Of a stretch of DNA of 64,000 bases, positions 1 to 64,000 are shown piece after piece. The DNA lies in NCBI GenBank assembly GCA_023101885.1, contig JALPQD010000075.1, positions 3,216,930 to 3,280,929 of the forward strand, written 5' to 3'. Each line of letters starts with the position of its first letter. Position 1 is the stretch's first letter. Source of the stretch: Typhlomys cinereus (Eukaryota; Chordata; Mammalia; Rodentia; Platacanthomyidae). The translations under genes were made by a program, and so were the position numbers. Under the pieces are notes generated by a model that saw only the letters and a program-made list of their open reading frames with translations, was not told where the DNA came from and ran no database searches.

Positions 1-647
1 AGATTCATAGCACGGGGAGGCTTTGGCTTTAAATTCCTAAAGGCCTAATAAAATCAGTCAAATTTCATTTATGCTAATTTACGATCATCGTGAGTCTCGT
101 GACTTGTATTCAGCCAACACTGAAGAATTGCAGGCATTTCGAATGTGTGACATGTTAATGTGGAAATGCACCTTTCCACCGCGTTCAGGACTGGCTGGTA
201 TCTTTTAAGCGGTTGGTGTCCTGTGAGGACAGCCCTTGCAGCTGGGCCCTGCCACCCTGACTCACATTGCTCCGGTTAATAATTGAAGGCGCTTGTCACT
301 CCCTGCTGACTTTGCGTGTAATTTATGGATTGTGGACCCATGCTAAAATCTCCAGGAAAGTTAATTTCATCACAGGAGCGAGAGAGAGCACTGTTTGTGT
401 TCAGTTCTCACTTCCTGAGGTCCGTGTGTGTGTGTGGACTGGCGTTCAGGACTGCGGCGTGTGCCTGGCTCCACTTCCCCACTGCAGGCATTTGTGGACG
501 CGCTTCTTCCGGGCTGTGTTGAGATGTTTCAGGTCCTGATTGAACCACCTTTGGGAACCAGCAAAGCCTTCCCCTTGTGGACAGGTCTCAGTGTTCTCGA
601 AGTTTCTCTTCATATAACAGTATCCCAAGTTTTTTTTTAATTCTTTC

Positions 648-692
<45 letters not shown>
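648..692. repeat. (TATC)n microsatellite
   Basis: About eleven nearly perfect TATC units inside the FOXN3 intron, directly beside an antisense SINE fragment. Confidence 0.95.
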
Positions 693-694
<2 letters not shown>

Positions 695-699
695 CATCT

Positions 700-804
700 T
701 TAAGAGAAAAAGACAAATGTCCCATGCGAGGATTTGAGAATTGAAGTCGGGTCGCCAGGTTTGCAAGCAGCCTATCTTATCCACTGAGCTGTCTCACCAG
801 CCCC
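700..804 (-). mobile_element. B2-superfamily SINE fragment, antisense
   Basis: The right end reads CTGAGCTGTCTCACCAGCCCC, or close to it. This is the reverse complement of the tRNA-derived SINE head (GGGCTGGTGAGACAGCTCAG) seen many times in this window. Only the head and part of the body remain. Confidence 0.75.
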
Positions 805-1079
805 AGTGTGCCAAGCCGAGTGTGGGTTTGTCACAGTCACAGCAATTGTGGTTGGTGTCCTCCCAGCACAGAATCAGAGGCCACAGAATAGCCTTTTCTG
901 CTCTTCTTCCCTCCGTGGGCTCTCCTTGAGGTTTCTACTTGTCTGAGACGGAGTGAATTCTCGGGCTGAAGTCATCTAATGATGAGATGGAGCTAACATT
1001 GGAATCGTTGCTTTAGTTCTAGTGTTTCTCCACCCACCTTTGGACTTCGTGTTTATTTTATTTATGTATGTATGTGTTG

Positions 1080-1322
1080 TGGTTTTTTCAAATGCATGTG
1101 TGTATGGGGTGCATGCATGTATGCGCTTGAGAGTGTGCCTGTGAGGCAAAAGAGCGATACCAGGAATCACCCCCAATTGTTCTTCCACTGTATTGTTGTG
1201 AGCCTGGGGATTTTCGGGCTCCACCTTCTGGGGTCAGTACTCCTGGCCACTCTCCTACCCACTCAGCATCTTTACATGGCTCGACAGGCCTTATTTCCGA
1301 GTCATCTCTCCAGACCCAGACT
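1080..1322 (-). mobile_element. B2-superfamily SINE, antisense
   Basis: Reading left to right: a GT-rich tail, then the body marks GCTCCACCTTCTGGGG and TTTACATGG, then GTCATCTCTCCAGACCC, the antisense head. The layout matches the copies at 25.2 and 33.4 kb. It is followed by an A-rich tract at 1,331-1,347. Confidence 0.8.
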
Positions 1323-2504
1323 TCTACTTAAAAAAAAAAAAAAAAATCTATGGAAAAAGGGAAGGAAAACTCAATGAGCGCTGCGTTCCTCACCTGGACT
1401 CACTAGGAATTAGCTCTGGAGACGCTGCCAGTGTCATGCTTCCTACCTCTCCCCGTATGTTCAGGCTATTCTTCTGGCCTGTGCCAGCGAATTGAGCCTT
1501 CCATCTAAAGTCACTATGAAAAATAAGGATTTACAACCAAATTGGCTTGTTAAAAGCCAGATTTAGACCAGTTCACGTGTCCAAATATGGTTCGATTTTT
1601 TCCCCCTAAGAAACTGTTCAGTAGACTGGTAACTTTTGTATTTCACAGAAGTCTTTTTTGTGTTTTCAACAGCAAAAGAAAAAAAGTAACAAGAATTAGA
1701 TTTTTCATCTGCTTTGGTAACGTTAAGAGCTAGCTGTACAACTTAACATCTTTTGCTTGGTAACTTCTCTATGTAATTAAGCCAGCCATCTTGATGCACC
1801 CAACACACAGACGAGAAATGGATAACTGTAGGTAATAAATATTGAAAAGATCAGGCCCCAAAACTCAGGGTACTGTACCCCCAAACAAGCTTCTGCTTAA
1901 TCCCTTTTATGGAGCCTCTTCACTCTTCATAGTAACTTTCCATGATGCTCCTGACCTGGAACAGAAAGAAAATACCCCACAGTTCCTCTGCTCTTCCGCG
2001 CACCTCAGTGAAGCGGGGCATAGCTCAGTGGCCTCTGTCACATTGACCAGATCCTCAGGCTGTAAGCATGTGGAAGGTATGCTTGGAGGGAGTGACAGTG
2101 CTGCCATTGGGATCATCTGCCAAGGCAGAGTGTGGCCGAAGTTCTCAGATCTCTTAGAGGGGGACCCTGACCACATCCTCAGCCGTCTTGCTACTCTGTC
2201 CAAGGACGGAGCCTCCCGCTTCTCTGGCTGTGAGAATCCTTCCTTCCTGTGGGCACTCATCCCTCTGCTTCCTGACCATGCTGGTGTCAGGAAGGCAGCC
2301 GAGGTGGGAGGTCACTCTTCCCTTCTGCCAATGAGGAGGAAGCAGAGAGGAGGCCAGGAGACTACCTGGACATAAAAGAGCAGAAAATATTCCAAAGGGT
2401 GATGGGTGCCATAGGTCTGATGGGAAATGCTAGAGTGTGATGGGAGCCGTAAGGTCTGATGGGAAACACTAGCAGGGGAGCCTAGTTCAGGGACTTGCAG
2501 GAGG

Positions 2505-2665
2505 ATACAGCAGTTCAGTGGTGCGGCTAAGGACTCAAGATTGGCCATCACCTGGGGTTCGAATCCCAGCTGTGTGACTGTTTAGTCACTGTGAGAAAGT
2601 CACCGAAGATTCTCCTCCTTACTTCTAGTCCTTGGGACCCAGCAAGGCAGGCTCAGCGGGGCGTC
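2505..2665 (+). mobile_element. MIR element
   Basis: Contains GGGGTTCGAATCCCAGCTGT followed by a TGTGACTG block, which fits the tRNA-related region and core of the ancient mammalian MIR SINE. Strongly diverged, so the ends are approximate. Confidence 0.65.
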
Positions 2666-3070
2666 TGGCGGCGGTGAGGTCAGGCAGCTCATGCTCTGAC
2701 TTGCTGCTCTATTACACAGCAGTTCCGCCAGGTTCTTCCTGAGGCCACGAGTCTGTTGATGCTCAGTAAATACTAGTCCACGAGGGATGCGGGGATGCGA
2801 GTGAGCAGCCGGCACTCAGGGCAGGACTGTTCGTGCACAACGTTGGGTTTTGCCTGCGAAGTCCCAGGCAGCATCACCTTGCCCTGTCTGCCTGACAGCG
2901 CAGACACAAGGAGTGAGTAAAAATGCCGGTGGCTGGGGAGGACAGGCAAGGAAAGACGCCGTGAAGATCTAGGGTGCCCTCTCAAAGCTCATCACCACCG
3001 ACTCCCCGTGCTGAATGAGAGTGACGCGTGCACTCGGGCAGACCACCCTGTCGCCCTCTCAGGTTTAACT

Positions 3071-3093
3071 TGCTGTCCCCTCTCCATCTGCAG
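3071..3093 (+). promoter_or_regulatory. FOXN3: Splice acceptor of the FOXN3 terminal exon
   Basis: A pyrimidine-rich run (TGCTGTCCCCTCTCCATCTG) ends in CAG at 3,091-3,093. Splicing here leaves a G as third base of a split arginine codon (phase 2), and translation continues as NGITSC, as in FOXN3. An ATG-initiated reading from 3,008 in the same frame is just intron read-through. Confidence 0.9.
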
Positions 3094-3631
3094 GAACGGC
3101 ATCACCAGCTGCCGGCTGCGAACTGAGAGTGAGCCCTCGTGTGGCTCCCCAGTGGTCAGCGGAGACCCCAAGGAGGACCACAACTACAGCAGTGCCAAGT
3201 CCTCTAACGCTCGGAGCACCTCCCCGGCCAGCGACTCCATCTCCTCGTCGTCGTCGTCCGCCGACGATCACTATGAGTTTGCCACCAAGGGGAGCCAGGA
3301 GGGCAGCGAGGGGAGCTTCCTGAGCCACAGCGAGCCGGAGGAGGACGACAGGAAGCCCAGCCAGAAGGAGGCCAAGGATGCCCTGGGGGACAGCGGGTAC
3401 GCCTCCCAGCACAAGAAGCGCCAGCACCTGGCCAAGGCCCGGAAGGTGCCCAGTGACACGCTGCCCCTCAAAAAGAGACGTACAGAGAAACCCCCAGAGA
3501 GCGATGACGAGGAAATGAAAGAGGCTGCGGGGTCGCTCCTGCACTTGGCAGGGATTCGGTCCTGTTTGAACAACATCACCAATCGGACGGCAAAGGGACA
3601 GAAGGAACAGAAAGAAACCACAAAAAATTGA
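3094..3631 (+). CDS. FOXN3: FOXN3 (CHES1) forkhead factor, C-terminal coding exon
   Basis: This exon encodes the last 178 complete codons of FOXN3, a nuclear forkhead/winged-helix transcriptional repressor first described as a checkpoint suppressor. The forkhead domain lies in upstream exons outside the window. Visible here are: a serine run ([15 protein letters not shown]); acidic, Ser-rich segments (SEPEEDD, ESDDEE); a basic nuclear-localisation-like cluster (PLKKRRTEK); and the conserved tail [19 protein letters not shown] ending KEQKETTKN, then TGA at 3,629-3,631. It is colinear with the remembered human protein, with a few differences in the EGSEGS and SEPEEDD part. The codon pattern is clean, with no frameshift or early stop, so the gene looks functional. 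The identification rests on recalled family sequence, not a search. Confidence 0.95.
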
Positions 3632-4480
3632 AAACAAGTCACGGATTTGTTTTGAACTTCTGGCCATTTGGTTTCAGCGTGTCAGGAGATTGCTAATGAT
3701 TTGTGGCAATATCAGCAATTTTTTTTCTTTTTATCTTCTTTTTCCTTTGTTGGTTTGGTTTTCTTTCTTTTCTTTCTTTTTTTAATTGGCCCCTCTCTTG
3801 ACTTTGTTTCTGACCCTTAAGAATTTTATGTTTAAAGGAGATTGAAGCCATAGAACTCATATTGACACTCAGCTGTTTTACAAAAGCTTTTCATTATTTG
3901 AAAACAAAAACTGAAGTTAAAAAACAAAGCCAAAATTCACCATTGCTTCCTGCAGCCTGTCAGAAACACGTGGCTGAATCCACAGGGAAGTAACATTCAT
4001 GTCACAGGAACACACATGCATATGCACATACACAGGCATGCACACACATGCACACCGCAAGGAGGCAAGCAGTGTAGCAGTCATGGCCCAAGTCTAGCAC
4101 TTAGGTTTAAACAGTCGGGGCACCCCCACAGTTGTGTTCAGAGTGAGACCCAGAGAACATTCAGTCTTGTGTCTACAAGAGCCCCGTGTCCCCAGGGAAC
4201 AGAGCATCCTCTAGGGGCAGAGCCACCATGGCACCAACATCCCACTGTGTCAAAAGCACCCTTGGCATCGCCCCACAGCAGACATGGGATCAGCCTCCAG
4301 TCCTCTGAACTTCTTAACCTAGCAGCAGTGTTTCACTGGTCCAACACGGACCATTCAGACATACCAGGTTGTTGATGACTGTGGAGGGAGAAGTGGGGGA
4401 AATTCTTAAGAGCTGTTGCTAATCCTGCGCTATATTAAATTAAGGAAAAATGTTCCACAAGCCATAAGCCTGAAGGTTGG

Positions 4481-4481
<1 letters not shown>

Positions 4482-4526
<45 letters not shown>

Positions 4527-4527
4527 C
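4482..4527. repeat. (CA)n microsatellite in the FOXN3 3' UTR
   Basis: About 23 uninterrupted CA units. Confidence 0.97.
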
Positions 4528-7500
4528 CAGAAAAGAAACCGTGTGTTCTTAACTGTCCAGTAAAACTCGGTCACATCCAAGAAATGACAGGAACAGTTAC
4601 AGGAAATCATGGAGCAGATTTCTGTTCTGTCCATCAAACAACCTGATCCAAGGTAGGGTGCGGTGGGGAAAGCTAGGAAACTGCCATTAGTGTCGTGATG
4701 TATTTTTGAAAGACGTAGGGCGCATTGGTGGACACAGAAGCAGAACACGGCGAACAGCTCCTGCACTGCCCTCAAAAAGGGGTTTGCAGTTAATGTCAGG
4801 ACTGATCTTTGAAAAGAAAAAGAAATCAGTGGTTTCCACATTCAGCCAGTGTAGCCAGCAGAAGTTTCTGATCCACAATGCATGGATTCCTTTGAAGAAA
4901 AAAAAAAAAGAAAAAGAAAAAAATCACAAAAACAAACTTTTTTTTTTATTCAGAAATAACAAAGTTCTTGTAAGGTAAATAATGTATTTAGCATGAAGCA
5001 TGAATTATTTTCATATAAATATAGAAAATAGAGAAAAGGCTATGCCTCTAATTTTTAAGCCCGTATGTAGGCTTAGAGGTTCTTTTTGTTCTTTTCCTTT
5101 CTTTTTTTCTTTTTTTTTTTTTTTCCTTTTGTTGTTATTTGTTTTGTTTTGTTTTTTTGAAGCAGGTGTTTAAGGTTTAACCTTCTTCAGGGACAAATTC
5201 TGACTGTTGGGGAACTTACTCTGCAATATAAAAGTATCTTCATGCTCCGGTGGGGCTTGGACGGTGGAACTCGATCCTGCCTTGTCTGCACTCAGCCCCG
5301 ACCCTCTGATTCTCTACTGAAGCGTGTCCTTCCTCTTTGTCTGTATGTGTTTAACATGACGCAATAATTTGAGGGCAAACTTGGGAGTGTGTGTGGTAGA
5401 GTCAAGAGAATCATGGGATGCTTACTTGAGAAAATCATTACCATGATTTGGTTCTAGGAAAAAAAGGCAGTAAATCATTATGCAAATTCGCCAGAAAGGG
5501 TTACATGTTAATGGGCCTTATTATGTGAGGGTAGGAGATAGGAGGGTGCACAGGAAGGAGGAAGAGAGGAGTGGGGTAGATGGCCCCGCCCCGACTTCCT
5601 ACTGCAACAGTGCCACTTAGCAGTAAGAAGGAGGGACCGGCCACCCCTCCCACCTCACACAGTGACCACCCTGGAATTCAGACCACCCAGATTGTGAGAG
5701 CTGAAACTATACAACAGGACCAGTCACGCAGACCAGAAACTGTTACCTTTGCCTAAAAAGAAAGAAAATGTTCTTTGTCATCTAAAGGCAAATCTCTCAA
5801 ATGATAGGTATGCCCTTCCCATCCAAATTTTAGCACATTAAAAATTCCCACTACTTCGGCTCAGGTCTGATGGCTGGGAGAGGGGAGAGATTGCTGAAAT
5901 AGGGCCTCGGTGGACCACCAAAACCACATCCACCCACCTGGGCCAGCTGCAGTGGCCACAGCATCAGCCGACAGGGTGGGGGTAGTGCATTCCCCGTGCC
6001 TGTCCTGAGGGCTGCTGGGAGAACTGGGAAGTCTGTCCCACTGTGGGTGAGGTCTGTCCAGCCTGACCCCAAACCCAAGCTCTCAACACCAGGGCTCAAA
6101 GGGCTTTTAGGCATTGTTCGTGTTCAGAGCTTTGATCCCTGTCCCTCCACAAACATCTGACACTTCAAAGCCATCAACATTCTGATTTGTGTCATCACCT
6201 GGCGAGCCCAAAAGACTAGAACCACCCCACCCGAAACGGTCAAATTCCAACTTCTGTCCTGCAAGGCAAAGGTAACCCGTTCAGCCGTGTTTCTGGCAGG
6301 GGACTTCTTCCAATGAAAACCCCCACAGTGGGCTGTCTCCCCTCGTTTCCTTTTTCTAAAGGGGCACAGGCCTCTTAGAAAAGAAGAAAATGCAATGTGT
6401 GTGATTTTACTTTCTGATCTCTTGGGGAACTAAAAAACTTTCTTCTACAAGTGCGTTCTCCACCCCAGAACCACTGTCTGTATAAATACCTCATCGGGCA
6501 GCTTCTACATGTTGTTTTCCTCCCCTGGCACCTCCGTTGGTTCTTCTGGAAGACTTACTGGGGAAACTTTAGTAAGGTACTTTGTTCTCTTTTCCTTCTG
6601 TTTTCAGAGGCATACACATGAGTAACCAAAACAATGGCTCAATTGTGTTTTGCTCTGTATTTTGGTTGTTGAGGCAAAAACAGCATCCATGTGTATGTGG
6701 CTGTTCGCGGAGAAGAGTGCAGAATGAAGTCCTTACACAAGCCAAGTGGGGAGGAGGCATCCCCTCCCCTTTCCTCTCCTCCAAGAGCAGTAGAAAACTT
6801 TAAGCACAAGCCTATTTGTGAAAGAATATTTTGCTTAACTGTAATTCACTTTAGTCTTGGGATTCCCGAATGTCAGGTGTTCTAGCTCTCAGACTAGCCT
6901 GTGTGACCATTAGTCCGACAGTTTGCCTGAGCATCTTTAAGGGGTGTGACGCTTTTTCTCTTTCCGTTTTTCATGTGTCATTCCAGTATCTCACGTAATC
7001 ACTTGGGGCAAGGGGGTGGGGGAAATGGGGAACTATAGCAATATTTACAGATGCTTTGAAAACAACCGTGAACACATCAGCACCGCAACATCTACCACGA
7101 CTTGCTAGTGGCCCTTGGACACATTTAGGAGAAAGAGACAGCGGCTCTTTTTTTCTTAGATGAAATACACAGAGACAGTTACTTGGGTCTTTTCTCTTTA
7201 TTCTAGTACTCTGTGGAAAGGTTTTGCATTATAGATTTTCTTTTTTCCTAGCCTTACCTTATGACAAGCTCCTACTTCCCCCGTCCAACCAATATGATTT
7301 CAAGAGTTCTTGGGTAAAGTCATCTCTGTAACTAGAAGTGAACCAAACTCACGCGTCCATGGTCATGTGAGGCGTCGCACCCAGGACAGCCATGGCAGGT
7401 TTTTGGGTCTTGAGCCAAGTTTTCAGAAGGAATGGGTGGGAGCTTTTTCTCAAAAATGGGTTTTTCTGGCCGGGTCTTTCACCCTGTCTAGGGCCTGACG

Positions 7501-8368
7501 GCCATAGCAGTGCTGCCATGGGGCGCTCTAGAAGAGGCCTTACATGGAATGGTGCCCAGCCCGGCGTCCAACCAAGCAGGCCTGCTCAGCGCCCCTGATT
7601 GGGGTTCCAGTTGTGTCCCCCTAGGGCCTCCCGCCTCTCCCCAAAGGGCTCTTTGACATGAAGTCAGAGTTAGGGACAAGTGGCCCTAGTAGGAGGATTT
7701 CCCATATGGGATTAGATAGATTAAACTCAATGTGATTTCTCTTTCCCTTTTGAACTTTATTCAGGTTGGGACTCATTTCTTTCTGGTGGATCACAGCTGC
7801 CCAGATGTTGCAATTTAGTTTTATGTTTCTGTAGAGAAGTATTTTCTTTGAGCTTCAGGAATTTTTTTTTTTTTTTTGCCACCAAAAGAAAACATTGGAA
7901 CTCTGTGCCCCCTCTTGATTGTGACTTACCAGTGTTGACAGTGAAGTCCTTCGTGTCGTAGGTCCCAGCCCACCAGTACTATATCAAACACTGTTATGCA
8001 CATATTGCAGCACTGTGATCTAATTTAAATAATACTTTTTTATTATTTATACTACTATATATAATATACATCAACACTTTTGCTATATAACCTAAGTGAT
8101 AAACCCCCTTTTTAGTTACTTGCCAAACTCTTAAGACTTTGGTTTCTATTGCAGTTAACACAGTTACAAACTTGTAATGGTGTCTCTTCCCCACCCTCCT
8201 CCCACCCCCTTTGTAACGGAATGTGTAAATCAAAAGTATATACATTGTGTGGTGTTCCTGTTTCTTGGGGTTCCATGAGGATTTACATCCAGCATTCAGT
8301 GTTCTGTATAGACCTTTGTGAACTTATCTGCTCACCCCTCTTCCTTGGAGAGAGCGCCAGCCGTGGCG

Positions 8369-8398
8369 CCCCCCCCCCCGCCCCGCCCCCCCCCCCCC
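8369..8398. repeat. C-tract in the FOXN3 3' UTR
   Basis: About 30 bases of nearly pure C with two interrupting Gs. In an mRNA this could bind poly(C)-binding proteins; that is inference. Confidence 0.9.
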
Positions 8399-9563
8399 GT
8401 GTCTTCTCTCCTGCTGGTTCTTCTTGAATTCAACACAGACTCGTCCACTCGGTTGCTTTTTCATGAATGGGTGTGACCTTGGCACTCTTCCACACATCCG
8501 CACACACACGTACTAGAGCTTCACTGACCAAAAATTTCAGGCAGGAAAACACCATTTCTCAAATGCTCCACCTTCTCGCGGCCGAAACCGATGTGTCCTA
8601 TGGTGCTCTTCTTGCCGTCAGCTTCTGAAATCAGACCCGCGTGAAACGATCCCTCCCGACGTCCCGGGAGATGCGCGCGAGTACCCCGCCTGTCGTGTCG
8701 TTAGCCTTGAAGTCGACGCTGTTTATTTGGGATATACAGCAGCAGTGTTTGTCCGCTGTGTTTCATTTGCAAAAGCGGAAACCAGCCTTCTTGCCCCTTT
8801 TGCAAATAACTGATACTTCATATTGGATTGTCAAGACTTAGATATGGTGTACTTGTCAAACCTAGACGTTGTATTCTATCTCTGCGTGACTTGAGTCCCC
8901 TCCCCCATGTCCCCCTTCGTTAAAGGAAACAGCACACGTTCTGTTACTGAAGCACTCGCCAGGCCCTGGGTATGTGTTGGAGCCATCCAAGGTCACGGCT
9001 GACTCGTCGCCGCTTATACTGCCGTGTGAAAGCGTGTGCCCAGGAGCAGATACACCTACTTGGATGTTTTCTTTTATACTATGCTTCTGTTAACGTTTCC
9101 GAGTTTCATTTTTGTTGACCAGAAAAACAACACACATAGTGATGAAGCAACCAGAAGACCGAGGGGCTTAGGGTTGACCCTTCCTTCGGGTTCACCTGAC
9201 CGTTGTTGGCCAGGAGACCCACCCGGCCAAATTAATTTACAAGAGTAATAATTTTTCAGAAGCCAATTTGTTTTTCTACACTCTCTGTTTGAAACTGCCA
9301 ATATCATGAATAGAAAGGGAGAAACCCTAGAGGAGGAAGACAGTGGCACTCGGTGGCGCTGGCGCCCGCCTCAAGCAGCGGTGTAGACGGGCGCTGTCAG
9401 CCGAACTCAAGGGACTTGGTGTTGCTCTGGAGGGATCCATACTGCATTTTGCGTTCTTCATATGTAATCATATTGCCAAAGACAAACTACTTCATCATTT
9501 ATTGTAAATAACACTTCCCCGGACCTACCATAAAGTTTCTGTGATGTATTGTCTTCCAGTTGC

Positions 9564-9569
9564 AATAAA
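9564..9569 (+). terminator. FOXN3: Poly(A) signal, likely distal FOXN3 site
   Basis: Canonical AATAAA in the context TTGCAATAAAAATTATTGAG. A GT-rich downstream element starts about 32 bases later, giving a complete cleavage/polyadenylation layout. Confidence 0.7.
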
Positions 9570-9619
9570 AATTATTGAGTTGCATCTATTGAATATCAGA
9601 GGTGTGTGTTGTGTGCAGA

Positions 9620-10889
9620 CTCCGCGGGCCGGTGCTGAGTGCAAGAATCAGCCCTGTGTTCTTAACCCACAGTGGGGAGGGGGGGTGTATGGTTTTTTGC
9701 CATCTGGTTCGGGACCTGGGCGGCTCATCACGTACCCATTGCCAAAGGTGCTTTCATGTCCACGGGAAATCTTGCATGCCCGCAAAGTCCCCTATCTGTC
9801 CAAGCTGCCCCGCAGACCTCAGGCGAATCCCAGCCCCAGTGTAAATAGGTGGGCAGCCTGGCATCCCATCATGCGCAATAGAACTTAGACAGCTGGCCCT
9901 TTGTTTGGGAGTTGCCAGATAATTATGTTGCACTGTGGGTCTCACTGAAGCTCGCCAGCCTGTCCCAACAACTTAGGGTCTCTAGTGATGCCATCCCAAC
10001 CCCTGAGGTCCATGTTGCAGGATTCGTGCCAGCACTACTCAAATATCTGCTGCAGCCCACTACACACAGAAACCCTGAGTCTTTTTAAAGTACAACAAAA
10101 TGCCTAGAACTGCGTCCTTGAAGAAACAAAGGTTTGTGTAGCTTATGATCCTGGTAGCTAGAGGGTTCACAAGGCCAGTCTCCTGAAGGGCCTCTGAACT
10201 GTTTGACAGTGTGGTGGGAAAATAGAAAAGATCCAGCTGTATGCATCTGATGGTAGGGTGGGAAGCAAGAGATGGTCAGGGCCAGACTTGTCCTCACAAC
10301 GACTGATCATCCCCGGGACATTAGAGTGGAGTGCAACAGGAGCTGTGTCAGTGTCCACTGAAGGGCATGCTCCTTATAATAGACACCTTCCACTGGATCT
10401 TGTAAAAGTCCTGCCTGCTGCCTGGGGACGACGGAACTCGCAGCACGTGTTCAAACCCTCATGTATCCCAGGAGCCCACGGGAGCTGGCTGAGGAAGAGG
10501 GGCATCTGAACGAGCCACAGGTGAGCGCCACCTGCGCCTGCCGAAAGGAGCAAGGTAATGCTCAAGGGGATTCGCTGGGTCCTTTGGTGCTGGTTTGGGC
10601 TTTTAGTGTGTCTCTTGGGTCTGTTCCACAGCAGTAATTCCAAGAAGGCTGACCTTTCGCCACCTCTCTACGGTGTCTGTCCCCTGGGGGATCCCAGGCT
10701 ATCTCATAGGGTCTTGTTTGCTGGGCCCTTGTCTTGGAGTATCTATGGCTTTCAGCATCACCTTGAAAGTGGGGAAGACAGCTAAGTGTTCAAGGAGACT
10801 TGGTGGGAAGAAGAAGGAAGAATAGAAGTAATTCAGAATCAAGTCTCTGAATTCTGTAGTGGGCTTCGTTGGGTGGTGTTTAAGATCAC
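9620..10889. other. Intergenic, nothing recognised
   Basis: No coding exon, RNA gene or clear repeat family was seen by eye. Confidence 0.5.
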
Positions 10890-11160
10890 AGGAAGAAGCA
10901 CATGCAACAACCTGTGTGTGTGTGTGTTTAGTTCATGCATGCACCTACATGTGGAAATTAGAAATCCTTGGTCACTCTGTACCTTATTTTTTGAGATACG
11001 GTCTCTCGCCGAATGTGGACGTGGCTGATATGTCTAAACTGGCTGACCAGTGAGCTCAGAGCCCCTCCTATCTCCACCACTACCGCAGTGCTAGGATTAC
11101 AGGTAGGTACTGCTGTGCCCATGCGTGCATGCGTGCTTGCGTGTGTGCGTGTGTGCACGC
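10890..11160 (-). mobile_element. Degenerate B1/B4-like SINE, antisense
   Basis: Contains TTTTTTGAGATACGGTCTCT and GCAGTGCTAGGATTACAGGT, the reversed marks of a B1/Alu-like unit, flanked by GT/CA-rich tails. Heavily diverged. Confidence 0.5.
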
Positions 11161-11343
11161 GCGCGCTGGCAATCATATGACCATTTTGACAAACTATTCT
11201 CAAAGCAGCTAGAGACAAGATACCCCCTTGAGAGTTCTGAACACTGAAGAGCTCTCAAAAGAATTGTACCTGCAATTGTACCTGCAGGCCTCAAACAAGT
11301 GATTCTGCCTTGTGAATTAGAGCAGTGGAATAACTCCCCCCAC

Positions 11344-11348
<5 letters not shown>

Positions 11349-11381
<33 letters not shown>

Positions 11382-11410
11382 ATGCACATATACATGTGCA
11401 CACACACAGA
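11349..11410. repeat. (CA)n-rich repeat
   Basis: A CA run of about 14 units followed by a degenerate CA/TA-rich tail. Confidence 0.85.
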
Positions 11411-11634
11411 GTATCTTAGGAACCTTAAAAGCCCTTTGGGCTATTGATGCCAAGCCTGGAGGGGAGATGGGATGTAATTTTAATCACTGATCAGTAAATC
11501 TCACACCTACCTTGATACCCTATGCGTTTTGTATGTGGTGAAAATGGCTGTCTTTAAAATACGTGATGCAGTGACTGTAACGGATGGAGTTGCTTCCGGT
11601 TTCTCTCTATGAACAATGTTACGATGGACATCTG

Positions 11635-11870
11635 CAGACTGACAGTCACAGTAGTGTTCCTAAGCTTAAGGGGAACACAGGAAAGGGTTCTGGGAAATGC
11701 CCCTGGGTCCTTGCACCTCATCGGAGAGAAGGACCCAGAGGAGACTTTGGCATGCACAGTAAAGGATGCTCCGGGGACTGGGGGGGAGGCACTGGGGGAT
11801 GGGAAGGGAGGGGAAAGGGGAGGGGGGAGCAGGGGGGTCGGAGGAGCTAGCACCATTTCATTTCAATTTC
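11635..11870 (+). mobile_element. L1 3'-UTR-like retroposon fragment
   Basis: The block CACAGTAGTGTTCCTAAGCT and the roughly 140 bases after it, ending in a G-rich purine run, recur in reverse orientation at 50.7-51.0 kb with clear similarity. A unique-looking body, then a polypurine run, then an A-rich end fits a rodent L1 3' end. Family assignment is inferred. Confidence 0.5.
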
Positions 11871-11999
11871 ATTACTAGCAAAGTTGCCTTATTTTCCGTG
11901 TATTTTACAGGCCACTAGGTGTTTTCTTCTTTTAAAAATCAGCTGCCCAGATTCTCCAAGAGTTAAAACATGAAAATCAGAATTTCTATACTTTTTTTC

Positions 12000-12137
12000 A
12001 TTGTAATTTTTGAGAGAGAGACGTGGATGTGTGGAGGGGCAAAACATTTGTTCACTCCTTTGTGTGAGTTCAGGGTGTGAACTTAGGAAGTCATCAGGTG
12101 TGCGCGCAGTGCCTTTACCCGCTGCATCTTGCCAGCT
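12000..12137 (-). mobile_element. SINE fragment (B2/B4-like), antisense
   Basis: The right end CTTTACCCGCTGCATCTTGCCAGC resembles the reversed head of B2/B4-type rodent SINEs (GCTGGCAAGATGCAGCGGG). Partial and old. Confidence 0.45.
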
Positions 12138-12369
12138 GCTCATAGGTTCTTCCTACAAGGTCCCTGATTGACCATTCTATAGTGTCAAGATGACACATTA
12201 CACTTCTGACCATTCTTATATTGAGACAAAATTCTTGCTTCCTAAAAAATTCTGTCTGAAAGTTTTTAGAGTAGCCTAAAAAAATGCTGTTATATATACT
12301 TAAATGTTTCAAAACAACAGTTATTGCTTCTTAAAGCCTTTGCAATAGGAACATTCCAACTATTGTCAT

Positions 12370-12470
12370 TTATTTTCCTTCCTTCTTTTTTTCTTTCTTC
12401 CCTTCCTTCCTTCCTTCCTTCTTTCCTTCCTTTCTTTTTTTTTCTCTTTTTCCTTCTCTTTCTTCATAAG
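12370..12470. repeat. (TTCC)n/(CTTT)n pyrimidine repeat
   Basis: Pyrimidine-only tract of TTCC and TTTC units. Confidence 0.9.
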
Positions 12471-12799
12471 ACCTGATAACCAAGTACAGTGTTCCAAGTA
12501 TATCTTGAAGATGAACAGCCTCCACATCCTCCATTTCAGATCATCTTTTTCTGTTGATGTTATTACACCCACCATCAACTAAAACAACGAAGCCCTAGCT
12601 TTTCGAGTGCTTCTCTGACAATCATTTGGATCAAAGCATAGGAATCAATATTTGTCCTTATTAAATCTCCCTCCACACACACCCTTATAACTGGTCACTG
12701 TTCTAAGGTAATTCAGACTGCATTGTGAGGGATTTGATTTTGTCACCTGAAACACATGTGCTCAAAGAAGTCCACATTCTGTTCTAGTAACAGTATCAC

Positions 12800-12925
12800 A
12801 GTGCCTGGCGTGGGCGTACTCCACACTTGCAGTCCCAGCACTTGTGATGTAGGCCGGGGGATCAGCACTTCAAGGTCAGCCTGAGCTACATAAACCCCGT
12901 CTGAAACATAAACAAACCAAACCTG
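12800..12925 (+). mobile_element. B1 SINE
   Basis: 7SL-derived marks in order: GTGCCTGGCGTGGGCGTAC, CTTGCAGTCCCAGCACTTG, AAGGTCAGCCTGAGCTACAT, then GTCTGAAAC and an A-rich tail. Confidence 0.8.
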
Positions 12926-13469
12926 ATGGTACAGACGGGTGACACTTGCTAGAGCCTGAAGCAGGGCCCGGTACCACAGTACACGACGGAGCGTGCAAGA
13001 GGCCTAGCTGGTCACAAGGTTGCAGAGCCCTCTGAAATAACCCATAGTCCCTTAACCACAAGAGCGAGGTAACAGGTTCATGAGAGAAGAGCTTCTTTTA
13101 GGTCCTGCCAGGTTCCACTCCTTACTAGCTCATTAGGAGGTCAACTCTCCTTATGAATTGCAAACGGCACAGATCACGTTCAGACCATACACAGCCCTTG
13201 CTTTCCATTCAAGTAGCATTCAGCCAGGGGCTTGGAAGTATCTTTCATATCCTAGTAGGACAAAACTGGAGCCACATGGAATGTTCTGAAAACCCCTTTG
13301 TGGGTCCACTTAAGTGTCAGCTAACACCCCCCAAAGCTATTTGTTCACCTAGATACATGTGTAACTGGTTTTCTGAAGATGCTGTTTTTCTCCATCTAAT
13401 CAAAAGTTTGAAAGAAAAAAAAAAAAGAGCAGTTGGTCTGGCTTCATCATGAAGTGTCTACACCAAACC

Positions 13470-14178
13470 TCATGTGTCCCTCACTGGGGGAGCCAGTCTT
13501 TGAGAGGGTTCTGACCCCATGGATCAGTGAACCCCCAGGTGGATTCATAATTGGATGACAGTATTAGGGATTGATAGAGACTTTTGGAGGCAGGGCTTAG
13601 TTGGATGAAGTTAGTGTGTTTGGAGGGGCTTATATCTTGTCCCAGGTGCCTCTTTAACTCAGTCCTCTTCTCCCACCTCTGCCTTCCTCTAATCCCCTCA
13701 AGGAAGCCTGGCGTCCCAGTTGCTCTTTCTGTGGCTGTGAAACAAAACTCAGGCTCAAGAGGAAGAAAGGGGGATTTATTTGGCTTGAGGTTCCAGGGGA
13801 CCTCATTATGGTAGAAAGGGTATGAGCTAGAGGAGGCTCAGGTCACAGCTGTCATTGTGCAGGTGGGGGAAGCAAACGACTGGTACAAGAACAGACTGCT
13901 ACCGGAAGAGAGTTGGGATCGTCCAGCCTCAGGGCCCGCCTCCTGTGACGTGCGTCCTCCGGCCAAGCTCCGCCTCCTCAGGTTGCCACAAGCTTCCCAG
14001 GCATCAACCCCAGCGGAGGTTTCAAACACAGGAGCCTGTGGGGGACAACTCACATTCAAACCACATCAGGCAACTGTGGGCAAAGTCGTGGAAACTGTGA
14101 GCCGAAATAAGCTTTCCATCCTTTCAGTCGCTTCTCTCGGTTATTTGTCACAGCCATAAAAAAGTGGCTAGGACAAAC
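13470..14178 (+). mobile_element. MaLR-type LTR, split by a second LTR
   Basis: The 5' part is 13,470-13,725. The 3' part, about 14,066-14,178, holds the typical end: GAAACTGTGAGCCGAAATAA, then CTTTCAGTCGCTTCTCTCGG and TTTGTCACAGCCATAAAAAA. The middle is an antisense LTR listed separately. This noncoding LTR class (ERVL-MaLR) is widespread in rodents; the subfamily is not resolved. Confidence 0.65.
13726..14065 (-). mobile_element. MaLR-type LTR inserted antisense in another LTR
   Basis: Shares its layout with antisense copies at 38.27-38.64 and 55.53-55.88 kb: a start near CTTTCTGTGGCTGTGAAAC, then GATTTATTTGGCTTGAGGTTCC, then CCTGTGGGGGACAACTCACA and TTCAAACCACATCAGG. Confidence 0.6.
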
Positions 14179-14483
14179 CCACCATCTTCCTCTGAAAGAA
14201 AAAGAAAGGAAGCCGGATGCTCTGCTGCTCTGAATTATACAAATCTGAAATTAGGCCATGGAGAAGAGCCAAATTTCACTTACTACACAAAACTGGAGAT
14301 AATGTAAATCCAGATTTATTCCTTTGGGGGGAATTAGTCTTGATTTATGCAGGTATTAAATTAAATGAGTTCTTAAGGCGCACATCCCTCCCAGAAAAAG
14401 AAAACGCCATTCATTCATCGACTGTATGTTAGCCTGAGCTGACTTCCATAACAAGAACTTCCAAATCATGCTTAAATACTCAG

Positions 14484-14779
14484 GGGGCTGGAGAGGTGGC
14501 TCAGGGGTTAAGCCTCTGCCTTGCAGGCAGAAGGTCCTGAGTTCGGATCCTAGACCCCACGTACAGACGCCGGGCAGAAGCGGGGGCAGCCTGCGTTTCT
14601 GGTCCTGGTAGGGCGGAGCTTGTGAATCCCGGGGGGCAGAGTAAACAAGGAGGAGGTGGAGGCGTCCATGGTGGTTCCTGAATTTGTCTATGGTTCTACA
14701 CGGACATACACACACACACACGTGCACACACACATACATACATGCACAATTGAACAAATAATAAAAAAAATAAAAAATA
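14484..14779 (+). mobile_element. Full-length B2-superfamily SINE with target-site duplication
   Basis: Begins with the tRNA-like head GGGCTGGAGAGGTGGCTCAG, which contains the A-box. A B-box-like GAGTTCGGATCC follows, then a body with GGGCGGAGCTTG, a CA repeat and an A-rich tail. AAATACTCAG flanks it at 14,474-14,483 and 14,780-14,789, a direct duplication that fixes both ends. It is one of the best-preserved members of the SINE that dominates this window. Confidence 0.9.
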
Positions 14780-14804
14780 AAATACTCAGGACACTTCTAC
14801 TAAG

Positions 14805-15095
14805 CAACTCCAGGCCAGGAAATGATGTAGTTAATACGGCGCTTGCTGTGCGACCGTGAAGACCTGCATTTGATAACCAGTACCCAGGTAAAAAAGCCAG
14901 GTATGTCAGGTGCGTCTCTAATCTCAGCACTGGGGAGGCGCAGCGGATTCCCAGGGCTTGCTGGCCAACTAGTTTAACTGAATCAAAGAGCTCCAGGTTC
15001 ACCAAGACCCTGTCTCAAAAAATAAAGTGGAGAGTGATTGAGGAAGTCACCAGACAGTGACCTTAGGTCACGTGCTCACACATGCATGTGCGTCT
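14805..15095 (+). mobile_element. Composite B4/B1-like SINE
   Basis: A B2/ID-like left part (CTTGCTGTGCGACCGTGAAG, then GATAACCAGTACCCAG) is followed by a B1-like right part (TCTAATCTCAGCACTGGGGA, then CAAGACCCTGTCTCAAAAAA). It runs into a CA repeat. Confidence 0.6.
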
Positions 15096-15097
15096 GT

Positions 15098-15099
<2 letters not shown>

Positions 15100-15156
<57 letters not shown>
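15100..15156. repeat. (CA)n(CG)n alternating purine-pyrimidine tract
   Basis: About 20 CA units followed directly by about seven CG units. Such alternating tracts can adopt Z-DNA; that is inference. Confidence 0.95.
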
Positions 15157-16109
15157 ACCCTTCGCTACCCCATATGGGGGTGGCACTGCAGCCCCAGATC
15201 TATCATGTGCAGCCATTCTCTACCCCTGATTGCATCCAGCGGTTTTCAGCATAAGGTTGGTAGTAGTCTTCATCCAACGTGAAATTCATTTAGGACACTG
15301 CCATGTCTTGCACATCGTGAGCCTCTTCATATAGTCAAATACACTTGAGACAACTGGTTTCATTAAGGAAAAAAAAAACCAGAAGTCGACTTTGGTTACT
15401 TCTGGTGCCTTTTATTTTTAAACACTTGGCCCTTCACCCAGTGTGGCGTATATCCTTGAGCAACCATCATCTGCAAAGCCGTCCAAAAATCCGAAAGGAA
15501 AGAGAACGTGGCAAGGAAGAAACAGACGGAGGAAGCTTTGAAATAGACCCTTTCTCCACAGTCCCACTCAGCCCCCATGGATTTTGTTTTGGATTCGCTG
15601 TGTGCCAATCCTAGTGAGTGCTGGAGATGTAGACTGAAAAACCTGCCTCCTTCCTTCGGGCAAGATCCATCCAAAAATCCAGCTGTGCCCACGAACAAGG
15701 ATCTCACCAGGAACAGGTGCCTCGCTTCCTGGATTCTCAGTCGTCGCTGGTCTTTTCTGGTTGCAAAGACCAGTTCAGCCTTCAGCTTCCTCACCTGCCC
15801 ATCCTCTTCTCACCTCCGCCAGGTCTAAGGGGAGGTAGAGAAAGAGCCTGTTTGCCCTCTGCCTACACAGCCGTCCACCCATGGTCAGATTACTTCCTGG
15901 TGAACTAATATTTGGGTTGTGGTGTGGATATCATAGTGTGGTTGGAACAGCTGGTAGCATGGCCGTGGAAGGTGATGGGACCTCCGAGAAACGCCTCTTG
16001 CTGAAGGAAGTGGATCGGGGAGGGCGGGCAGTTTCATGGGGCAGTCCAACTTTCTGTCTGTTCCCTTTATTCCTGACTGTAGTCACCTTCGGTTTTTTGT
16101 TTGCTTGCT

Positions 16110-16325
16110 TTGCATGCACGTGTGTGTGTATTTGTGTGTGTGTATGTCTGTTTCTCTGTGTGTGTATATGTGTGTGTGTGTGTTTCTCTCTGTGCATATG
16201 TATGTGTGTGTTTACATGTCTGTTTCTGTGTGTGCACACGTGTGTATGTGTTTCTGTGTGTGTATATATATGTGTGGGTTTCTCTCTGTGCATATATGTG
16301 TTTGTGTGTGTATACGTGTGTTTCA
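16110..16325. repeat. GT-rich degenerate microsatellite
   Basis: Mixed TGTGTG, TGTCTGTTTCT and TGCATATGTGTG units over about 215 bp. Long reading frames on both strands here are only Val/Cys or Thr/His repeats. Confidence 0.9.
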
Positions 16326-16724
16326 TCCTTGGATCTCCTGGTCTTGGTCATGGTCCTGTGGTCTTGATGATGCCGTGCCTGCTAGCCTCACTTGACGGCA
16401 CATTTCCCCGTAGCTGTGAGGCTATCTTCCCATTTTGGCCCTGTTGACGTCATGACCTGGGCAGTGGCTTCCTCCCGGTCCTGGTCACCAAGCACTTCAG
16501 GACCCACAGTCCTTCCCTCTCCCTCCAATGTTCCATATGTTCCTTGCCTTTGCTTCCTGGGAAAACCATGGCAGTCTTTTAAGACATAAATCCAATTGCT
16601 CTTCCCCAGGCCTTGGTACCCCCAAGTCCTGCCTCTCAGGAGCTGCCCTCATTGGCAACAAGGATTCTGAGCCTATTGCTACCTCTCTCCCTCTGGTGCA
16701 GACATCCAGTCATCTATGTATGAC

Positions 16725-16945
16725 AGTGAGTCTCAGCTGTCAAGTTGACAAGAGAGGTCACCTCTGGGCACACCTATAAAGACTTATCCCGTGCAGTCCT
16801 ATCCACTAAGCCAGTCTGTAACAGGATTGCCTTGATTGCATAGCTGATATGAGGAAACCCAGCCCACGCCAACATAGACGTCCCATATGGAGAGTTAAGC
16901 CTTGCATTATATTGTCCCTTCAGCTAGTAGAGAACCAAGTACCCG
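16725..16945 (+). mobile_element. MaLR-type LTR fragment
   Basis: Contains GTCAAGTTGAC near the start, then GGATTGCCTTGATTGCATAG and GGAAACCCAGCCCACGCC. These marks recur in the LTR pieces at 31.9 and 37.3 kb. Confidence 0.5.
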
Positions 16946-17049
16946 CTACCCAGCAAGTTGATTTCATGAGCATTTCTTCTGTCTTCTGTCAGGGAAACCC
17001 AGGTTTGATTCCACATCAACCAGTAGGTAGCTGAGAGTGTTGGGGGAAG

Positions 17050-18120
17050 CCGCTCGCCTCCTCTGGGGCAGCCAGGTCCGTGATCCCCGTCCCATGCTGG
17101 TGTGTGAATCCCCCCACCAGCCCTGGTGAAGTTTTTGGTGATGGCCAGGATGAGAACTGCTGGATGAAGTTGGGAACTTGGCAAACAGCCCTGTTTGTTC
17201 CAGTCCTTGGGCCTAAGGCTACTCTCCACCCATCCCTCTGACGTTCATGTGTCATGTCTTCTACAGCCCGTGGTGATCAGTGGTGAAAGGCAAACTCGGG
17301 CTGCCGCCATCAGCTGAACACAGGCCTAGCAGTAGTAGTCCAGTCTCCCAAAGTCTTCTTCCATTCCAAGCCAGTGCTGTCTGTGTCTTTTCCAGAAGGA
17401 AGTTGCTGACTATTCTTCAGCCAAGTTACAGGGCAAAGGCTCCATATGCTGTAAATTGTTCTGTGGGAAAGAAAAAAAAAACAACTTTTCTCCTTTTGCA
17501 TTAGTGGATCAAGTCAGGAGTCCAAAGCACTTGTTTCTGCCTTGGCAGACCAGAAAGGAGACAAGGTATGTTCTTGGTCATAGATCTGAAATGAGACCTC
17601 AAAACTTGCCTCTTCTCTCCCATGCTCAGTAGGACCCCTCAAACCCACAGCACCAGGCCTGTCTCCACCAACCTGCATCCGGCTAGAGTGACTCATTTAT
17701 TTACTCAGCAGATGCTTCCTGAGCAGGGAAATAGTCTCTGTATTCAAGCTCTTCTTGCGCCCTGTCTCATTCTGTCCATGTGCCCAGGGCCCAGGATGGG
17801 GGGCCCAACGGGAAGGCCAAGGGAATTATTCCGTGGGCATTGGTGCTAGAGATGATAGGAAATATTTCACAGTCTGCTGAGGACAGAGAAACAGCCTAAA
17901 CTCTGCCTCCCCCACCCCAATTCCCATCATCCATCAGTGCCTCCCACTGGGAAAAACCTAGGGACTCAGGTGACAGAAGGCAATGGTCCTCTGCAGCTGC
18001 TCTGGCTCCCCACAGAACCGACCAAGAAAGCCAAGGAAATGAAGTGACCAGGCCACCAGGTGCACTCAGGACAGCATTCCCGTCCTGCCCCCTCTAACCC
18101 GTCTCCTTCACTTTAATCAG
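17050..18120. other. Intergenic, nothing recognised
   Basis: No repeat, exon or RNA gene that I can support. Confidence 0.5.
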
Positions 18121-18145
18121 TACCAGAATGACCATCTGACTGCAG

Positions 18146-19745
18146 ATGGATGGATGGGGAGATGGGGAGATGGACGGGTGGGTGGGTGGATGGATGGATG
18201 GATGGATGGATGGATGGATGGATGGATGGGTATATGGATGGTGGATGGGTGGGTGGATGGATGGTGGATGGATGGATGGATATATGGATGGGTGGATGGA
18301 TGGGGGATGGATGGATAAGTGGATGGATGGATGGATGGGTGGGTATATGGATGGGGGATGGATGGGGGATGGATGGATAGATGGATGGATGGATAGGTGG
18401 GTGGATGGATGGATGGATGGATGGATGGATGAATGGATGGATGGATGGGGAATGGGTGGATGGGTAATGAATGGGTGGATGGATGGGGGATGGGTGGATG
18501 GATGGATAGATGGATGGATGGATAGGTGGGTGGATGGATGGGTGAGTGGGTGGATGGGTGGATGGATGGATGGATGGATGGATAGATGGGTGGATGGATG
18601 GGTGGATGGGTGGTGGATGGGTGGGTGGATGGATAGATGGATGGGGGATAGGTAGATGGGTGGATGGATGGATAGATGATGGATGGATGAATGGATGGGT
18701 GGATGGATAGATAGGTGGGTGGATGGATGGGTGGATGGGTGGTGGATGAGTGGGTGGATGGATGGGGGATGGGGGGTGGGGGATGGGGGTGGATGGATGG
18801 GGGATGGGTGGATTGGGGATGGGTGGGCGATGGGTAGGTGGATGGGGGATGGATGGATGGATGGATGGGTGGGTGGATGGGGGGATGGATGGGTAGATGG
18901 ATGGGAGTGTGGGTGGATGGGGGTAGATGGATGGGGGATGGGGAGATATATGGGGGATGGGGGTTGGATGGGGGAATGGGAATGGGATAGATGGGGGGAT
19001 GGGTGGGTGATGGATGAGGAAATGGGGGATGGGTGGAGGAATGGGGGATGGGAGGATGGATGGGGGAATGGAGAGATGGAAGATGGTGGGATGGATGGGA
19101 TGGGGTGGATTGGTGGATAATGGGTGATGGTAAATGGATGGCTGGATGGAGGATGGAGGTAGATGGATGGAGGAGATGGGAGATGGGTGGGGGATGGGAG
19201 TAGATGGATGGAGGGGATGGGGGATGGGTGAAGGATGGGGATAGATGGGGATGAGTAGATGGATGAGTGGATGGGGTGAATGGATGGATGGGTGATGGAT
19301 GGATGGATGGGGTGTGGGGTAGATGGGAGTGGAGGGTGGATGGATGGGGTGGGTGATGGATGAATGGGAGGTGGGGGTGGATGGGGAAGTGGATGGTGTG
19401 GGTGGGTAGATGGATGGATAGGGGGAGTGGAGGGTGGATGGGTGGGTGGTAGATGGATGAATGGGAGGTGGGGGTGGATGGGGGAGTGGATGGGTGGGTG
19501 GGTAGATGGATGGATGGGAGGTGGAGGGTAGTAGATGGATGGATGGAGGGGGTGGGTGGATTGGGGTGGATGGCTGGTGTGGGAGTGGATGAGTGGTGGG
19601 TAGATGGATGGATGGGGTGGAGGGTGGATGAGTGGATAGATGGATGGATGGAGGTGGGGGTGGATGGGGATGGGTAGATGGAAGGATGGGGGGTGCATGA
19701 GTGGGTGGGTGGATGGGTGGATGGATGGGGGTGGGGGTGGATAAG
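18146..19745. repeat. 1.6-kb (GGAT)n tetranucleotide array
   Basis: Almost entirely GGAT/GGGT/GGGGAT units. The + strand is nearly free of cytosine for 1.6 kb. Uniformity is highest at the left (18,146-18,760), and the right half has more GGGGGATGG and GTGGGT variants. The 550-600 residue antisense reading frames (Pro/Ser/Ile/His) exist only because a 4-bp repeat without stop codons is open in several frames. They are not genes. Confidence 0.97.
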
Positions 19746-20059
19746 TGGCAAGTGGATTGGTCCACAGACAGATCCGTGAACGCATGAGCTGTTCAGATCC
19801 GAGCACTCTAAGCTTGTATTCTCTTCATCTACACAGGATGCCCTGGGTATCACTTGCTTGGAGGTTTTGGATGCCAACAACGACTCTGCAGCTTGGTTTG
19901 TCCCAACCACATCGCAGCAAGTTCTCCATATAGGGGTGACATTGTAGTGGTGTGGGAGCCACCCCTTCTCATGAACCTGCCACCAGAACTCCAGAGACTC
20001 CTCTGTAAACAGGACAAGAAGAAAGGAATAACCCTGCCGTAGACCCAGACAGCTGTGTG

Positions 20060-20570
20060 AGTGGATTCAGAACTGGTTCTCTCTGCCCTCTTCCTGTCTG
20101 CAGAACAGAAACAATGGCCTGAGCTCAATCCGGCTGCCCCAAACCCACTGGGACTCGGCTTCGCACTCGCTGTATCCTCATCAGACACGCCAGAGCCGTT
20201 TCCACATGGGAAATCACATCACTGGGGTCTTCGCCCTGATGCTCTTGGCTTCGCTAAGTCAAAATTCTCAATTCATCATCAGGGGAGACAATCGATGCTG
20301 TTGTCCGGCTTTTAATGACAATCAATTGTCTCGCAGGCTCTTTGCTAAGTAAGTGTCATTGAGAACAATTGTGTTGTGTGAACCTGGTCACGAGCTTTGA
20401 ATCCGCAGCTTCCTCCAGTTGCCAAGCGTTGGCATCTTGCTCCCGCCCTGGTTTCAATTACTCGTGCAACAGGCTCCGCTGTACAATGAATGTCCATTGC
20501 AGCTCGGCTCGTTTGTCCAAAGTCGCCCCTCGTGCACAGTCCCTCAGGGCTGGCTTCTTCACCTATGCAA
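20060..20570. other. Unique sequence, candidate conserved noncoding element
   Basis: A repeat-free block of balanced composition, flanked by a giant simple repeat and a MIR. It holds self-complementary motifs (ACAATCAATTGT, GAACAATTGTG) resembling SOX/HMG-box sites. No coding frame or splice sites stand out. A regulatory role is only a guess, but FOX genes commonly have distal enhancers. Confidence 0.3.
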
Positions 20571-20587
20571 GTTGTTGAGGCGGAGTG

Positions 20588-20695
20588 ATGATGAACAAGG
20601 TGCCTTCACCTGTGTGACTGTGGGCAAGTTGCTTACCCTCTCTGGTGCTCGTTTCTGTGCGGTTGTTTAAGAGGATCAGTGAAGTGAGGCTGTTG
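20588..20695 (+). mobile_element. MIR element
   Basis: The core TGTGTGACTGTGGGCAAGTT followed by GCTTACCCTCTCTGGTGCTC is the recognisable conserved part of MIR. Confidence 0.75.
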
Positions 20696-21134
20696 CTATT
20701 GTGTTTTCCGCAGTGGTAACTGCGTTTGTGTGCCGGTGTGACGGATGCTTGTACACATGTGTGCAGAGGCTGAGGACAGCGCCGGACCTTCCCCCTCAAG
20801 CGTTACCTGTGCCAGTTGCTCTCAGGTGCGCAGCTCTGGGGAGTCATGTAGTTCAGGCGAGCCTGTAGGAGATGTTTGCGTCACTGAGATGGGAGGCCCA
20901 GCGGGTGGGACCTTCCCTGGGCAGCATGGAGATGAAGAGGACTGGTTAGCTCTGTCGAGCTGGAAAGCAGTCTCTGCCCCTGACTCTGGATAAGATGCGA
21001 ACGGTTCCTTCTGCCTCTGCTGCCACGGCTTTTCCCACGGGGATGAACCATTTCCTGGAATTATGAGCATGAAAAAAAATCCCTTGTTCCTCTAAGTCAT
21101 TTAAGTCACATGTTTGTTATGGCAACGAAGTTAT

Positions 21135-21590
21135 GTAACAATGCCCTCCCTCCCTCCTTTTACTCTCTCTTCTCTTCCTCCTCTTACCTTCACTTCCTCT
21201 TCACTTCCTTCCCTCCTTCTTCCTCCTGCCTTCCTCCTTCTTCCTTTTCCTCTCCTTCCTTCCTCCTCCTCCTTCCTCCTCCTTCCTTCTCCTTCCTTCA
21301 TTCCTTCCTTCTCTTCCTTCCTTCCTCCTTTCCTTCCTTCATCCTTCTTCCTTCCTTCTTCCCCTTCCTTCCTTCCTTCCTTCTTACTTCCTTCTCCCTT
21401 CCTTCGTTCCCCTTCCCTTCCTTCCCTTCTTCCCTCCTTACCTTCCTTCCCTTCCTTCCCCCCTCCCCTTCCTTCCCTTCGTTCCCCCCTTCCCTTCCTT
21501 CCCTTCCTTCCCCCCTTCCCTTCCTTCCCTTCCTTCCCCCCTTCCCTTCCTTCCTTCCTCTCTCTTTCTCTCTCTCTTCCTTTTTCCTTT
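21135..21590. repeat. (TTCC)n-rich polypyrimidine repeat
   Basis: About 450 bp of C and T only, with TTCC, TTCCCC and TCC units. Phe/Pro/Ser reading frames here are artefacts. Confidence 0.95.
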
Positions 21591-21594
21591 CTTT

Positions 21595-21775
21595 GAAACG
21601 GGGTCTTTCACTGACCAGGAATTTACTGGCCACACTAGCCAGGTGGCCATGAACCCCAAGAGCTGTTTTTCTCTGCTTCCCAGTCTGGGTTTATGAGCAC
21701 GTAGTGCTTCATTTTTTTCATGTAGATTCTGAAAATCAAGGAAGTACTTTACTGACTGAGCCATCTTCCCAGCTA
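21595..21775 (-). mobile_element. B2/B4-like SINE, antisense
   Basis: The right end CTTTACTGACTGAGCCATCTTCCCAGC is the reversed SINE head. The left part GGGTCTTTCACTGACCAGGA resembles an antisense B1-like unit. Confidence 0.55.
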
Positions 21776-21974
21776 TATTATTACTATATTAATTTTAGTA
21801 ATTCGGAAACATAAATCCTACCTTGATCTGTGCTTACTAAAAACTAGCCATATTTGGTGACTCTAGAACAGTTGAAATACAGTCTAAGCTGAGATATGCA
21901 CTAAATGTTAAGTCACCCTAGGTTTCAAAGACTTACTCCAAACGAGAGAATGTGACATATCATTAAGGATCAGC

Positions 21975-22150
21975 AAAGCCATAAAGACCCCTGTCACGTG
22001 GGCCTGGAAAGCTGAGTTCCCCCTCCCCAAAGCTACATGGTGGGAGGAAAGAACTGACCCCTAAGTTATCCTCTGACTTTCATGTGTGCATGGCGACCTA
22101 CATCCACTCGCACTCACACACAAACAAGCACACACCACACACACAAATGA
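21975..22150 (+). mobile_element. SINE 3' fragment (B2/B4-like)
   Basis: GCTACATGGTGGGAGGAAAG, then GTTATCCTCTGACTTTCATG, ending in a degenerate CA tail, as in the 3' half of rodent B2/B4 elements. Confidence 0.5.
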
Positions 22151-22448
22151 AAAAGGAAATATCTCGTGAATGCATTTTAAGTGTAGATTGTATATTGAAA
22201 CAATATTTGGTATAAATTAGGCTAAAATACATTGTGAAAAGTTATCACATCTATCTCATTTTACTTTTTCCTGGAAAAGTTCAAATTACTCTTTCCTTGG
22301 GACATCCTGTTGTATAGAGTCATTTTCAAAGAAGCGCCACCAAAACTCAAAAGTAATTAACAATAAAAAAAAAGTGATAGGCAAACTCCTCAAGAATTCC
22401 AGAGCTAGTAGCTAGCTGTGTAGCTCTCGCCTATTGACTTACTTTCAA

Positions 22449-22452
<4 letters not shown>

Positions 22453-22479
<27 letters not shown>

Positions 22480-22480
22480 C
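22453..22480. repeat. (CA)n microsatellite
   Basis: A run of about 13 CA units. Confidence 0.95.
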
Positions 22481-22514
22481 CCAACATATACATATATATC
22501 TATATATGCTGTGA

Positions 22515-23235
22515 GTACAGGTGTGTGTGTCTGTGCGTCTGTGTGTGTGTGTGTCTGTGTCTATGTGTGTTTATGTGTGTGTGTGTCTGTGCATCTTTGT
22601 GTGTGTCTGTGTGTGTCTGTGTGTGTGTCTATGTCTGTACCTCTATGCGTGTGTCTGTGTGTCTGTGCATCTGTGTGTGTGTCCGTGTGTGTCTGTGTGT
22701 GTCTGTGTGTGTCTGTGTGTGTATCTGTGTCTGTGTGTCCCCATGTGTTTGTATGTGTCTGTGTGTGTGTGTCTGTGTATGTGTGTGTCTGTGTCTGTGT
22801 CTGTGCATCTGGTGTGTGTGTGTGTGTCCATGTCTGTGTGTGTGTCTGTGTATGTGTGTGTCTGTGTCTGTGTCTGTGCATCTGGTGTGTGTGTGTGTGT
22901 CCGTGTCTGTGTGTGTGTCTGTGTATCTGTGTGTGTCTGTGTGTGTCTGTGTGTGTGTATCTGTGTCTGTGTGTCCCCATGTGTTTGTATGTGTCTGTGT
23001 GTGTGTGTCTGTGTATGTGTGTGTCTGTGTCTGTGTCTGTGCATCTGGTGTGGGTGTGTGTGTCCATGTCTGTGTGTGTGTCTGTGTATCTGTGTGTGTG
23101 TATCTGTGCATGTGTGTCCGTGTGTGTCTGTGCATGTGTGTGTCTGTGTGTGTCTGTATGTGTGTGCATGTGTGTGTCTGTATGTGTGTGTGTGTCTGTG
23201 TGTGTCTGTATGTGTGTATCTGTGTCTGCCACTGT
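22515..23235. repeat. (GT)n/(GTCT)n array with higher-order repeat
   Basis: About 720 bp of GTGTGT and GTGTCT units. Rare marker words recur at a fixed offset: GTGTCCCCATGTG at 22,735 and 22,971, and GCATCTGGTGTG at 22,805 and 23,041, both 236 bp apart. This shows a block duplication inside the array. The long Val/Cys and Thr/His frames are artefacts. Confidence 0.95.
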
Positions 23236-24301
23236 GCACCTGTGGAGGTCAAAGGGCAGCTCCGTGCAGTTGGTTCCCTCCTCCACCTCCACGTGGGCTC
23301 CTGGGAACAAACTCAAGTCATCGGCCTTTGGCGCAAGTGTCTCTCCCTCCATCCCATGGGGCCGCCTTCACGTTCTTAATGTTTTATTCGAAACACTGAT
23401 TCTACTATTCATCCTGGTGCATCGGAGGCTATAAGCGCTGCGTTCTTCATCTCTAGGCTTCTGTCTGCATCTTTCTTCCTGGCTCAGTCTTTTCTTAGCA
23501 CATCTTGTTTTGTTTACCTCGAGCGCCTGCAATGCGGCTTAGCGATGAGTTTATTGTCCTTGTCCGCTGCGTCTAGTCTGAGTCTGTTGACTGGTTCTTC
23601 TCCTCATCTGGGCTGTGTTCTTCTTTGGATTCCTGGGTTGTGGTTGTCTTATAGGAGATGTTAGGTGCTATGTTTGTTGGGTGTTGGTATTTCCGTGTCC
23701 CTGTCAATATTCTTGAGCCGTGCTCAGTCAGGCAAAGAAGGACTTTCATATCCCTGAGGCTTTTAAGCTTTGAGAAGCAGAGAAGACTTCAGCCTAGGGC
23801 CAGTTCCCCCACTACTGAACAAACCCTCGCGCAGATCCCACCTACACCTGTGGTTACACTCTTCTATCACAGCGCCAACTCTTTCTAGTGCTCAGTGAAC
23901 CACCGGAAACCTATGGCTGGTTTTCTTTGGTCTCATGCAGTTTCCCTGCATGCATATGGCGGCCCTCAGTCACCCGAGGGGAGCCCTCTGCAGAAGCCCC
24001 TCAGAACCCCAGAGATCTTCTCTTCACGCTAAGGTAGGATTAGATCAGCCATGCTGGGATGGGTCTCTCAAGGTCATCCCCCACTGCTGGAATCACCCTG
24101 AAGGAACACCCCTGCTGAGGAACTGACTCCAATCCTCCCAGAGATAAGATGGCCAACTTCCCTATGAAGGGATTATGAAGGTGAGCTCTCCATATCAAAC
24201 AACTTGACCTCTAGCGCACGTGGGCCCAAGAGCAACTGGGTTGGGCCCAAATGGGAGTTAGTCAATGGGAGAAAGCCAGTTTCCCTGGGCTCATCTAGGT
24301 G

Positions 24302-24309
24302 TATAAATA
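24302..24309 (+). promoter_or_regulatory. TATA box of the putative LTR
   Basis: TATAAATA in the context AGGTGTATAAATATGCCTGG, upstream of a YY1-like CCATCTTTGG. Confidence 0.5.
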
Positions 24310-24329
24310 TGCCTGGCCCTGGCAGCCAT

Positions 24330-24790
24330 CTTTGGCGCCCTAACCTCTCATGGTACTCAAGGTGCCATGAGTTCTTTCCAGATGCCCACTTCTCATGAGT
24401 TCTCCAGCACCCTAGTCTCTCATGGCATTAGTGCCATGAGTTCTGTTTTTTGCCTGCTTCTTACAGAGGCACCCAAGTCCCTCATGGCAGTTGTGCCACA
24501 AATTCTTTCTAGCTCCTTGCCTGCTCTTCATGGATTCCATGTCAAGGGTCATGAGTTTTCCGGTGCCCTAGCCCCTCATGGCATTAGTGGCATGAGTCTG
24601 TTCTTTGCCTGTTTCTCATGCATTGCAAGAGTTCCTCGCTCCTCATGGATCCCGTGCCTAGGCTCCATGAGTTCTCAAGCGCCCTAGCCCCTTGTGGCAC
24701 TTGTGCTATGAGTTCTTTCTAGCTCCGCAAGTTCCCCGGCGCCCTAGCCCCTCATGGCACTCCATGTCTGGAGCCCACGAGTTCCAACCT
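24330..24790. repeat. Imperfect tandem repeat with CTCATGGCA...TGCCATGAG palindromes
   Basis: Units of roughly 60-130 bp begin GCGCCCTAGCCCCTCATGGC, pass through a short spacer to GCCATGAGTTCTTTC, and recur about five or six times with decay. Each unit carries an inverted pair (CTCATGGCA/TGCCATGAG) that could form a hairpin. Confidence 0.8.
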
Positions 24791-24801
24791 TTCTCTCCTC
24801 T

Positions 24802-24807
24802 AATAAA
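24802..24807 (+). terminator. Poly(A) signal of the putative LTR
   Basis: AATAAA in CTCCTCTAATAAACTCTACT, just after the tandem palindromic block. Confidence 0.5.
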
Positions 24808-25224
24808 CTCTACTTTAATCTTCTACACGTACTCTGGTTTCAATCTTCGACTCCCGAACTCAAGAACCCTACAACATTGGGACCATTGACTCCTGTCCCT
24901 GCATCAATACCCCTCCATGAAGTTCTCTTCTCTCTAGGATTTTCTGTCTGGTGAATTCCAGTCGATTCTCTGGACTCCTCACTTCTGTACTCTCAACCCA
25001 CATACCATCTATCAAGTTCTGCTCTGGCTCGCCCTCCTTCTTTTGTTTTTGGGACTGTTCCCATCTTTTATGCTTCCCTTCTCTTGGGGGGTCACTTTTT
25101 CTTCTATAACCTCAAAATAGTCTGCTTTGTCCCATTTCCTTATTTATGGCTGCAGGATAAACCCAGTCCCCTGTCATTCTATCATGACTGTGATTATGAT
25201 TTATTTGGTGTATTTTTTTATCTC

Positions 25225-25490
25225 TGTGTAGATGTGCATGTTTATATGTAAAAGAGAGTACTTTGAATGTGTGTTCCTTTTGGGACCCAAAAGTGACATC
25301 AGGAATCATCCCGGATTGCTCTACATCCTTATTGCTTTGCTCTGGAGTTTCCTAGGCTCCACCTTCCAGGGTTGGAATTGCAGGCCACCGCCGCATCTGT
25401 CCGGAATTTTTACATGGGATCTGGGGATCCGAACTCAGGTCCTTTTGCTTGTGAGACAAAGGCTTTAACCCCTGGCCATCTCTCCAGCCC
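25225..25490 (-). mobile_element. B2-superfamily SINE, antisense
   Basis: Reversed body (TCCTAGGCTCCACCTTCCAG), reversed B-box region (GGATCCGAACTCAGGTCC) and reversed head (CTGGCCATCTCTCCAGCCCC). Confidence 0.85.
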
Positions 25491-25494
25491 CAGT

Positions 25495-25615
25495 CCCCCC
25501 TTTTTGACACAGGCTCCCATGTAACCTGGACCAGCTATGGAGGCCAAGGCTGGTCTTGAATTCATGATCCTCCTGCCTTCATCTCCTAAGTGGGATTGCA
25601 GGCGTGTGTCATTAT
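25495..25615 (-). mobile_element. B1 SINE, antisense
   Basis: Reversed B1 marks: TATGGAGGCCAAGGCTGGTC, TGATCCTCCTGCCTTCATCT and GTGGGATTGCAGGCGTGTG. It abuts the SINE on its left. Confidence 0.75.
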
Positions 25616-25895
25616 AATCCCCTAAAATGATAATTTCCAGAAATGTTAACTACAAGGTTTATGGTAGTGACATACACACAATACATTATTAAGTGGTCTG
25701 GGTGGGGAAGAGATGGGACTACTCTGACAATGCATAATGTCAAGATGGAGGTCCATGATAAAGATAAGTGATAAGTTTTATTAGAGAGGAGGGCATTGTA
25801 GCTAAGGGAACCACGGTGGTTAAAATGGGAAAGCATTAGAACAGAAGAGACACTTTAAAGTTGGAGAGATGATAGTTTGAGAGCAGTAGGGCAAG

Positions 25896-25921
25896 GAAGA
25901 GAGAGAGAGAGAGAGAGAGAG
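25896..25921. repeat. (GA)n microsatellite
   Basis: About 13 GA units. Confidence 0.95.
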
Positions 25922-26319
25922 CCAGGCTAATCTTTTATGGCTAGGAAGCAGGATAGTGCAGGGTGGGAAGAGAAAGAATGTTCTGCAGAAGATAGACGGC
26001 TCCCAAGGGTATTAGGGTGGGAAGGTCAGGGTCAAGGAGATATGTCCCCAGTAGATTAGCTGGCTCCCGTGGTTCCTTCTGGGAATCTCCACATTCCAGC
26101 CAGGGTGGAAGAGAAGGGCGGGGCTAACACAAGTAACATCATTTTCATCATTTTAACAATGCAGGTCAGTGTTCTGAATACCTTCCCTCAGTTTTAGCTT
26201 TCAGTGAAATCCTACACATTGCTAAGCCCTTGCAGTAGGTCAAAAGTTGAAGTGGATGTCATAGGATCGCATCTGTTTTACAAGTAAGGAATGTAAGGCT
26301 TAGAATGCAACTTGCCCCA

Positions 26320-26560
26320 GGCTGGAGAGATGGCTCAGGGTTTCAACCTCTATCTTGCAAGCAGAAGGAACTGAGTTCAGATCCCGGAGCCACATAAATT
26401 GCCAGGCCTACACTTTCAGCCCCAGAAGAAGGAGCCTGGGAAATTCCAGAGCAAAGTAAAAAAAAGAGGTCCAGTAATCCAGGATGACTCCAGCTATTAC
26501 CCTTGGGTCTCCACAGGGACACACAGTGCCCTCTAACACACACCTACACACACAGAATTC
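26320..26560 (+). mobile_element. B2-superfamily SINE with target-site duplication
   Basis: Head GGCTGGAGAGATGGCTCAGG, B-box-like GAGTTCAGATCCCGGAG and body CAGAGCAAAGTAAAAAAAAG, ending in a short CA tail. AACTTGCCC flanks both sides (near 26,309 and 26,561), marking the insertion. Confidence 0.85.
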
Positions 26561-26879
26561 AACTTGCCCAAGGCGTTGAGTGAGCCAGTCAGGGTTTCAT
26601 CCTGTCAAGTTGGGCAGTGAACTTCTTGAGAATCATACAGATGCCGCCTGCTTGGGACGTCTTTCCCTGGAAGGTTATTTGGAGACTAGAACAGTCATCC
26701 TAGAACGAAGATTGCAGGAGTTTATCTATCCAAGCACCAGAGGGGCACTGGTTTGGGGAACACACCCAAGTCTGAGTGACAGAGTCTCCCCCACCTGTAG
26801 CTTGCAGGTTGGACTAGGGAAGAGCTCTATCTGAAAAGTGTCATGCAGTCAGGGGACCTAGAGACCACAATTCACAGTC

Positions 26880-27240
26880 AGACACCCAGAGTTAAATGTC
26901 AGCTTCGTTTGCACCACAGGCTTACCTTACATTACAATTACAAATCTTTGAAATCCTGGTTCAGCTTCTTACCGGCCCAACACAGGCAAGTGAGCAGCCA
27001 TTGACCCAGCACGCCAGGGACCGCTGGCTTCAAGGAGTCGATCCCTCGTCTGTCTGGGAACAAAAGCGAGACTCTTGTCTCGGAAATATCCGGGCAGCCT
27101 CTTGGCAAAGACTACAGGTCGCTCCTCCCAGCCTCTCTCAAGGGCGCCCAGAGCACATTCCTCTGTCTGATGTCAGGTTGGGGCCGACGGGCTTTAAGCA
27201 TCAAGCGTGGGTTTTTACCATCAGTTTCACACTAGTGATC
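26880..27240. other. Unique intergenic sequence
   Basis: Repeat-free and of moderate GC, with no recognised gene. It may be conserved noncoding DNA, but nothing in it decides this. Confidence 0.3.
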
Positions 27241-27397
27241 TAGCCAGCGCTGGTTTCCCAGATGCACCTCTTGGGGTCAGCGAGTCAAGGCCAAGCGGCG
27301 CTCACTCCATCCGCAGCCCGGATCATCAAATGGGAGCGGGGTGGAGCCACATTCCTCTCCTCCCTCTTCATTCACCTTTGTCTCTTTCTCCCTTCTT

Positions 27398-27625
27398 CCT
27401 TCCTTCCTTCCTTCCTTCCTTCCTTCCTTCCTTCCTTCCTTCCTTCCTCCTTCCTTCCTTCTTTCCTTCTTTCTTCCTTCCTTCCTTCCTTCCTTCCTTC
27501 CTTCCTTCCTTCCTTCCTTCCTTCCTTCCTTCTTTCCTTCCTTTTCTTTCTTCCTTTTTCTTTCTTTCTCTCTCTCTCTCTCTTTTTTCCTCTCTCTCTT
27601 TCTCTCTCTCTTTCTTCATAAGTTC
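27398..27625. repeat. (TTCC)n and (TCTC)n polypyrimidine repeat
   Basis: A near-perfect TTCC array for about 140 bp, then TTTC and TCTC units. Confidence 0.97.
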
Positions 27626-27805
27626 CTGGAAAGCATCCACTGCACCTGCAGAGCTGACTGGATGGTTTGAGTCTCAGTGATGTGGAGAGGTCTGGATGTT
27701 GCACTCCAGATCCAGAGTACCTTGGGCATCGTTAGCCCTTTCCTTGCCATCCGTGGTCTCCTTGTAGCGGCGACTATTAGCTACCTTCTTAGAATGTACA
27801 GCCAG

Positions 27806-27920
27806 GGCTGGAGAGATGGCTCAGGGGTTGTGACTCTGTCTCACAAGCAGAAGGTTCTGAGTTCGGATCCCAGGTCCCATGTTAAAAAAAACAAAACCAA
27901 AAAAAAAAAAGAAGAGCAAG
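27806..27920 (+). mobile_element. Short tRNA-derived SINE with perfect 16-bp target-site duplication
   Basis: Has only the tRNA-like head (GGCTGGAGAGATGGCTCAGG through GAGTTCGGATCCCAGG) and a poly(A) tail, with no B2-type body. TAGAATGTACAGCCAG is duplicated exactly at 27,790-27,805 and 27,921-27,936. It looks like an ID-like short form, or a very 3'-truncated copy, that inserted fairly recently. Confidence 0.85.
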
Positions 27921-28538
27921 TAGAATGTACAGCCAGACCCCTGGTTTCCGCCCACCAAGGCTGATGCCGTTAGACAGCATCTGTAGCTGTAAGAGATCCT
28001 CCCACTTTGCGTTACCTGCCTACCTGCTATTTCTACCAAAGTATTAGAACAGTGTCTTGATTTATGCTTTTCTTTGTGCTGTGATTAGAAAGCCTCAAGA
28101 AACTGTTGCCACAGTAGGACACATGGAATGCGGGGCAACCTGAATGAGTGTTCCTGGGCCACAGTTACTCACGGTTGGCTCCAGAACAAGCTACCTCTTC
28201 TTATCTCTTATCCCCTCTGAGGTGAGAGTTATGATTTTTTTTCCTGTTCACATTTCTTTCTTTCATTTTCCTTCTTTCCTTCCCCAGAGGTGAGCGTCCC
28301 TGGGTGTTCTAGATCCCGTCAGGTTGACAATTAACACTATTTACAGAGACAAGAACGAAAATACACTATATTGTTTTCACTTTGGCCAGAAATAAAACCT
28401 GCAAGTAGTCACACAGGGTGAGGTCACTTGACTTCCGTACTTTGCTGTTGCGACAGCCCAGCCATCCTTATTTGTGTCCAACCAGGGTCCGTGTTAAGTT
28501 TCTGTTTAAACACAACACCTGCGGTTCCACGGAGGGCA

Positions 28539-28815
28539 TGGTGTGAACTGTGCATGTGTGCATGCGTGGTGTGAACTGTGCATGTGTGCATGCATTGCAT
28601 GCGTGGTGTGTGTGTGTGCATGCATTGCATGCGTGGTGTGAACTGTGCATGTGTGCATGCACTGCATGCGTGGTGTGAACTGTGCATGTGTGCATGCATT
28701 GCATGCGTGGTGTGAACTGTGCATGTGTGCATGCATTGCATGCGTGGTGTGAACTGTGCATGTGTGCATGCATTGCATGCGTGGTGTGTGTGTGTGTGCA
28801 TGCATTGCATGCGTG
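28539..28815. repeat. 37-bp minisatellite
   Basis: Units of the type GTGTGAACTGTGCATGTGTG followed by CATGCATTGCATGCGTG recur every 37 bp (AACTGTGC at 28,641, 28,678, 28,715 and 28,752), plus shortened units. Each unit contains the near-palindrome GCATGCATTGCATGC. Confidence 0.95.
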
Positions 28816-28818
28816 GTG

Positions 28819-28850
<32 letters not shown>

Positions 28851-28866
28851 ATGCATTGTATGCGTG

Positions 28867-28907
<41 letters not shown>
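28816..28907. repeat. (GT)n repeat, the tail of the adjacent SINE
   Basis: GT runs broken by one variant minisatellite unit, leading directly into the antisense SINE. Confidence 0.85.
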
Positions 28908-28908
<1 letters not shown>

Positions 28909-29112
28909 ATATATCAGAGGGCACTGTGTGTCCCTATGGAGGACTAAGGGTGACTTCAGGAATCATCCTGGATTGCTTCTACCTCCTTTTTGTTTCCCTC
29001 TGGGATTTCCCAGGCTCCGCCCACCAGGGTCGGACATGCAGGCTGCTGCCATTTCTGCCTGACGTATTTTACATGGGTCCTGGGTTCTGAACTCAGGACC
29101 TTCTGCTTGCAA
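28908..29112 (-). mobile_element. B2-superfamily SINE, antisense
   Basis: Reversed body CCCAGGCTCCGCCCACCAGG and reversed B-box region CTGAACTCAGGACCTTCTGC. The head is cut short on the right. Confidence 0.8.
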
Positions 29113-29134
29113 GTATAGCATTCACTTGCATGCT

Positions 29135-29530
29135 GCTGATAAAATCATGACAAACAGCTTCAGGGAAAAAGATTTTTATTCTCTTACGATAGGTATAGTT
29201 CTTAATCCAGTTGGTAAGAGAGCACGCACCATCACCAAAGGGCTGAAGGAACTGGCTACACCACATCCACGTCACGGCTGAGAGAGGGGTGGTCTTTGTT
29301 TGCCAGACCAGCATGTCTGGCCAAGTATACACAAGGATGCCTCCTTCCTCAAACAGCTCCCTCCATTTTATTCACCTGCCCAGAGCCTAGTCCCACCCAC
29401 CATGGGCTGGGCCTTCCTCATTCACTAAACAATCTCCTGCAGGTTTGCTCTGGGCTTAACTCAACTACTAATTCTCTACAAATGAACCTGCAATCATCAA
29501 CTTGACACCTGTACCTAACTATGACACCAC
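29135..29530 (-). mobile_element. MaLR-type LTR, antisense
   Basis: Contains CACCATCACCAAAGGGCTGA, AACAATCTCCTGCAGG and CTACAAATGAACCTGCAATC, ending ATCAACTTGACACCTG. The same order of blocks occurs at 30.3-30.7 and 39.0-39.4 kb. Confidence 0.6.
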
Positions 29531-29952
29531 ATGAAATTGCCGCAGGCTGCCGCAGGACTGGCAGCTGGCAAAATCCATTCCATACACGACAAGAAAGAAT
29601 GTAAGTTCCCTGAATGTGAGGTTCTGTCTCTCTTGTCGAAGCAGCCACAGTACCTGTTAAGAACTTGGGCCACACAGACACTCTCCTAAGTGTTTAGCAT
29701 CAGCAGTGCTTTCGTGGGGACCTGTGGCACTGAGAAAAGGCAGAGCAATGTCGCCAGGCCTTCGTTCCTGCAGACTGTGTGTGGGCAGGTGCACATTGGT
29801 GCCTAAAGATGCTCTTTGATTTTTGCTATTAGAAGTTGCAAAATTTTTAAATTAATTCTAACCATAGGCAGGATTGCTAAGAGTTCAGGACTGCTGCAGA
29901 AACGGAATCTTTGGATAGGGCAATGCAGCAAAATGTCAACAGCGCACATTCT

Positions 29953-30182
29953 GGGCTGGAGAGATTGTTCAGGGTTAAAGTCTTTGCCTCAAGCAAAAGT
30001 TTGGAGCCCCAGATCTGATGTAAAAGCATCAGGCAGAAATAACAGCGGGCGGCACTTCTGGCCCTGGAAATCAGAGCCTGGGAAACCCCAGAGCAAAGTA
30101 AGAAGGAGATAGAGCAATTCAGGATGATTCTCAGTGTCACCCTTGGGCCTCCACAGGCACACAGACTCTAGCGCTCTCTTAT

Positions 30183-30214
<32 letters not shown>

Positions 30215-30222
30215 ACAGAAGA
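29953..30222 (+). mobile_element. B2-superfamily SINE
   Basis: Head GGGCTGGAGAGATTGTTCAG, body with CCTGGAAATCAGAGCCTGGG and CAGAGCAAAGTAAGAAGGAG, then TTGGGCCTCCACAGGCACAC and a CA tail. Confidence 0.9.
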
Positions 30223-30339
30223 AAAAGAAATTATTTCTTTTTAAAAGTACATCTCCTTTGACCTAGGACTTTTGCTACAAGATTTTGATCTAAATACATA
30301 CTTATAGAGACTGAGGAGCAGAAGGTAAGAGTTAATCAT

Positions 30340-30735
30340 GATGATACCACAGTATCTTGGATTTCACAACTGCCTTGCTGCAATGCAGACCCAACCCAAA
30401 TAATGTAGGAGAAGAAGGGATTTTTGTTCCAACTTATGATTTCAGGTTACAGTTCATCAGAGAAAGAGCCAGAGCAACAGGTCACACTAATCCAAAGCAA
30501 GAACAGAGGCACAAAGACCAAGGCTGCCTTCTAGCTTGCCAACTTGTCAAGTTACCAGCTAGTTCTTACCCACCTGCTCAGAAACCCCCCCCACTCACTA
30601 TGAGCTGTCTTTCCCATATCAGTTATGTGATTAGACAATCTCCTGCCAGCTTTCCTCAGCTAGATAATTCTACATAGGTGTGCCTAAAGCTCAGTTCTCA
30701 AGTGTCAAACTAGAAACTAACTGCCACATAACTGG
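30340..30735 (-). mobile_element. MaLR-type LTR, antisense
   Basis: CAACTTATGATTTCAGGTTA near the left, AGACAATCTCCTGCCAGC, then AGCTAGATAATTCTACATAG and GTGTCAAACTAGAAACTAAC at the right. Layout as at 29.1 and 39.0 kb. Confidence 0.5.
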
Positions 30736-31849
30736 AAATGCATAGGTTAATATAAAATAGGTTCTAAAATGTATTACATTTTTAATTGACATATTTTGCA
30801 GTGAGGAAGCTAACAAGAAGGTATGTTTAGTCAAATTTTACTGATAGGTGTCAGTAAAATGATCAGCTTGTTGGGAAAGGGGAAATACAACTTTTAGTTT
30901 GACAAGCCTGAAAATTACTGGAAAATGTCAAACTTTAAAATTTTTAAATGGAGTAACTAACTAGAAGGTGTCATAGTCATATTTTAAGAATGTATTATAT
31001 TGGTATACAATATGCTTACTGTTTGGGAGAGCTTGGGAAGAATATTTTATCTAGTAAGGTGCTATATAACAAACATGAATGTTAAAAGGGGTAAAGGGGA
31101 CTCAGCATAATTGTATATGTTCATGTATGTTGTATGTGCATTGGGATGTAGTAGGCATTCTAAACAATCATATTTAAATATTAAGTATTCTGTGGAAAAT
31201 TTCTCATGAATTATTCTTTTTCTTTCAGCAATAAGAAAACAATTCAATTGAATGGACAGGAGTCCTTAAAAATCCCTTGTCAAAAATAGCAAACAAGTAT
31301 AAGAAAAGACGTTCAGTTGCAAATTAAGATGCTAAAGTGCCGCTTCCCAAATGTGCACCAAACTTCTTAAATCTCATGATGCCTCTTTTTAGGAGGCACT
31401 TGCCTTCTAGAACTTAAGAAAAACAGAAATTATCATTATTCACCGTACAGCAGGTAAGTAAAAGATTTATAGCATTTACAGCATTTAGTTAAGAAACCTT
31501 TTCATGCTGTATAAATAATGTGCTACAACGTGGCAACATGGAATGCAAGGCGCTTCACTGGATTCTTTGGGGAAAGACAGGAAATACAAGGTGATATCTT
31601 AAGATTAAGTACCCGGAATTTACACTGGCTTAGTTACATCTCCTGAAATATTTTTAAATGAAGCAACTGAGTTGCAAAACACAATGCTTCACACGTTCTT
31701 GCTCTTGTTTTTGAATAAGAATATGCACATTATTAGTACACACCACCCACTTCCCAGCCGGAACATCACTAAGTTTCTATTTTCTCCCGTTATCCAAATT
31801 ACATGGATTCCAGATTTCCCCACCCAAAAGGAAATTCCCTCCTCTAACT
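30736..31849. other. AT-rich intergenic sequence, nothing recognised
   Basis: No coding frame, RNA gene or clear repeat family. Confidence 0.45.
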
Positions 31850-32225
31850 TCCCACCTGGGATGGTTTATGCTGATTGTCAACCTGACGGGATCTAGAATC
31901 ATTTTGGAGACAAATCTCTGGGCGTGTCCGTGAAAAACTTCATCGGTACGAGCACTTGAGGTGGAAAAACCCACCCTAAATGTGGGCGGCAAGGTCCAAG
32001 GGCTGTGTCCTGAACGACCGAACAAGGGCAAAGCAAGTTGCGTGTAAGCATTATCTCTGCTTGCTGGTCGCTGATGTAACGTGACCAGATGCCTCAAGCC
32101 CCAGCCCCAGCGCCTTCCCTGCCGCCGTAGACTGTGTCCCCACAAACCATAAATTGAAATAAACCCTTCTTTCCGTTAGTTGCTTCTTGTCAAATATTTT
32201 GTCACAGTGATGAGAAAATTAGTAA
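31850..32225 (+). mobile_element. MaLR-type LTR
   Basis: Nearly complete: GCTGATTGTCAACCTGACGG, then GGGCGTGTCCGTG, AACCCACCCTAAATGTGGGC and CATAAATTGAAATAAACCC (the LTR poly(A) region), then TTTTGTCACAGTGATGAG. This is the clearest LTR of the class in the window. Confidence 0.75.
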
Positions 32226-32830
32226 TTATACCATCTGGATGCAAGAACAACCGAGGCCTAGGCTTGATCTCTTCAATAGAGAAAAAAGCCAGCGAACCTG
32301 CAGCACAAGGTCCCACCCAGCTTTGTGTTTGGATCAAAACTGTTTCTCAATTCGCCAAGGCGGAGATCTCGGGAAGCGCAGCCCAGTTCCTCCTAGGGAC
32401 CCCGTCCACGGCCCATGTCAGGGTCAGACCAAATAGCTGGGGGCATATTTGTGATGACTTAGCTGTTTTCTCTCCATATTGAAGGAGGGTCTGGTACATC
32501 TGTGTAACTAGACTGAAACTTCTAAAAATAGAAGCCGGCTGCAAAGGAGACTACCGTTCTCTGCCTCCAGAAACCATGCACAGTCAGAACATCGGAAAAG
32601 CCGCTCCTGCAGTAACCAACCCTCACATGGAATGGAACGAAAACCCTGGCTGTCACCATGTGCGTGTTTGTGCGCGTGCAACTGATCACATGGGTTCTGT
32701 GTGTGTGCACAAGCAACAAGGTCATGGGCTATTTTAATTACTATTTGCATTTTAAAGTTTCTTTTGCTTAGAGAAAACCTAAAAGTAGAAACAGCACAAA
32801 GCATATACCCACATTTTAAGCTTCAGAGAC

Positions 32831-32932
32831 TTTTATTTTGTTTTTGAGATGAGCCCAGACTGGCCTCAAACTGGTGATCCTCCTGCCTCCGTCTCCCACA
32901 TGCTAGGGTTCCGGGCATAAGCCACCTTCCGC
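32831..32932 (-). mobile_element. B1 SINE, antisense
   Basis: TTTTTGAGATGAGCCCAGAC, TGATCCTCCTGCCTCCGTCT and GCTAGGGTTCCGGGCATAAG are reversed B1 marks. Confidence 0.75.
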
Positions 32933-33398
32933 AGGTTTTTGTTGGACTCGAATCCCACATATTTTATTTTCTTTCCCCAAAATTGCAAAGTCGAAAACAT
33001 AACTAGCTAAGGGTTTCAATGAATCATGCTTTATTTGCTATTTTACAAATTTTATAATCACCCACAAAGTAGCCCTATGCAAAGAGGCAAATGGAGCCCT
33101 CCTACCAGAGATGAGCCCCCAAAGGAGAAAGACTGAAAAAGCAAAGACATTGGTTTAAGGTAAATTGGAATCTGAAGTGTTTTTAAAAAATCTTTTATTT
33201 ACTTTTGAATTCATTTATTTTTGAGAAAGATGGGGGTGGGCGAGAAGGTGCTCGAATGCGTGCCATGTTACGCGAGTGGAGGTCAGAGAGCAGCTTGTGG
33301 GAGTCGGTCTCCCCTACCACGTGGGTTAGCAATGGCAGGCCGGACAGCCAGTATCCCTACCCACTGTGCCATCTCAGTGGTCCCTGCCCTGGAATTTT

Positions 33399-33443
33399 TT
33401 AAAAATTTTTTTGTTTATTAAATTATTCAATTGTGCGTGTGTG

Positions 33444-33498
<55 letters not shown>

Positions 33499-33706
33499 AG
33501 CACGGACGAATTCGGGAACCACCATGGACACCTCCATCTCCTCCTTGTTTACTCTGCCCCGGGATTCACAGGCTCCGCCCTACCAGGACCAGAAACGCAG
33601 GCTGCCCCCACTTCTACCTGACATCTATACATGGGGTCTAGGATCCAAACTCAGGACCCTCCACCCACAAGGCAGAGGATTAACCCCTGAGCCACCTCTC
33701 CAGGCC
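33399..33706 (-). mobile_element. Full-length B2-superfamily SINE, antisense, with target-site duplication
   Basis: CCCTGCCCTGGAATTTT flanks both ends (33,382-33,398 and 33,707-33,723). Read on the - strand, the copy has head, B-box-like region, GC-rich body, about 30 CA units, ACAATTGAATAATTTAATAA and an A-rich tail. The copy at 14.5 kb has the same order, so the CA block is an inherited internal part of the SINE, placed before the poly(A) tail. Confidence 0.9.
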
Positions 33707-34134
33707 CCCTGCCCTGGAATTTTAAAGACCACTGAGACACCTCACTTAACTTGTCAGTGACTCAAATCTGATTTTCGTGACTCAAATCTGATTTTTTTTT
33801 TTTAAATTAACTTTACGTTCCAAGCTTTGAAGCCATTGTTTTCCTTGAACTGCTTGAGCAGTCTCCCATCTGTCAGGGGACAAATGGGCTGGGACTTTTA
33901 AAAGCAGTCTTTTAATTTTACATTACCAAAGTCATGCATATTCATTGATGAAGAAATGATAAATACAGAAGAGCCCAAAGGGAAACACAAAACACCCATT
34001 AGAAATCTTCACCTGCTGCTCATGAGGGAGCAACTTATGTGGGATTTGCACCCCCAGTCGAAGACACACACATACACACAAACACCCTCCTACACACACA
34101 CATACACCACCTCAGACACATCTACCCATGTACA

Positions 34135-34440
34135 ATGATAGGATTGTCTGGGCCATACTGCTTTTTGGTCTACATACAGTTACAAGCTGTCAAACTGATA
34201 AGACAAAGAATCATCCGTGGGAGGAAAGCAAGCTGGCTGCGGGCATTCATTCCGGCACTCTGCTTTCCTGCTGCGGATGCCACGTGACCAGATGTCTTGG
34301 CTTCCTGGCCTTGACCGGCGAGCCGCAGTAAACCCTTTCTCGCTTAAGCTGGGTCTGCCAGGGTGTGTTTTGTTTTTTTTGTTTTTTTTTTCGATGCCAG
34401 GGTGTTTTATAGCAGCAGGTGAAGAGAAATGAAGACAGTT
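34135..34440 (+). mobile_element. Degenerate MaLR-type LTR
   Basis: GTTACAAGCTGTCAAACTGA, GCGGATGCCACGTGACCAGA and GCCGCAGTAAACCCTTTCTC follow the order of the LTR at 31.9 kb. Confidence 0.5.
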
Positions 34441-34449
34441 GCAAAGATA

Positions 34450-34745
34450 TGGGTTTTTTTTGCGCATATGTATGTTTACATGTGGGTGAGTATGCATGTG
34501 TATATGCAAGAGGGCACTTGGGTGTATGTGCTTTTGGAGGGCCCAAAGGTGACAAGCAACATCAGGAATTTGGTGGATGTCTCTACATCCTTATTCCTTT
34601 GCTCTGGGGTTTCCTTGACTTCGTCTTCCAGGACCAGAGTTGCAGGCTCTATCTGCCCAGCACTTTTATGTGGGATCTGGGGATCCAAAGTCAGGTCCTT
34701 TTGCTTTCGAGGCAAAGTGTTTAACCTCTAAGCTATTTCCCTAAA
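34450..34745 (-). mobile_element. B2-superfamily SINE, antisense
   Basis: GAGGGCCCAAAGGTGACAAG, CTTCCAGGACCAGAGTTGCA, GGGATCCAAAGTCAGGTCCT and a diverged reversed head ending in CTAAGCTATTTCCCTA. Confidence 0.75.
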
Positions 34746-34749
34746 ACTC

Positions 34750-34905
34750 AATTATTTTTAATATGTATGTATTATTTTTATGTATGTATATGATATGTAA
34801 TGTATTGCATGTAATATGTTATGTTATATGTTGTGATATAATATATTACAGTATATGGAGTATTATGTATGTATATGATATGTAATATAATATTATAATA
34901 TGTAT
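34750..34905. repeat. AT-rich (TATG/TAATA)n low-complexity DNA
   Basis: Alternating ATGTATGTAT and ATAATAT units. It sits between two SINEs. Confidence 0.8.
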
Positions 34906-35010
34906 GTATTATTTTTATGTAGCCGAGGCTGCCCTCAACTCTGGGTCCTCCTGCCTCAGCCAACCGGTGCTGGGATTATAAGCATCCGACACCACCTCTG
35001 GCTCCTGGTT
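34906..35010 (-). mobile_element. B1 SINE, antisense
   Basis: GTAGCCGAGGCTGCCCTCAA, GGGTCCTCCTGCCTCAGCCA and GGTGCTGGGATTATAAGCAT are reversed B1 marks. Confidence 0.75.
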
Positions 35011-35180
35011 AATGAATTTTAATGGCTGTGTTGTTTTCCATCTCATTGTTGGGTAATTAAATGAGTTTTTGATCTTTGCTGTCATAATGAATGCTTCTGT
35101 GTACATATTTGCTATATTCTCCTTATTTCCCTAAAATAATTTCCTTGCCTAGAATTGCTGAAGCAAATGAAATGTGTACC

Positions 35181-35240
35181 TCTCTCTCTCTTCCTCCTCC
35201 TCCTCCTCCTCCTCCTCCTCCTTCTCCTCCTCCTTTATCT
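35181..35240. repeat. (TCC)n trinucleotide repeat
   Basis: About 15 CTC/TCC units, slightly degenerate. Confidence 0.93.
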
Positions 35241-35486
35241 GTTCACCTTCCTCCTCAGGCAACCGGCCACTCTGACTGGTCAGTGTCTCTGCCGGTCACC
35301 ACAGCTCTGCAGTTCCCACTGCTTTTTTCCTCCTGTTACTACCACTGTGGTGCTAAAAGCAGGCGAGAAAGACCATTCCAGAAAAACTTTCTATTGGTCT
35401 TAATGTTGCAACACCAGCAGCCTGGAAAGTCCTTATTTTCAAAGTTTTTGATGCATATTGATAAATACCCCCAAAGAGTTGTCTAA

Positions 35487-35690
35487 TGGGGGCTGGAAGA
35501 ATGGCTATGGGTAAAGTACTTTTCTTGCAAGCATGTAGACATGACTTAGGATCACAAGAACCACTGAAAACCTGCCTGTAACCCCAGCCCTGAGGAAACA
35601 GAGACAGGAGGGTCCCTGAGCTATTGATAGCCACATGTGCACACACCACACAAACACATGCATAAAACACACTTCTTCCCACCAAATGAA
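35487..35690 (+). mobile_element. B2-superfamily SINE, diverged
   Basis: Head GGGGGCTGGAAGAATGGCTA, then TTGCAAGCATGTAGACATGA and AACCCCAGCCCTGAGGAAAC, with a short CA tail. Confidence 0.6.
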
Positions 35691-35739
35691 AGAACATGGG
35701 TTCCACTCTATCATATGTCACCATGTAGGGTATGCTAAT

Positions 35740-36035
35740 ACAGTCAGCCCTTCATAGCTCTGGGCTCTCCATGCATGGAATCTACTAGACGTGTTTGAAA
35801 TAACGTGTTTCTGTGGCATGTCCAGATATGTTATTGTTATTCACTAAACAATCTACTCAAATAGCTATTTTATAGTGTTTGCATTGTATTAAAAGTGACC
35901 TAGATAATATTTAAAGCATGTAGAAGGATTCAAGTAGGTTTTATATAAATATTGTGTTTTATACAAAGGCCTTGAGTACAAAGTCTGTGGGTTTGGCATC
36001 TGGGGAGGTCTTGGAATTGTAGATATCAAGTGAGC
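35740..36035. mobile_element. Tigger/pogo-like DNA transposon remnant
   Basis: Begins CAGTCAGCCCTTCATAGCTC, followed by TCCATGCATGGAATC, GTTTGCATTGTATTA and GGCCTTGAGTACAAAGTCTG. This is the order seen in nonautonomous Tigger-type elements of mammals. Old, with no coding capacity. Confidence 0.55.
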
Positions 36036-37285
36036 AATAGCTGTATTTAAGATACCTTGGCTTATGGGCTGAAACAGTTATAGGTTAAGGTGTAATTTCG
36101 AACCGAAGTCCCTAGAAAGGGGATTATAAAGGCCAAAGGTCAAGGCAAAGACATGGCTACATCCCTGCTTCAAGCTCAGAGCTGCTTCTGAGCACTATAT
36201 GTCCTGCATTGCTCTGTGTTTGGCAATGAAAAGACTCCTTAATAAACAGTCAAAAAGATGCCTTAATAAAAATATATATGTCTGTGTATGACTGACTGGT
36301 ATATGCATATGCATGTGCATGTATACTAATTTTGATAAAATATGGGTGTATTTATATACACTCATGTGCATCTACCTCCCCACAAACATTTGAAACTATA
36401 AACCGCTCGCTCACAGGCAGCCCAGTTATGCGTCGCCTATAAACCAGAATGTTAACATTGATGATGGAAAGGAAATAGAGTTGCAGAAAAATCTTCATTT
36501 TCTTCTTTGTACTTTCAGATATCTTCAAATTTTCTACCGTGATCATCCATTGCTTTGGAAAACATCTACTATCACCCCAAACAATAGGTATGTATGACTT
36601 TTTTTTTCCTTTTGAGCATAAACTTTCCATGTTGTATGTATGTTCGAGATGTGCGGTGTGGTATTAAGGGATCCATCTACATGGTTGTGATATTTTTCTT
36701 CCAAAGCAAACAAAAACCATGCTGGTGTTCCCTGTATTGTTTGTCCCTTCAGGCACACCCGCACCCCAAAAGGCCCTCAGATTTGAACACCGGTGTGGAG
36801 AATTGAGGCCCATATAACAGAAAGTCCAAATACTGGAATCATTTGCCACCAATCATCTCGAGCAAAGCTCTGGGCACCAGTGCCCTCATCATTAAATAAG
36901 AAACAGAGTGGTGTTAGCATCCAACTCACTTTGGCGGTTCAGAACTAGATCTGAATGGTTGGGATGTCTGTAATGGGAAGAAAAGCATAAATTGCCATGG
37001 GAATGAGAACAGAAATCTTCCAGTCATGTGCAACGTAGTTGGTGTGTAAGGACCAGACACCAATAACAACCCTTCGTAATCTTAAGTTACACTTTTTAAT
37101 TCTTCTTTATCATTTTTATTCTTCCATATTCAACTTTCAAGTGGCTCTCTTTTTAAAGACCATCAAAATTAGTTTGGTAGTAAACTTAAATTTGATAAGT
37201 ATTTGCTTCATGAAATGAAAGGAAAGTAGGATTTGGTCTGTGTACCCCATCCCCCCAGAAAGAACCCAGGTCTCTAGCTGGCTGG
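36036..37285. other. Intergenic, nothing recognised
   Basis: AT-rich, and no gene or confident repeat was seen. Confidence 0.4.
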
Positions 37286-37289
37286 GGAG

Positions 37290-37530
37290 AGGGATGTGAT
37301 GGTCAGGTCTCCGGTCTGCTGGGAGGAAGTGTCTAGGTTAGGGCTGGCCTCTAGGCACGCCCATGAGATTGTCTGGGTTGCTTTAACTGAGATGGGAAGA
37401 CCCAGCCCGCGGTGTCATGGACTCTTCCGGGGCCGGAGGATAAGGATGGAGAGAGAGCTAGCTGAGCAGAGGCAGGCAAGCAGGCAAGAACTGGGTCTCT
37501 CTCTGCTCTTGACCTGGACAGTTGTTTTAT
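37290..37530 (+). mobile_element. MaLR-type LTR fragment
   Basis: CTCTAGGCACGCCCATGAGA, GTCTGGGTTGCTTTAACTGA and GATGGGAAGACCCAGCCC match the middle of the LTR class seen at 16.7 and 31.9 kb. Confidence 0.5.
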
Positions 37531-37559
37531 AGAAGTGGATCCTTGCTTTGGCACTCCAC

Positions 37560-38640
37560 CCTTTAGCTCCTTTCTTCTAAAAGATTTGCATTCTTATGGG
37601 TGGGAGCCTTCTCTGAGGATCTTGCCCTAGGGCCTCTCCTATTATTCAAATTGAGAGCAGGCTTTGATTTACAAATGGAGCTAATCTCTTTAACAGCCAT
37701 TTTGTACTCTTTCTTCCTGGTTCAACTCTTTAAGTTTGGCATTGTATTTTTCATCATTAGATCTCCCAGTGTTTTCTTCTTCCTGCCTGATTCTTTGCTC
37801 TTTTTCATAATTTTGAAGACAACTAAAAAGTAGCCATATCACATTGTCAAGACTACACTGCTTTGAAATTTCCTCCACCAAGCACTCCAGTTTAACTCAG
37901 GCAAGCTTTCAGGACAAGGGCAAAACTTCACCAAACTCTCGGCCAACACATGGCTCCATGTGTCACTCCTCCAGTTGCAAACACAGTCTCTGTTCCCCTC
38001 TGGACCATCGCAAGCTGGGCTTCCAGTGCCTGCATCTCTCACAGCATTGCTCTCCTCAGAACTCTCACGAGAAAGGCCCATTTGGCCTCCTCGCCAAGAT
38101 GTAAAGACTTTCCTAGACCAAAGTCCCAAAGTTCTCCATATTTCTCCCAACAAATAGCTTCAAAGGCATACTAGCCACATCACAGCACTGGCCATACTGC
38201 TGGGTACCAACTTCTCTCAGCTTCACAAACAGCTTCACGTTATTCCCAACATTACCCCAATATCCGTACCAATTTTTGTAATGGTTACTCTTAACTATTG
38301 CTGTGAGAGAACACACAAAGTCAATTAACTTCAGGGAAAAAAGGAGGTTTATTCAGCTTAAGGTTCCACAGGGGAGTCAGTTTCTCATTGCAGAGGCAGC
38401 ATGGCTGGCTGGCCAAAGCTGAAGGAATTTAAGTCACCACAGACATCTTGGAAGCTGAGAGCTGCAGACTGCTTGCTGCAAAGGCAGACTTCTCTTGGAG
38501 GTAGGGTGGAGCTTATTCACCTCAAGGTACACCCCTTGTGACTGCCTTCCTCCAGCAAATCCACCTCTCAAGGTGCCATGACCTTGCCAAACACATGAGA
38601 CTGTGGGGGACACATTTCAAACCATGACAGAGATGGATCT
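37560..38640 (-). mobile_element. MaLR LTR plus noncoding internal region, antisense
   Basis: The right part (about 38,270-38,640) is an antisense LTR with GAGGTTTATTCAGCTTAAGG and CACATTTCAAACCATGACAG. Directly left is CAATATCCGTACCAATTTTT preceded by a C-rich region with GCCACATCACAGCACTGGCC, which resembles the noncoding internal sequence of mammalian MaLR elements. It lies immediately before the interferon-like block. Confidence 0.55.
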
Positions 38641-39004
38641 GTACCTTAGTGACCCCTGGATCTGTTGACTCCAGAGCATGTGACACATCAGGAATTGGAG
38701 TCCAGGAGCACATAGTCCTCTCTCTCATCAACCAAATAGTTTGTCTCTTGCATTAGTTGATATTCATAATAATCACACTGCAATCATGTTCCTTTGGATT
38801 CACAGTTCCAAATACAATGGAAGCTGCAGGTGAAGTGCACTGTGAAGAACAAGAGAAAATGAAGCTGAAAATGGTGGCGAAGAAGGACCGAGACCCTTGA
38901 GATTCAGCCTTCCTTTGTGACAAATTTTTAAGAACAGAAACATCCACAAACAGAAGGAGCAAAGAAATGCATATTTTATTTAAAAATAATTATGGTTCAG
39001 GAAA

Positions 39005-39365
39005 AGGCTGTGTTGCGGTTACTCTAAACAGTTCATAGTGCAGTTTGGGAGGAAGTTCACATCACCACCAAGGGACTCAGGAAACTGGTCAGTCTATATC
39101 CACGGACAGCTGAGAATGTAACAGACTTCCCTTGCCAGATAGAATGTCTGACCTAATATGACTAAGCATGACATTTGACTTTAACCAGTTTCCTTCTTTT
39201 TATCCACACGCCTAAGCAATGATCCTACCCACCAGGAGTTGGGATTCAACAACAACCAGACAATGTTCTTCAGGCTTGCTCAAGATTTAACCCAATTGCA
39301 AATTCTTTACAAATGTGTCCAGAACACTAGCCATCAAGGGTCAAGTTAACATCAGTAACCAGTTA
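39005..39365 (-). mobile_element. MaLR-type LTR, antisense, inside the interferon repeat unit
   Basis: GTTCACATCACCACCAAGGG, CAATTGCAAATTCTTTACAA and CATCAAGGGTCAAGTTAACA follow the LTR order seen at 29.1 kb. A related LTR sits at the same place in the unit around B (about 50.5-51.0 kb), so it was present before the duplication. Confidence 0.6.
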
Positions 39366-40055
39366 ACAGAGGCTGTGACTCATGTTGGCATAGTTTGGGT
39401 GTGTGGAAATATCACCCACAGAATATTAAAGTATAAGGATTTCCACAAATGGTTATTTCCTCACTAGAATATGTTTCATTTTTCTTACACTGATGTTCAT
39501 CAAAACAGAGACTTGGATAAAAGACAGTGTATCTGTTTACATAGAAACCATTGCTGGAAAGCTTTCAGTGCAGTGCCACTCACCTCCGCTGTGTGTGTCA
39601 GGAACTGCTGGACCTTTAAGAAAGGACTTCACTTATGTTCTAAGCCACACTAATTCTGGTTGGAATTGTGCTGCTGTCATGATTATTATAATGATCAAAT
39701 ATGATTCCAAAGTAACTAATTTCAACCTTCAGAAAGATGGACATACTGCTCTTTTAAAAAGAGATTAGGAGGGCAAAAATCTGAATTTTGTCAGCAGGAA
39801 GAGAACAGCAGAAAAAAAACAAAAACTAATACATGAAAAGAATTGATCAACATAAGGAAAAGCTAAAAGGAAACTGATATCACAGCTGGAACTGCAGGCT
39901 TTCAATTCTGTACCACAGCTACTGAAGCTAATACCACTACATCTGGTGTATTGAATCCTGGTTCTGTGGGACACAAACCAGGAAGTTGAGACTGACTCAC
40001 TGCAGAGCTGAGCTCCCCTGATGCCTATGGGCTGTTGTCCAATTGCTGAATTTCA

Positions 40056-40520
40056 ATGGTCCCTCTGGCAGGAGAGATGGTCTGCCCTCCATGTCTGCTG
40101 AAGTGACTCAGTCTTATCTTGGAGCCTGAATTTGCCACAGGAAAACCTTGCTGCTTTTTACACAGCTGAGAAGAATCCCCTCTCATAATTACCTGCCTGT
40201 CAGAACTGATTTCAAATGTCCCTGGCTGAGAGGGAGCATCCTGCCAGTGGACCAGCAGGCACCTTATTCTACTGAGAGGAGCTCCAGCAGGTCTTCAGCT
40301 CCTCACCACAAAGGCAGACCGTGCTGCTGTGGAGCAGAAGGTTCTCTCAAGACTGCTCTCCAGTCTTGCTGTGTGCCCAGAAAAAGTTGAATCAAACAGC
40401 AAAGGAAGATCTTTTCTCTTCCACTTTGTCCATTCCTATGTGAAAATATTTCTCCCTTGTTCCTAGTGGTTGTAAGGGAAGAATCTACGGTGTCCTTTTC
40501 CTCATTACTAGTGCCACAAG
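40056..40520 (+). pseudogene. Type I interferon-like pseudogene, copy A
   Basis: An ATG at 40,056 lines up with the B start (ATGGTCCCT). The copy then loses about 12 bases of the signal-peptide region and meets a TGA within about 17 codons. Downstream, CAGAACTGATTTCAAATGTC followed by CCTGGCTGAGAGGGAG is almost identical to B; notably A has TGG where B has the disabling TGA. The last third has lost the stretch between the YFRR and WEVVR parts, keeping only degenerate TACTAGTGCCACAAG. The protein family (secreted helical cytokine acting through IFNAR) follows from alignment with B. This copy cannot make it. Confidence 0.75.
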
Positions 40521-41503
40521 AATAATTGTGAGGGACAGAAGAAGCTCTAGGGAGGAATCTCCTCGAGCAAAAACAGCAGTGATTTCCAAACTCAAAGCAG
40601 AATCATCAGAACTGTTTCCACAACAGTTGGAAACATGTGAATCCAAAACAAACCCCAGAGGTGATTTCAATCTATTCTTATACTCACACACTAAGATGAT
40701 GACCAGTTTTGCTCATATGAAAAATGAAACAAAAAATAACCTTGTTCTGGAGGATAGTGGCAGTTATTTTACTTAATGAAACATGTAATAAAAATAATTT
40801 TACAGACAAATTATTTCATTATATTTGGCTCTCATTATCAACATGCAACAAATAAATGATTTTCTTAGGTTTGATACGAATTCAGTAAGTTGGGAGCAGC
40901 TGAAGAGTTTCTTAAATTTGAAAGTAACTTACAATAATTTCTCAGTTTTTTCTCATCGAGTAAGGCATTGGTCCCAAGGGTGGCAAAATTAGTACTTGGC
41001 ATTTAGAAAAAGTTATAGACCTCAACTTTATCTGGCAAACCAAAGGCACATGTAGATTTTCAAATTGTCATTCTGTGTATCCTGTAAGTAACAGTAAGCT
41101 TGAATTCTTCAAAGTGGATGAAAGATCAGGCAAGAAACCTGTAACACATAGATGGCTGTGGTTGTGAAGCTCCCCACGTTGTGCAGACCTCAGTCACATC
41201 AGCACAGGAGAACACTACACATGAGTGGGCCTCCATTCACTGCCTTTACTTGTTTTTGTGTTTTATTATCATGAATGCTCTAAGTGTTGGAGAACTCTAA
41301 TAAATTTTGCACATCTGGCATTTGCTAATGTTATTCCACAATCCTTTATGTGACAATTATTAAAGTGAGAAGAATATTGAATATCTCAACAAAAATATTG
41401 ACTATCACAATGATTACAGACCTCACAGCATGGTTACTTTTTTAGTGATGCAAGAAAGAAGAGTTGTTAATTGCTGAAAACAAATGTTAAGGAAATAATT
41501 ATT

Positions 41504-42670
41504 TTTTTTCACTTTTATAATTGAGATTTATTGGTTGAGGATCAGTCCACAGACATTTTAATTCGTACACAACTCTTAATACATGTAGTGAAAAATCTAA
41601 AAAGCCACACATCGTGTTTCACAAAACACTTATTCCAAGGATGTCCGGATTCCACCTCGGAGACCATTTTCCATCGAGCGCTGATGGTCCCGACTCCGCC
41701 CATTCATCCTCCTCATCACATGTATTACTCAGGGGTTGGTTTGTTCACAGCACGTCAGCAACATGACTAGGAAAACCGCACCACGACCAGAGAGATGTCA
41801 CACAGGGCAGTTCTGACTGGCAGCCGGCAAGGAGTGGTTTCTTTAGGAAACAGCTCTACTAGAAAACACGGGACTAGACAGATGAAAATACCCAGGACAC
41901 AACTGCACAACTGAGAAGCCCACTGCCGCCCAGAACGCTTTGTATTGCAGGATAGAAAACTAACCCACAACGGAATGTTGCACTGACACCAAGACAGTCG
42001 CAGCTGCCTCGATTCAGTGCCCATTATTTTCTGGTTGTACCAAAAAATAAACAACCAGGCAATGATTTCACCTCTTAAAAAAAACCATTTACACTTAAAA
42101 AATGGGATGAGGTGGGATTCCCTCCTTTTTAAAAATGTTTCTAGAGCTACTAAAAAACTCGCATTTACAAAATAGTCGATAAAAATATTCCTCTGGATTG
42201 TACAAGAAGGGAGACAGGGACCACTGCGGACACAGCGTGGGATTAGTCAGATTTGGCTTCTTTCTTGTCCTCATCATCGGAGGCCGTGCTCTCCTCGGTT
42301 TTGGTCTCTCGTTTTCTGCACACAGATCCTCTTTAGTGTCTGGGTCGGTCACTGCAGCCTGCTTTCCCTTCGCTCCTCGCTTCCCTTTTGGCTTGTACTT
42401 TTTTGTCTGAAGATTTATCCTTTCCCGCGGCCTTTTTCAGCTTCGATTCCACTTTGGCGGGAGCGGGTTTGGCCGACAACCGCGCCGATCTGCGCTTGGG
42501 CTCCTCCTTGGCGCCGTCCGCGGAGCGACCTTCCTCTTGGGCATCATGGCTGCGCGTGCGATGCTGCGGGCCGTCACGAAGATGCACTCGCCCCGCTGGC
42601 TCCCGCGCCCGAACTGCTGCGACCCGCGGGCGGGGACGGTGGGAGAACCGGATGAACCGGATTGGGGCCC
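41504..42670 (-). pseudogene. HMGN1: HMGN1 processed pseudogene
   Basis: An intronless, antisense copy of the nucleosome-binding protein HMGN1. Its coding homology is 42,544 down to 42,243: ATGCCCAAGAGGAAGGT, then KEEPKRRSARLSAKPAPAKV, DKSSDKKVQAK, TKEDL and a final KSD-stop. A one-base loss after the first six codons and a one-base gain in the KGKRGAKGK region shift the frame. The poly(A) tail (T run at 41,502-41,509) and AATAAA (complement at 41,525-41,530) are at the left. AAGGAAATAATTATT (41,489-41,503) and AAGGGAATAATTATT (42,671-42,685) are the target-site duplications, with one mismatch. This is L1-mediated retroposition into the interferon block. Confidence 0.93.
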
Positions 42671-42999
42671 AAGGGAATAATTATTATGACACTTTTATTA
42701 CTTCAATAGTTTTCATGTATTTCAGTAAGAAACAACCTTCATGAATTTCATAGATTATGAAATTACAAGTGAATTTGATAGACTGCAGTTTCTATGAGTT
42801 TATAAGACAAAAATCATTCAGTGACTCAGACTGTGAAGCAATAGCTCTAATTTGGAATTTTTAGAGAAAAATTTTCAATTTAAATTTTAGCTTATTAACT
42901 CAGTACAAAATATTCATTGAGGAAAACAATTTCGTGTTAATTTTTACCGAGATACTTGTACCATACATAAATATACATTGTATATATGCTTTACAATAC

Positions 43000-43165
43000 T
43001 GTGGGGGAGGGGGGGAGAGTAATGGTTCTGGGGTAAAGCCTTTGTTTGCAAGCTAAAGGACGTGAGTTTTCATCCTAGATTCCCCCTTAAAAGCCTTGGT
43101 CTGTACTGGGAGACGGAAAAATCTGAGATCTGTCCAAAGTCACCTTTGGGCCTCCACAGGCAGAA
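43000..43165 (+). mobile_element. B2-superfamily SINE, diverged
   Basis: GGTTCTGGGGTAAAGCCTTT, GCAAGCTAAAGGACGTGAGT and CTTTGGGCCTCCACAGGCAG match the SINE body order. Confidence 0.6.
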
Positions 43166-43169
43166 GTAA

Positions 43170-44420
43170 AAGAAATACTATGGAGATGGAAACAAAGGAA
43201 CCTTTTATATAAGAGAAGAGGAAATATAAACTAGTTGAGCGACATAACTCTAAATCATCGTTGAATATATAAAGAAACTAAAAGAAACAATCGAAGGAAA
43301 AGAATGAAATGTGTATGTTTAGGTTCCAGTTTGAAAAGCATGAAAAACAAATGTCTTCCTAGAATAGGAGATGTAGGGTCAGGAGCACAACCCCCTGAAT
43401 GGCCAACTGGAAATGGAAGCTCCGCAGAGGCCCCGCCCTGTGCTTCCTGCTGCTCTCTTGGTTTCATTTTGGCTTTAGGATTTCACTGCAAACATAACAA
43501 GAAGTATAGTGAACAGAGACAAAAGACAGAGAAAGCTGCAAAACAGCAAATGATCTGCGCAGCACGCACGTCATGAAACTGTTAGCAGGAGCAGTAACAG
43601 ACCACAGTGGACGTCTAAAGATATGTGCACATTAGTCTACATAGTTATAAAACTTCCTCAGAAGAATTTCACAGGAAAGAACTTACCCAAAAGTAACCTA
43701 AAAATGAACGAACCATCGTTACTTATAAAGTATAAGAAAATCCAGTGAAATTCCGGAGTAAAGGAGATTGAACCAGTACCACAGAAATGTGGAGAACAAC
43801 TCGTGAAGTCTGTCTTGCAGTGAGGAGAAGCTGTCAGACCCACACATTCTCTGCGTGGAAGAATGAATTCCACTTGAGGGTGTCCATAAGCCTGTCCCTT
43901 TCCAGACTGGATATAAAGCTTTATACAATTTGCGTTTCACAGTCAAGATAAAAATTAAAATTTCCACGACGTCCTGCGGATCCACACGCCCAAATCATTT
44001 CTGCAGCAGCGTCTTGAAGTTGTTCTCTGGAGAAAAGGAGCCGCTGAAGAATCATGAAGCAGCCAGTGGGCGCCTCCCTCCAAGTCCTGCAGGACACCCC
44101 CAGCTCCAGCAGGTCCTCTGCTGAGCTGCACCCGCCAGTGCCTCTGCTCCTTCCCTGGCTCCGTGCTGAGGTGCCAGCCTCAGTGACTGAAATGCTTTTC
44201 AAGGCTCCTCTGCGCTGGCACCTCTTGCAATGAGGAAGAAAAGCATTCTGGGACGTTGACAGAACAGTAGCATTAGTCGTCGCATTAGTTTCAGAAACCC
44301 AGGAAGCAAAGGCTCAGCAGCCTGTGGAGGCGAAAAAGCTGCAGAAACCCAAAGCACCACAGTCTGATTTTTTTGCATGACTGTTACCTCAGGAATGATC
44401 AGTTCATAGGGTTTCAGGGA
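43170..44420. other. Spacer before interferon-like copy D
   Basis: No gene recognised. An antisense reading frame of 93 codons (43,921-44,202) has no homology I can name and no splice context, so I leave it out. Confidence 0.4.
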
Positions 44421-44481
44421 ACAGCTGTGCTCGCGCCCCCTGCACGCCGAAGACAGAATCGCTGCGGTTCTGAACTGTTCA

Positions 44482-44945
44482 ATGAATCTGCTGCTCAGCT
44501 GTCTGCATTATTGCCTCAGGAGTCCTTGGAGCTTCTTGCAGGTTCTTGTAGCTTCTGGGCTACTGGAAAACTTTGCAGCTACTCACATAGCTGGGAAGGA
44601 TCCTCAGCTTTGAAAGTCTGGGGGACAGACCCACAGCGTAGAAAAAGAATGTCATCGTGTGAGGAACACATAAGCCTCCTGTTTCTACCCACAGATGCTC
44701 CAACAAATCTTCCACGTGTTTAAGACACAGATGGACAGATTTCCTGCATGGGAGACGTCAGTCCAGGAATTTCTATAGAGACTGGATAAGTGTGCAGAAG
44801 ATGTCGAATTCACTCTTATCAATTGAAGTATGGATTTCTCATGAATGGTAATCTCTCTGGAGAAAAAAAAATGCATACAAGCCTGGAAGGTGGTCAGAGA
44901 AGAAATGAAAGACTCTTTTCCCTCACTACAAGTGCCACATGTTGA
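44482..44945 (+). pseudogene. Type I interferon-like pseudogene, copy D
   Basis: An ATG at 44,482 opens a leader-like MNLLLSCLHYCL. A CTCGCGCCCCCTGC motif upstream is shared with copy C. Recognisable pieces then lie in different frames: TLQLLT followed by a stop and LGRIL (helix A); MLQQIFHVFK with FPAWETSVQEFL (helix B/C region, 44,695-44,750); and AWKVVREEMKDSFPSLQVP (helix E, about 44,886-44,940). Several stops and frameshifts separate them. The 3' flank, with ACATGTGTGAACCCAAACCC and AAGAGGTGAT, matches that of copy A. Clearly dead. Confidence 0.75.
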
Positions 44946-45295
44946 GTGGCAAATACAGAATATCACTACACTAAGGGACCTCTGATAGCAATGTCTGTGT
45001 TGCTTCCAAAATCAAAGACAGAAATAGAAAGTCAGTTTCATCACCAGCTGAAACATGTGTGAACCCAAACCCAAGAGGTGATGCTCAAAGTATCTTGGAT
45101 ATTGTCCCAATAGACCTTAGCAAAATAGTGATTAGGGTGTGTTTGTTCTTTAGAATACTTTAGGGTACATTGAGTTCATATCAAGTGGGTATGTTGTGCT
45201 TGCTAAGTCAGCAATCTTTGTATTTGGCTCTTTGCCTTACTCTATTGAGACACTGAATGGGAACTTTAAGTGTTAGCTTAGCTTAGCTTAGTTGA

Positions 45296-45645
45296 TTGAC
45301 TTTGAGTGCTCTCTCACAGAAACAGTTAAGAGTAACCTTTGTATACTGTGAGCTGACCCAGCTAATCTTGACTCTCTTCAGTACCAAGGACTCATCTCTT
45401 CCTGGGCACTTGACCCTCCCAGAGAGATTTGACACTGGACTCTTCCAAGTGCTAAATGACTCAAAAGACTCTCTGATATAACAGGTGGGTCACAAGAGGC
45501 GCTCCCAGGGAGGAGGTCTGCTTAGAGTTTGAGAGGAATCACTTCCAAAGGATCACTGTCTGCTGGGAGAAGAAGAAATAAAGCCCTTTGTCTGAAGTTA
45601 GCCAGAGCAGAAATCATAAGAGGTAACTAATCCACAGTGAGCATC
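45296..45645 (+). pseudogene. Type I interferon-like pseudogene, copy E (5'-truncated, IFN-alpha-like)
   Basis: Starts within the middle of the protein: CELTQLILTLFSTKDSS, then LPERFDTGLFQVLNDSKDS, which aligns with the LFSTKDSSAAW...LNDLEA region of IFN-alpha. After a stop, a decayed helix D/E part remains: NHFQRITVCWEKKK, and AGCAGAAATCATAAGA, like the end of an AEIMR segment. The first half (signal and helix A) is missing. The 3' flank (CTGAGACAGGATCTCATTGC, then a TATC-like repeat) matches the flank of copy F. Confidence 0.8.
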
Positions 45646-46036
45646 TAAGTAGACAGAGGAAGGAAGGAGTGTGAAAGTCATGATGTAGCATGGAAAAATG
45701 GCTCTTAGGGACTGAGACAGGATCTCATTGCACAAGTGCTTTCCAGATGAAACATGCTGTTTTTACTCCAATTTTTTCAAGACTATTTTCAAGACTATTA
45801 AGATGTAAGTTTTCTAATCATTTCAATGCAAATCAATTTTATCATCTATCTATGTATCTATCTTTCTGTTTATCTGTTTATCCTCTGATCTGCATTGTCA
45901 TGTTCCTGACCTATGTAGCAGTTATCTATTTCCCTCTTCTGCTATTATCTAATAAATGTTTATAATTTTGAAATGACACTTGTTCACAAAGACTGTTGTA
46001 TGACTACATTGTGTGGCATACTTAGAAAGACAATAT

Positions 46037-48021
46037 GACGTACTTTTTAGTATGCACAAAAATCAATTCCAGATGTATCAAGGACCTTAATATTAGGCCA
46101 AATACTACCAAAATCCTATTTGAAAGAGTATGTAACTCCCTTTAGCAGAATAGTCTAGGCCAACAGTTACCAAATAGAAACCCAATAGCACAAAAAATCG
46201 ACCCACGGAATGGGAGAAAATCTTCACTAAGTACAAATCTGTTAGAGCTCTATTATCCAGAGTACACAAAGAACTTAAAAAAATTAGACACCAAGGAGAT
46301 AAATAGCCCAATTAAATTATGGGCCTCGAAACTCTAAAGGAAACTTTTCCAGAGACAAAATTGAAAGGTCTACCAAATATCTTAAAAAATGCTCCACATC
46401 CCTAGCCATCAGGGAAATGCAAATCCCAAGTACCCTGAGATATCATTTTACCCCGGTCAGGATGGTGAAAATCCACAATATAAACACCACCATGTGCTGG
46501 AGAGGATATGGAGAGAAGGGGACACTCATACATTGCTGGTGGCAATGCAGGCTTATATACTCATTCTGCAGATCAGTATAGTGTTTCTAAAGATGTTACG
46601 CATTGAAATGCCATATGACCCTGCTATACACTTCTGGGAATAATCCTTCAAAATGCAGAAATTCACTGTAGTGACACAGATGCAACCATGTTCATTGCAG
46701 CACTATTTGCAGTATCCATCCATATGCCAATAGTTGATGAATGGGTAATGAAAATATGGTATATTCATACAATGGAATATTACGTAGCCATGAAAAGACA
46801 ATTTAATTAAATTTTCCCAGAAATGGATGGAATTTGAAGAAACTATATTAAGTATCCCATTCAGAGAAAGTTAGATGCCTTATGTACTCCATAATAAGTG
46901 GATCCTAGTTACAAACACACTTAAAGACATACTCTAAGGTAAATCTCTGTAATATCCACTATAATCACAAAGGATTATAAATAGGAAAGAATGGGAATGA
47001 AGACCTCAAAAGAAAGGAGGCAAAAGAACACAATTAAATAGAAAAATTAGGCCACAGTCACGTACTGAATGTTAGTAGCAAGACATCGATGCAGCTCACT
47101 CTCACATTCCTTCCTGTTCATTTGGGACTGAACAGGTTTGATCTGCCCAGTCAGGGAGGTTATAGGGACTGGCAGTTTGATGTAACAACTCTACGAAACC
47201 AGAGACTGAACCTTATCACTTCTGTGTCCTACTCCTATTGTTCAATCTACCTTTGAGTCCCCTTTTTCTTAAGGTCTTTGTTTAAACAGTCTTTTATCTT
47301 TGGTTAGGAGATGACATTCAATACCAATCAGGCAGCAGCCGAAGGCAGTGCAGGAACAGCAAAACTGAAAACAACAACAAACCATAATTCAGAACATCCA
47401 AAACTCTTCAATGTTCTCTTGGAACGAGACCAGCCAAATCTGTCTCTGTCTTAAAACTCAGGGAACATTGAAGAAGAGGGGGCAGCAAGATTGTAAGAGC
47501 CTAAAAACCCCGGGAGAACCAACGATATGCACGATACTCACACAAAACAAGACTGCAACAGCCAGGATACAGCCACAATGTCAGTGGACCTTGCCTGACC
47601 TGCACAATGGTTGACATGTCAACAACCCTCCAAAGTGTAGCAGAGACCACAAGGAAGAAGGCTTCAGGCAGTAGGATCCTTAGAAGCAAGGGGTTAAACA
47701 TTCATAATGGAGTTCCCATATGAGTGAGCTGCTCCAAAATGGGGCCCCAAGCTGTGCCAAGGAGTCCTTAACCCTCACTAGTGCAGATGACTCAGAGGGA
47801 AATTCAGCACCCACATAAACAAATGCTCTGGAGGATGGGAGGGAGAAAGCAGGAAAAACTCAGAGAGGAAGAGGGAAGGAAAAGAGGGAGAAGAGTGGAA
47901 AGGGAGAGAGTGCAATGAGGGAAGCAGAAGGGAAGAGAAGGAGGACTGAGAAGAAGGGGGTGAATATTGACCTTGTATTACTAGGCAAAAAGTAATAAAC
48001 ATGTTTTAAAAAATTTTTAAA
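46037..48021 (+). mobile_element. 5'-truncated L1 (ORF2 end and 3' UTR) with target-site duplication
   Basis: Starts inside the C-terminal half of ORF2; its first bases align with the [20 protein letters not shown] part of the L1 at 62.8 kb. It continues through the Cys/His region and the RMxSLIGG-like end, all with many frameshifts. The 3' UTR has a polypurine block (47,830-47,960) and ends in TTTTAAAAAATTTTTAA. AAAGACAATAT is duplicated at 46,026-46,036 and 48,022-48,032. Inserted into the 3' flank of interferon-like copy E. Confidence 0.93.
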
Positions 48022-48032
48022 AAAGACAATAT

Positions 48033-49190
48033 TTTGTAACTTGTGAGTGGAAATTTTCTTTGTGTATTTAGATTCACTACATAACATGCCTTGCATGGGT
48101 TTATCCTTTAAATTTAACCTAAATCCTGACTATAGAAGTTGATTAGTTAGGAAATCATTTGCTTATCTCTGGTAGTTTGACTTGATGAGGAAAACTGCCT
48201 TTCATACGGCCCTCAAATATTGCAGGTGACTGCAAAGAGAAGCACAATTTCATCTTTTCAGTATTTTTGTTGTCTCTTGAAAAAAAAAGTAGGATAAAAT
48301 ATATGAAATTGCTAAAGTTATGTTTGAAGATAAACACTGAAGGAAAATACATGCAGGAGTTAAACTACAGAATCTCAGATCATGAAACTGCAAATGTTCA
48401 AACCCCAAGGATAGAAGAGCTGGCAGGAAACTGACAGGCAGAAGCTTCCATGTGACTTGTGAGGGTTATGTGATGGAGGAGTCTTTTGAGGAAAGAGTGT
48501 TTCAGGAGGGAGAGACCTCAGGAGATTCTGAGAACCTGTGAGAGACAAGAGCTCCATAGGACCACAGTCTGCCATCAGCCAACCAAGAAGAGGTGGAGAT
48601 GCAAGTAAGCTGAGGAAAGGCAATTAGGCAAGGGCCCAGATGGGGGCAGAATGCCTCCAGTACATCCACAGAAAGAGAAGAGGCTCAGAACCACTGGGAG
48701 GTGTGTGGATAGAATGAGACAGCTGAAGTCCCCTGGGCGTGGTTCAAGAAGTGAAGGTAGTAAAAGAATTTCAGTGACATGATACAACAGAAGTAAGTTC
48801 TAAGATGCACAACTGAAGAGGGGAGAAGTGCAGGGAGATGGGATGAGAATATCTGTCATTCTCTGCAAAGATTGTTCACTTTGAAACTGCATTTTGGCCC
48901 ATGGCATGGAATGCATGCATTTCATATATCAAACACATATTGACCTTTTTCATAGGTCTCTTATTATATATCAACATATGTGACTATAAGGTAAGAAAAT
49001 TTATGCTTTTCTGACACTAGAATTATGTTGCATTTCACAAAGCTATTCTCAGGTTTCACAGATGCAATGGAAAAGAAGATAAATCATGATGTTAGTGGCA
49101 TTTGGATCTCTAAACTCCAGAATAAGTGATCCTGCACTAAGGGAAGGCGAAGAGAATACTGACTACTCTCCATCCAACTAAATATCATGT
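48033..49190. other. Interferon-block spacer
   Basis: The left part resembles the DNA at 55.4-55.5 and 55.88-56.0 kb, the copy F flank; that flank is split there by an LTR. The rest shows nothing recognisable. Confidence 0.5.
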
Positions 49191-49194
49191 TACT

Positions 49195-50460
49195 ATATTA
49201 GTTGATGTTCATGATCTTTACACGTGCATTTAGATCCTTTGGATTCACACATCACAATTAGATGGAAGCTGCAGAACACAGTGATGGACATGCTTAGAAT
49301 TAGTGACTCGTGGGGCCCAAATCTGAATGGGACATCTGAGTCACCCCTACTCCAAAGTCGAGGACACAGAGAAGAGGGAGGGGAGAAATCAAGAGCTGGA
49401 GGACAGGGGGATGTCCCTGAAATGCAACCATTCAGACATGACATGACCATGGGAAATACCAATACACAGCTGTGGGTTCACCATAATGTTGGGGATTTCA
49501 CACTGCATGGAAGGAAAAGAGAGAAAGTGAAGCACTGAAAATGAGGGAAAACTATTGTAGAGCCCCTTCAGCCAAGGTCTCACTTTTTGATTTTATGACA
49601 GATTTCTCATGAATCAGAGACATCCTCCTATGGAAGGAACAATAAAAATTATGAAATTAAAACGATCTGCCAAGCAGAGAGATCACAAAATTGTCAAAAA
49701 GGAAACACTTTGACAGTTGGATTATTTTTTAAAAAACATTACTATATTGTATTACATAAATCCATTAAGGATGAACTGGAATTCTTCTAAAAGTAAGAAT
49801 GAAATTTTCCATGTCCCCAGAAAAGGGATTAATGCAGGTGTCTCTGGCTACTCCTTCTTAGACAGAAATGTTGTGTGGAAAATACAAAATATGATAGGGT
49901 AACCTTAACATAAATATTAAGTAATGAGTAAGTAGAAGGATATAAATCCTGGTTACATTTTTAAAAATGCAATGAAACAGAAAACACAAGGTCCTCTGAT
50001 ACAGTTATACAACCAGCTGTGAGCACGTGGCCTTCTTCTCCCTTCACTTACCAGTAATTGGATTCCACATTCTTTGCCCGATGTACCAGCTCCATCCATT
50101 CTATATCTTCTTTTAGTTTTCTTATTCTCTCTGTCTCTCTGTCTTTCTCTCTCTCTGTCTGTCTCTCTCTAAACACAAAGGCCACTGAGTCTTGTGTTCT
50201 TTTTCTCACCTTCTGGTTTTAATGTTAACCACATCAAGTGTTAAGTGAGAATGAATGAATCCTCAGCACTGTGAAAATGCTTTGAAACTATGTGCAGGTC
50301 TCTTCTCATGGAATGAAGGGAAAGTATGTTCTTCAGATACACAACTGTTCAGGGTTCTGGTCATTGTGCCCATAGGAAAGAGACCAGCACACATTACTCT
50401 TGATGATATGATGATATGACTGAAGACAGTGAAAAGTAATGGTCATGACCGTAAAATCAG
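49195..50460. other. Upstream part of the copy B repeat unit
   Basis: Matches 38.75-39.0 kb (copy A unit) in TTTGGATTCACA, TGGAAGCTGCAG and other blocks, but is longer. It includes a TCTC/TGTC low-complexity tract at 50,125-50,170. No gene recognised. Confidence 0.5.
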
Positions 50461-50461
50461 T

Positions 50462-51005
50462 TCACAGAAGAAAAAGAGAGGAGGCTAATTTTTTTAAAAG
50501 TCATTCAGTTTGGTCATATAAAGTCACATGCATGCAAACAGGATATTCCCACGCTCATTGATTTTCACATCCTGTTGTAGTAATCTGTGCCTGATCCCAT
50601 CAGTGGGATGGGATTTCAAGAAACTGCTACAAATCTATTGCCAAAGGACATTATATGTTTTCTTAGACAAATGGCTATTTCAGGAATTAACTCAATTGCC
50701 AATTTCTTTTTTTACATTTATTATTATTATTATTATTTTATTATTATTTCTGTTCATACATACCGGTTCCCTCCCTCTCTCCTCCTCCCCCCAACCCCCC
50801 TGCTCTCCCTACCTCTCCATCCACCAATGCCTACCCCCCAATCCCTGGAGAATCCTTTAATGTGCATGGCAGACTCTCCTCTGGGCCCTCCTCTCCGATG
50901 ACGTACAAGGACCCAGTGTCATTTCCCTGAACCCTTTCCTGTGTTCCCCTTAAGCATAGGAACACTACTGTGGCTGTCAAGAGGTCAAGATACATGTTGA
51001 TTACT
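50462..51005 (-). mobile_element. MaLR-type LTR, antisense, split by an L1 3' end
   Basis: TCAATTGCCAATTTCTT is interrupted near 50,708. The LTR resumes near 50,970 with TGTCAAGAGGTCAAGATACA. It corresponds to the LTR at 39.0-39.4 kb in the copy A unit. Confidence 0.5.
50708..50970 (-). mobile_element. L1 3'-UTR-like fragment, antisense
   Basis: Reverse complement of the 11.64-11.87 kb repeat: GTTCCCCTTAAGCATAGGAA, a reversed polypurine run, and an (ATT)n/T-rich end at 50,708-50,750 that represents the A-rich tail. Confidence 0.5.
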
Positions 51006-51453
51006 GAATCTAGTGAATGTGGGAAGTGACTCATTGCTGGAGCAGATGGGGTGTGTTAAAATATCGCCCAGGGAATATGACAACATGTGGGGATTTCCAC
51101 AAATGGTTATTTCATCATAGTACAGTGTTCAGTATTTCATTCAATCTGTGGTCCTCATAGCATAGACCTGGGCTGTGTTCATATATAAAACCTTGCTAGA
51201 AATCGTCCCAGTGCAGTTGCCTGCCATTCACCACCACTGCTGGAGTCCTCACCTTTAAGAAAGGCCTTCATCGATGTCCACATCTAACCGAGTTAACTCA
51301 GAAGCTTATTCTACATTCACTTATGGTGCTGCTGTGTACAAGGATCTCATAAATTTCTGATTGTCATTGTCCAGGTTTCAGGATTATTATTATGATTAAA
51401 CCTGATCCAAAACTAGCATCAAAGTTCAGAAAGACTGGCACGATTCTCTTTTA

Positions 51454-51540
51454 AGTGAAAACAAGAATGAGAATCACTAAACTATTTAACTGTGAGAGAA
51501 AAGAAGAATAAACTGAAAGCAAATCTGTAAAAAGAAACAT
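51454..51540 (+). promoter_or_regulatory. GAAA-rich virus-response-like element upstream of copy B
   Basis: Several GAAA-type words in one orientation (GTGAAAAC, GAGAAAAG, CTGAAAGC, AAGAAACA) lie 175-260 bases before the ATG. Repeated GAAANN words bind IRF3/IRF7 in type I interferon promoters. Copies A and C have similar but decayed clusters. Function is inferred. Confidence 0.45.
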
Positions 51541-51635
51541 ATTATCAACAAAGGAAACTACAATCACAGCCTGAACTCTGGGCTTCCAATACTGTGCCCC
51601 AGCTACATAAACTCAAAGCTCTATTATTGCTGGAG

Positions 51636-51643
51636 TATTTACA
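51636..51643 (+). promoter_or_regulatory. TATA-like box of copy B
   Basis: TATTTACA lies 77 bases before the ATG. Copy C has TATTTAAG at the equivalent place, and interferon genes commonly use a TATTTAA-type box. Confidence 0.5.
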
Positions 51644-51712
51644 CCCACGTTCTTGTGACTTATTCACTCCAGAGCTGCCTGCAGGCTGCCTTCAAAGCTG
51701 CAGAGTTTCACA

Positions 51713-52240
51713 ATGGTCCCTTTATATCTATTCCTGGCTGGAGTGATGCTCTGTTCCACCCCTAACTGGTCACATGACTCGGGATTCTCATGGAGCCCAA
51801 GTTTGCACCATAGGCAAACCTTGCAGCTACTTACACAGTTGAGAAGGATTCCCTCCCATAATTGCCTGCGAGACAGAACTGATTTCAAATGTCCCTGACT
51901 GAGAGGGAGTGTCCCGCACATGGACAAACAGGCCACATGTTTCTATCAAGAGGTGTTCCTACAGGTCTTCAGCCTCCTCACAACAAAGGTGAACTATGCT
52001 GCTCTGAAAGAGAAGGCGCTTGGCAATCTTCTCTCTAGTCTGGCTGAGGGTCTGGAAAATCTCAATCAGACAGGACAGGAAAATCTCTTTTGTCCTCCTC
52101 TTGGTATTCTTATACGTAAATATTTCAGACGAATGACCAACTACCTGCAGAAAAGGGAATACAGTTCTTGTTTCTGGGAGGTGGTCAGAGGAGAATTGGT
52201 AAGGGCCTTTTCTTCACTACCAGTTCCTCAAGGTTTATGA
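51713..52240 (+). pseudogene. Nearly intact type I interferon-like gene (copy B), one in-frame TGA
   Basis: A single-exon reading frame of 175 codons plus stop, the usual size for a type I interferon precursor. It opens with a secretory-type leader (MVPLYLFLAGVMLCSTP). A helix A-like segment QTLQLLTQLRRI and loop NCLRDRTDFKCP follow, as in the IFN-alpha LLAQMRRI...SCLKDRHDF region. Codon 62 (51,896-51,898) is TGA, where copy A has TGG. The same frame then continues with FLQVFSLL, a possible glycosylation site NQT (118-120), RKYFRRMTNYLQKREYSSCF and WEVVRGELVRAF, the classic C-terminal helix. Cys51 and Cys153 match the conserved Cys29-Cys138 disulfide pair; the usual N-terminal Cys1 is absent. 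The subfamily is unsure; an IFN-zeta (limitin)-like or lineage-specific gene is possible. The stop makes it a pseudogene unless it is a sequence error, polymorphism or read-through site. Confidence 0.85.
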
Positions 52241-52446
52241 AAAACAGAAGAAATTACATTGAGGATTCTGCTGGAGCCCTGGTAGCCACGAATCCCTAGT
52301 TCAAAGCAGTTACATCAAATATGAATTTCTTCTTGCATGAGAATGGATGAATAGAAAATGAAGTGATGTTTTTGAAGTGTCTTTGTGCATATCACACAGG
52401 GGAAATTATTAAAATAACATTGTGTTGAATCACCTCAGTATTTCTT

Positions 52447-52452
52447 AATAAA
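52447..52452 (+). terminator. Poly(A) signal of copy B
   Basis: AATAAA about 207 bases after the stop, in TATTTCTTAATAAACTTCAA. The same context exists after copy C at 58,961. Confidence 0.6.
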
Positions 52453-52899
52453 CTTCAATCTAAAAGTTTTCTTGGTTGGTTTATGTGCTGAAAGAAGATT
52501 AGCACTGCCAAAGTTTTAGCTATATAGTTCTGGTAGAAAGGTGGATATGTGTGAAGTCTGTGGACATTGTTTTGCAGTTGTGTGTTCTGTGTACATGTAG
52601 AGACCAAAGTGGGATGCCATGTTCTTACTCTACTGCACTGTTCCTTGTTTCTTTGTGATAGAGGAGATTCTCAAGAGGAGTGAATGCTCTGAATCAGCTG
52701 TGAAGCTCATTAGGAAAATGCTGCTGAAATCCACTGTCTTATTCCAAGCCTAATATTGGTGACACTGGCACATAGGGCTCCATGGTGCTTATACATGGAT
52801 ACTGATGATTCATATTCAGATCCTTATAGTTTTAAGAGCAAGCACTCTTACTGACTGAGCTATTTATCCTTCATATTGTAAGGAATACTTTTGCATGTT

Positions 52900-53195
52900 T
52901 ATGTGTTGGTGTGTTTCATGTGATTAGTGGCAGATGTGAGTTGGGGCATGTGCACAAGAGGGTGTTTTAGTTTATGTGCCTGTAGAGGAACAAAGGTGGT
53001 GTCAGATACAGAACCTTTCTCCCTATGTCCTTGTTGCATGGCTGTGCAGCTTCCCCCAATGTGATGCACTGTCCATGGGTGGAGTTATTGGATCTGGTCA
53101 TGTACATTGACTGTGTTTACATGGGATCTCTGGAGCCAAAGTCTGGGTATTTGCTTTCAGTGAAAAGATTCTAATCACTGAGCCATTCCCCAGCA
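52900..53195 (-). mobile_element. B2-superfamily SINE, antisense, diverged
   Basis: GTGCCTGTAGAGGAACAAAG, ACATGGGATCTCTGGAGCCA and CTAATCACTGAGCCATTCCC follow the reversed body-to-head order. Confidence 0.6.
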
Positions 53196-53199
53196 CACT

Positions 53200-54500
53200 G
53201 TAAAGACTTTTGGAGACATTACTTATGAAAGCCATTGGAAAGCTAACTTGCTTAAGTATTAACTTGACAACCTTGAGCTCTCAGCCACTAAGTCTGAAGA
53301 CTGGCTCATAATCAATTTTAGAGGAGATTGAGAGCAATTACTGATGTAATGTATGAATGCTTAATAAAATCATTTAGTTATTATGGTGTAAAGACTCATA
53401 TTCCTGTTTCTTGTGTCCTTACAGTAAAGACTAACGAAAATGGTTAAAAAATATAGATCTGAACACTTGTATAAATGCTGCGGGAAATAAAGGCAACAGA
53501 GGGAAAATAATGAACTGGAAATTGTTTAGGATCTGAGTTAAAAAACATGACAACCACTAAATATCTTCAAAGACCCTGTGGGTTCGACTGCCTTATGATT
53601 TTTCCAGCCATCATTAAAAGAAGCACAAGTAAACATCAATAAAAGAGACAGAGGAAACTAAGAAACAGCAAAAAGATACTCCACCCCCAAATTAGCATAC
53701 TAAAAACAGGAACACAAAACTCTGCATGCCTAAGATTATATCAGAAAAAAAAATCATGTGCAAGCCCATTGACTAGGCCAATGTCTGTTCTCATATGATC
53801 ATTGTAGAAAAGGACCTACAATTGCTTGAACTCATGTGACAAAATGTCATGTTGCTTGAATAACCTTCCTTTTATGTAATTTGCAAAAGTGCTGTTGATA
53901 TTTCAGGAGGATTATTAGGAATTTTTATTTTCACATTTTCTTTCAGGGCTCATGGTAGACTAAAACTGCATTCCTTCCAGTAAGTTGTGAGAAATGCTAC
54001 AGAACACATACATTTCCTTTGTTCTTGTCAGACAATACACCCAAAATCCCAATTTCCTAATTTATTCTTCCAGTAGTGAGCTGTTGATCCAATGAACAAC
54101 TCATTGATCTACCTAGAATATTGTATTCACACTGGTGCACATTCTCCATCAGGAATTTAGGTCTGAAAGCTGGTATTTCCTCCTGGACCTGTAATGTGTC
54201 TTGAAAGAATCATGTTGACCATTAAAGCATTCGTTTCCTTTGAGTACATCCCTGGTTGTTGTGTGTGCTCCTATCCCCCTCACACAGGTTCTGTTCCCCA
54301 TTCCTCTTTACTAGATTAAGTAGGAGTATTATATGCAGTTAAGACAAATTTTCTTCTCTTCATTTTATCCAGAAGTAAGCAACTTTGAGAAGCCAATATT
54401 CCCTTGTCCACCCCTTAACAAATGTACACAAACAATTCTCTACGGAAACCAGGGGTGTAGCATCAGGACCACACACTCCCTCAGAGCAAGAAGCAGCTGT
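53200..54500. other. Spacer between copies B and F
   Basis: AT-rich. No gene, RNA or confident repeat was seen. The last 150 bases may be the decayed promoter region of copy F. Confidence 0.4.
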
Positions 54501-54512
54501 AGCCTCCCACGG

Positions 54513-55022
54513 TGCCTGGTCCTTTCTTCTCTGACGACTCTGGTGGTGCTACTACAGGGCATCCTGCTCTCTGAGCTGCGCCTGCCTCACATGCACCGTC
54601 TGCAGAAAGAGAAACCTTGATGCGTCTGGTTCGAATGATGCGCAGGTCCCTTATGTACTTCTTGAAATTCATAAATAACCACATTTACCTCAAGAAATGT
54701 GTTCACCAGCAGGTCCCCAAGGCCTTGACCATGTGAGCTGACCCAGCAGAATTTGATTCTCTTCAGCAGGAAGGTCTCATCATTTGTCTTGGTTCACATC
54801 TCTTCTGTCCAGGTTCTGTACTGGCCTCTTCCAGATGCTAAGTGACCCCAAGCCTGACGGATGCTGCCCATTTTGTGCAGGAGATTCCCCTGTTCAGGAG
54901 GACTCCATAGTGTCTGTGAGGAAGCACTTCCACAGGAGCACTGTCTACTTGAAAGAGAAGAAGTTCTCCCCTGTGGCTGGGAGGTGATCCAAACAGAAAT
55001 ATAGAGACTTCCCTTTTCTCAG
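54513..55022 (+). pseudogene. Type I interferon-like pseudogene, copy F (IFN-alpha/omega-like)
   Basis: A hydrophobic leader-like LVLSSLTTLVVLLQGILLSE runs into LRLPHMHRLQKEK, aligning with the IFN-alpha CDLPQTHSLGNRR start; Cys1 is replaced. After a frameshift comes LMRLVRMMRRSLMYFLK, matching helix A and the SCLKD loop but with the cysteine lost. Stops follow. Later pieces are FCTGLFQMLSDPKPDGC, then VRKHFHRSTVYLKEKKFSP, then in another frame AWEVIQTEI. There is no usable ATG at the expected start. It differs from copies A-D and pairs with copy E, sharing its 3' flank. Confidence 0.82.
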
Positions 55023-55529
55023 CTTACAACCTCGGTAGATAGTGGATAGAGAAGTATTAAAGAAATGAACCAACATTGAAATGACTCTCAGTGACTAAGA
55101 CTTTGTCTCATTGCAGGATGTTTTCAATATTGAACATGGTATTTTTACTCTGATTTTCTGGAATCCAATCAATTCATTTATATTTTCAAACATAGTAAGC
55201 ATAATCTTACTCTTAAAATTTCCATTCAGATCTACCCTGTATCCATCTATTTATCTACCTGTCAATCTATCAACTCTTTATGTGTCTGTCATCTATTGAT
55301 CTTTTCTGTTTTAATTTATAAGATGATTAAAAGTTTGAGGTTATCTTAGTTGATAAATCTGATAAGCAATTTCATTTCCTGCCCCATAGTAGAAAAAAGT
55401 TTGTGTTATGTGAATTGTAATTTTGTTTAGTATTTGGATTCTATATGCAAAACTTCTTGTATGTGTTTAGTCTTTAAATGAAACCTGAATCTTGATTATG
55501 GAACTTCAATGCCATGGAATTGTACTGGT

Positions 55530-55880
55530 AACTCTGTTCTGCTGCTGTGAGAGAAACCCCAAAGGCAAGCAGGTTAAGGGAGAAAGGAAGATTTATTTAG
55601 CTCACTGCTCCTGAGGGGAGATACAGTTTATAGCAGAAAAGGCATGGCTTGTGCAAAAGGAAGAGGAGGTATAGGTCGCGTCCATCGAGGAGGCTGAGAG
55701 CTGCTAGCTGCCAACTACAAAAGCAGACATCACCTGAAATTAAGGTGAGACACATCCAAATCAAAGCCCATCCTCTGAACTGCATCCCTCTTAGAATATT
55801 CCATCTCCTAAAGGTGCTACAACTTTTGCAAACACCAGTGATTCTGGGGGACACATTTCAAACCATGACAGGAATGATTA
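55530..55880 (-). mobile_element. MaLR-type LTR, antisense
   Basis: TTCTGCTGCTGTGAGAGAAA, GGAAGATTTATTTAGCTCAC and GGGGGACACATTTCAAACCA, then TGACAGGAATG. It interrupts the copy F 3' flank, which resumes to its right with similarity to 48.2 kb. Confidence 0.65.
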
Positions 55881-56087
55881 AATTAATTTGACTTTCTCTG
55901 CAAGTTTGATATTGCATTTTACCTAAACCTCAGACTATGCAGGTGAATGGCAAAAAAATCACAATTTCTTCTCTTCATCCTGAAAATATTGGGAAGGGAA
56001 AATAATCGTTAAGTACATACTTTAGTCTTCTACCTATGGTTATGTGGGTATTGTGTCCAGGATTCAGCTTGCTTACATTGTTTTCTT

Positions 56088-56305
56088 CTCCTTCCTTCCT
56101 TCCTTCCTTCCTTCCTTCCTTCCTTCCTTCCTTCCTTCCTTCCTTCCTCTCCTCCCTCCCTCCCTCCCTCCCTCCCTCCCTCCCTCCCTCCCTCCCTTCC
56201 TTCCTTCCTTCCTTCCTTCCTTACTTCCTTCCTCCCTTCCTCCCTTCCTTCCTCCCTTCCTTCCTTCCTTCCCTCCCTCCTTCCTTGTCTCTCTCTTTCT
56301 CTCTC
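56088..56305. repeat. (TTCC)n/(TCCC)n polypyrimidine repeat
   Basis: A pure TTCC array, then TCCC, then mixed units, ending in CTCTCTTT. Phe/Leu/Pro/Ser frames are artefacts. Confidence 0.97.
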
Positions 56306-56883
56306 TGCATATCATGGTCAGTGTTGGTGAATGTCTAGACTGTTGAATCTCGTATTCTTTCTCCGCCTACTATTTGGACTGTATGTAAATTGAAGGTTAA
56401 CTGAGAACACGTGAATCATTAGCAATGTGGACATGAACTTCAATACAGTATGTGTAGGTTCTTTTTAGAAAAGGTATTACAAATGTGAATTGATGAGATA
56501 GAAATGTTGTGTTCTGATATCTGTGCCCCATCATTTCCCACAATGAGTCAAGGACTCTCAACTCTAAGATATCTCTCATATGGAGGACGTCATCCTGCTG
56601 CTCAACTTCCAATAAAATGTTTGGCTCCTCATGATATTAGAGCACACAGACACAGCAGCCGACAGTTATACCATGAGCATTAGACAGGGAAGACCTATCA
56701 AGCTTCCCTAATGCATTAAGAGCTTTGGATTCACACACTAAGAAATATGCATGAACACAACAGTGACACCCACAAGAACAGCTTGGAAGTATTTAGAGAC
56801 ACTCTCATGGGTTGTTTCACTTACTTGCTTAATGAACTGAATACGGCCTGTGAAATTAAAACAATACTTTAGAAATCCTTTAG

Positions 56884-57118
56884 GAAGAGATTGCCCACGG
56901 CAGCTTTAACTTCCAGGGAACTTTCTCTAATGTGGCTGAGTTCCTATTCGTGGTCTCTAAAGACATCCTTTCATCGTCCTCCTTTAATAATAAAGAGATT
57001 GAGGCAGCACAAAATACCAGGGAGTGCACCAAGAAGTCGGTGGACAGCATCAGAAGAGGACTCCTTCCCATGTACAGCCTCTTGCACACCCCAATGAGGG
57101 AGGATTGAATGTCCCAAT
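56884..57118 (+). other. Exon-like open segment, unidentified
   Basis: 235 bases preceded by CCTTTAG and followed by GTAAGT, so bounded by potential splice signals. From its first base it reads openly for 74 codons, beginning EEIAHGSFNFQGTFSNVAEF, with SSSSFNNKEIEAAQNTRECT later and LLPMYSLLHTPMRED at the end. TGA follows at 57,106. The composition looks protein-like, but I recognise no family. It could be a relic exon carried with the duplicated block, a processed pseudogene fragment or chance. Confidence 0.3.
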
Positions 57119-57735
57119 GTAAGTTAAAAGTTAAGATAGTTAGAGCATTCTTTTCTAAGTACACTGCATATTGTTACCTCAGTTAAAAGATTAAAAGTGC
57201 TTGGATGAACAAGAACTAATAGGAATCAAGAAGGCCTGACTCTTTAAAGTCAGTTTTCAATCTCCCGATTGTTGGAAAGTCCATTGATCTGGAGACACCT
57301 TCTCTTCAGTTTGGGTGTACTGAAACCTCACCCAGCGAATATCAAAGCATGTGGGGATTTCCACAAATGGTTATTTTGTCATCAAATATGGTTCATTTTT
57401 CATTCTGGTGCTCATCATAACAGACTTGGAGAAGAGCCAGTATACTCTGTTCATATTTAAGTCATTGCTAGAAAACTGTTCAGTGAAGTTGCTACTCAAC
57501 ACCAGTGTGTCTAAGGACTGTTAGAGTCCTTGTCTTTCAGGAGGGCCTGCATTCATGTGCTAATCACACTACACTAACAGGAAAGCTTTATAGCACATTT
57601 TATTTATGATACTGTTTGAACTGAGATCCTTTTAGATTTCTGCTTGGAATTTCTCAGCTTGCATAATTATTATAAGGTTCGAAAATGATTCAAAACTAAT
57701 TTCAAAGTTCAGAAAGATTGATACATTTCTCTCTT

Positions 57736-58045
57736 TATTTAATTTTTCTCCCACATTTTATTTCCTAATCATACAAGCATAATAGGTACTCCAGTCCTCC
57801 CTCCACCTCTCCTCCCCAGTCATCCCTCACTGCACTCTCTTCCCTTTCCCCCTTCCTTTCACCTAAGTCACTGTCTCTTCCTATCCTGGTTTCTCCCCCT
57901 TCCTCCCCACTGTCCCCTGGACCATCCTTTTGTGTTAACTTTAAATCTCCCTCTGATTCCTCCACCCTCTGGTGAGTTCAGCAGTTAGTGGAACAGCCAG
58001 GGGCCCCTTCTTGGCTCCAAGTTAATATGGGAACTCTATTATTGT
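57736..58045 (-). mobile_element. L1 3'-UTR fragment, antisense, inserted upstream of copy C
   Basis: Read on the - strand it has GAGTTCCCATATTAACTTGG (compare GGAGTTCCCATATGAGTGAG in the L1 near 47.7 kb), a long polypurine run and an A/T-rich end. Sequence on both sides continues the copy B-type upstream region, so it split the interferon promoter area of copy C. Confidence 0.65.
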
Positions 58046-58218
58046 AAAATGGGAGAAAAATGGGGATAGCTAAACCATTTAAATTGAACAGTGAAAAAAA
58101 AAGAACAAACTGAAAGCAAACACATGAAAAACAAAAAATGAAGACATGCTCACAGGAAACGATGCTACAGCCAGAAGTGTGGCCAGAGCTACTGAACAAA
58201 GCACTGGTACAGCAGGAG

Positions 58219-58226
58219 TATTTAAG
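58219..58226 (+). promoter_or_regulatory. TATA-like box of copy C
   Basis: TATTTAAG, placed like the TATTTACA of copy B. Confidence 0.45.
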
Positions 58227-58329
58227 TCCTGGGTCTCTGGGAAACAAGCCAGGAGGTGCTTGGACTGACTCACTGCAGAGCTGTGATCGCGCCCCCTGCT
58301 GGTTTCCTGCAGTATTGCTGAGTTTCCCA

Positions 58330-58850
58330 GTGGTCCCTCTGTATCTCCTCCTGGCAGAGGTGATGCTCTGCCCCTCCTCTGCCTGCCCACATGACTCAGG
58401 CTTACCTTGGAGCTGACCTTGCACCACAGGGAAACCTTGGCTCTATTTGCACATATGAGAAGATTCCGTCCGATAGTTGTCTGCTGAACATAATCGATTT
58501 CAAATGTCCCAGGCAAGCATTCTACAAGTTGACAAGCAGGCCAGCTGTTTCTACTAAGAGGTGAACCAAGAAGTTTTATACTTCTTCACAAAAAAGAACA
58601 ACCATGCACATAGGGAACAGAAGGTGTTTGTCAATCTACCGTCTATTCTGCAGGGCCTGGAAATGTTGAAAGAACACCGAAGGAAAAATCTCTTCTGTCC
58701 TCATTTGTCAATTCCTATAGAAAGTATTTCTGTAGAAAGGCCAAGTATCTGGAGAAAGGGGCTATAGCCCATGCTCAGGGGAGGTTGCCAGTGGGGAACT
58801 GGTAGTGTGTATTACCAGATCAGAAGAAGAATTGTGACGGACAGAAGAAG
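58330..58850 (+). pseudogene. Type I interferon-like pseudogene, copy C
   Basis: The start codon is changed to GTG (GTGGTCCCTCTGTATCTCCT against ATGGTCCCTTTATATCTATT in B). The leader-region similarity, CATGACTCAGG, ATTTCAAATGTCCC, and AATCTCTTCTGTCCTCATTT at the helix C/D step are all close to B, but stops and frameshifts intervene. The WEVVR region is decayed to GGGAGGTTGCCAGTGGGGAA. The upstream region is split by an L1 fragment. Not functional. Confidence 0.75.
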
Positions 58851-58960
58851 CTCCAGGGCGTATCTCCCTGAGTATGACAGCTTTGATTCCCATGTGTGAA
58901 ACCAACATTGACAGGTTAGAAGTGAGCAGTATGTTTGGATGAACCTCATCAGTATTTCCT

Positions 58961-58966
58961 AATAAA
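58961..58966 (+). terminator. Poly(A) signal of copy C
   Basis: AATAAA in TATTTCCTAATAAATTTCAG, matching the copy B site. Confidence 0.55.
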
Positions 58967-58969
58967 TTT

Positions 58970-60048
58970 CAGAGTAAAAATCTGTCTAGATAACTGTGAA
59001 TTCTTGAGGAGAGTTTAGCTCTGCCCAATGTCCTGTCCAAGGTGTCGGTGTGCATGTGTCATCTGTGGATGCTCATGTGCAGGTAACTGTGCCTGCAGCA
59101 TGTGGAGACCAGAAAAGAGCCATTTCTATTCTGCCTTGTGCTATATTGTTTTGAGATGGATGTCTCTAGTTGAGGTGTATGCTTGCTATTTAGGCCAAGG
59201 TGTGTTTTCTCCTCTTACATTCTTGCTTCTTCATCTCTGGGTTATGTAATCAAAAAGGAAGAACAAAAGCAAGTATTACATCATTTATTTCTATGCTTTC
59301 AATACAGAAATGATCTTTTCTCATTTCAGCTTTCATAGAGAGCAAACATTGGGAAATTTGTGGACAAAGTGAAAACAGAAGTAAGACCAAATATCATGCG
59401 ATGAACCAAGAAAGTAAATGTGCCTGAGAAATGACAAGGTTTCAGCAAAGTGAAACTGTGACTGAGGAGAAGGCCAGGACTGCAAGGCACAAAGACAACA
59501 GGTGGTGTTTCTCTGAGATGCTCAAGGAAGGGTCACCCTGGGTCAGTGAGCAGCCCTGACCTTGCAAGCCTGCCAGCTGATGGGACCAGTGCTGGGGAGT
59601 AAAGGAAATGGTCAAACCAATTGAGATAATGGCTTTTCTGATATGATACATTAAGGTAAAGCAATAAGAGACATAGAAACCAGGTTCACCAGGAAAGAAG
59701 TGGGCAGAATTTGAAACTGGGAGAACAGGGAGGTTGACCTGAGAAATACTGAGATTATCTCAAACCCAAAGAATGCTGATTTTTCTTTTTGATCAGCATG
59801 TGGTGTATGTAAACTACCTTGAGTTAGCTAACATATTCTGAGGAAAAGAAGAAAAGCATCATAAAAATAACTTTGAAGGAATGGATTTTTTTCTCTCACA
59901 TGCAAAATATATAAATTTTATTGAGGCATTTCTGAGAGTGGTCATAAAGTCAGCTGATTAATTCTTTGTTGTGGTCACATGACTGGGCAATAAATTCAAT
60001 CTCCAGATTTTTATATATCTTCCTATTGTTATGAGGGAAAATAAAAGG
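58970..60048. other. Flank of copy C, nothing recognised
   Basis: The first 100 bases still resemble the B flank. The rest has no gene or clear repeat. Confidence 0.4.
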
Positions 60049-60190
60049 TGAGCTGTATATGGTGGCATGCTGCCGAGATTCAAATCTGGTCCTGAAGAGG
60101 AGGAGGAGAATTTTTCAACCATAATTGGCTGCATAGCAAGTCAAGACCAGCCTAATTGACATAGTGACACGCTGTCTCAAAAAGTCAAAA
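60049..60190 (+). mobile_element. B1-like SINE
   Basis: TGGTGGCATGCTGCCGAGAT, GTCAAGACCAGCCTAATTGA and GACACGCTGTCTCAAAAAGT are B1 marks with an A-rich tail. Confidence 0.7.
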
Positions 60191-61034
60191 CAAACAAAAG
60201 TGAAAAATGAAATGACATTCATCATTGTCTCTGCTAACTTGACCCTAGCTCTTCTCATCCATGTGTTCATCTATGACACCAGCAATTCCTTTACAAAATC
60301 CTTATGATGAGTTAAGATGATCTGGCCTCCTGCCCTAGTGACTGAGAGTCATTTTTATATTATGGAAGAGCAAATAACTTCTCAAGTGGTGTTGATAGTA
60401 TCATCTAAAAATATTTGCAATATTTAAATGGATCAGTCAGGGAGGTAAAAGGACTAGAGTGGAAACCTTCACTATCTATGTACAAAATGTAATATGTCAT
60501 TAGGTATGTAGCCCAACACTGGACATATGAGATATAAAAATCAGGAATATTTTCACAATCAGATTATTTGGTCATGATATTTGGTCTTACTTCTATTTTC
60601 ACTTTGTAGACAAATTTCCTAATATTTGCTTTCTATAAAAGCTGAAAGTGAAAATGTCAATTTCTGTGTGGAAAAATGATGCAACCCTTTGCTTTGGTTA
60701 CTCCTTTTTGATTACATCACCTGTAGATGAAGAAGTAAGATTGTAAGAGTAGAAAAACACACCTTGCACCAAGCAACAATTTTCAAAAATAGGTTGAATC
60801 ACTACTTTTAGTATTGTTATTTATCTTTAAATGAAAACTTACATCGATGACTATAGGAAAGCACTTCTTTTGAATGTATTAGCCTGGGCACTTTTTCTAT
60901 TAAAGAGAATCATACATATACAAACCTAGAAAAAAATGAAAGAGTCGTGAATAGCAAATGAAAAATCAAAGACTTCTAGGTGCCACAATGTAATTTTCAA
61001 TGCTTCTTATTTTTATTTTTTTAATTTTATTTGT
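60191..61034. other. AT-rich intergenic sequence, nothing recognised
   Basis: No supported gene, RNA or confident repeat, though the first 200 bases may contain a decayed LTR (GCTAACTTGACCCTAGC). Confidence 0.35.
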
Positions 61035-61262
61035 TTAATGTTTGTGTTTGTTTATAGAGGCCCAGGGATGACTTTGTGAAGCACCCTGGATTGCTCTACC
61101 TACTCTTTGCTTTGGCTCTGTAGTTACCCAGGGTCTGCCTTCCCGGACTGGACTGGCTGCTGCCATTTCTGTCTGGTATTTTGATGTGGGGTTTAGGATC
61201 CAAACTCAGGACCTTCTACTTGTGAGGCAGAAGCTTAACCCTGAACCATCTCTCTGGCCCTT
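61035..61262 (-). mobile_element. B2-superfamily SINE, antisense
   Basis: CCCAGGGTCTGCCTTCCCGG, GGATCCAAACTCAGGACCTT and CCTGAACCATCTCTCTGGCC are the reversed body, B-box and head. Confidence 0.85.
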
Positions 61263-61430
61263 CAATGCTTTGGAAAGAATATTGGAACCCATCTTAGAAA
61301 TTTTCTAGATAAAAATTTAATTTTACTTATTGTTGTTAGCACCACATAATTCAAACAGATCACTTCAAATGCAATGATTTTTCACTAAACAATTCGAAAG
61401 ATTGTTAAACACAAGAATTCCTTCACAAAA

Positions 61431-61688
61431 CTCCCTTTTTCGCCCCACCCCCGCTCCGCCGGTCGGGACGCGTACGCGAGATCCAGCCGGGCCTCAACGC
61501 GCGCTCTAGGACCCCAGGTCAGCCCACGGGGACCCGGCTCCGACTCCCGCCATCCAGCCGGAGCCGCGCGGGGGCCGAGGGAACGAGGAGGACCTCCCCC
61601 TGCACCCGGCCCCGCCCCAGCTGCCCTCGGGTTAAATAGCTCCACGCCGACGCGCCCATCCTCCCTTTTTCGCCCCACCCCCGCTCCG
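61431..61688 (+). repeat. L1 5'-UTR promoter-like monomer, 1.1 units of 230 bp
   Basis: A 28-base word starting CTCCCTTTTTCGCCCCACCC occurs at 61,431-61,458 and 61,661-61,688, exactly 230 bp apart. The block between is rich in CpG (GGGACGCGTACGCGAG, ACGCGCGCTC) and has GGTTAAATAGC near its end. Tandem GC-rich monomers of about 200 bp are the known promoter type of rodent L1s. Assignment here rests on position, orientation and composition. Confidence 0.6.
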
Positions 61689-63749
61689 TCCAAAGTCCAA
61701 GACCACATGATACTCTCGATAGATGCAGAAAAAGCTTTTGACAAGATCCAATAGCCTTTTATGATCAAAACGCTAGAGACAGTAGGAATGGAAGGAACCT
61801 TTATCAATATAATAAAAGCTGTATACAACAAGCCCACAGCAAGGATTATGCTCAATGGGGAACAATTGGAAGCATTCCCACTTCGATCAGGAACAAGACA
61901 AGGCTGTCCACTCTCACCACTTCTATTCAATATTGTACTTGAAGTCTTAGCCGAAGCCATAAGACAAGAAAGGGACATAAGAGGGATTCAAATTGGCAAG
62001 GAAGAAGTCAAGCTATCTCTATTTGCAGATGACATGATCTTATACCTGAGTGATCCCAAAAACTCCACCAGGAAGCTCCTGGAACTAATTGAGAAGTTCA
62101 GCAGGGTGGCAGGATACAAAATAAATGTGCAAAAATCAGAGGCCTTCCTATATACCCAGAATGAAAGAAGTGAAAAAGCCTTGAGAGAAACCATGCCATT
62201 TACTATAACCCCTAAAAAAATGAAATATCTTGGTATAAACCTAACTAAGGAGGTAAAAGACCTTTACAATGAAAACTTTAAAACCCTAAAGAAAGAAATC
62301 GCAGAAGACACCAGAAGGTGGAAAGACCTCCCTTGTTCCTGGATTGGCAGAATCAACATTGTAAAAATGACCATCCTACCAAAGGCAATATACAGATTCA
62401 ATGCTATACCAATCAAAATCCCAAAGCAATTCTTCAAAGAAGTTGACCAAACAATCTCAAAGTTCATATGGAGGCACAAAAGACCCAGGATAGCAAAAAC
62501 AATCCTGAGTAACAAAAACACAGCTGGAGGTATTACCATACCAAACCTAAGTCTATACTACAAATCCATAGTTATAAAGACAGCCTGGTACTGGCTCCAA
62601 AATAGACACACAGATCAATGGATAAGGATTGAAGACCCAGATATAAGCCCACAAAGTTACAGCCATTTGGTCTTTGACAAAGGGGCCCAAAGAATCCAAT
62701 GGAAAAAGAACAGCATCTTCAACAAATGGTGCTGGCAAAACTGGATCTCCACATGCAGAAGATTAAAGCTGGACCCGTACTTGTCACCATGTACAAGACT
62801 TAATTCCAAATGGATCAAGGACCTTGATATCAGGCCAGAGACTTTAAAAACCATAGTTGAAAGGATAGGGAACTCCCTCGAGCTGATTGGGCTAGGCCAA
62901 CGCTTCCTAAACAGACATCCAATGGCACAGTCACTGCTACCAACTCTCAACAGTTGGGATCTTGTGAAATTAAAGAGCTTCTGTTCAGATAAAGAGATTG
63001 TCACACGAGCTCAAAGGCAACCCACAGAATGGGAGAAAATCTTCACTAACCACATATCTGACAGAGCTCTACTGTCCAGAGTGCACAAAGAACTTAGAAA
63101 ATTAAACTCCAAGGAAAACACTGGCCCAATTAAAAAATGGGCCCTGGAACTTCAAAGAAAGTTTACCAGGGATGAAATTAAAATGTCTAACAATTATCTT
63201 AAAAAATGCTCCACTTCCTTAGCCATCAGGGAAATGCAAATCAAAACTTCCCTGAGATATCATCTCACCCCGGTCAGGATGGCAAAAATCCACAATACAA
63301 ACAACGACAAATGCTGGAGAGGATGTGGAGAGAGGGGAACTCTCCTACATTGTTGGTGGGAATGCAGGCTCATACAGCCACTCTGGCGAGCCGTCTGGAG
63401 ATTCTTAAAGAAATTAAAGATTGAAATGCCATATGACCCTGCTATCCCACTTTTGGGAATAACCCCCCAAGCAGCAGAGGTTCGCCTCGATAGCACAAGC
63501 TCGACCATGTTCATAGCAGCACTGTTTACAATAGCAAAGTCGTGGAATCAACCTAAATGTCCAACAGTTGACGAGTGGATAAGGAAACTGTGGTACATCT
63601 ATACAATGGAGTACTACTCAGCCATCAAAAATGATGAATTACTGGAATTTGCTGGGAAATGGATGTCATTAGAAAGAATTATATTAAGTGAAGTATCCCA
63701 AACCCAGAAAATTAAGCACCGTATGTACTCCCTAATAGGTGGCTCCTAG
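61689..63749 (+). pseudogene. L1 ORF2 fragment: reverse transcriptase to C-terminus
   Basis: The frame enters at KVQDHMILSIDAEKAFDKIQ, the reverse-transcriptase motif A region. TAG follows at 61,752-61,754, where related L1s have a glutamine. After that, 662 codons are open from the ATG at 61,761. They contain [20 protein letters not shown], the catalytic FADDM (residues 88-92 of this open part), [28 protein letters not shown], and the Cys/His motif CWRGCG...HCWWEC around residues 518-535. It ends [12 protein letters not shown]. The N-terminal endonuclease and the first part of the RT domain are missing, so it cannot retrotranspose on its own. Confidence 0.93.
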
Positions 63750-64000
63750 TACCAAACTCACCCAGCCCACATTGGGACACTCAAAAGTAAACCTATGTAA
63801 CACAGTAATTGCAAGGATTATGAACAAGAGAGATGGGTTAGGAGGGCCACACCAGAAACAAGGAGAGAGGAGACCATGTTACAGCAGAGAAAATAGGCCT
63901 CCATCAAGGTCTGCAAGTAAGTAATGAGAAACCTGGTTAAGTTCACAGACGTTCTTTCCTGATCTCACCAGAAGGGGAGGGCATATAGTCTAGCAGATAA
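63750..64000 (+). mobile_element. L1 3' UTR, partial
   Basis: Follows the ORF2 stop directly. It has the same opening order as the 3' UTR of the L1 at 46.9 kb (ACTCACCCA and TCAAAAGTAAACCTATGTAA there versus ACAAACACACTTAAAGACAT and CTAAGGTAAATCTCTGTAA). Truncated by the window edge. Confidence 0.8.

Follow-up and report, generated by a model that had tools for sequence, protein, structure and literature searches.

An array of type I interferon relics in duplicated units on the same sequence as FOXN3

The type I interferon genes of mammals follow a single-region rule, at least according to PMC2680415. How, then, could relics of such genes stand beside FOXN3, and what were they before they decayed? 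We considered these questions in a window of 64 kb, i.e., the whole stretch of DNA that was analysed, for which an earlier note had claimed six interferon-like copies on the + strand with FOXN3 as their neighbour. The neighbour is indeed FOXN3: residues 295–490 of the human protein align by tblastn with positions 3047–3628 (173/200 identical, 86.5%; E 2.6e-92), identity over the last coding exon being 87%, and the stop codon occupies 3629–3631. Approximately 36 kb, measured from this stop and not from the end of the 3' UTR, separate FOXN3 from the first relic, copy A. A self-similar block of about 21 kb (approximately 38276–59183) encloses six + strand type I interferon relics (40056–58804). 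There are no N letters in the window (count 0), and one uninterrupted sequence carries both FOXN3 and the relics. The sequence as given supports, without proving, this unusual address; if the assembly is right, the FOXN3 neighbourhood departs from the single-region rule as worded in PMC2680415. Among the literature matches listed, no title concerns interferon genes next to FOXN3, which does not imply absence from print. The landmark and the six copies are as follows.

3080–3631, + strand: last coding exon of FOXN3, with the C-terminus and the stop (tblastn; exon start taken from the alignment).
40056–40519, + strand: copy A, interferon pseudogene assigned to the divergent class (91/152 identical to D; 2 stops and 6 frameshifts relative to D).
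44488–44937, + strand: copy B, the most decayed relic, apparently nearest to the divergent class (alignment; DNA match to A and D).
45350–45621, + strand: copy C, alpha-like relic, 5' truncated, with the segment LFSTKDSS (40/90 identical to IFNA2; 2 stops, 2 frameshifts).
51713–52240, + strand: copy D, a frame of 175 codons plus stop with a signal-peptide-like start (one in-frame stop, at codon 62; 0 frameshifts).
54516–55055, + strand: copy E, near full-length alpha-like pseudogene (79/173 identical to IFNA2; 2 stops and 6 frameshifts relative to IFNA2).
58330–58804, + strand: copy F, interferon pseudogene assigned to the divergent class (83/155 identical to D; 1 stop and 5 frameshifts relative to D).

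Mature human IFNA2 and human IFNW1, IFNB1, IFNE, and IFNK were aligned, with frameshifts tolerated, to both strands of the 64 kb. With IFNA2, the copies A to F scored 66 (end at 40367), 63 (44919), 118 (45621), 208 (52213), 195 (55055), and 95 (58804), and one further row, on the - strand, scored 42. The same query reached at most 52 on shuffled strands (mean 42.7, n = 50; maximum 47 with n = 4), and the reversed IFNA2 protein at most 44 on the real window. Beyond the six copies, no place in the 64 kb rose above the shuffles with IFNA2, and all six were found on the strand and at the coordinates previously claimed. IFNW1 also lists all six, copy B (46) falling below the best IFNW1 shuffle (51); IFNB1 and IFNE exceed their shuffles at D and E only, and IFNK does so at D, E, and F. 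IFNK also gives a score of 52, above its four shuffles (maximum 47), at a - strand place that ends at 42040; since this place is absent from the lists of the four remaining queries, the match was regarded as chance and rejected as an interferon copy.

The Pfam family Interferon (PF00143) was matched by 4 of 10 pieces submitted to hmmscan (drawn from A, C, D, E, and F and from outside the copies), namely the two parts of D (1.6e-5 and 6.3e-20), a piece of E (1.2e-5), and a piece of C (0.0037). Only the second part of D passes the curated cut-off (72.4 bits vs. 26.8), the other three matches falling short of it. Of the six pieces that hmmscan left unmatched to PF00143, F contributed three, A and the 5' part of E one each, and the last came from outside the copies. 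Copy B, the weakest by protein, matches A (E 1.1e-16) and D (4.3e-11) at the DNA level in blastn. When D is read through its stop, residues 31–168 match PF00143 with an E-value of 1.6e-30 (106.8 bits against the cut-off of 26.8), which assigns D, as judged from its sequence, to the type I interferon family. The earlier note had named the lack of significant type I interferon similarity in a translated search as one of its refuters; similarity was found, both in the six scores above the shuffles and in the Pfam match of D. No working interferon frame was detected in the window by alignment with the five human queries, all six copies being disabled, and no RNA family matched anywhere in the window.

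The copies are not a uniform series. At the DNA level, A, D, and F are mutually 64–66% identical, C and E are 65% identical, and B is 58–59% identical to A and D (blastn), while no blastn match between the A/D/F and C/E groups reaches E 1e-4. C and E, and also D, obtain their top score with IFNA2 among the five human queries. By these comparisons, C and E appear to be alpha-like, A, D, and F appear to represent a divergent class, and B seems nearest to the latter. The order of an alpha-like copy followed by a divergent one occurs twice, as C-D and E-F, and the two units have flanks in common: 48024–48140 with 55391–55506, 48152–48260 with 55881–55977, and 50186–50427 with 56344–56588. Likewise, 43228–43363 upstream of B is similar to 53437–53573 upstream of E. 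Some of the short flank pieces have modest scores, and their support comes chiefly from their order. The upstream flanks of A, D, and F are 65–70% identical over 571–649 columns (K2P divergence 0.39–0.47), and more common pieces are found some 2.4–2.6 kb upstream of D, whereas the 3' flanks of the three copies, aligned together, match poorly (47–56% identity over 118–164 columns). The flanks and the repeat at the edge of the block are listed below.

38276–38635, strand not assigned: dispersed repeat at the left edge of the block (blastn), with more copies at 55520–55876 and 45290–45340 (partly inverted).
38631–38857, + strand: flank of copy A, homologous to 49077–49299 upstream of D (155/218 identical; E 1.1e-19).
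49077–51712, + strand: region upstream of D, of which 49077–49299 aligns with the flank of A, and 50985–51712 with the flanks of A and F.
58940–59183, + strand: flank after F, homologous to the flank after D at 52426–52688 (61% identity, E 4.4e-8); right end of the block.

Given the common upstream flanks and the alternation of classes, the units were multiplied as stretches of DNA and not as copies of mRNA; retrocopying as the route of unit multiplication was rejected on account of the common non-coding flanks. The claim of duplicated type I interferon relics is upheld, with units that repeat on the uninterrupted FOXN3 sequence, and the presence of two classes in repeating units with common flanks goes beyond what had been noticed before. 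The density of GAAA, an interferon-type promoter signal, lies within the background upstream of A, D, and F, and hence no promoter signal is claimed.

Several other elements were observed in the window. A retropseudogene of HMGN1 lies on the - strand between A and B (42246–42544; one frameshift, 62% identity to the human sequence in the longer piece). Just right of the block, an open frame of 664 codons (61755–63749, + strand) looks like the end of L1 ORF2, with a FADD motif, and may be a rather young insertion; a decayed relative, 73–75% identical, is located between C and D (46039–47119). Immediately before this frame, a G+C-rich segment (61428–61700) is flanked by two identical 28-base direct repeats. 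An inverted repeat, 59183–59398 and 60573–60779, with arms 79% identical, also adjoins the block on the right. A repeat upstream of A (38996–39315) recurs on the FOXN3 side at 29159–29484 with 66% identity (E 1.8e-29), and a degenerate GATG repeat of about 1.6 kb (18145–19728) is situated between FOXN3 and the block, with a GC skew of 0.78 over 18001–20000.

Among PDB entries the best match of copy D is interferon alpha-8 (3.4e-22), followed by other alphas, tau, omega, and beta. Its global identity to the human sequences is 33% for IFNA2, 34% for IFNW1, 27% for IFNB1, 29% for IFNE, and 31% for IFNK; as a yardstick, human IFNA2 and IFNW1 are 61% identical. In the global alignment, C51 and C153 of D correspond to the C29–C138 disulfide pair and the C1–C98 pair is absent, cysteines having been examined for D only. 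The CL-DR motif near residues 29–33 and WEVVR with the next arginine are retained in D in the same alignment, all of which belong to the contact with IFNAR2. The single stop at codon 62 leaves D with no open frame for a secreted cytokine. This stop (51896–51898) is UGA followed by CUG, close to but not the same as the readthrough motif UGA CUA. A search for homologues of D yielded no hit among 112 candidates, a result taken as uninformative because the search had no positive control and its database may hold few vertebrate proteins. A single-sequence structure model of D had a pLDDT of 41, too poor for use.

Was D simply the last of the old relics? Changes unique to D, counted on columns common to A, D, and F, occupy 25 of 296 columns at codon positions 1–2 vs. 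27 of 150 at position 3 (Fisher p 0.005; three tests, uncorrected, run after the pattern had shown). The corresponding counts are 35/296 vs. 20/150 for A (p 0.65) and 45/296 vs. 23/150 for F (p 1.0). Codon positions 1–2 are avoided by the changes of D but not by those of A and F, which means that selection still acted on D as the neighbouring copies decayed. The branches of A and F look neutral over their whole length; that of D does not. Under unconstrained drift of 0.2 per site, which assigns to the D branch about half of the upstream-flank divergence, at most one stop jointly with no frameshift would be retained in less than 0.1% of cases, with stops simulated from D minus its stop and frameshifts obtained by formula, assuming one indel per 8 or 14 substitutions; with drift of 0.05 per site, the proportion is 5–16%. 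With its single stop and a substitution pattern of purifying selection, D is not an old relic, a point that the earlier note had not made. The stop of D marks a late loss, unless it is an error or polymorphic.

The account that we favour, at a probability of about one half, is that a stretch of the interferon cluster came to lie 3' of FOXN3 and formed a tandem array, in which five copies decayed and D was disabled late. The source stretch would have carried an alpha-like gene and then a gene of the second, divergent class, and would have been transferred as DNA; it is now present there as the tandem array A; B; C-D; E-F. Copies A–C, E, and F have decayed, and D may have kept its function as a secreted interferon during most of the period after the units diverged, until one stop disabled it late. 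The sequence itself establishes the family, the two classes, the arrangement in units, the decay of five copies, and the constraint on D. We infer that a segmental duplication or a transposition brought the source stretch from the canonical cluster, and that D, when intact, was secreted and bound the interferon receptor. The stronger claim, that the lineage possessed two type I interferon loci, the canonical cluster and this one, whose member D, devoid of the first disulfide, was kept under long selection and either lost recently or is intact in other individuals or sister species, seems to us unlikely.

A different history seems less likely: a chromosome rearrangement may have brought the type I interferon cluster, complete or by one of its ends, next to the 3' side of FOXN3, so that the six relics are the edge of the cluster. 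With its alternating classes and tandem units, the array does resemble a cluster interior, and a D that functioned until late is what would be expected of a live-cluster member. On the other hand, no working interferon frame is present in the window, and 0 of 17 open frames of at least 175 codons resemble the intronless KLHL9, as judged by eye. The absence of working genes and of a KLHL9-like frame is a weak argument, since only 5 kb of the window lie right of the block.

We regard it as rather improbable that the contig is chimeric, i.e., that interferon cluster DNA and FOXN3 DNA from one and the same species were misjoined. The dispersed repeat, a typical site of misjoins, does coincide with the left edge of the block, and the neighbourhood contradicts the single-region rule as stated in PMC2680415. 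However, the join shows no gap, with no N in the window, and the edge repeat is short and 69% identical to its second copy, probably too diverged to mislead long reads. The copy of this repeat at 55520–55876 also matches 13723–14006 on the FOXN3 side (69%, 88%, and 60% identity in the blastn set). The edge itself is soft: leftward of 38276, only chance-level local scores (about 20) were obtained, but a score of this size is also seen between the two interferon classes. A repeat 84% identical between 11640–11844 and 50770–50979 lies on both sides of 36 kb (blastn), and a SINE-like repeat (61039–61260) has diverged copies at eight places left of 36 kb and one near 43 kb; such sharing of repeats is evidence against the joining of two different species. 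The mouse consensus sequences match five old copies of B2 and two of B1, all left of 36 kb; two of the B2 places are also hit by the ID consensus, and both B1 places by human Alu, one of them slightly better than by B1. These old SINEs weakly suggest that the DNA comes from a rodent.

That retrocopies of interferon mRNA landed near FOXN3 is very improbable. Type I interferon genes are intronless, so that the gene bodies alone cannot exclude retrocopying, and a retrocopy, that of HMGN1, is present inside the block; yet two alternating classes are observed, and the non-coding flanks in common, which extend up to about 2.6 kb upstream, would not be carried by retrocopies of intronless genes. Chance similarity or low-complexity noise, although short single motifs can occur randomly and 6 of 10 pieces lack an Interferon match, is ruled out by the reversed protein and the shuffles, with six scores all above those of 50 shuffled strands, and by the E-value of 1.6e-30 for D.

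The locus is thus a real array of type I interferon pseudogenes that multiplied as DNA and includes one only-just-broken, long-constrained member of the divergent class. If this is a true second site, a segment of the cluster can leave its locus and a gene there can stay under selection, and the dependence of interferon regulation on the cluster would become testable. Should it be the entire cluster that was joined to FOXN3, the block would mark a precise rearrangement breakpoint.

Among known systems, the mammalian cluster (human 9p21, mouse chromosome 4) resembles the array in having PF00143 genes of more than one subfamily side by side, with pseudogenes among them. In contrast, that cluster is described in PMC2680415 as lying between IFNB and IFNE, with KLHL9 inside and IFNK apart, whereas the array has FOXN3 as its neighbour and no working copy was seen in it. 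The likeness to IFN-alpha consists in the pairwise scores of C (118) and E (195), which are best with IFNA2 among the five queries; the difference is that both are broken and that C is devoid of its 5' part. The C1–C98/99 pair is given as a feature of the IFN-alpha/omega/delta/tau group in the same source (PMC2680415), and D is without it. IFN-zeta (limitin), a divergent rodent subfamily known from mouse, with remnants in rat (PMC2680415), would fit A, D, and F if the window is indeed of rodent origin. Finally, the bovine type I interferon locus is reported, again in PMC2680415, as two parts more than 700 kb apart. Although both parts are on chromosome 8, and most IFNX genes (2/3) keep all four cysteines, including 1 and 99, whereas D is without C1–C98, the bovine case illustrates that a type I interferon locus is able to split and to carry new subfamilies.
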